Source of the DNA: a virus
Strand: one strand, 5' to 3'
Length of the DNA stretch: 33,173 nt
Virus record (IMG/VR): IMGVR_UViG_3300027822_000386
Coordinates: 1 to 33,173 of that record
In this document: positions 1-33,173 of the stretch, one piece after another
Position numbering within the stretch: the stretch's first letter is position 1
Layout of the letters: every line of letters begins with the position of its first letter
The notes under the pieces: model-generated
What the model was told of the DNA's origin: nothing
Databases searched by the model: none
The model's input: only the letters and a program-made list of their open reading frames with translations
Made by a program: the position numbers and the translations under genes

Positions 1-3000
1 AAAGCATCGCCTTCATCAGAAAAAGGGTTCATTATTAAAAAATTATTTCGTCTTGTGTGTTCTGAAATTTTAAAATAATAAGGCTCATCATCGTCTGGAT
101 CTACACCACCACTAAAATAATTCATAGCTGTAACACCAAAAGCTGTTGCAATAACGCTGGCAGCAATTTTTTTTCCTCTTTTAGATTTTAACGCTTTCAT
201 TGCTCGAACAGGGCCCTGAACGCCTACATTAAAAAATAAATAAGCTGCATTAATATGGTCAGACCACTCGCCTTTATCATTAAAATTAATTGTTAATTCT
301 TTTGCATACATGGCAGCATCCGGCATTGACATTCCGCTTTCAACAAGATTTTTAAAGGCCGATAAACGGACAGTGTTTTCAACTGTTTTATTTACATCTG
401 TGATATATGCGAATGTCGTATTTAACGCTTTTTTATAGGCGGCCTTATTCCCTCTTCGAGTTATTTTAATCTTTTTTTCAATTTCTTTTGCTTGTGCATC
501 AAAATTTTTAAGCCCAAAAAAACCAACAGCGCCACCATGCGCATGATATAATTTCTGCCAAGAGTTCCATTCTACATTCCCCTTTTTTTCATCTTTTTTA
601 CGATATCCCCTATAAAGAGATCGCATTGCCTTCGGGTAGTCTTTTATTACATTTTTTAAAATTTTCTTTGGATGCTCTGACCCAAGATTAAAGGCTGCTG
701 CCTCAGCATCTTTAAATGCATTTTTTAATATAAACTCAGGATCTAAGGCCGTGTATACTGTTGCAAAATATCTGTTTATTTTTGCAGCGGTTTTAATCAA
801 AATATTTACTTGTTGTGCATTCATTTGCAACATTGCTTTTCGGACTAAAGGATCTTCAATTTTAATATATTGTTTTACACCATCCTCATAGACATGGATA
901 AAATTTTTTTGGTTTTGTGCCCAGGCTGGCACAAGAATTTTTTTAATTTTTTGTGTTTTTTTATCCCATTTTTTTTTCATAACCGATTTATTTATTGACC
1001 ATAAATCTGGGTTAGGATACTTGCGCACTAAATTAAGAAATTTTTTAGAAACTTCATGCTGTCTGATTTTAATAATTGTTTCAGATGTCCCGACAATTGA
1101 CCATGCAACAGGACTTTGAGCTCTCGATTCCCGTCCCATGGCATATTTTAATCCAGAGTCAAAAACGTCAAAACCCCTACCGACTCCGCCAATAACAGGT
1201 TCACCATCTTTTCCTCTTAATGGCACATAAAAATCATATTTATTACGCACATTATTATATGTTTGCTTACTGATCATGCCGGCATTATAAAGCATTTTTA
1301 ATCGCTTTTCATTAATAGCATAAACATCCTTTGCAAGTTCTTTTAAACGTGTTGCCTTTTTTTCATCATCAAATTTTTTTAAAATTTCCCTGGCTTCCTT
1401 GTTTGTCATCCCTGAACCAGAAGTTTGCTCAGTTCCTTTAATCTCATTTCTTTCTTCTAAAGCATGTTTTGCATAAACATAATCATCAAGTTCCTGGATA
1501 TCTATTTTTGCCTTGGCAATTTTTTCCAATAATGGATCTACAATTTTTTCTTCAAACCGCTTTAATTGGTCTCCAACTTTACCCGGGAAGAGTTTAGTAG
1601 CCAAAAAAACATCAAGATCATGCGGCATTTTATTTTTATTTAAAATTTCTTGTAATCGTTTTAGGCGAATAAATTTATCTTGAAGTTTACGGATTATAAA
1701 ATCACCCACAATTTCACCAGACCTTAATTCTTTGCCCATTGTTTGTTGAATAGGATGCCGAATTAAATCAAATTTGTCTTTTATAGAAAACTGTATTTCA
1801 TCCAATGCATAATCTTTTTCAGGTACAAAAATTTGTGCCCCGCCTTGGCGCGCTGTTTTATATTCATTAAAAATTAAAGTTAACAAATCTCTGGTTTCTT
1901 TTACATCTTTAGCGGTTGCCTCATAATAATTTTTATCTTTTTTAATTTTTTCGGCAAAAGAGTCAAAAAGTTTTTTTAAATAACCAATGATTTTATTGAA
2001 AAGAGTTTTATCTTTTTGAAAAATTTCTCCAAAAAATTCTTTATTTGTTAATTGGTCTCCAACATAATCACCAATTATTTCTTCAAGTTCAATCGAACCA
2101 GTAATATTTCTTGTACCTTTTTCTTTTTTTAATTTAATGACTTTATCTGTGTAACCTGGTAGCTTCCCAGATTGCGCTATTAAAGCAGATTCAAGTGCTT
2201 CGTAAAGGCCTATGTTATCTTTTTTTAACTCATGAACAGCTTCATGCCCTATAATTTTAAGCATAGGCTTGGTGTTATTTGTATTAATAAAGATAGTGTC
2301 TTTAACTCGACCAGCTACAACACCATTAAAATCATATATTTCAGGGTTATTGTTTTGGAAGTATATGATTTTTTTATTAAAAGCTTTTTCTATTAATTTA
2401 TGATCGTTTCGTTTTTTATTATCAATTTCTTTTTCGTCAACAGCCACAAACATATTTTCCGGCAATTCTTTTTTTAATTGTGCCGCAAGACTTTTTGTAA
2501 GTTGATCTGTTTCGGGTATTTTTTTTGTTTTTAAATTTTTCTTTTCTTGTTTTTTATCTTTTTCTTTTCCTTTTGATTTTTTTGAAAAAATAAGTTCATC
2601 GCTAAGAGCAAATTTCGCCGTTGTGCCTCCTCTTGGATAAGATGGCATTAAATTAGTGCCGCCAACTCCTTGTACCCCTGCAATCGGTAAGAAATCATTA
2701 AAATTTACAATATAACTTTTAATAAATTCCATTTTTGAGTGAGGAATTGTATTTGATGTGTCTACAAAAACAATTGAAGAAGCATTTACTCGCTCACCGG
2801 CAGATAATATTTGTAATGTTAATTTTCTGGCAGGCACACCAGGTTTATATTCTAAAAAACCAAGAGGAATACCATTAACTGCTCTAAAAACTATTCCAGT
2901 TTTTCCAGGATAATTTTTATTAGTAAAATTAAGAACGTCATGTGAATTAAGCATAGCTTTTTCTTGCGGAAAATTTCCTACTTTTTCTCTATCTTGAAAA

Positions 3001-6000
3001 GCAATATCAATTTTTTCTTGTATAGTTTTAACTGGCCGTTCGGCAATATCTCCCATTTCATCAAAAGAAACATATTTTTTATTAGCAATAATTAATGATT
3101 GCTGTTTAATTTTAGTAAGGCTTAATAATTTATTAAACTTTTTTATAGTCGCCCTATCAGGCTTAGAACTTTTAGCTGATTCAGAGGGATGATTATGAAC
3201 AAAATATATTTTATTAGTTTTAGGGTTTCGCATGGCGGGCATTAACGCCAATAAAGGTTTAACATTTGTAGATGCTGTAAAGCCTTTTGAATGTTCTTGA
3301 ATTTGCAAAATTTTATTATTTTTATCAACTGATATAACATAAGACCATTCTTGTGCTTTTTTTCCTAAAAATCCCATCAATGAAGCCACATCATCTATAT
3401 TTTCAACATACATGCTTTCAGCTTTAATTTTACCGGTATCTACAAGATGTATGTGCTGAGAAGCGTGTAATTTAAATAATTTTTCTTTTGTTTTTTCAGT
3501 TTTAGCAATATTTGGGTTTGTCGGAAATTGTAAAATAGTTTGTTTTTGTACTGGTTTTTCAATTATTCTTTTATATTTTTTTCTGGTTTTTTGAGTCTTT
3601 AATTCTTTTTTGACAAGATTGACTTGCCCATTGAACAAATCAAGTTGATTTTGTTTTGCTACGCTTTTATTCTTAAAATGAGAAATTTCTTTATCAGGCT
3701 TAAATATGGACGGCTGTTTTTCTTTAATTTCATAGGCTATGGGTTTGTTTTTATTTTTTGCAACTTGAAAATTTGTGCCTTTGCCTTTCGTTACTATCCA
3801 CTCGCTTTCAGGAACGCCTTGGGCTTCATATGGAAATTTTTCACGTCTTTGTATGGCTGTTAGTTTAGCCCGAACGGATGTGTCTCTGGCTTCTATCTCA
3901 CCAGCCAACTTTTTATATGCTTCAAATGCAGTCTTCGGAGCATTTTCCATTTCGATAGAAATATTTTTTAATGTTTCCAAAAGTTGTTTAATAAATTCGT
4001 TATTTTTGTTTTTTTCTATAAATTCTTTTTTTGAGTTTGAACCAGGGGAGTTAAGCCACTGGTCAGTAAGAAAATCTTCATATTGAATTTTATTTTCAAG
4101 CAAGCGTTGATATTGCTTTGAAACGCCTGAAAGCATACCCTGAATAGTATTTATTTGGAACTGCTCTACCGAGCCACCTGTTGCAAACCCTTCAATGTCT
4201 TGAATGACGTGCTGGATTTCATGAAATAGAAATGATTTAACTTCTTTAACAGATTTAGTTTTAATCTCGATTTCTGCTTCTAAATCAACTAATCCTTCAG
4301 AAGCTCTATCTATTGCTGGTAAATAACTACCTATTTCTTCTATAATATCAGGATTAACTTCAATCGAAACTAACAAATTTTTTAACTGCGGATAGTTTTT
4401 ATATAATTTATCATGTGTTAATATCTCGCTTAAAAGGCTATTAGTTCCAACGCCTTTTGTTCTTTCTTGTAATACTTTAGAATTAAATTTAGCCTTACTA
4501 TCATCAATTTCAAACTTCCAAATGTCTTCTTTTTCAGCGCCTTTTAACCAACCGGTGTTTCTCCAAACTTCTTTTTTGTCTATACCATCAGCCAGCATTT
4601 TTTGGGCCTTAGATAGAGCACCTTTATCCGCTCCTATTGCTTTTTCGCCTGCCATTTGGAAACGAATAGCTTTTGTATCTTTTAACTTTTCTTTTTGAAT
4701 ATTTTTTTTAACAAATTTTCCCGATGCAATTTCTTTTTCGATACTTCTTATAGTTTTTTGACCGATAAGATTTCTCAAAGAATCCATAATATCTAAAAGC
4801 TTTTGAACAATTTTGCCCAAAGCGCTTTCTTGGGAAAACAATCGGCCTTTAATCATTTCACCTATAAACTCAGCCTCTTTTTCTTCAGTAAGTTTGCCAT
4901 CAAACCCATCTTCACGAATAGCATCATGAATAATTTTTAAATCTGAATCTAAAACAACGCCCATATCTTTGAACAAATGCCATTGCTCATGAAAAAGGCT
5001 CCCGATGTCTGCCAGATCACTAATCCCACCAATTTTAAACTCCATTCTGATATTATCTTTTGAAGAAATATATGCGGCTCTTGGTATTTGACCTTTTTGC
5101 AACGTTATTGCAAAACCTTTACCGACAGAATCAACAGTAAGAATTTTAACTTTAGGCATCCCCGGATATTGAAACCATAGGTTGCCCTCCTTATCTTGCC
5201 CTATTTCGCTGCCTGTATCGGAAAAAGCTTTTTTGATACTATCAACGGTTAATGGTTGCCTTATTCCAACTTGAGTAGAAAATTTTATTATTTCTTCTTC
5301 TTTCGGTTTTTTTTCTAACTCTAACCCGTGTTTTGTCGGCTGTATAACCTTTCGTGTATCTCCTGATAATGTTTGTTCTGCTCGATCACTTTCTTTGTCC
5401 CCTCCGCTAATTCCTTGATTTCTTGTTTTGATTGCGGCTGGAAGAATTTGTCTAATTTTTCCGTAGGCTTCTTTTTTGATCCTGCTTGCATCTGCTGGAC
5501 TTGTTGCATTAGAAAGCTCCTTTGCGTACTGATTTATAATATCATTAATTTGCCCTTTTTGTATGGCAAAAACGTCAAATGCTTTTTTTAATAAATCTGC
5601 CTCTTGTGAAATTTGTTTACCCTTTTCAGTATCAACGACAAAACCTTCTGAGGAAAGTCGTTCAGCTTTTTTAGGGGCACTTACCAATCCGAATAATTTT
5701 TTATCGACTATAAGGTTTGAAACGATATGTTCTTTAATTTTAGCTCGTTCTATTATTAATGGTCGATTTAATATTTCATCGCCAAATAAGCTTTGCTGTA
5801 TTTCTGTTTTTCGGCTTACTCCTTGCAAGTCAAAAATCATTTGCTCTAATACTTTAATATTTATGCTTTTTTTCTTTTTATTGATTAACTTAAAAAGAGT
5901 TCTTTGGTCGTCATGGTTTTTAACCATATCACCAAGTAATACTCCTTGATTTTGGGGGAAACGACCAAGGTTAACTTCATTAAACAATTCAGGCGCTAAT

Positions 6001-8996
6001 TGAGCCAATGCCATGCCTTTTTGTGCGATATTATTTGTTGTCGCGATCCCATACTCTTCAAGCAACTGTTCTTTGTTTAATTTAAGTGCTTTGAAAATCA
6101 TAGCCGCATCTTCAGCCGTCCCTTGGCCCTCAGCAATATTTATCAAAGCTCCTTTGTTTTTGGCTTCTTGTTCGGTTTTTACCGACAAAAACCGAACCAA
6201 AGCCATATCTATCTCCAGTCTCTGGAGTAATTCAAACCTATGATGACCATTAACAACATAAATTTTTCCATCTTTTGGATCTTTCCAAACAGAAAGAATG
6301 CCAGCAATATCTTTATCCCATTTTTGAACATTTTTTAATTTTGCAGAAATACCTTTCTGATTTAATCTTTGTTTATACTGAAACTTTTCAGGATCAATGT
6401 TTAAATTTTTAGATGCAATAACCTCGACATTATCGTATAGCCCAGGTTTATTTTCTCTTTTTTCAATTTGGCTTAAAAGTTTTTTTATTTCTTCATTTTT
6501 TTGTTGGACTTTTTTAGCAATTTTATTGGCAGTTTCTTTAATCTTTTGTTTCTGGGCCTCAACATCTTTTTTCTGGCTTTCAATATTTTGTTGCTGTTTC
6601 TCAACATCTTTTTTTTGCTCCCCAATCTCTTTTTTTTGTTTTTCAAAATTAATATCTTGCTGCTGTTTTTCAGCATTTTTTTCTTTTGTGGCCTCCTTTT
6701 TTTTTGTTCTTTTTGCCTGACTTTTTGCCCATGCCCCTTCCGAAGATTTGCGGAAAAGCCGTTGAATCTCAGATCCCTTTACACTTCTTTTGCCTTGTTT
6801 AAGACGATTTTCTTTTTCATCAATCATCTTTAAGTCCGCATTTTTTAAATCTTTATCAATCCCATAGCTAATACCTATGCCCGACAAAAATAATTCTTCC
6901 CCTTTTTTATATCCAATCCCATCCGACAATTCACGGTCGGCTTCCATTTTGTATCGAATTTTTAATTTATGTTTTAATGTTTCTTTTATTTTTTTAACAA
7001 TATCTTCAAGTTCTTTTTTAGAATCACCGGTTATAATTAATTCTTCACCGCCATAACGATACCCATTATCTGAAAATCTGTTAATAACATCCCCAACGCT
7101 TTTTAATATTTGATCGCCCGCATCATGACCGAGAACATCATTTACCCAGGAAAAGTTATCAATATCTATCATTAATTTTTCTTTTTTTTGATCTTCAGGC
7201 AAATTGTCTTCTTTAATTGAGCTTTCAATCCATGCCGCTTTGTTGTGAAGTTTAGTTAGCGGGTCAATATATGCTTTTTTTGCCATTTGCCTGGCAATGC
7301 CTCTGGCCTCATCAACTGTTTCAACTTTTTCTAAAATTGCCTCAAAATTTTCTCTTGTAACAGTGTCACGCCTTTCACCTTCCCGCTGCTCTTTTGGTAC
7401 TGATGCTTCTTTTTTCCTACGGTCCTGTTTTTTTATATTGGTTATTATTATTGGTTTATCAGTAACTGGAACTTCTTTTTTTGAACTTTTTGTTATTTCT
7501 TTCTGGATAGGAGCTATTCCTTCCTGACCAGTTTCAACATCTTCAATTCTTTGTTGTTTTAATTCTTTTTTGTCTAAAGCATTAATTGGATGTTCTTTTT
7601 GCGTTCCAGCAATTGGTGACGAATATATTTCTTGAATTTCTGCCCGTAAAAGATCGTTTGCATCCAAACCTTGGAGCATTGTTTCTAAGGCATCTTTTGT
7701 AAATTCACCATCTTCATAGCCTTGCCGCAATTGTTCTATTAATAAATTTGGTTTGGTTTTTTCTTGAGTAGGTTTTAATTTATTAGAAAGCCCTGCATCA
7801 TCCGCTACATATTCCGTATCCTGTGTTGTCTCATCTGTTAATTTATCCTGAATTTTACTAACACCCCTTGATGCGATTTTCATGCCTCCCATCATTAATG
7901 GAGTAGTAAGTAGCACAGAACTTAAAACCTCTTTAAAAGCTTCCTCATAAGTCAATTCTTTGTCTCTTAATCCATGAATTGTCTCGTAATGAGATGTCTT
8001 TTTTTGTGTAATCGTCTCACCAAGCATTTCTTCTGTTAGAACAGTTGCAAGCTTACCAACAGAAAGACCGGTTTTTAAAGCTAAGTTTTTACCAATTTGA
8101 CTTGCGGCTTTCTTTTTTATTTCATTTAAAGCTGTTTTCATGGCCGTCTTAGAAGCAGCTTTTTTCCCAAGATTAAGAACGCCACCCATAAAAAGATTGC
8201 CTATTGTTTCCCCGCCAGCTTCCCAAAGACCAACCCAGTCAGCGTCAGACTCAACAATATCATAAACCTCTTTCCATTTATTTTCTAATTCAGGCGTTAT
8301 TTTTTCATCTTTATGAGCTGCCAAAAATTGTTCTTTGACTCTATCAATAAATTCATCCTTTGTTGCTCCTTGTGAAACTGCCGTGCCAGCTGCAAATCCA
8401 GTAGCCATCCCTGCCGCCGTGCCCACAATTGGAATAGTTGATCCGGTTAATCCTGCAAGGGCAGAGCCCCCGGCTTTTGCACCAAAAGAGACTATGGCAT
8501 TTACAAGACTATATCCAAGCGAATCGGCAGCCGATTCAAGATCCCCGTGCGTAATTTTTTGATCCGTAAAAGGAATTTTAAGCCAAGTTTGTTCTTTTTC
8601 TTTTTCTGTTAAAGTTTTTCTGCGCTCACGTTCTTTTTTATTAGTTTCAATCCATCTGTCAAGGCCAGACTCTTTTAGCGACTCATCCCCACGCCTTAAT
8701 GTTCTACCCATAACTTCAGGCGCAACGTCTGTAAATATTGAAGGAATTGATTTGGTAATTGTCCAGAGGCCATCAAAAAAAGATTGCTCCTCTCCTTGCT
8801 CTGGAGTTACTTCTGGATCTGCTGTAAAGGTAGCAAGTGAATCAAAAAAAGAATTATCTTTAGGCGGATTATTTATAGAAGAGCGATCCTCAGAAGAAAC
8901 ATTCTCAGAAGAAGCCTCTCCAATAATATTTGGTTTTTCTGTGTTTTCTTGATCTTCACCCGCCAAAGATGAAAGTTCATAAAAAAAATTACTCAT
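1..8996 (-). CDS. Giant multidomain phage polyvalent protein with GGDEF, ParB-like, JAMM and HExxH peptidase domains (C-terminus beyond window)
   Basis: One open frame of at least 2998 codons starts at ATG 8996, three bases after the preceding stop, with AAAGGT upstream as ribosome site, and leaves the window still open. Domains in order (residues): Gly/Ala-rich hydrophobic stretch about 150-205; GGDEF domain about 569-736; heptad coiled coil 785-826; ParB-like domain about 853-1000 with GHHRFELL near 915; HEQWH at 1336-1340; LPD23-like segment about 1448-1610 with TGW near 1481-1483 and HEIQH at 1592-1596; QLDLF at 1784-1788; JAB/RadC-like domain about 1880-2000 with HNHPS at 1934-1938; HEAVH at 2251-2255; long helical region from about 2390 to the edge resembling polyvalent-associated C-terminal domains (LPD38-like, less certain). 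Last known gene of the virion operon and next to internal-protein candidates, so probably packaged and ejected into the host, where its domains would act on host defences or signalling. Polyvalent-protein architecture is known; packaging and function are inference. Confidence 0.9.
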   Translation of the reverse strand, partial: MSNFFYELSSLAGEDQENTEKPNIIGEASSENVSSEDRSSINNPPKDNSFFDSLATFTADPEVTPEQGEEQSFFDGLWTITKSIPSIFTDVAPEVMGRTLRRGDESLKESGLDRWIETNKKERERRKTLTEKEKEQTWLKIPFTDQKITHGDLESAADSLGYSLVNAIVSFGAKAGGSALAGLTGSTIPIVGTAAGMATGFAAGTAVSQGATKDEFIDRVKEQFLAAHKDEKITPELENKWKEVYDIVESDADWVGLWEAGGETIGNLFMGGVLNLGKKAASKTAMKTALNEIKKKAASQIGKNLALKTGLSVGKLATVLTEEMLGETITQKKTSHYETIHGLRDKELTYEEAFKEVLSSVLLTTPLMMGGMKIASRGVSKIQDKLTDETTQDTEYVADDAGLSNKLKPTQEKTKPNLLIEQLRQGYEDGEFTKDALETMLQGLDANDLLRAEIQEIYSSPIAGTQKEHPINALDKKELKQQRIEDVETGQEGIAPIQKEITKSSKKEVPVTDKPIIITNIKKQDRRKKEASVPKEQREGERRDTVTRENFEAILEKVETVDEARGIARQMAKKAYIDPLTKLHNKAAWIESSIKEDNLPEDQKKEKLMIDIDNFSWVNDVLGHDAGDQILKSVGDVINRFSDNGYRYGGEELIITGDSKKELEDIVKKIKETLKHKLKIRYKMEADRELSDGIGYKKGEELFLSGIGISYGIDKDLKNADLKMIDEKENRLKQGKRSVKGSEIQRLFRKSSEGAWAKSQAKRTKKKEATKEKNAEKQQQDINFEKQKKEIGEQKKDVEKQQQNIESQKKDVEAQKQKIKETANKIAKKVQQKNEEIKKLLSQIEKRENKPGLYDNVEVIASKNLNIDPEKFQYKQRLNQKGISAKLKNVQKWDKDIAGILSVWKDPKDGKIYVVNGHHRFELLQRLEIDMALVRFLSVKTEQEAKNKGALINIAEGQGTAEDAAMIFKALKLNKEQLLEEYGIATTNNIAQKGMALAQLAPELFNEVNLGRFPQNQGVLLGDMVKNHDDQRTLFKLINKKKKSINIKVLEQMIFDLQGVSRKTEIQQSLFGDEILNRPLIIERAKIKEHIVSNLIVDKKLFGLVSAPKKAERLSSEGFVVDTEKGKQISQEADLLKKAFDVFAIQKGQINDIINQYAKELSNATSPADASRIKKEAYGKIRQILPAAIKTRNQGISGGDKESDRAEQTLSGDTRKVIQPTKHGLELEKKPKEEEIIKFSTQVGIRQPLTVDSIKKAFSDTGSEIGQDKEGNLWFQYPGMPKVKILTVDSVGKGFAITLQKGQIPRAAYISSKDNIRMEFKIGGISDLADIGSLFHEQWHLFKDMGVVLDSDLKIIHDAIREDGFDGKLTEEKEAEFIGEMIKGRLFSQESALGKIVQKLLDIMDSLRNLIGQKTIRSIEKEIASGKFVKKNIQKEKLKDTKAIRFQMAGEKAIGADKGALSKAQKMLADGIDKKEVWRNTGWLKGAEKEDIWKFEIDDSKAKFNSKVLQERTKGVGTNSLLSEILTHDKLYKNYPQLKNLLVSIEVNPDIIEEIGSYLPAIDRASEGLVDLEAEIEIKTKSVKEVKSFLFHEIQHVIQDIEGFATGGSVEQFQINTIQGMLSGVSKQYQRLLENKIQYEDFLTDQWLNSPGSNSKKEFIEKNKNNEFIKQLLETLKNISIEMENAPKTAFEAYKKLAGEIEARDTSVRAKLTAIQRREKFPYEAQGVPESEWIVTKGKGTNFQVAKNKNKPIAYEIKEKQPSIFKPDKEISHFKNKSVAKQNQLDLFNGQVNLVKKELKTQKTRKKYKRIIEKPVQKQTILQFPTNPNIAKTEKTKEKLFKLHASQHIHLVDTGKIKAESMYVENIDDVASLMGFLGKKAQEWSYVISVDKNNKILQIQEHSKGFTASTNVKPLLALMPAMRNPKTNKIYFVHNHPSESAKSSKPDRATIKKFNKLLSLTKIKQQSLIIANKKYVSFDEMGDIAERPVKTIQEKIDIAFQDREKVGNFPQEKAMLNSHDVLNFTNKNYPGKTGIVFRAVNGIPLGFLEYKPGVPARKLTLQILSAGERVNASSIVFVDTSNTIPHSKMEFIKSYIVNFNDFLPIAGVQGVGGTNLMPSYPRGGTTAKFALSDELIFSKKSKGKEKDKKQEKKNLKTKKIPETDQLTKSLAAQLKKELPENMFVAVDEKEIDNKKRNDHKLIEKAFNKKIIYFQNNNPEIYDFNGVVAGRVKDTIFINTNNTKPMLKIIGHEAVHELKKDNIGLYEALESALIAQSGKLPGYTDKVIKLKKEKGTRNITGSIELEEIIGDYVGDQLTNKEFFGEIFQKDKTLFNKIIGYLKKLFDSFAEKIKKDKNYYEATAKDVKETRDLLTLIFNEYKTARQGGAQIFVPEKDYALDEIQFSIKDKFDLIRHPIQQTMGKELRSGEIVGDFIIRKLQDKFIRLKRLQEILNKNKMPHDLDVFLATKLFPGKVGDQLKRFEEKIVDPLLEKIAKAKIDIQELDDYVYAKHALEERNEIKGTEQTSGSGMTNKEAREILKKFDDEKKATRLKELAKDVYAINEKRLKMLYNAGMISKQTYNNVRNKYDFYVPLRGKDGEPVIGGVGRGFDVFDSGLKYAMGRESRAQSPVAWSIVGTSETIIKIRQHEVSKKFLNLVRKYPNPDLWSINKSVMKKKWDKKTQKIKKILVPAWAQNQKNFIHVYEDGVKQYIKIEDPLVRKAMLQMNAQQVNILIKTAAKINRYFATVYTALDPEFILKNAFKDAEAAAFNLGSEHPKKILKNVIKDYPKAMRSLYRGYRKKDEKKGNVEWNSWQKLYHAHGGAVGFFGLKNFDAQAKEIEKKIKITRRGNKAAYKKALNTTFAYITDVNKTVENTVRLSAFKNLVESGMSMPDAAMYAKELTINFNDKGEWSDHINAAYLFFNVGVQGPVRAMKALKSKRGKKIAASVIATAFGVTAMNYFSGGVDPDDDEPYYFKISEHTRRNNFLIMNPFSDEGDA
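3000..3360 (-). other. JAB/RadC-type JAMM domain in the giant protein
   Basis: HNHPSESAKSSKPD at residues 1934-1947 reproduces the JAMM signature HxHx(7)SxxD exactly, with H1934, H1936, S1944 and D1947 as predicted metal and catalytic ligands. Flanking strands (SYVISVDKNNKILQIQEHS, then QQSLIIANKKYVSFDEMG) fit the RadC-like JAB fold. In phage polyvalent proteins such domains are predicted metal-dependent peptidases or deconjugases. Substrate unknown. Confidence 0.8.
6519..6644 (-). other. Heptad-repeat coiled coil in the giant protein
   Basis: Residues 785-826 form six consecutive seven-residue units (EKQKKEI, GEQKKDV, EKQQQNI, ESQKKDV, EAQKQKI, KETANKI), each ending in Ile or Val. The DNA is correspondingly repetitive. 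The segment joins the GGDEF and ParB-like domains. Since GGDEF enzymes must dimerise to work, this coiled coil could supply the dimer contact, which is inference. Confidence 0.8.
6788..7292 (-). other. GGDEF (diguanylate cyclase) domain inside the giant protein
   Basis: Residues about 569-736 read as a full GGDEF domain. The entry motif DPLTKLHNKAAW matches the usual DxLTGLxNR. DID at 611-613 supplies the metal-binding aspartates. NDVLGHDAGD at 619-628 matches the substrate-binding signature. RYGGEEL at 647-653 holds the active-site loop, with GGEE as in active GGEEF enzymes but Leu for the final Phe. A GISYGI segment closes the fold. RFSD at 640-643 lies exactly five residues before GGEEL, the spacing of the RxxD allosteric site of PleD. 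Active family members condense two GTP into c-di-GMP. Activity here is predicted from motifs only. Confidence 0.88.
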
Positions 8997-8999
8997 TAT

Positions 9000-10316
9000 T
9001 TATTTACCTTTATTCGGATTGGTCGGTATTTTGTTAGATTTAGTACGATCTTGCGGTATTTTATAAAACTTATCACTCCCAGGTTTTTTTAATTGTGTTG
9101 TTTCTTTCGGTTTTCCACCGAGAACACTGGTATCAAACTCATATTTTTTTGCTATTTTTTCTATTTCAGTTTGTAATGCTTTTGGATTTGCACTACCAAC
9201 ATTGGTTATTGCTTCCTGCATTATCGTTGTTAAGGTTTTTTGCTTTTCAGGTGAAAGGCCGATATTTCCTATAAGAGAAACAATTTGCTGAGGCAATGGT
9301 TTTTTATTCTCAATTCCAGTTTTTCCTTTACCCTTGGCCTCATTATTTTCCATACTTTGCGTTTGTAATGCAATTGCCCTAAAATTTGCTGCAAGTGCGT
9401 TATCCGCTGCCTCAACACCTTTATCATCTCCATTTGTTTCAGCCTCAAATCTTAATTTTCTCAATGTAGCTGTTTTTGTATGAAGACTTGTTAAATTAGC
9501 CAAACTTTTTTGCTGTTCTTTTGTTTCTGCTCCAAAATTATTTTTTATTTCTTTAAATCCTTTTTCTTGGTCATTGAAAGCTTTGTTCCTGGCATCCATT
9601 GCCGCTTTATGTTGAGGCACAATGACATTTTTAAAAAAGGCTTTTCTTTCTTTATCCATTTGCCTCTCAAATTGCGCTTCCCTTTTAGGGTCTCCATTTA
9701 TTCCAAAGCCATATTCGTACACTTCATCTGGAAACATTTGGCCGAAAACATCTTGTTCTGTCTGATTTTTAATTTCATCCCATTTTTCTATGAATAAATC
9801 TTGTGACGATTTATACAATGGATCGAAACCAACCTCTTGAACAAAATATTTAAGCAGGTCTGCTTTTTGCTGTTCTTTATATTTTTCAAAATTTACAGCC
9901 GTTACATCCGGTTCTTTAATTTGCGGTTCCTTTGAAAATTGACTTGATGTTTCTCCGCCGAATTTATCAGCATCAGCATGTATTTCTTTCCATACTTGTT
10001 GCGTGTTTCCTTCACCAGCTATCTCTTTCATTCTTTGGGAAAGCGAGCCAAAAGCGCTTTCATCAGGTTTTTTAGGAACCTGTGATTGTCCACCTGCATC
10101 ATCCCTGCTGATTATTTGGTTTAAAACAATTTCTTTTTTTTGAGGATCAGACATATATTCATTAATGGTACTTTCGGGCAAAGTGACCCATTCGTTATTT
10201 TCATCTTTGAAGCCCCAGGTGCCGCCTCCAGCAGGATTTTTCCTTAAGTTGTCACCAGCCAAAGCATCAAGGTCAGCACTTGATTTTACATCTTTTGTGT
10301 TTGTTTCTATTCCCAT
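9000..10316 (-). CDS. Helical hydrophilic protein, candidate internal/ejected virion protein
   Basis: Encodes 438 residues and begins at ATG 10316, behind AAGGAGCGAT. No recognised domain. The protein is rich in Lys, Glu, Gln and Asn, has no hydrophobic segment, and contains long predicted helices around residues 110-320 and again near 345-395. The C-terminal 40 residues are basic and Pro/Asn-rich. It sits directly between a 176-residue Gln/Ala-rich protein and the giant polyvalent protein, the place where podoviruses keep proteins that are packaged inside the head and ejected with the DNA. That role is inferred from position and composition only. Confidence 0.85.
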   Translation of the reverse strand: MGIETNTKDVKSSADLDALAGDNLRKNPAGGGTWGFKDENNEWVTLPESTINEYMSDPQKKEIVLNQIISRDDAGGQSQVPKKPDESAFGSLSQRMKEIAGEGNTQQVWKEIHADADKFGGETSSQFSKEPQIKEPDVTAVNFEKYKEQQKADLLKYFVQEVGFDPLYKSSQDLFIEKWDEIKNQTEQDVFGQMFPDEVYEYGFGINGDPKREAQFERQMDKERKAFFKNVIVPQHKAAMDARNKAFNDQEKGFKEIKNNFGAETKEQQKSLANLTSLHTKTATLRKLRFEAETNGDDKGVEAADNALAANFRAIALQTQSMENNEAKGKGKTGIENKKPLPQQIVSLIGNIGLSPEKQKTLTTIMQEAITNVGSANPKALQTEIEKIAKKYEFDTSVLGGKPKETTQLKKPGSDKFYKIPQDRTKSNKIPTNPNKGK

Positions 10317-10347
10317 TTTTTTTATCGCTCCTTGTTTTTTTATCAGC

Positions 10348-10878
10348 TTATTGCTCTGGCCTTGTGATTGTTGTCGTGCTTTCTTGACCGCCGTTCATAT
10401 AATCCTGGAAAAGATTATTATAATGTTGCATAGTCGCATTTACATTTGCCTGGTAATTTGTTAAAGCGGCCTGAACGGTAGCTGAGTAAACTTTGCCATA
10501 TTCATTTGTTGCTGCTGATTGCGCGCCAGCCATAATTCCACCAAGACCAGTACCATATCCTGCTAATGCTTGCCGGACTGTCATCCTTTGTACGTTCGGA
10601 TTTTCATATGTTTTAGCCATAGCCTGTTGAGTTAATTGCCGCAACCTGTTTAACTCAGGCGCTGCTTTTTTTTGTGCTAAAGCGTCCACTTTTCGTTCAT
10701 CATATTCAGGCGCATTATATTCAGGCAAATTAGGCATTGATGGTGCCGAGCCTTGTCTCTGAGGTGTAGTGACGGTTGTTTGCGTTTGAACTGTTTCCTG
10801 CTCCTCTTCTTCCGGCCTAACTGTTTCGTATTCTGGAACACCAAGGCTTGCATGTGTGCCTATATATTGAATGGTCAT
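10348..10878 (-). CDS. Gln/Ala/Thr-rich small protein, candidate internal virion protein
   Basis: Encodes 176 residues from ATG 10878, with AAGGAA nine bases upstream. The N-terminal third is a disordered, acidic Pro/Thr-rich linker (EEEEQETVQTQTTVTTPQR). The middle, from about residue 65, is helical. A Gly/Ala segment near 105-125 (ALAGYGTGLGGIMAGAQSAA) is followed by a helical region rich in Ala, Asn and Tyr. No known domain is recognised. The mildly hydrophobic Gly/Ala stretch and location beside the 438-residue protein and the giant protein suggest a DNA-ejection or membrane-interacting virion component, but this is inference. Confidence 0.82.
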   Translation of the reverse strand: MTIQYIGTHASLGVPEYETVRPEEEEQETVQTQTTVTTPQRQGSAPSMPNLPEYNAPEYDERKVDALAQKKAAPELNRLRQLTQQAMAKTYENPNVQRMTVRQALAGYGTGLGGIMAGAQSAATNEYGKVYSATVQAALTNYQANVNATMQHYNNLFQDYMNGGQESTTTITRPEQ

Positions 10879-10882
10879 GGCA

Positions 10883-11353
10883 TTAATTCCTTTTTTTTAT
10901 TTTTTGGCAATCAGCCGTAACTTTTGTTCTTTGATTTTTTACTCTTTGCTTTTTTTCATCACCAAATATTTTAATTTTTAATCGTTTCATCCATTGATTA
11001 ATCGAAAGAGTCGAATAATTAACATATCCGCATCCAATTTGATCAGGACAAAACCATTGAGTTTTTAAACCGCCTCCAACTTGATTACCAGGCAACGTAT
11101 TTACTTCAGCCAATATCAATGCAATTTTACAATAAGGACATTTTTTACCTTTAAGTATCCATTCTTTTTGTCTATCGATATTCCGCTGCATATCTTTTTG
11201 ATGATTTCGTTCAGCTTTTTCAATTTTAAAAGTTTTATATGCTTTAATATCTTCAAGTTCAATATCATTTGTTTCAAAATATTCTAACATGGTTACAAAA
11301 TCCTGAATCATTTTAAGGCTAAAAACTTGAATTTTTTCTTCTATTCTTGCCAT
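10883..11353 (-). CDS. Small zinc-ribbon protein
   Basis: Encodes 156 residues starting MARIEEKIQVF. ATG 11353 shares its A with the TAA stop of the upstream gene (TAATG), which settles the start and implies translational coupling. An upstream in-frame extension lies wholly inside the neighbouring gene and is rejected. After a charged helical N-terminal half, the C-terminal half carries CPYC (about residues 73-76) and a second cysteine pair in WFCPDQIGCGYV, a likely Zn-ribbon. The tail is strongly basic (KKQRVKNQRTK). Function unknown; metal binding plus basic tail would fit nucleic acid binding or a virion assembly role. Confidence 0.82.
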   Translation of the reverse strand: MARIEEKIQVFSLKMIQDFVTMLEYFETNDIELEDIKAYKTFKIEKAERNHQKDMQRNIDRQKEWILKGKKCPYCKIALILAEVNTLPGNQVGGGLKTQWFCPDQIGCGYVNYSTLSINQWMKRLKIKIFGDEKKQRVKNQRTKVTADCQKIKKRN

Positions 11354-12654
11354 TAAAAACATATCCACTCCCATAATCGTAAAATTTGTGTGCATTTTGC
11401 CATAGTTGACCAAGAATAATTAACTGGCCCTTGACAAATATCACTCCAACAATTCCAAGAACCGGTATAAGGAGGAGAGTTCGGGCCTGAGTTTGGAATG
11501 CATTCGGTACAACCATGATCATTGTCACATGCCCAATGAGTTGCACAATTTCCTGATATAGCAGTACAATGATATTGTGAATTATCATTATAATGTTCCA
11601 TGCAATTTTCTTGAAATACCCAAAAACCGGCACCTGCTCCACCACAACCAGCATAAAGTTGATAATTCCGGTATTTCCCAGTTATTTGATAATACGAAAC
11701 CTTATAGTTCCCACCTGATGTTTCGCATGATGCTGGTATAATTTCATTCCAATATCCCACAGTACATCGTACAACCCATTCAGCTTTACCACATCTATCT
11801 TCAACAGAGACAGTACCAGTACCACAAGCTGTATCGTCTGTGTAAATCAAATGAGTTTTAAAACCAGTATGCTCTTCTGTTATTGTACACGCTTCGTCAA
11901 GCCAAAAACCCGTTCCAGAAATTGTCCAATGATAATCAACTTCACCCGTAATCCCGCCTATAGCCATAACGGTTATACTCGAATTTCTACCTATGGTATC
12001 AGAATTATCCTCTTCCTCAAATCGTAAAATATCTTCTTCGGAAATATCACCGCAACATTCATCTATAGGACAACGACCAACACTATATTCAAGTGTTTCA
12101 TAAACAGCAATTGGAACATCGAGTAATGCCCCACTACTATTTCTATAAATTAAGCGCCTTAAAGCTATTTCAAAACTAAAGCCTCCGTCTGCTTCAGCAT
12201 CAGCCGATATCGTAATATGACTGCCATCGGCTGCATTTATTGTAAAAAAACCTTCTTCGTTGCCAGATATTATTCTATATCCAACTACATCAGCAGAGCA
12301 GACAAAGCTTTTTGTCACAACCTCTCCTGGGCAATAACAAGGATCGCCCATGCAATGAAACCAAAGATCAGGAACATATGGGGTATCTTCTACTGTGAGA
12401 GATGTAAATGGTATATCCGGAGATTGCGGATAACTCCAACCAGGATATCCAGGTGGATATGGCTGAAAATATTCCATCTCAAAATATGTATCATTTGGTA
12501 TATCAGCAGGATCCCCATGAGTTGGATATGGTTTTTGAAATTCAGAATGCGGTTCATGCCGAATCCTATCCATTTCCTCAATGCTATGCATTTTCATCTG
12601 GTCGCCATACTCACCATTTGAAACATATGTGCGCCGAGCATAATCCTTAGCCAT
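11353..12654 (-). CDS. Cysteine-rich protein of unknown function in the tail-fibre region
   Basis: Encodes 433 residues from ATG 12654 (MAKDYARR), with AAAAGG about 12 bases upstream; a TTG four codons earlier is possible. The N-terminal 75 residues are polar and Tyr/Pro-rich (PYPPGYPGW). The remainder has about 23 cysteines, clustered at FHCMGDPCYC, RCPIDECC and, near the C-terminus, a run of five in about 25 residues. The middle part (TDDTACGTGTVSVEDRCG) is beta-rich and resembles Ig-like or adhesin repeats. The cysteines may form disulfides in an exposed virion protein or bind metal. No family recognised. Last residues overlap the next gene by one base. Confidence 0.85.
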   Translation of the reverse strand: MAKDYARRTYVSNGEYGDQMKMHSIEEMDRIRHEPHSEFQKPYPTHGDPADIPNDTYFEMEYFQPYPPGYPGWSYPQSPDIPFTSLTVEDTPYVPDLWFHCMGDPCYCPGEVVTKSFVCSADVVGYRIISGNEEGFFTINAADGSHITISADAEADGGFSFEIALRRLIYRNSSGALLDVPIAVYETLEYSVGRCPIDECCGDISEEDILRFEEEDNSDTIGRNSSITVMAIGGITGEVDYHWTISGTGFWLDEACTITEEHTGFKTHLIYTDDTACGTGTVSVEDRCGKAEWVVRCTVGYWNEIIPASCETSGGNYKVSYYQITGKYRNYQLYAGCGGAGAGFWVFQENCMEHYNDNSQYHCTAISGNCATHWACDNDHGCTECIPNSGPNSPPYTGSWNCWSDICQGPVNYSWSTMAKCTQILRLWEWICF

Positions 12655-12699
12655 GAAAAACTGCAACCTTTTTTTTATTAATTTTTTTATTTAATTTTA

Positions 12700-13125
12700 T
12701 TAAGCACCCTGAGCCAAAGTAAAAATTCCATCGTCATTAAATCTAATTTCAAAAGTAACTGCTGACGCTGATTTGTTTTCACCAAAATCAATAAGGCATA
12801 CAACAGGATCATCTGTTACAGTATCATCATAAATAATTGCATATCTTGCTGTAAGAGTTGCCGCTGGCCATGAAACGTTAGCAGCATCAAAAGTATTTGT
12901 TCCTGAATCAGCCTCCCATGTAACAGATGTCAATGTTACGCCACCAACCGTATATCCACCAGCAGTAGCCAATTCTTCTGTGGACAAAATATCTCCATAA
13001 TTAATTTCATCTTCATTTATTGTGTATGTATCGTTCAATAAGATAATCTTAAATACATCATTAGACATATCAAATACTTTCTCACCAAATTTATCTATAA
13101 AATTATTAAAAATAGTATCTGCCAT
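12700..13125 (-). CDS. Stand-alone virion domain homologous to the C-terminus of the 584-residue fibre protein
   Basis: Encodes 141 residues from ATG 13125 behind AAAAGGGG. The pattern (DVFKIILLNDTYTI, then GGYTVGGVTLTSVTW, then ARYAIIYDDT and CLIDFGE) is a recurrent small phage structural domain. The last 125 residues or so of the gene at 14784-16538 show the same order: VKCCLLLSTYTPN, GGYSTGGVTLTN, FRYVVLYNDS, ICYFDM. It is therefore found here both alone and fused to a DUF2341-type fibre. Likely a beta-rich decoration or fibre-associated protein; exact role unknown. Confidence 0.85.
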   Translation of the reverse strand: MADTIFNNFIDKFGEKVFDMSNDVFKIILLNDTYTINEDEINYGDILSTEELATAGGYTVGGVTLTSVTWEADSGTNTFDAANVSWPAATLTARYAIIYDDTVTDDPVVCLIDFGENKSASAVTFEIRFNDDGIFTLAQGA

Positions 13126-13186
13126 TTTTTAACCCCTTTTGTTATTTTTTAATTTTTTATATTTATTTTTATATTTATTTTTTTAT

Positions 13187-14782
13187 CTAAACACCTTCCA
13201 TTAAAATCTTTGAAGATTGTCCAGTTATCTCCATATAACTTTTTGTAGCCGAACAATCTATTCTTGATTTAGTGGCCGTGATTTTTGCAGGTAACATTCT
13301 ACCATACATTGGAACCTCAATAGCCTTTGATGAAAATAATAAAGATTGAACATCGTTTAAGTTTAAATCAATTACATAAAATAAGGTTGCTGGTTTTAAT
13401 GTTAATAAAAAACTAATTGTTTCAGCCAAAAAAATTGATGCAAGGTGTGCTGATTGTGGTGTAATAACCGCATCAGTTCTTTGCAATGCAGCCGATTTGA
13501 ACGTGCGAACAGAACTATCTTTTTGGTCAAGAAGCAAAGATTGTTTCCCTGGAACAACAATATTACATAGTTCTGCTTCCTTTATTGTAAATTGTAAAGA
13601 AATGGTTAAGGGGTCAACTTTAGCATATTCAGATGGAGGATAATATTCAATTAGTTCATCTTTATACCCATAATGGAAAAGATCTTTTTCGGTCTGTTCA
13701 AGTTCATAATTATAAAACCTAAATTCAGTTATAACGCCTTCAAAATATTGACCGGAAAGTGTATCTTCCCCGCCAATATGCCAATCCTTTGTTGCATCAG
13801 AGATTCTTAATGGAAAACTGTACAATGGGCTGTTACCATATTTTACAAAATCAGCTCCTTCTTCCTCAGGCGGCAATTGAAAATTAGTAGCATAATTGCC
13901 GTACTCTCTATAAGAAAAAGAAGCCGTGCTATAAACATCCCTTAAGGAAGTGTAATAAGGGTAAAAAGTATTCATAAAATAATAATAATAATAATTATAA
14001 ACTGGAGTAGCTTCTCTCCAATTCCAAACTCTAAAAGTCGCTGTTAAATCTGTTGAACTTCTTGGCAAATCTACTTTCCAATTAAAGATGCTGTTGTCAT
14101 CTGACCGACAAAGCAGACTTTTTACAGTGTCTGTATCTGCTAATTTATATCGAGCAAGAACTGTAAATGCATTATCGGCTGAAAGTGTAAGCCCTGAAAT
14201 TGCTATTAAATCGTCAATACCATCAAGCGTAAGTCCTTTTCCAAAATCAGTATCAACAAGATCGCCTGAAGTCATTGATCCAGCAGGTGTTCCATGGTTA
14301 TTTCCAGTTGAATCTTTTATACATTCACTACCACCGGAAGGATCTTGATTCATATGGTAGATAACGCTTGCGCCATCGCCGTGCATATTAGGATCGTCCC
14401 AAACTGAACCAAAAACTTTAGCAGGAATAGATGTTGTAATATCACCTATATAGGTTGTATTATCACTTTGAGTATTGTCATAATACAGGTACATATATTC
14501 ATCAAATTGTTTTGTCGCTATACCTGCATGTAAAATCGCTATTTTATTTACATTATCCCAAAGTTCTACTTCACAATAACACTGAGTTGTTCCATCTGGC
14601 AAAGTAACCGCTATTTTTAAAGAATTTATTCCAAGCTTAGTAAATATATCAGTTAAATTCTGGTTGGATATACCGGCAGATGTAGAAATTTTTATAGGTA
14701 CCACACCTCTTGGAATGAATCCAGCATCAGGTACATTTATTTTCATTAATATTCTATACTGCCAACCCGATAACCAAGCCAT
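13187..14782 (-). CDS. DUF2341/LamG-like fibre or receptor-binding protein (paralogue 2)
   Basis: Encodes 531 residues; ATG 14782 follows the preceding stop by one base, with AGG eight bases before it. Residues 1-125 match the DUF2341 pattern (MAWLSGWQYR, GTTQCYCEVELWD, YLYYDN). Residues about 140-370 form a concanavalin/LamG-like domain (YHMNQDPSGG, FGKGLTLDGIDD, EGVITEFRFYN). The C-terminal 150 residues are beta-rich. Compared with its neighbour, the LamG part has a Tyr-rich insertion (about residues 261-310) containing five consecutive Tyr codons. Probably a tail fibre or adhesin that binds surface glycans; binding partner unknown. Confidence 0.85.
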   Translation of the reverse strand: MAWLSGWQYRILMKINVPDAGFIPRGVVPIKISTSAGISNQNLTDIFTKLGINSLKIAVTLPDGTTQCYCEVELWDNVNKIAILHAGIATKQFDEYMYLYYDNTQSDNTTYIGDITTSIPAKVFGSVWDDPNMHGDGASVIYHMNQDPSGGSECIKDSTGNNHGTPAGSMTSGDLVDTDFGKGLTLDGIDDLIAISGLTLSADNAFTVLARYKLADTDTVKSLLCRSDDNSIFNWKVDLPRSSTDLTATFRVWNWREATPVYNYYYYYFMNTFYPYYTSLRDVYSTASFSYREYGNYATNFQLPPEEEGADFVKYGNSPLYSFPLRISDATKDWHIGGEDTLSGQYFEGVITEFRFYNYELEQTEKDLFHYGYKDELIEYYPPSEYAKVDPLTISLQFTIKEAELCNIVVPGKQSLLLDQKDSSVRTFKSAALQRTDAVITPQSAHLASIFLAETISFLLTLKPATLFYVIDLNLNDVQSLLFSSKAIEVPMYGRMLPAKITATKSRIDCSATKSYMEITGQSSKILMEGV

Positions 14783-14783
14783 T

Positions 14784-16538
14784 TTAATTACCTGCCTTAA
14801 AACCTAAATACCCTTGCCCAGAAAAAGACAACAAAAAATTAGTTGAAACAACCTCATCCGTTACCATATCAAAATAACAAATTAAATTTTTATCAACCAG
14901 GGAATCATTATATAAAACCACATATCGAAAATTTGCATTAAAACTATCCCAATAAGGCTTATCGCTTTTAAAAATGTTTTTATTTCCCGATCGAAAAAGT
15001 TCTTTATTTGTTAAAGTCACCCCGCCGGTAGAATATCCACCATTTGCCGCTATTTCAAAAGAGTTTACATCTGAATATTTATAATGACTTTCAACGTTTG
15101 GTGTGTATGTTGAAAGCAACAAACAACATTTTACCGTATCTACAGTTAAGTCATGCGTTTTATTTCCAATGGTATGAAAAAAATTATTATAAAAAAAAGA
15201 TGTTTGATTCCCAATTGCATCAGCTGGTTGCATTTGAAAAAATGTTTTTAATCGTTTCGGAAGAATAACAGTTGGAATATGAATAGTGGCTTCTTTTGAG
15301 ATAAATCTTAAAAACTGTAAGCTCGCGTTAGCTATTGTTGGGATTTTTATTTCAGGAGTTAAAATTTCAAAATTTAAATATTGTGTGTCGGGTCGGACTA
15401 TAGATAAAAAGGAACCAACTTCAGAAGCTTTTGGTGTAAGCTTTAAAGTTAATAAATTAGCACTGACACCAGAGCCTATTTCTTCAGAACCGAAAGTTAA
15501 TAATTCATCAAACAAACCTTTATATGTTGCGTTTCTCCAGGCAGACGATCTTTTACAACCAGATACCCTAATTTCATCTATATCAGAATTTATATATCTA
15601 CCAGTTACAGGGAGATATCCTATCTTAAATCCATCATTTGAATCATACAAAGAACCTGTTGGTGTATTTGCCGAATTAAACGAATTGCCATTCATTAAAA
15701 GGCTTAATGCTTCTCCACTTTTCCATGTGCCTCCAAGGTAATACCATGTATCTGTAGACAAAGAAGTCGTCGCAACGCTATAAAAAGAAACATTTATACG
15801 ACAGCCGAATCTTCCTGTATTGCCACTAAAATCTAAGATTACATCGGGAGATCCAGAACGAGAAAACACTCCTATTGTTTTTTTATCAGTACCAGCACCG
15901 AAAGAAGCCGGCTTTACAACTACTTCAAGAGTTATTTCTGTATCCCCTCCTGGCTCTGACACTGAGTTTGTTAAACAATCGTCCGAACCATCAAAATCTA
16001 TTCCTTTCCCAAACTTACTTGATACAAGATCCCCAGAAAGCATAGTTCCAGCAGGCGTTGAATCATAATTATTGCTGGTTGAATCTTTTATACATCCACT
16101 TCCCCCAGAAGGGTCTTGGTTCATATGGTGAACAAGGCTGAAATGACTATCCCAAACGCTTTGTGCCGCCGTGCTGTCTGTATCTCCAACATAGGTAGTG
16201 TTGTTTGATTGGCTTGAATCGTAATAAAGATAAAAATCTGTATCCGCTGAACTTGAAATAGATGGATTTTTTATATGCAGCCATGCTTTTTCATTCGCAT
16301 CATCCCAAAATTCAATCTCACAATAACACTGAGTTGTTCCATCTGAAGTTGTAATCGCTATTTTTAAACGATTTGCATCCGAAGAAAGTTCATCAAAAAC
16401 GCAAGAAACATCATCATCACTAATCCCAGATGAGGCGGATAAGTATACAGGTATAGGAAAATTCGTTAAAGCAGCGCTTATCTCATCTGCATCAACAGAA
16501 ATTTTTATTCGTTTTGCCCAAGTGCCTAACCACGCCAT
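14784..16538 (-). CDS. DUF2341/LamG-like fibre or receptor-binding protein (paralogue 1)
   Basis: Encodes 584 residues from ATG 16538. Residues 1-130 are DUF2341-like (MAWLGTWAKRIKIS, GTTQCYCEIEFWDD, FYLYYDSSQSNNTTY). Residues about 135-350 are LamG-like (HHMNQDPSGGSGC, GIDFDGSDDCL, IDEIRVSG). A beta-rich linker of repeated hydrophobic strands follows, and the last 125 residues match the stand-alone 141-residue protein downstream. It is a clear paralogue of the next gene, sharing the N-terminal and LamG parts but not the C-terminal domain. Likely virion fibre or adhesin; role inferred from domain types and position after the nozzle-like gene. Confidence 0.87.
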   Translation of the reverse strand: MAWLGTWAKRIKISVDADEISAALTNFPIPVYLSASSGISDDDVSCVFDELSSDANRLKIAITTSDGTTQCYCEIEFWDDANEKAWLHIKNPSISSSADTDFYLYYDSSQSNNTTYVGDTDSTAAQSVWDSHFSLVHHMNQDPSGGSGCIKDSTSNNYDSTPAGTMLSGDLVSSKFGKGIDFDGSDDCLTNSVSEPGGDTEITLEVVVKPASFGAGTDKKTIGVFSRSGSPDVILDFSGNTGRFGCRINVSFYSVATTSLSTDTWYYLGGTWKSGEALSLLMNGNSFNSANTPTGSLYDSNDGFKIGYLPVTGRYINSDIDEIRVSGCKRSSAWRNATYKGLFDELLTFGSEEIGSGVSANLLTLKLTPKASEVGSFLSIVRPDTQYLNFEILTPEIKIPTIANASLQFLRFISKEATIHIPTVILPKRLKTFFQMQPADAIGNQTSFFYNNFFHTIGNKTHDLTVDTVKCCLLLSTYTPNVESHYKYSDVNSFEIAANGGYSTGGVTLTNKELFRSGNKNIFKSDKPYWDSFNANFRYVVLYNDSLVDKNLICYFDMVTDEVVSTNFLLSFSGQGYLGFKAGN

Positions 16539-16550
16539 ATCAAAAAACCT

Positions 16551-16901
16551 TTAAATACCTGCTTTTGTTAATGGAATAATTGTGAAAACAGCTTCATCTT
16601 TTATTGGAATACTCGCCCCAAAATCACCTGATGTATATGTACCTTCAAATAAAATTACTCTATCGGTTTTTTCTTTATTGTCAATTGCCAAGTCATCTCC
16701 ATACAACAAGATTATATTCTCTTCCGCCGGTGTAATTATTGGAACTTCCTCTCTTGAATTAATAATTTCAACGCCTTTGATATCTGTAAGCGTCCAAGAT
16801 AATGAGTCCGGCGGAATAGCATTCCCAGATTCATCAAAACATTCATTTTTTATTTTAAACGAACCTTTTTCAATTGCTGTTTCTTTTATTATGTTTGGCA
16901 T
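16551..16901 (-). CDS. Small Ig-like phage structural protein
   Basis: Encodes 116 residues from ATG 16901, with AAGGAA upstream lying inside the preceding 53-residue gene. The sequence has an early beta-rich layout (ECFDESGNAIPPDSLSWTLTD), a central strand pair and a closing segment (EAVFTIIPLTKAG), typical of small Ig-like phage proteins that decorate fibres or heads. No catalytic motif. It lies between the nozzle-like gene and the DUF2341 fibres, so an accessory tail role is plausible. Confidence 0.8.
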   Translation of the reverse strand: MPNIIKETAIEKGSFKIKNECFDESGNAIPPDSLSWTLTDIKGVEIINSREEVPIITPAEENIILLYGDDLAIDNKEKTDRVILFEGTYTSGDFGASIPIKDEAVFTIIPLTKAGI

Positions 16902-17031
16902 TTTTTTGTTCCTTAATTTGTATAACAGGCCTACATTCCGATTTTAAAATAATTGGTTCCACTTTTCCGGCCAAAACAATATCCTTGCATTCTAAAAACT
17001 TTCTTTTCCATTGATTAGTAACATCTTGCAT
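16870..17031 (-). CDS. 53-residue hypothetical protein
   Basis: ATG 17031 is preceded by GGAGAAAAATAA, a good ribosome site, and lies directly after the stop of the nozzle-like gene. The frame ends with TGA at 16870-16872, overlapping the next gene by 32 bases. The product begins MQDVTNQWKRKFLEC, has one short hydrophobic segment (DIVLAGKVEPIIL) and a basic Asn/Lys tail. No family recognised. Placement, spacing and ribosome site support it; the short length keeps it tentative. Confidence 0.5.
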   Translation of the reverse strand: MQDVTNQWKRKFLECKDIVLAGKVEPIILKSECRPVIQIKEQKNAKHNKRNSN

Positions 17032-17047
17032 TTATTTTTCTCCAAAA

Positions 17048-19441
17048 TTATCGTCTATCCCAAATATTTACCAATGTTCCAAATTCTATTAAATTCATTT
17101 CTATGTTGTCTCCTGAAATACTAATCTTTACTGAAATATTTTGGTCAATAATATTTACAGAGCCTCGTTCTCTTTTTACAATTTGAGCAGGATTTTCTGC
17201 CCTCATTGAAAGCGTTTTATTTAAACAAGCAATATTGTTTTTAAAAAATTCAAGAATAACATCCCCTCTAACCTGGGCACCGAAACGAATTAAATATTCT
17301 CGCATTTGAAGGACTTCGCCATTATAATTAAATTCAATGCGGACATTACCATCAATAGCTGTGTCTATATCCCGGCTGGCTTCATTCATTAAATAAACAA
17401 ACCCAGTAAGACCACCGGCAACTTGCATTACACGATATGTTCCTATTTCAATCATACATGTAGGTTTGTGCTCGTATGTATCAAATCCCCAAGTTTTGCT
17501 TACAAGATCAAAAACAGGAAAAACATTTACATCGCTTGCTAATGTCCCAGACACAAGACCAAGCCTTAAAACATTATCGGAAGAATCATGCATTAACCAC
17601 ATTTTTTTTTCATAAATACAATTAATATATTCATCTTTTTTAGAATCAAAATAATTTTGAATATCATCTGAAACAAGAGAAATTGTTCTACCATCAGTAA
17701 CGCAAACACCGGATCTTGATAAAAAGAAAACAAGTGTTCTAATTACCTCATCTGTTGCTGTTGCTGTTAAAACTCCCTCAACCACGGCAACAGATTGACT
17801 ATTCATTGTACCAATTTTAGTTGAAAGTAACAATTTTCCAAATGTTTCAGGTGAATAGCCTTCAAACAAGGTAACGCAACCGCCGGCAACACCTTTTTCT
17901 TCTTGCCAAACCATAAGCTCATTGTGAAATCTTTGCATGGCTACAATTTTATTCGACCTGCCATCTCCTGCTTTTAAAATACCATAATCGGTACCATTTA
18001 ATACCATGGGGCTACCGACCTGGGAAATATAAATATATGCACCATATTGGTCAAAAGAATAAATAGCTCTATCTTTCCAGGCACAATTACAATAACTTCG
18101 GCCAAGTTCATTTATGTCAAAATATGGCATTACCTGGATTGAAATAACCACGTCCTCAGCAACGACTGTATCAAGATAAAAATCATACCAGAAAGCATGA
18201 TATCCAGAAGTATTATATTGATGTGGTTGTGCATCTTTTCTATCAAATTTAATTAATCCTGAATTAGATAGTCCGTTTGTTCCGTCATCAAAATCACCTA
18301 CTGAAGCGAAATCCACACCAGTCCAATATCTAATTCCTGATATTGTTGCTCCTGTTTCATTTGGAGTAGCTCCAACATCAATATATATTCCTTCGATTTT
18401 ATCAGTAGCGGCAAATCTTATTGGTGTATTAATCGTAATTTCACTTATATCAACAGCCCCTGAAGGATAAGTAAACTCATTATCAACGCCATCAACTCGA
18501 ACCTCAACAGCGTCATCATAAACGCCATTCCAAACATTAGTTATGCTTTGAAAGTCTGTTTTATATGTTATGGTATTAATTTTCACATCTGGACTAAGCT
18601 GAGTAGAAAAAGACAACTGATACCAAAAAGCATTAGCTCCATACATATATTTGGGAAGAATATCCACTTGCGTATCAAAAGAAATTTCACCGGAACGACC
18701 AAAAGATACAGAACCATTTTTTGTCCCATCAACTAAATTAAAAACTGGCATAAAATCACCATTAAAATATTTTACAGTCAGAGAAGTTGCCGTTGTATTT
18801 GCATTTTTAATTGTAAAATAAAAACCGGTTACAGGCACAGGGGTTCTTATAAAAAGACAATGCCCTGATACTAATGACAAAAGGCTGCTAATGTCTGCCA
18901 AATCATCATCTCTTGTATTTCTTACGGCAAGTGATAAGTCTTCACCTATTGTTGGTAAAAAAGGAATATCACCGCTGCCACTACGATAAGCAATAAGCTT
19001 ATCTACATAACTTTTATCTCCAGCGTAAATTTGATGTTGATCAACACCATTTGCCATTAAAAGAGTATCAACAAGAATAGCCCATGATGCTGGAACTTGT
19101 CCAACACTTCCAGCAAAAACAGATAAACCAAAAGCACCTAAACCTGAAACAGGTGGCATAATATTTGCTTCATAAATATTCCCATCTGCTATTTGAGCAT
19201 AAAAATGGTCTTCATCAAATTCTGTTTTTTTAAATTGAAATAAAGAGGTAATCCTATCTGGAGCTCCGATAGCGTCTACGTGTAATTTTTCTTGACCGCC
19301 TCTAAGCACTAAGCCAGGATGCCTATTTCGTAAATTTTCCATCTCTGAAAAAGTACCATACGGCAATTGAGCAGCATTTCTTACCGTAACTGCTCCACCC
19401 TGCAACGGAACACCACGTATTCCTGTTAATTGTTTTAACAT
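17048..19441 (-). CDS. Large tail nozzle / DNA-stabilisation-like protein
   Basis: Encodes 797 residues. ATG 19441 shares its A with the upstream TAA (TAATG) and has GGAG nine bases before it. The start (LTGIRGVPLQGGAVTVRNAAQLPYGT followed by MENLRNRHPGLVLRGG in two stretches) resembles the N-terminus of P22 gp10-type and nozzle proteins, which commonly carry an RPGLxxRxG-like turn. The rest is beta-rich, with propeller-like repeats (KDRAIYSFDQYGAYIYIS; FHNELMVWQEEKGV). These proteins extend the portal-adaptor channel in podoviruses. Position right after the adaptor candidate agrees. Family assignment is by pattern, not alignment. Confidence 0.75.
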   Translation of the reverse strand: MLKQLTGIRGVPLQGGAVTVRNAAQLPYGTFSEMENLRNRHPGLVLRGGQEKLHVDAIGAPDRITSLFQFKKTEFDEDHFYAQIADGNIYEANIMPPVSGLGAFGLSVFAGSVGQVPASWAILVDTLLMANGVDQHQIYAGDKSYVDKLIAYRSGSGDIPFLPTIGEDLSLAVRNTRDDDLADISSLLSLVSGHCLFIRTPVPVTGFYFTIKNANTTATSLTVKYFNGDFMPVFNLVDGTKNGSVSFGRSGEISFDTQVDILPKYMYGANAFWYQLSFSTQLSPDVKINTITYKTDFQSITNVWNGVYDDAVEVRVDGVDNEFTYPSGAVDISEITINTPIRFAATDKIEGIYIDVGATPNETGATISGIRYWTGVDFASVGDFDDGTNGLSNSGLIKFDRKDAQPHQYNTSGYHAFWYDFYLDTVVAEDVVISIQVMPYFDINELGRSYCNCAWKDRAIYSFDQYGAYIYISQVGSPMVLNGTDYGILKAGDGRSNKIVAMQRFHNELMVWQEEKGVAGGCVTLFEGYSPETFGKLLLSTKIGTMNSQSVAVVEGVLTATATDEVIRTLVFFLSRSGVCVTDGRTISLVSDDIQNYFDSKKDEYINCIYEKKMWLMHDSSDNVLRLGLVSGTLASDVNVFPVFDLVSKTWGFDTYEHKPTCMIEIGTYRVMQVAGGLTGFVYLMNEASRDIDTAIDGNVRIEFNYNGEVLQMREYLIRFGAQVRGDVILEFFKNNIACLNKTLSMRAENPAQIVKRERGSVNIIDQNISVKISISGDNIEMNLIEFGTLVNIWDRR

Positions 19442-20307
19442 TATAAGTGCTCCAATGTAGTAATGTTGTAATCTGTAAACATTTCATCAAAATTTATATC
19501 TTCATTTGTCCCCGCATAAGCACGTAATGTTTCAAGTAACATCATATTAAAATCGTTTATTTCTGATCTTGTCGGCCTATCTTGTGAAAGAGGTAATGAC
19601 TTTAAAAAAATTGTGGCTTTTAATGGAATTAAAAAATGAAATTCTTCGGGTATGTCACTGACTATGCCGTAAAAATCACCTTGAGTACAAGTAACTGTCT
19701 CATCCTCCATTGTTGCAACCCGCTTATTCGCAACACTTGTTCGATATAAAGAAATATTTGAATACCAGTCCTGTGTTATATTTTCAAGAATCATGCCTTC
19801 ATAATAATTAGCCCTATCAATCGCTTTTATATCAAGAGTCATAGAATTTAACGCTCCTGTAACAGCTTTGCCGGCTGTAATTTTTCTGGGTTTCCATCTA
19901 TAAAACAAAGTGCATGTTTCAGTAATGCCGGATCGGTTTAAACACAAGGTGTTATTTTTACGATAATACGTGTTTTTTGCACCATAATCATCAGATTTTT
20001 GAAGATACTTAATGCTCATTGGGACAATAGGAACACCACCACTATCTTTAAACCAACGGATTCTTGAAAAATCAGGGGGGAGAGTATAAACAGAATCTAC
20101 TCCAACAAGATCAACTGTTTTTGTAAATTGTTCTGGGATACGTTGTGAAAGAATTGCGAATAAAAATTCTTGCGCTGCATTTATTTTACGGATAATCGCT
20201 TCATTCGCAAAAGCGCCTTCCGATTCATCCTGCACAAGAGACAAGCTATGCTCATTTAAATTATATCTAATCTCAGATAAAATTTCATAACAATTATTGT
20301 AGCTCAT
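19441..20307 (-). CDS. Head-to-tail adaptor-like structural protein
   Basis: Encodes 288 residues from ATG 20307, with AAGGG nine bases upstream. The N-terminal helical part (INAAQEFLFAILSQRIPEQF) leads to a beta segment (VYTLPPDFSRIRWFKD) of the kind seen in phage adaptor/connector proteins that join portal to tail, where TLPxDFxRI-like turns recur. The C-terminal part is helical again (TRSEINDFNMMLLETLRAYAG). Its stop overlaps the start of the nozzle-like gene by one base. The adaptor call rests on this pattern and on gene order; head-completion protein is the main alternative. Confidence 0.7.
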   Translation of the reverse strand: MSYNNCYEILSEIRYNLNEHSLSLVQDESEGAFANEAIIRKINAAQEFLFAILSQRIPEQFTKTVDLVGVDSVYTLPPDFSRIRWFKDSGGVPIVPMSIKYLQKSDDYGAKNTYYRKNNTLCLNRSGITETCTLFYRWKPRKITAGKAVTGALNSMTLDIKAIDRANYYEGMILENITQDWYSNISLYRTSVANKRVATMEDETVTCTQGDFYGIVSDIPEEFHFLIPLKATIFLKSLPLSQDRPTRSEINDFNMMLLETLRAYAGTNEDINFDEMFTDYNITTLEHL

Positions 20308-20410
20308 AACATAAGACCCTTATTTTATTTAATTTTTTTTAAACACCTCCTTTTTTAACAAATATTTAAAAATAAATATTGATTAAAAAAATATTTAAAA
20401 AGAAAAACCA

Positions 20411-21199
20411 TTAAAAGATAAAAGGCTTTCCCGGATTGTGAAATGAAAATGCAGCAAGAATTTCTTCCTGTGCTGAAACCGGCAACATTTTATAAAGTTG
20501 TTCTTGGCCTTGAATCCATTTGTTAAATTCTTCTTTATTAAAATTTACAAATTGTTTTCGTAACTCTTCTGAGTCAATTTCCAAAGATCCTTCCTCAGAT
20601 GTTTGTAATGTTTTTTCAGCTTTTTCTTGTTTTGTTTTTTTTGCAACAATGTTTTCTTTTTTACCAGGGTCTTTAAACGTTGAAATTAAATTGGCTACCT
20701 GTTCTGTCAGCCCGGATATTTGCTGTTTAAACTTTTCAATTTCTTTGTCGCGTTTTTTGATTAAAACAGCATCCTTATTTTGTTTTTTCTTAAGCATGCT
20801 TATCTCTGCTCGCTCTTCATCTGCAACTGTATAGGGTTCAATTAATCCGATACCCATCTCATTGGCATATTGTTTCAATTGCTCTGAAGGAACAAGATGC
20901 GGCAAATTTCTTTGTTCATTCGATTGATTATGCTGGTTAAACTGGATGATCATTTTTCGCTTAAAAGCTTTATTCCGGGCAATGCCATTAACGGCTTTTT
21001 TTTTCTTTACTTCGTCATCATCTCCATAATTTAAAGTGCAAAGTCCTCTTGGCCCAAGAACATTTAAAACATGTCGGCCTCTGGCATCATCTACTCGCAA
21101 CATATGCCCTTTTTCAGGATATGGCTCAAGGGCAACATCTTCACCAATATATTGTGTCATAAATCTTTCATTTGTTGGGTTAAATAATACTGTACTCAT
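20411..21199 (-). CDS. Coiled-coil structural protein of unknown function
   Basis: Encodes 262 residues from ATG 21199, with GGAG ten bases upstream. Residues 1-75 form a compact beta-containing head (MSTVLFNPTNERFMTQYIG; GRHVLNVLGPRGLCTLNYG). A helix follows, and residues about 125-190 make a long charged coiled coil (KKRDKEIEKFKQQISGLTEQ). The end is helical and acidic with a hydrophobic tail (FHNPGKPFIF). No known domain. Located between head and tail genes, it is likely a minor virion or assembly protein. Confidence 0.82.
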   Translation of the reverse strand: MSTVLFNPTNERFMTQYIGEDVALEPYPEKGHMLRVDDARGRHVLNVLGPRGLCTLNYGDDDEVKKKKAVNGIARNKAFKRKMIIQFNQHNQSNEQRNLPHLVPSEQLKQYANEMGIGLIEPYTVADEERAEISMLKKKQNKDAVLIKKRDKEIEKFKQQISGLTEQVANLISTFKDPGKKENIVAKKTKQEKAEKTLQTSEEGSLEIDSEELRKQFVNFNKEEFNKWIQGQEQLYKMLPVSAQEEILAAFSFHNPGKPFIF

Positions 21200-21252
21200 T
21201 TTTTTAAATCTCCTTGTTTTTAAAAATCATTATAAAAATTATTATAAAGTTA

Positions 21253-21681
21253 TTAAATTTTTCGACCTATTGTTTTTGGCGTTATCCTTCTAAAGGTTGA
21301 ATTGCCTTTCCCGCTTCCAGAAGCTTTAACCAAGGTATTTGACAATTGAATTTTATCATCTTTGGTCATATTACGAAAATTATCTGCTGCATCTTTTTTG
21401 CTTTTTTCTCTAACATTCTCCATATATGCTGCTGTTTTTTGTATCTGTTGCTTGGCGGTAGAATTTTGCATATCTCCAGCCATTAATTTTTTTAAATCTC
21501 GTTCATCAGGCTGTCTGAAACCGTTGTTTTTTTCATTTTTTACAACCATAATTGGAACGGCCCCGCCATGTGCTCTTTTATATGTAACAACAAAATGCCC
21601 ATGAGTTTGAGCGAATGAACACCCTAATTTTTTATCTAAAGTTTTTAACCTTTTCATGAAGGTATTATCAGGTGTATACAA
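21253..21681 (-). CDS. Conserved-looking small virion-region protein (TTG start)
   Basis: Encodes 142 residues. The best start is TTG 21681 (MYTPDNTFMKRL), because AAAGGA sits about eight bases upstream; the first ATG, eight codons in, has no suitable site. The N-terminal half (LGCSFAQTHGHFVVTYKRAHG) forms a small beta unit; the C-terminal half is basic and helical and ends in a flexible Gly/Ser/Arg segment. I do not recognise a named family. It is directly downstream of the coat gene, across a hairpin. Confidence 0.78.
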   Translation of the reverse strand: MYTPDNTFMKRLKTLDKKLGCSFAQTHGHFVVTYKRAHGGAVPIMVVKNEKNNGFRQPDERDLKKLMAGDMQNSTAKQQIQKTAAYMENVREKSKKDAADNFRNMTKDDKIQLSNTLVKASGSGKGNSTFRRITPKTIGRKI

Positions 21682-21701
21682 AAAGTTTTCCTTTATTTTT
21701 T

Positions 21702-21739
21702 AAAGCTCCCAGGAAAAAATTAAATTTCCCAGGAACTTT
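21702..21739 (-). terminator. Hairpin downstream of the coat gene, possible attenuator
   Basis: In the minus-strand transcript AAAGTTCCTGGGA pairs with TCCTGGGAGCTTT through 13 positions, three of them G-U. The intervening loop is A/T-rich and CUUU ends the stem. It lies between the coat gene stop and the next ribosome site. A partial terminator here would raise coat mRNA over downstream genes, a common phage arrangement, but the U-run is short. Confidence 0.4.
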
Positions 21740-21768
21740 AATTTTTTAAAAGTTAAATTCTCAAGAGT

Positions 21769-23091
21769 CTATGTAAATAAAGAAGGCTCTATTAAATCAG
21801 TAAGTAGGGTCAGGCAATTTCTTTGTTCACAACCGATGTTACTGTAAATTCTCAAGAACTGATCCCATTCATCATATCCACTTCTCTGATGAATTTGCTG
21901 ATCAAGATTTCCCCATCCAAGAGGAGTCAGCTCATATTTCTTAATAACATTATTTGGCTCAAAGAAAATTTTACCTGGCGATAAAGAAGGATCAATAACC
22001 ATTTCAATCGAACCATCACCAGCTGAAAAAGTTAAAACTTCATACCCGCCCCTTAGTGTAGTTGGAGCAAAACGAACATCCCCGATTAAAAGACCGGCAT
22101 ATTTACGTCTCTGACCAACACCCATACGCATTGTCTGAATGGCTTTTCCAGATTTTACTCTTGAAACATCAATAGCCTGCAACATAAGATCAAGGGTTAA
22201 TTCTCTTGGTGTCCCTGAGTTTCCAAGCAATGTTGCGGCCCATTTTGGATTATCGGCAACGGTAATATCCTGAAAAGATGCCAATAATGTTCCATCGTCA
22301 TAAATACCATCAAGACCAGTCATTTCAATAGGTGTATTTGTTGTGGCATGTGCTGCTTCTCTCGCGCCAATCCTTACAACACGAGATCCGCTTGGGACAG
22401 CTTCTTCAACAATAGTATAACCCCTTGCCGCCGTAATTGGATGGCTTGCCATATACTCAGCATCGTGCGCTTCCATGGTAATAACATTAGTGGCAGGATT
22501 GACACTTGCAATTCTACTCGCGACTGATGATTGGTCAATCGCTGTGCCGGCAGCATAAAAATCTACTAGCATTCCTTCAATACATCTAGAAACGCCTATG
22601 CCACCGGCAACGTTACAGGTAACATCCCATTCTGCCGATTGCGATAATGCATCAGAATTTGCTGAAAGAGTCGCAAGTTCTCCAAAGCCATCTCCACAAC
22701 TTTGACGGTTAAGATCAACAACAATTCCCTGATAGATATCCTGAACGGCATCAGACATCCCATCAACCATCGCGCCGATATTTCCTTTGGATGCCTCAAT
22801 CATGGGGCCAGACAACCGGAGAACCCCATAATTATATTTAGGCAAGATTTTGGATTGATCTGTTTTGCCAACCAGCGCTTCCGGCAACATAACAGATTCT
22901 TTCCTTGCACCGATACCTTGTGCCCTGGCATAACGAGTCGCGAATACATAACCTAAGCCTGCCGGTTTTCGGTTTGATTTCAGAAAATGGTTATAAGTGG
23001 TTTTTTCGCCTTTAAATTGATTTGTAATACCTTCCCCATATACTATTTTGAGTGTATCTTGAATCGCAGCTAAAACATGATAATCAGCCAT
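21769..23091 (-). CDS. Major capsid (coat) protein
   Basis: Encodes 440 residues from ATG 23091 (MADYHVLAAIQDTLKIVYG). It directly follows the scaffold gene in a terminase-portal-scaffold-coat series. Size and layout fit an HK97-fold coat: a charged N-terminal arm, a long helix region near residues 95-125 (GAMVDGMSDAVQDIYQGIVV), a beta-rich insertion at about 150-275 and a C-terminal domain (GYEVLTFSAGDGSIEMVIDP). No protease gene or obvious cleavage site is present nearby, so P22-like scaffolding without proteolysis is more likely than HK97-type maturation. Confidence 0.85.
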   Translation of the reverse strand: MADYHVLAAIQDTLKIVYGEGITNQFKGEKTTYNHFLKSNRKPAGLGYVFATRYARAQGIGARKESVMLPEALVGKTDQSKILPKYNYGVLRLSGPMIEASKGNIGAMVDGMSDAVQDIYQGIVVDLNRQSCGDGFGELATLSANSDALSQSAEWDVTCNVAGGIGVSRCIEGMLVDFYAAGTAIDQSSVASRIASVNPATNVITMEAHDAEYMASHPITAARGYTIVEEAVPSGSRVVRIGAREAAHATTNTPIEMTGLDGIYDDGTLLASFQDITVADNPKWAATLLGNSGTPRELTLDLMLQAIDVSRVKSGKAIQTMRMGVGQRRKYAGLLIGDVRFAPTTLRGGYEVLTFSAGDGSIEMVIDPSLSPGKIFFEPNNVIKKYELTPLGWGNLDQQIHQRSGYDEWDQFLRIYSNIGCEQRNCLTLLTDLIEPSLFT

Positions 23092-23145
23092 GATAAAACT
23101 CCTTTCTTATAATATTACAAAAAGAAGTTACTTCCCTTATATATT

Positions 23146-23937
23146 TTATCTCGAACCTGCTTTAATGGCAGCCGAAATACGTTCAATCGCAAGACCCCTG
23201 GCATCTTTAATGTTTTTAACCTTTTTTGGTTTTTCGCCAGCGGATTCAGACGAACTGGACATACCTGGAGGTAACTTTTCTTTATTGTTTAAATAATTTT
23301 TAATAATAGCCTTTTCAAATTTTTTAAATTTTTCAATTCCAGATTTTGTTGTTTTTTTAATTTTTGCCAAATTTGTCATGTCAATGTTATTGATTGGATT
23401 TTCAACCCCCATAAATTCAGTTAAAAAATTATGAAATTCTTTAGGAATTGAGGCGTCCTTGGAAATCTCTTTCTTAACAACATTGCCAAAATCTTTTAAA
23501 ACTTTCTGAGCTTTAGCCGCCTGAACTTTTTCTTTTTTATTTACATCTTCCTTTTTAATAAGCTGTGCATTTTCTTTTTTCAATCTGGCAATTGTTTCAT
23601 TATCAGACTCTTCGCTTTCTGCTTCATCTGCCGCTTCTTTTGCCCAGTGCTCTTGATATTTTTCCATAAGCTTTTTTGTTTCTTTAAGCTCCTGAAGACT
23701 ATCGCCACCAAGTTTTTGTTTCATCTCTAATAAAGACGACATAAGCGTTTGCAACTCTTCAACAGAATCAATATTATTATCAGCCAAAAGACTTTCAACA
23801 ATTTCCTGATTTCTATTTTCTTCATTTAAATTTTGCTCATCAGTTTTGCTTTTGGTATCAACAATAGCTGCAACGCCATCTGCTACAACATTTTTTTCTA
23901 CATCACCATCTTTTGTAATGTCTTTTTCTTTTTCCAT
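23146..23937 (-). CDS. Scaffolding protein
   Basis: Encodes 263 residues from ATG 23937. Composition is the scaffold signature: very rich in Lys, Glu and Asn, few aromatic residues, disordered acidic N-terminus, coiled coil at about residues 40-160 (LQELKETKKLMEKYQEHWAK), and a basic C-terminal helix (KKVKNIKDARGLAIERISAA) of the kind that binds coat protein. It lies between portal and coat genes. Such proteins form the core of the procapsid and leave before or during packaging. Assigned from position and composition. Confidence 0.78.
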   Translation of the reverse strand: MEKEKDITKDGDVEKNVVADGVAAIVDTKSKTDEQNLNEENRNQEIVESLLADNNIDSVEELQTLMSSLLEMKQKLGGDSLQELKETKKLMEKYQEHWAKEAADEAESEESDNETIARLKKENAQLIKKEDVNKKEKVQAAKAQKVLKDFGNVVKKEISKDASIPKEFHNFLTEFMGVENPINNIDMTNLAKIKKTTKSGIEKFKKFEKAIIKNYLNNKEKLPPGMSSSSESAGEKPKKVKNIKDARGLAIERISAAIKAGSR

Positions 23938-24007
23938 TTTTTATCCCTTTTTAAATTTATTTTATAAAAATATAAAAGAATTTTATACTATCTTTATTAT
24001 AGATTCC

Positions 24008-26089
24008 TTATATGGTTTCATTTGTCAAACCTTTTTTTTCTTTTTCTTGCATAATTGCAGCTTGTTGCTGCTCTTGCTGCTGCATATCAAAAATTGATTT
24101 ATGAATATCTGTATGGTGAATTAATACAGTTTGGGCAGGCATACTAAGAGATTTAAATTCAGGACTTAACAAAAAAAGCCTATGGGTTTCATAATGAGAA
24201 CCATGATCATCGTATTTAAATAAAGGATCTTCACCCAAAACCATTGGCTCTGCATCATTAGCCGTTTGCATGGTTAAAAAAATCCCAGGCAAAGTAAAAA
24301 CTTTTACGGCTCCCATCATTGTATCCTCTTCAACCAATTGAAAATCATCTATGCCCGCTCCTGCAATTTTCGCATTTTCAGATAAAGCCCTTTCTATATC
24401 AGGGCTTATTTCTTTGCTAAAAGTGCTCAAGCCCATTCTTTGAAGAAGGTCAATCCTAAAGGCAGGATCAAGAGATGTTTCTTCAGAAAAAAAGCCAGAC
24501 TCAATTAATTTCATTAACATTTGTGTCCGGCCTGTTTCTGTTGCCGCAATTCCTGAACTTATTTCCAATTGAACATCTGTATTGCCTCTTAAATCAGCAC
24601 CAATAAATGCTTTAACCTTAACGTCCGATCCTTTGCCACCGATTTTAATCATTTGTTTTTCAGTATAAACGTATTGCGCCAAAATTAATCTTTTTTTATT
24701 AATCCTTTTAATGCTACGATAAAATCTTGTAATATCCGGAAAGTGCCCTAACTCAGCTGCCGCTCTTAAAGAATCAACCATTACTCCTGAAGATTGGGAA
24801 CCTGGAGCCCGACCTCTTAAAATATTTTTAGGATCACCAGCAGCATCTTGACCCGCTGCCACATGAACATTTCTCTCATTTAGCACCTGAACAGGTAAAG
24901 GTGTTCCATTATGTATTTCAGGCTTTAACCCGCCAGAAAGCAATCCATCATATTTTAAAAGTAAAAAACTTTGCCCTGCTTGAGATAACTTTTTAAGTCC
25001 CATTTCCGAACCAAGCATAACAACCGGTCGACCAAGCCCATCTCTATTTGTCTCAAGCGCTTGGTCAATCCTGTTGATCGTATTCTGTGGGCTGATTAAA
25101 TCATTAACACTTGAATCAGACCAATACCTGCCAGGCACATAATGATAATGAAAATCAGTTACAGAATAATTCCATTTTTCTCCATCAACAGGAATTGGCA
25201 TTTTTTCATAATCAAAAATCTTTTTTCCGCAACAAGTTGCCGAATACCTACCATTTGGAAAATCTTTTGTTGGGGCATATTCTATTTCTTTAAACAACAC
25301 AGAAGATTCATCATCAAGCGCTGATAAATTTTCAAGCTTAGCTCCCTTCCAAGCTGATACATTTCCGACAAATTTCATTAATTTTTTTTGATAATTAATA
25401 GCAAAGGTATCATCATCTGAAGGCAATAAAACATTAAAAGTATCCTCAACCCACTCCCGATCTTTTAATGATTTTATCCCTATATATTTTTTACTTTGTA
25501 TTTTATCCCCTAAAGAACTAACAGCGATATTAAAAGGCGGAATTGTTTCATCAATAATTTCACCTTTTTTAATAAGCACGCCATCTTCATCAAAACCCAT
25601 TCCTCTATTAATGGAAACTTTAGGAAAAGTTCTTATAAAAGAAGTTCCCGTTAAAATCATCCAGATAGCACATTTTTCTTTTTCATCAATAAACTCTTCA
25701 TCGTTTTTCGTATCAAGATAATTTAAAAAAATTTCTCCTGTTTTCGCAGCTTCTTTGTCTTCTTGCTCATCAGAGTTCGGCCAAACAGTAGTCTCAAAAT
25801 CTTTATTCAAAATCAAAGCTTTCATTGATCTTGTAAAGTCACGAATAATATTTGTAACCGGTGTTGGCATAGAAACACTTGTTGCAATGCGCTTAAATGA
25901 ATTGTCATTAGCTGCCCAAGACAACCATTGCTCACCCATATAATAAAGAATATTTCTGAACCAAATTTTTTCCAGGATTCTACGTGAAATATCAAGCTGT
26001 GAATCAAAAAAATCATCCGTAAATCTAACGAGCCGCTCAGGTTCTTTTTTTTCTTTTTTAGTAAGCCTGGTAAATGATAAATTTTCCAT
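24008..26089 (-). CDS. Portal protein
   Basis: Encodes 693 residues from ATG 26089, with AAGGAAA upstream, close to the size of P22-like portals (about 725). Recognisable portal features are the N-terminal helical wing (RILEKIWFRNILYYMGEQWL), the TPVTNIIRDFTRSMKALI segment, and the central WSDSSVNDLISPQNTINRID region that precedes the crown/stem domains. The C-terminus is Gln-rich (DMQQQEQQQAAIMQEKEKK). It forms the dodecameric DNA channel at the capsid vertex and docks the terminase encoded just upstream. Gene order strongly supports the call. Confidence 0.88.
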   Translation of the reverse strand: MENLSFTRLTKKEKKEPERLVRFTDDFFDSQLDISRRILEKIWFRNILYYMGEQWLSWAANDNSFKRIATSVSMPTPVTNIIRDFTRSMKALILNKDFETTVWPNSDEQEDKEAAKTGEIFLNYLDTKNDEEFIDEKEKCAIWMILTGTSFIRTFPKVSINRGMGFDEDGVLIKKGEIIDETIPPFNIAVSSLGDKIQSKKYIGIKSLKDREWVEDTFNVLLPSDDDTFAINYQKKLMKFVGNVSAWKGAKLENLSALDDESSVLFKEIEYAPTKDFPNGRYSATCCGKKIFDYEKMPIPVDGEKWNYSVTDFHYHYVPGRYWSDSSVNDLISPQNTINRIDQALETNRDGLGRPVVMLGSEMGLKKLSQAGQSFLLLKYDGLLSGGLKPEIHNGTPLPVQVLNERNVHVAAGQDAAGDPKNILRGRAPGSQSSGVMVDSLRAAAELGHFPDITRFYRSIKRINKKRLILAQYVYTEKQMIKIGGKGSDVKVKAFIGADLRGNTDVQLEISSGIAATETGRTQMLMKLIESGFFSEETSLDPAFRIDLLQRMGLSTFSKEISPDIERALSENAKIAGAGIDDFQLVEEDTMMGAVKVFTLPGIFLTMQTANDAEPMVLGEDPLFKYDDHGSHYETHRLFLLSPEFKSLSMPAQTVLIHHTDIHKSIFDMQQQEQQQAAIMQEKEKKGLTNETI

Positions 26090-26124
26090 TTTATTTTTTT
26101 CCTTTTTTCTTTATTCTTTTATCA

Positions 26125-26448
26125 TTAATTTACAATAAAAAGAGAATCTTTGTCATCATCATTTTTATTCTTCTCGTTATCATTACTATCAGGTTTTTCT
26201 GGATTTGTAAAAAAAATGTTTTGCTCGTTTTCGTCAACGGCTTGTAGTTTAATGCCTTGTGTAATCTTTTTTGGCGTTTTTTTATTCATTTTTCTTAACA
26301 TCCCATGAGTTATTTTTATTTTTTTGTTCATTATTTTTATTTTTTTGTTCGTTATTTTTATTTTATTATCTATATCCATCTTTATAATAAAACAAAAGAT
26401 TGTGATAAAAAAAGCAATTCCAAAAATTATTAAAAAATTTTCATACAT
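26125..26448 (-). CDS. Small membrane protein with Lys/Ile repeats
   Basis: Encodes 107 residues. ATG 26448 (MYENFLIIF) has GGAG seven bases upstream; a TTG two codons earlier is too close to it. Residues about 4-25 are one transmembrane helix (FLIIFGIAFFITIFCFII). A seven-residue repeat NKKIKI(T/M) follows, then a soluble, acidic Asn/Asp-rich tail. One membrane anchor plus a charged tail might fit an inner-membrane spanin or a signal-anchor accessory protein, but nothing specific to lysis is seen and position between portal and terminase is unusual for that. Confidence 0.72.
   Translation of the reverse strand: MYENFLIIFGIAFFITIFCFIIKMDIDNKIKITNKKIKIMNKKIKITHGMLRKMNKKTPKKITQGIKLQAVDENEQNIFFTNPEKPDSNDNEKNKNDDDKDSLFIVN
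26309..26368 (-). repeat. 21-bp tandem repeat inside the membrane-protein gene
   Basis: Two 21-bp units (26309-26329 and 26330-26350) differ at one base, and a partial third follows. Each encodes seven residues (NKKIKIT-like), so changes in copy number keep the frame. Confidence 0.8.
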
Positions 26449-26491
26449 GTGCAAGCTCCTTTTGTTTTTCTATTGTTTTTCTATTGTTTTT

Positions 26492-26755
26492 TTATTGTTT
26501 TCGTTGTCTTGCATTAAAAATAGCTATTTTCTTACATGTAATACAAACCGGATTATTTTTATTTGCTTTTAACAATTTACAATCATAACAAGGGCTCCTA
26601 CTTGATTTATTTAAAACAGACCGTACATTTTCTTTATTTTTAAATATACTATTTCCATCAAAAGATTTACTAATAAAAATATCTTCAGGCAGTTTAACAA
26701 CTTTTTTATTAGCCAATTTGTATGTATTCTCCGTCTTCAAGATCTTCCTCTTCAT
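26492..26755 (-). CDS. Small basic protein with paired CxxC motifs
   Basis: Encodes 87 residues from ATG 26755, overlapping the terminase 3' end by 47 bases. A TTG at 26716 preceded by GGAG (spacing 12) is a credible alternative start that would give MANKKVVKLPED. The C-terminal part has CYDC and, after about eleven residues, CITC, a likely zinc knuckle or ribbon, within a Lys-rich context. No named family recognised. Proximity to the terminase suggests a packaging or nucleic-acid-binding accessory, unproven. Confidence 0.65.
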   Translation of the reverse strand: MKRKILKTENTYKLANKKVVKLPEDIFISKSFDGNSIFKNKENVRSVLNKSSRSPCYDCKLLKANKNNPVCITCKKIAIFNARQRKQ

Positions 26756-28244
26756 TTTCTTTTTGAATTGCTCGTAATTCACGCCAGGCAGCTTTTGATG
26801 CATTATCTAATTTTGACTCAATTTTTTCAATATAGGTTTTCGCTGCTTTTATATTTTGGTTTGACACCTTGACCGCCACCGGTCTTGCCATTGCAATTAA
26901 AGCCGCTTCATCGTAACAATGGTCTTCTTGCCCCTGGTCAATATCCTCTGGGTTTTCTTCACTATTACAAAGAGTCGGTATTGTCCTTATAAACTGTTCG
27001 CATCTACGATAAACAACCAACAAAGGCAATTCATTTTTATTTTCCGGAATAGCAAGCCGTTCTCTAATTTGCCTGATTTTTAAGCTTCTATTCGGATCTC
27101 CAGGCCTTAAATGTATTCCAAAATTTTTAAAAACTTCAGCGGTACTTGGCCCTTGACCACCACCTTTATAATCAGGCTTTTTATTAAAACAAGTCGGATC
27201 GCATAATCTTATAATTTTATCTTGCCGACCTTCAAGCCCCATCAACGCTTCTCTATCTAAAATACCTTCAGCAATTTTAGAATCCTCCAAGCGCAAACCT
27301 GTATCAACCTCTCCATTCCATCCATACCATTCATTAAACCGAAAAATTCTTGTTTCATCATCAACCCACCACCAACCAATTGAAAATGGTGCGCCATAGC
27401 CCCAATCAAAAGTCATATAAATTTGAGCATTTGTAGGAATTGGGAAATTATTTTCAACGACATGTGTTTCAGCTGTGAAAACAAAAGACTGTCCAATAAA
27501 AACATCCCAATCACCATCAAGCCAAGCTCTTCTTAACGCAGGATCACGAATTGCCATCAGTTTAGCAACATATCTTGGGTCATTTTTACAGAGAATATGA
27601 TTGTCTTTTAAAAAGGAAGGAATATAAATTTTAGTGAAATGAACAATTCCAGAAGGCGTTTCAATCTCATCTCGCATTATAGTTTTAGGCGGCAACCCAC
27701 CAGAACCTAATTGGAAAAACTGCTTAACCTCATTATGCCCAACTCCGCCTGGATTGCCCGTACCAAAAAAATGAGATGGAACTCCATGTGGACTCCTGCA
27801 AGAACCTTGGAGCTTATCAACCATCTTGCTGAAAAAAGGAAAAGTCGTACACTCATCAATAGAGATTTCTGTAAATTGCTGCCCAACAAAATCATTAACG
27901 ATTGATAATCTATGCACGGCAACAAATTTAAAATTCGCGCCATTATCAAATCTTATAGCATTAACCTGTTGGTCTCCACCAATGCGTTCACAAGGCAACC
28001 CTGAAACAATTAATTCATCAGTGCGCCTTCGCAATTCAGCAAAGTCTTTATACTTTCGCCTTAAAACTAAACCGTTCCAAGCCGTACCATATCTGATGGC
28101 ACCCATAATTTGACGGCCAAGAAGCGCATCACTTTTCCCGCCACCACGAGATCCACCAAAAAACGTAAAATCACAAGGACAAGTTACCGCTTCAACTTGA
28201 GGCCCTGGCTGTGGCCCCCAAATAACTTTTTTCCTTATTCCCAT
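26709..28244 (-). CDS. terL: Terminase large subunit
   Basis: Encodes 511 residues from ATG 28244. The ATPase half has Walker A GGSRGGGKS at 30-38 and Walker B with acidic pair ISIDE (D130, E131). Motif GTGNP at about 161-165 fits the coupling motif. The nuclease half has the RNase H-like acidic residues: D280 in MTFDWGYG, D349 in RLCDPTCF and D441/D445 in DHCYDEAALIAMA. This ATP-driven motor pumps DNA into the procapsid through the portal and cuts the concatemer. It lies directly downstream of the small-subunit candidate. Full-length, with all key residues present. Confidence 0.95.
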   Translation of the reverse strand: MGIRKKVIWGPQPGPQVEAVTCPCDFTFFGGSRGGGKSDALLGRQIMGAIRYGTAWNGLVLRRKYKDFAELRRRTDELIVSGLPCERIGGDQQVNAIRFDNGANFKFVAVHRLSIVNDFVGQQFTEISIDECTTFPFFSKMVDKLQGSCRSPHGVPSHFFGTGNPGGVGHNEVKQFFQLGSGGLPPKTIMRDEIETPSGIVHFTKIYIPSFLKDNHILCKNDPRYVAKLMAIRDPALRRAWLDGDWDVFIGQSFVFTAETHVVENNFPIPTNAQIYMTFDWGYGAPFSIGWWWVDDETRIFRFNEWYGWNGEVDTGLRLEDSKIAEGILDREALMGLEGRQDKIIRLCDPTCFNKKPDYKGGGQGPSTAEVFKNFGIHLRPGDPNRSLKIRQIRERLAIPENKNELPLLVVYRRCEQFIRTIPTLCNSEENPEDIDQGQEDHCYDEAALIAMARPVAVKVSNQNIKAAKTYIEKIESKLDNASKAAWRELRAIQKENEEEDLEDGEYIQIG

Positions 28245-28273
28245 ATACTCACTTTCATATACTCATTTCCAAT

Positions 28274-29623
28274 TTAATTGCCCTTCCGAGGCCTTCCAAT
28301 TCTACCTTTTTTTCTTTGAATCTTATCAGCCGATTTCCTAATCTGAACAGGCGTCCGGTCGTCAACAGTCAATAAGGGCGCTTTTTTATCACGACCTAAA
28401 GCAAGGTTCAAGTCTTCATCAACAATAACCTGCTGTTCTTTTTCGGCCATGGCTTTTTCACCGCCACCTATATTTTTATTTCTATTTAAATGAGACATCT
28501 CCATTTCCCATTTTGCCAAGGACATCGGAGCAGACGGAAAAGCAATTAACTGCATGTCACGACCGCCCGTATCTCCAATTGCCTCAGTTAAAGCCTCTTC
28601 ATCCCGAACAATCTTACCATGCTCCCGGACACGATGCAAATGTTCCATCAACCCATCATTCACATTATCCAAATCATAAGTCTGCCGCTCCAATGGAATT
28701 AATTGCTTCAAAGCCGCTGTTGCTGCCGTTAATAACTTTGCCCGACCTTCAAGGCTTTTTTCTTTAATATCTGTTTTAAGCTTCTTTTTTTTACCATCTT
28801 TTTTAAGTAAATCATTTTTAATTCGCTCATGCTTAACCTCAAGAATTATTTGTTTTGCTTCAAGCATCCCTGCATGTAAAACCTTCCGATGCTCTCTCAG
28901 TAATAAAAGTCCCTGCATAACAGCCGCTTCAAGACTGGTTTCACCTTCCATTAAACCATTTTCATCATGGACTTTCGATTTTGCCTTTCTCGCAATATCC
29001 ATTTGCTCTCTTTGACGGTACTTCTTTATAATATACGCCTCTTCAGCCGCTCTTTTTTTCCTTGATTTCTCAAACTTCTCACCAACCATACCACCCTGGA
29101 TAGAGTCTTCAGCCTTGGCCTTAAGCTCAAGATCAAGAAAATCTCCAGCCTGCTCTTCATTCTTTGTTTTAACAATAGGCGCATCTATTATTTCCTGGCC
29201 GCTGCCATCAACAAAAGTGCCGCCATCATTAACAACTTCCTTTTCCCATTCAAATTTATCAGGCCCTTCTGTAGAAGTTTTATCTTTTTTTTTCTTTTGC
29301 CCACGAATTTTTACCTTTATCGCTTTTTTCTTATTCTCTTCAAGAACATCATCCTCTAATTCAACCGTCCTGCCTTTTGCCTGGTTACGAACCGCTGACC
29401 GTTGACTACCTTTCCTGGGCGTAGGCCCCTGACCAAGAACCTCTCTCTCTTTTCTTTTAACCAGCGCAGTTTTCCTACCCGAAATAGTTTGCCGAATTAC
29501 ATTCTCAGCAGCGGGAATTTTATGCTTTTTAAGATTTTCTTTATCAGCCTTTAGTATCTCCGCGACCGTTCTCGCTTTCCTACCTTTCGACTTAGCGGTT
29601 TTTCGCCTTTGCTCTTTATTCAT
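28274..29623 (-). CDS. Large Lys-rich protein, candidate terminase small subunit with C-terminal AT-hook
   Basis: Encodes 449 residues; ATG 29623 shares its A with the upstream TAA (TAATG). Very basic N-terminus (KSKGRKARTVAEILKAD), central long helices, and a segment LLTAATAALKQLIPLERQTY like the helical region of small terminase subunits in podoviruses. The last ten residues include GRPRK, an AT-hook core. Position just before terL supports a DNA-recognition role in packaging. It is larger than most small subunits (usually 100-250 residues), so an N-terminal fusion or another DNA-binding role is possible. Confidence 0.65.
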   Translation of the reverse strand: MNKEQRRKTAKSKGRKARTVAEILKADKENLKKHKIPAAENVIRQTISGRKTALVKRKEREVLGQGPTPRKGSQRSAVRNQAKGRTVELEDDVLEENKKKAIKVKIRGQKKKKDKTSTEGPDKFEWEKEVVNDGGTFVDGSGQEIIDAPIVKTKNEEQAGDFLDLELKAKAEDSIQGGMVGEKFEKSRKKRAAEEAYIIKKYRQREQMDIARKAKSKVHDENGLMEGETSLEAAVMQGLLLLREHRKVLHAGMLEAKQIILEVKHERIKNDLLKKDGKKKKLKTDIKEKSLEGRAKLLTAATAALKQLIPLERQTYDLDNVNDGLMEHLHRVREHGKIVRDEEALTEAIGDTGGRDMQLIAFPSAPMSLAKWEMEMSHLNRNKNIGGGEKAMAEKEQQVIVDEDLNLALGRDKKAPLLTVDDRTPVQIRKSADKIQRKKGRIGRPRKGN

Positions 29624-29940
29624 TATTCTTTATTTTCCCGTTCTCTAAGCCCATTTATCACATACAGATCCTTGAAAGAAGCCGGTGCCCCCTTTGCCCA
29701 TGCAACGTCATCTTTCTTGTATTTTGCGTTAAAAACATCCTCCGGCATCCATACATAATCACCCCATTCAAACAACACACAATAACCTGGCATATCTTCA
29801 CCAAAGGGAACCCCTTCATTACATCTAACCTCTTTTAAAAAAGTAAACCTCGACATAGGTTTTACATCAACGCTTTCTATGCCAACATATCTTTCTCCTT
29901 CAAATTCATGCGCATCAGCCTCTTTTTTAAATTCAAGCAT
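29623..29940 (-). CDS. Small first gene of the late operon, function unknown
   Basis: Encodes 105 residues. ATG 29940 (MLEFKKEADAHEFEG) has GGGGG six bases upstream, better than an in-frame start twelve codons earlier. The product is a compact alpha/beta protein with many aromatic residues in the middle (GYCVLFEWGDYVWMPEDVF) and no recognised motif. It is the promoter-proximal gene of the leftward operon and is translationally coupled to the terminase small-subunit candidate by a one-base overlap. Confidence 0.8.
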   Translation of the reverse strand: MLEFKKEADAHEFEGERYVGIESVDVKPMSRFTFLKEVRCNEGVPFGEDMPGYCVLFEWGDYVWMPEDVFNAKYKKDDVAWAKGAPASFKDLYVINGLRERENKE

Positions 29941-29976
29941 AGTAACCCCCTTTAAGTGTATTAAATTAAACTCCAA

Positions 29977-29982
29977 ATTATA
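29977..29982 (-). promoter_or_regulatory. Possible -10 box of the leftward late operon
   Basis: Minus-strand TATAAT lies 37 bases before the first late gene's ATG. The -35 position shows only a weak match (ATCTTG at 17-base spacing), so an activator or a phage-specific factor may be needed. Confidence 0.35.
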
Positions 29983-30012
29983 AACATCGAAAGAAGCTCC
30001 AAGATATTTAAC

Positions 30013-30040
30013 CTTGACACGTTACTCCTTCTATGTCAAG
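30013..30040. promoter_or_regulatory. Inverted repeat in the divergent gap, candidate operator
   Basis: CTTGACA and TGTCAAG are perfect 7-bp inverted arms with a 14-base spacer, midway between the leftward operon and the rightward regulator gene. Each arm includes a TTGACA -35 hexamer, one per strand, so a protein bound here could control both directions. No good -10 is seen at 17 bases on either side. Confidence 0.45.
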
Positions 30041-30124
30041 ATTAAAGTCACAAAAAAACATCTTTTTTATTTATTACCATTAATATCAACTATTTATATC
30101 AACAGCCTAAAATCAATAAACTCT

Positions 30125-30715
30125 ATGAAACTAAACACAGACTATATCCGCTTTCGCCTTAAAAAACTAAACTGGAGAGTTGCTGACTTCAGTAAAGAGC
30201 TTGGCGTAACACCATCAACAGTCAGTAAATACATGCGCTCTAAAAACGCTCACAATATATCCATCAATCTCGTAAATCGCATCGCGGCAACTCTCCGTAT
30301 CCCCGCAGAAATGGCGTCAAAATATATAATCGTTGACGAACCCGAATACACAATCCTGACAGGTAGATATAGAGGCGCTGGAAAAACCTTCTACAACGAT
30401 AAAATCAAACCAGGCAAAAAAGGCAGACCTCTGAAACAACGTGCAGCCGCAGCCAAAAGAAGAAAACAACTGGTAATCGAAGCGCCTAAACGACCAAAAA
30501 CAACTACCTCGTATCCACGGCTTGACGCCATGGACATTAACAGCGAATCAAACACCTGCTCAGAAAACTGCACCAAGATGTTTATCACCAACAGCACGAA
30601 TGATGCCGCACCAAATGAATTTAGGTTCGATAAATACAAAAGCGATGCCCAGGTACTGGAAGAAGAAAAAAAACAAAAATTGGAAGAGTGGCTTGGGAAA
30701 TTAAAAAAAAACTAA
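30125..30715 (+). CDS. Helix-turn-helix (Cro/C1-type) transcriptional regulator
   Basis: Encodes 196 residues starting MKLNTDYIRFRLKKL at ATG 30125. Upstream in-frame codons begin inside the candidate operator and would only add unrelated residues. Residues about 7-62 form an HTH_3 domain: VADFSKELG (helix 2), then TPSTVSKYMRSK (recognition helix), then VNRIAATLRIP. A basic linker follows with GRP at 100-102 (KKGRPLK, AT-hook-like) and many Lys/Arg, and the C-terminus is charged. It is the only plus-strand gene beside the divergent junction, so it may control the late operon and itself. Lacks a LexA-type peptidase domain, so SOS-induced self-cleavage is not expected. Confidence 0.85.
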   Translation: MKLNTDYIRFRLKKLNWRVADFSKELGVTPSTVSKYMRSKNAHNISINLVNRIAATLRIPAEMASKYIIVDEPEYTILTGRYRGAGKTFYNDKIKPGKKGRPLKQRAAAAKRRKQLVIEAPKRPKTTTSYPRLDAMDINSESNTCSENCTKMFITNSTNDAAPNEFRFDKYKSDAQVLEEEKKQKLEEWLGKLKKN

Positions 30716-30727
30716 ATAAAAATTTTC

Positions 30728-30783
30728 AAATAAGATTTTTTAAATAAGATTTTTTAAATGAGATTTTTTAAATGAGATTTTTT
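30728..30783. repeat. Four tandem 14-bp repeats
   Basis: Perfect head-to-tail units: AAATAAGATTTTTT twice, then AAATGAGATTTTTT twice, starting 12 bases after the regulator's stop codon. The array has the form of iterons or a cooperative protein-binding site. Units differ only by one A/G change. Confidence 0.9.
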
Positions 30784-31153
30784 CCAGAGAAAATCCATAT
30801 ATAGATTCCAGCCATAAGCCATATACCGATCGAAAACTACTGCCAAAACCAAAACTGAACTTAGGTTGTGGACTAACAACTACATAGACCATATATAACG
30901 ACCACAAAAGTATGGTGCCCGACTTTAATTTTCCATTTTTATTTTATATGCTGATTTTTCATCATATCTGACTTTTTTCACACACAAGCAGCAGCAACCC
31001 TACCAAATAAAAGCCTGCCTTTCTATATGACACAACAAAACTGCTTCAGCCTAAAAAGGGAAAGCATATTGCCCAGCCAGGCGCTGGAATAGTAGCATAT
31101 AATATCCTTCTTGTCTTTATATATTATTATTCCTACCTTATATATATTAAAAG

Positions 31154-31218
31154 TATTTTTATTTATTTTTATTTATTTTTATTTATTTTTATTTATTTTT
31201 ATTTATTTTTATTTATTT
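31154..31218. repeat. 10-bp tandem repeat with phased T-tracts
   Basis: Five perfect ATTTATTTTT units (31161-31210) with partial units on both sides. T5 tracts recur every 10 bases, about one helical turn, which predicts strong intrinsic curvature. It ends 11 bases before the TTGACA box of the small-gene run. Confidence 0.9.
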
Positions 31219-31229
31219 AAAAAAAAGAC

Positions 31230-31258
31230 TTGACAATCAATATAAAGTGTATTAAGTT
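31230..31258 (+). promoter_or_regulatory. Candidate promoter of the small-gene run
   Basis: TTGACA at 31230-31235 is a consensus -35 box. At 17 bases the -10 position reads TAAGTT, a weak match. The curved T-tract array just upstream could act like an UP element. The same CTTGACA heptamer is found in the candidate operator at 30013, though it also occurs in coding DNA at about 32055 and 32682. Confidence 0.4.
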
Positions 31259-31298
31259 ATTAATTATCAAACAAACACAAACCAACAAAGGGGGCAAG

Positions 31299-31445
31299 AT
31301 GACAAATTACAAAGAAGCAGACAAGGGCAATTACCTGATTTCCGGGCACGTTAATCACTGGGCAATTTATCGCTGGATTGAAGCCGGCGAAGTTGCGAGA
31401 CTTTGTAATCGGCTTTTAATCTTTTCAGGACTAAACGAAAATTAA
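31299..31445 (+). CDS. Small hypothetical protein
   Basis: Encodes 48 residues from ATG 31299 with AAAGGGGG seven bases upstream; a longer in-frame version would begin inside the promoter region. The sequence (NYLISGHVNHWAIYRWIEAG) looks like a small helical protein with aromatic core. No family recognised. First gene of the rightward small-gene run. Confidence 0.65.
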   Translation: MTNYKEADKGNYLISGHVNHWAIYRWIEAGEVARLCNRLLIFSGLNEN

Positions 31446-31450
31446 AAACA

Positions 31451-31472
31451 GCCCTGGCACTCACGCCGGGAC
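31451..31472 (+). other. Intergenic hairpin
   Basis: GCCCTGGC pairs with GCCGGGAC (one mismatch, one G-U) around a six-base loop, just before the ribosome site of the next gene. No T-run follows, so an mRNA processing or stabilising element is likelier than a terminator. Confidence 0.4.
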
Positions 31473-31494
31473 AAACTAAACAGGAGGGAACAAA

Positions 31495-31890
31495 ATGATT
31501 GAAAACAGCAAAACAATAGAATTCAAAAACGGCATTAAATGTAAGATTAAAAAAGCCGGGCAGGAAGACAGAGAAACAAGTAATCTGATAAAAGTTAAAG
31601 CAACACTTTTTCTTCCTGTTACTACAACAGAAAACAATCTTCACGCCAAAATAGATGAAAAGTTTCGATGGAAACATAAGCTAAGGATAATGGGAGAAGA
31701 TTTAATCCCTATGTGGGGAGACTGTATTCTTGGGGGCAAGATTGAACATCGGCAAAAAACAAAAATTTTCACCGGCAAAAAGTGGGCGGCTACTTTTCAA
31801 AAAGCTGAAAAATTCTTGCGGGCGGAGGTTGCAAAAATAGACGAAGCTGAAAAAGATCGAGTGCAGGCCCTGGCCGATGCTGAATTATAA
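31495..31890 (+). CDS. Hypothetical early-region protein
   Basis: Encodes 131 residues from ATG 31495 behind AGGAGGGA, a near-perfect ribosome site. The protein is basic and begins with strand-rich sequence (TIEFKNGIKCKIKKAG), then LIKVKATLFLPVT, and ends in a charged helix (AEKFLRAEVAKIDEAEKDR). No recognised domain. It may be an accessory protein of unknown role in the small-gene run. Confidence 0.78.
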   Translation: MIENSKTIEFKNGIKCKIKKAGQEDRETSNLIKVKATLFLPVTTTENNLHAKIDEKFRWKHKLRIMGEDLIPMWGDCILGGKIEHRQKTKIFTGKKWAATFQKAEKFLRAEVAKIDEAEKDRVQALADAEL

Positions 31891-31911
31891 CAAGTTGCGG
31901 GAGGTGACAAG

Positions 31912-32130
31912 ATGGAAAAACTTTGTAAGAATTGCCAATGGTGGGTAGATGGATATTGTGAAGATTTCGATGATTTTGAAGAGTGGTCTTCAACTAAAAA
32001 AAATGAATTATCTGATGATATAAAAATCATATGGCAATCTGATGATGATTCAGGGCTTGACATTAATATAGCAACTGGGCCTGATTTCGGGTGTGTACAT
32101 TTTAAAGCAAAAGAATCTGAAATAAACTAA
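31912..32130 (+). CDS. Small Cys-motif acidic protein
   Basis: Encodes 72 residues from ATG 31912, with GGGAGGTGAC upstream. CKNCQWW at residues 5-11, YC at 16-17 and a closing TGPDFGCVHF give four cysteines, a recurrent layout in small phage and accessory proteins likely to bind zinc. The middle is strongly acidic (DDFEEWSS; SDDDSGLD). Biochemical function unknown. Confidence 0.8.
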   Translation: MEKLCKNCQWWVDGYCEDFDDFEEWSSTKKNELSDDIKIIWQSDDDSGLDINIATGPDFGCVHFKAKESEIN

Positions 32131-32154
32131 ACCAACACCAACAGGAGGGAAAAA

Positions 32155-32517
32155 ATGACAGAAATTAACAATAAACAGGATGTCCTCGATAGCAGGGACG
32201 TTATCGAGAGAATTGAAGAGCTTCAAGACGATGAAATGGAGCTTGACGAAAAGGAAAAAGAAGAGCTGGAAGCGCTCCTGTATCTTGCTGAGCAGGGCGC
32301 GGAATGCTCCCCAGATTGGGAGTATGGCGAAGCCTTAGTCCGTGAAACGTACTTTCAAGAATACGCTCAGGATCTGGCTGAAGAGTGCGGCTTAATTCCA
32401 GATGATAACAAGTGGCCTTGCACCTGCATAGATTGGGAACACGCCGCAAAAGAATTAAAATATGATTACGCCGGTATCGAATATAACGATATAACATATT
32501 ACATCAGAAGCTGTTAA
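32155..32517 (+). CDS. Very acidic protein, possible ArdA-like DNA mimic
   Basis: Encodes 120 residues from ATG 32155 behind AGGAGGGA. By count 35 residues are Asp/Glu and 10 are Lys/Arg, a net charge near -25. The first 45 residues are an acidic helix (IEELQDDEMELDEKEKEELE). The rest (YFQEYAQDLAEECGLIP, then CIDWEHAAKELKYDY) follows a pattern seen in many small phage proteins and faintly recalls the C-terminal part of ArdA antirestriction proteins. DNA mimicry of a restriction enzyme is possible but unproven. It lies among early-type accessory genes, where antirestriction genes are common. Confidence 0.78.
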   Translation: MTEINNKQDVLDSRDVIERIEELQDDEMELDEKEKEELEALLYLAEQGAECSPDWEYGEALVRETYFQEYAQDLAEECGLIPDDNKWPCTCIDWEHAAKELKYDYAGIEYNDITYYIRSC

Positions 32518-32528
32518 AAACTAAAAGC

Positions 32529-32554
32529 TCCCTGGCTTTTATATAGGCCAGGGA
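32529..32554 (+). other. Intergenic hairpin with perfect 8-bp stem
   Basis: TCCCTGGC pairs exactly with GCCAGGGA around a ten-base A/T-rich loop. It is followed by an A-run and the ribosome site of the next gene, not a T-run. Its left arm shares CCCTGGC with the hairpin at 31451. Confidence 0.55.
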
Positions 32555-32576
32555 CTTACAAAAAAAGGAGCACAAG

Positions 32577-32825
32577 ATGATGAACAAAGAGACGAAAAAC
32601 ATCATAAAACATATTAAAGGAAACGCCAGGAACATGGCAGGTGGCGGATATAAAAATCTCCGTCAAACCCTGATGATTAACTTGACAGGCGGTAAAATTG
32701 CAAAAAAAAACTGCGGCATCTATGCCGTTGATAAAAAATTGTGTGAGCTGGCAGGCCTGAAAAATTTCAAAGGATGTTATGCTGAAAAAAATGACGCCCT
32801 GTTGACCTGGGCAGCAAAACTATAA
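32577..32825 (+). CDS. Small basic hypothetical protein
   Basis: Encodes 82 residues; the start is ATG 32577 (or the next codon, also ATG) with AAAGGAG six bases upstream. It is Lys/Asn-rich with Gly pairs (NMAGGGYKNLRQTLMINLTGG) and two cysteines (NCGIYAVDKKLCELAG) plus a third further on. No recognised family. Confidence 0.72.
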   Translation: MMNKETKNIIKHIKGNARNMAGGGYKNLRQTLMINLTGGKIAKKNCGIYAVDKKLCELAGLKNFKGCYAEKNDALLTWAAKL

Positions 32826-32840
32826 AAGAGGTAGTAAAAA

Positions 32841-33047
32841 ATGAAAGAAAAATTCTTTTTCACACGATTGGACGGTGAGACCGATACCGTCACTATTTCC
32901 ACTTATAAAAAAAAAGAATATTACGAAACAACTGTCAAAATCGGGGATATTTCAAAAAAAGTAAATGTTGGGATGTTGTCTAAAATTGACAGCCACGAAG
33001 CGGCACTTAAAGCTTTTAGCTATTACCGGGAAAACATTCTTATTTAA
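32841..33047 (+). CDS. Small hypothetical protein
   Basis: Encodes 68 residues from ATG 32841 with AGAGGTAG upstream, 15 bases after the previous stop. Predicted beta strands (KFFFTRLDGETDTVTIST; YYETTVKIGDISKKVNVG) precede a short helix (SHEAALKAFSYYREN). It is compact and probably folded; function unknown. Confidence 0.72.
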   Translation: MKEKFFFTRLDGETDTVTISTYKKKEYYETTVKIGDISKKVNVGMLSKIDSHEAALKAFSYYRENILI

Positions 33048-33075
33048 AAAAAAATTAAAAAGGGGGTTTAAGAAA

Positions 33076-33150
33076 ATGCACGAAGCGGGTTTAATAACAT
33101 TGGCAATAATTGTTCTATATATTTTGTCAGTATTTCTTGCAGTTCAATAA
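33076..33150 (+). CDS. 24-residue membrane peptide
   Basis: ATG 33076 is preceded by AGGGGG with nine-base spacing. A longer in-frame reading begins inside the previous gene without a ribosome site. The product (MHEAGLITLAIIVLYILSVF and four more residues) is essentially one transmembrane helix. Such peptides in phage early regions can act on host membrane proteins, but function here is unknown. Confidence 0.5.
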   Translation: MHEAGLITLAIIVLYILSVFLAVQ

Positions 33151-33173
33151 ATTTAATTAAAAAAATGGAGATA

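Follow-up and report, generated by a model that had tools for sequence, protein, structure and literature searches.

A GGDEF domain of a phage-only branch inside a giant polyvalent-type protein of an uncultured phage

The sequence and a structural model place a GGDEF fold, with its metal, guanine and lysine positions, in a giant protein encoded in a late-gene setting on a 33-kb fragment from an uncultured phage (the window, i.e. the whole 33,173 nucleotides analysed). Most likely the domain belongs to a phage lineage and serves either as a nucleotide cyclase or to bind GTP, and it would be delivered with the DNA. We give about even chances to the more specific reading that this polyvalent protein carries a phage-lineage GGDEF cyclase which, once delivered, would make c-di-GMP early in infection.

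The giant late protein has the make-up of a polyvalent protein

By direct reading, we found the frame of the giant ORF intact across 2998 aa; it begins immediately behind the stop codon of the preceding ORF (9000-10316). Gene context and PHROG matches put the giant gene in a late position, downstream of the terminase, portal and head genes (Table 1), and a giant gene in late context in a portal-terminase phage is one mark of polyvalent proteins. Other marks lie in the chain itself: at least two unrelated enzymatic domains (GGDEF and RadC/JAB, both above the Pfam cut-off) and the LPD domain LPD23 found with Pfam. Three HExxH motifs, which have no profile match, may represent a zincin-like component. 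This type of layout, LPD with RadC and HExxH, has been assigned to delivered proteins (PMC5512222). The C-terminal region is ~31% identical to giant proteins of Stx and Vibrio phages, the phrog_21-like stretch with its VNGHHRF motif is probably a ParB-like domain, and PADLOC gave no match for the giant protein. Judged by these sequence features, the giant product of the late operon is a polyvalent protein of the phage. By analogy with established polyvalent-protein biology, it would be packaged in the head and enter the host together with the DNA, where the putative zincin-type peptidase modules may release the GGDEF domain from the chain.

Table 1. Features of the giant protein and of the late genes in the window, by position
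Feature	Residues	Positions	Strand	Basis or remark
Giant multidomain (polyvalent-type) ORF		3..8996	(-)	2998 aa open; C-terminus cut by window end
C-terminal region	2423-2990	27..1730	(-)	phrog_14770, 616, 10691 (phage giant proteins); E 2.7e-103
HExxH motif GHEAVH	2251-2255	2232..2246	(-)	motif read
RadC-like JAB domain	1867-1981	3054..3398	(-)	PF04002, E 2.3e-15
HExxH motif FHEIQH	1592-1596	4209..4223	(-)	motif read
LPD23 (large polyvalent protein associated domain 23)	1447-1505	4482..4658	(-)	PF18838, E 1.4e-15
HExxH motif FHEQWH, zincin-like peptidase motif	1336-1340	4977..4991	(-)	motif read
phrog_21 match (1362 aa, named portal protein)	854-1178	5463..6437	(-)	E 4.3e-49; VNGHHRF inside
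GGDEF domain with preceding helices (modelled stretch)	535-753	6738..7394	(-)	pLDDT 90.5; fold matches to diguanylate cyclases
K-x-x-R, C-terminal phosphate-contact region	728-731	6804..6815	(-)	K 30/30, R 25/29
GGEEL	649-653	7038..7052	(-)	second G 31/31; acidic third position 30/31; E 30/31
RFSD, at RxxD inhibition-site position	640-643	7068..7079	(-)	direct read
NDVLGHDAGD, guanine-contact N and D	619-628	7113..7142	(-)	N619, D620, G627 31/31; D628 29/31
DID	611-613	7158..7166	(-)	first D = PleD D327, metal; both D 31/31 giants
RR-x4-R, ahead of the GGDEF domain in giants	542-548	7353..7373	(-)	aligned Arg in 28, 29, 27 of 31 giants
Major head protein		21769..23091	(-)	phrog_14242, E 1.2e-32
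Portal protein		24008..26089	(-)	phrog_156, E 3.6e-9
Terminase large subunit		26709..28244	(-), same strand as giant gene	start of late block

The domain has a GGDEF fold

The initial annotation had proposed a diguanylate cyclase domain within a phage giant protein at 6788-7292, which covers the domain proper (residues 569-736). Matches in Pfam, NCBIfam and PHROG, together with the predicted fold, bear out a GGDEF domain there. PF00990 matched residues 575-685 with E 3.7e-16 (59.7 bits relative to a cut-off of 23.8), and TIGR00254 (NCBIfam) matched with E 2.3e-19. The structure of residues 535-753, predicted from a 16-row alignment, had a mean pLDDT of 90.5 and pTM of 0.81; this model superimposes on the c-di-GMP-bound GGDEF structure 3ign with Z 16.8 (1.9 A over 141 residues) and on PleD (2v0n) with Z 16.3 (2.4 A over 142 residues). 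Agreement of the modelled fold and the profiles with GGDEF is far beyond chance.

Active-site positions are kept and the motif loop drifts

Direct reading placed DID, NDxxGHxxGD, GGEEL and RxxD exactly where they had first been described. We found equivalents of PleD D327, N335, D344, E370 and K442 all in the window, and invariant or nearly so over 31 giant proteins. The metal and catalytic acids (PleD D327 and E370) are D611 and E651, acidic in 31/31 and 30/31, and the guanine contacts of PleD N335 and D344 fall on N619 and D628. K728 corresponds to PleD K442 by the 2wb4 alignment range. PleD R446 pairs with L732 (model position 198) in the structural alignment, and the adjoining R731 may stand in for it in the modelled domain.

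Most relatives read SGDEF rather than GGDEF, the first Gly being Ser and the preceding Arg being His. With these changes, catalysis in the clade could be altered or lost; active cyclases with SGDEF or AGDEF are on record (PMC3974145), and non-catalytic, binding GGDEF domains are described in the introduction of the same paper. The domain might be a non-catalytic module that binds GTP or c-di-GMP, reads the nucleotide state of the host and, on arrival, switches another part of the giant protein, for example a peptidase: the pocket residues are conserved, whereas the catalytic loop has drifted in most clade members (SGDEF, YHISGDEF). We consider this somewhat unlikely: GGEEL, the catalytic acid and the lysine are all retained in the window, the acid at the third position persists in 30/31 giants although a pure sensor would have no need of it, and no EAL, HD-GYP or PilZ domain accompanies the GGDEF domain in the Pfam-scanned giants.

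For a c-di-GMP-making cyclase, two copies of the domain would pair via the preceding helices and condense two GTP to c-di-GMP, and the c-di-GMP state of the host would shift in the first minutes of infection. Against such pairing, the GGDEF domains of a giant multidomain chain may fail to meet. Upstream of the domain, the strict RRx4R motif occurs in 14/31 giants compared with 1/65 bacterial proteins; a PilZ-like reading of it was dropped because the spacing differs.

The RxxD feedback site is not a family feature

RFSD in the window stands exactly five residues ahead of GGEEL (spacer NGYRY), as first noted. At that offset we found RxxD in only 3/40 members of the phage clade compared with 25/45 bacterial domains, and the closest relative (L013) lacks it. 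Hence, RxxD is not a retained feature of the family. Since the site is not kept, inhibition by the product probably matters little to how the protein works.

Nearly all GGDEF-bearing giant phage proteins share a branch with signs of purifying selection

We surveyed phage giant proteins for GGDEF and found ~30 that carry the domain. When only the window domain was used in a pattern scan, viral contigs yielded no relatives; alignment-based scans recovered them. All but one of the ~30 giants, together with small YuA-phage proteins, formed a single branch, separate from the bacterial domains sampled (length 0.47 changes per column, support 99/99), and this phage clade has its own conserved C-terminal K-x-x-R-x3-G-x-R block.

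Several candidates were left out of the phage branch. In the giant protein L024 the domain is canonical and looks like a separate acquisition. Most fecal 'Bacteriophage sp.' matches were not accepted as relatives, since the ORFs inspected among them are ordinary bacterial-style cyclases; also set aside were the IMG/VR matches L025, L027-29, L031, L033-37 and L039-41 and most small ORFs, which are canonical cyclases. The latter sit on viral or mis-binned contigs, and those included in the tree group with bacteria.

The long separate branch with its own C-terminal block and the Ser/His changes at the active-site hairpin would also suit another product or reaction (pppGpG, a cGAMP-type molecule, a cyclic mono-nucleotide or ATP hydrolysis), by which the phage would feed cyclic-nucleotide defence signalling or confuse it; for polyvalent GGDEF proteins, the published hypothesis is that they interfere with nucleotide-based defences of the host (PMC5512222). 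We hold this doubtful, as the guanine-contact Asn (31/31) and Asp (29/31) favour GTP.

Across six informative close pairs of relatives, dN/dS of the domain was 0.02-0.32, lower than or about equal to that of the rest of the protein. Invariant or nearly invariant metal and guanine contacts in 31 giants and low dN/dS support selection on the nucleotide pocket. The initial annotation had argued for selection on activity from retained catalytic and feedback sites: the catalytic positions are indeed kept and relatives show purifying selection, and the feedback half is not supported, given how rarely the clade has RxxD and its absence from the nearest relative. A bacterial gene once captured and now decaying is a very improbable origin for the domain; motif letters are lost in single members (e.g. 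SGSNF in L133), but the phage-only branch is well supported, dN/dS is low, the pocket residues are invariant and the 2998 aa frame is intact.

Beyond the preferred reading of a delivered c-di-GMP cyclase, we tentatively suggest, at well below even chances, that tailed phages may own a distinct, long-diverged GGDEF lineage, mainly in giant injected proteins, which would make a signal nucleotide early in infection; its product might be something other than c-di-GMP and would not feed back on the enzyme.

Comparison with known systems

No polyvalent protein with a GGDEF domain had been known to the initial annotation, but Iyer et al. 2017 (PMC5512222) already devote a section to them, with the same signalling hypotheses and the same proposed roles as for the window protein; on virion evidence for such giant proteins, our literature search returned nothing useful besides that paper. 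Their example from an Acetonema longum prophage (WP_004096050.1) likewise joins GGDEF, a zincin-type peptidase (putative in the window protein) and other effectors in one giant chain of phage origin. By domain content, the Acetonema protein differs in having SNF2, MTase and ART, whereas the window protein has LPD23, RadC, three HExxH motifs and the phrog_21-like stretch.

The GGDEF proteins that stand alone in Yuavirus and Vojvodinavirus phages (YuA gp44, Bordetella phage CN1/LK3) belong to the same phage-specific branch, and the CN1 protein was rank 2 in BFVD for the domain model. In contrast to the window domain, these proteins are ~155 aa, are encoded by a gene of their own in the neighbourhood of exonuclease and antirestriction genes, with no giant protein, and have a shorter C-terminal hairpin, an SGDEF/AGDEF/SGEEF motif and no RR-x4-R upstream.

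With PleD and canonical diguanylate cyclases, the window domain shares the fold, the metal and guanine positions, the GGEE motif and the RxxD letters. It differs in its separate branch, in having no response-regulator or sensory input, in an RxxD that its relatives do not keep, and in an R446 equivalent that does not align. Polyvalent GGDEF domains had been called not very widespread; by our sequence survey, what is new is the ~30 giant carriers and a long-standing phage-only GGDEF branch. What was a lone oddity thereby becomes a defined lineage of phage enzymes, open to testing as a delivered cyclic-dinucleotide synthase or sensor.

GGDEF fold and nucleotide pocket

We found by profile search that the giant open reading frame (ORF) matches PF00990 (residues 575-685, E 3.7e-16) and TIGR00254 (E 2.3e-19). 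All motifs named in the initial annotation were present, where it had placed them, on direct reading: DID (611-613), NDVLGHDAGD (619-628), RxxD as RFSD (640-643) and GGEEL (649-653). The AlphaFold2 model of residues 535-753, built from an alignment with 15 phage relatives, has pLDDT 90.5 and pTM 0.81, and almost all of its best PDB matches were diguanylate cyclases (Foldseek). VIA-align matched the model to the c-di-GMP-bound GGDEF domain 3ign (Z 16.8, rmsd 1.9 Å, 141 residues) and to activated PleD (Z 16.3, 2.4 Å, 142 residues). In the predicted structure, the nucleotide pocket is undisrupted at fold level. D611, N619, D628, E651 and K728 occupy the places of PleD D327, N335, D344, E370 and K442; the K728-K442 pairing comes from the aligned range of 2wb4. 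PleD R446 lies opposite L732, and the adjoining R731 is Arg in 25 of 29 relatives.

Relatives, selection and ancestry

Relatives were gathered by two alignment-based IMG/VR scans, after which each ORF was read individually. GGDEF domains occurred in 36 giant-ORF rows (30 without duplicates and near-copies, 31 including the window), and partner domains in the scanned giant relatives were ART-PolyVal, LPD1, LPD5, LPD22, LPD38, RadC, InPase or helicase. The window shares a C-terminal family (phrog_14770, 616) with one IMG/VR relative, L022.

Columns 611, 613, 619, 620, 627 and 650 are invariant across the 31 giant proteins, column 651 is acidic and column 652 is Glu in 30 each, and column 728 is Lys in 30/30. 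For six informative pairs of relatives (the window has no relative close enough for this test), domain dN/dS was 0.022, 0.087, 0.162, 0.167, 0.242 and 0.321, by a simple Nei-Gojobori count in which several dS values are near saturation. These values were below those for the rest of the protein, except for the pair L017/L019 (approximately equal).

In an IQ-TREE tree of 117 GGDEF domains, whose bootstrap is not fully settled and in which the window row is atypical in composition, one branch (support 99/99, length 0.47) separates 30/31 giant-borne domains and stand-alone YuA, Vojvodinavirus and similar phage proteins from the canonical viral domains and all 45 bacterial ones; the bacterial set consists of the query's top matches, and bacterial members of the phage branch could therefore have gone undetected. 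The window is sister to L013 (support 99/96). Outside the phage branch lies the canonical GGDEF domain of L024:8417-18739, a giant protein of 3441 aa that also carries LPD1, LPD5 and ART-PolyVal; this position suggests a second, independent acquisition.

A conserved RR-x4-R motif precedes the GGDEF domain in the giant proteins and is absent from this place in the stand-alone phage proteins. The motif may serve for processing, belong to a pairing helix or contact a ligand.

Feedback site and activity

RxxD stands at the exact offset in 3/40 phage-branch rows, 25/45 bacterial rows and 21/30 other viral rows, and the nearest relative has EQPV there. RFSD in the window, which could be left over from an ancestor or have arisen by chance, does not show that feedback is under selection.

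The first GGDEF-motif letter in the phage branch is Ser in 27/40 and Gly in 9/40, a contrast with the bacterial rows that is partly built in, as these were preselected for GG. Since Pectobacterium ECA3270 (SGDEF) and VCA0965 (AGDEF) are active and the Ser version of VCA0965 is inactive (PMC3974145), phage-branch activity cannot be read from the motif. A nucleotide sensor ranks second among our readings and seems rather unlikely; a cyclase with another product ranks third and is less probable still.

We favour, with middling confidence, a delivered cyclase; that the phage would deliver it is drawn from what has been published on the polyvalent family and from the place of the gene. The window is linear and made up of a single 33,173-base virus record. 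Its late block, on the minus strand, holds terminase, portal, major head protein, and tail and adhesin-like genes, with the giant ORF last. The giant ORF begins just past the stop of its upstream neighbour, an arrangement consistent with one transcript.

Features of the window
Feature	Position	Strand	Remarks
Giant ORF	3-8996	-	2998 aa, runs off window end
RadC/JAB domain	3054-3398	-	Within the polyvalent protein; also in L013
RR-x4-R motif	7353-7373	-	Before GGDEF domain
Tail-region ORF	11353-12666	-	437 aa, cysteine-rich; no Pfam match
ORF	12700-13125	-	Tail region; resembles end of ORF 14784-16538, apparent paralogue
Tail-region ORF	13187-14782	-	LamG/DUF2341-type; start similar to next ORF, apparent paralogue
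Tail-region ORF	14784-16538	-	LamG/DUF2341-type; apparent paralogue of previous ORF
Helix-turn-helix regulator-like ORF	30014-30715	+	Opposite strand; marks switch from late block to rightward genes

Comparison with known systems

In open-licence papers, we found no prior description of the breadth and common ancestry of giant-protein GGDEF domains, of their RxxD loss or of the upstream RR-x4-R. Stand-alone phage GGDEF proteins are known (PMC10333796; PMC8471281), and lysogeny by a phage encoding one accompanied hyper-biofilm, as an association only (PMC8471281). The central novelty claim of the initial annotation, that no polyvalent protein with GGDEF had been described, is wrong because Iyer et al. 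2017 reported such proteins, including an Acetonema prophage giant protein, and proposed that their GGDEF domains interfere with, or use, host nucleotide signals (PMC5512222).
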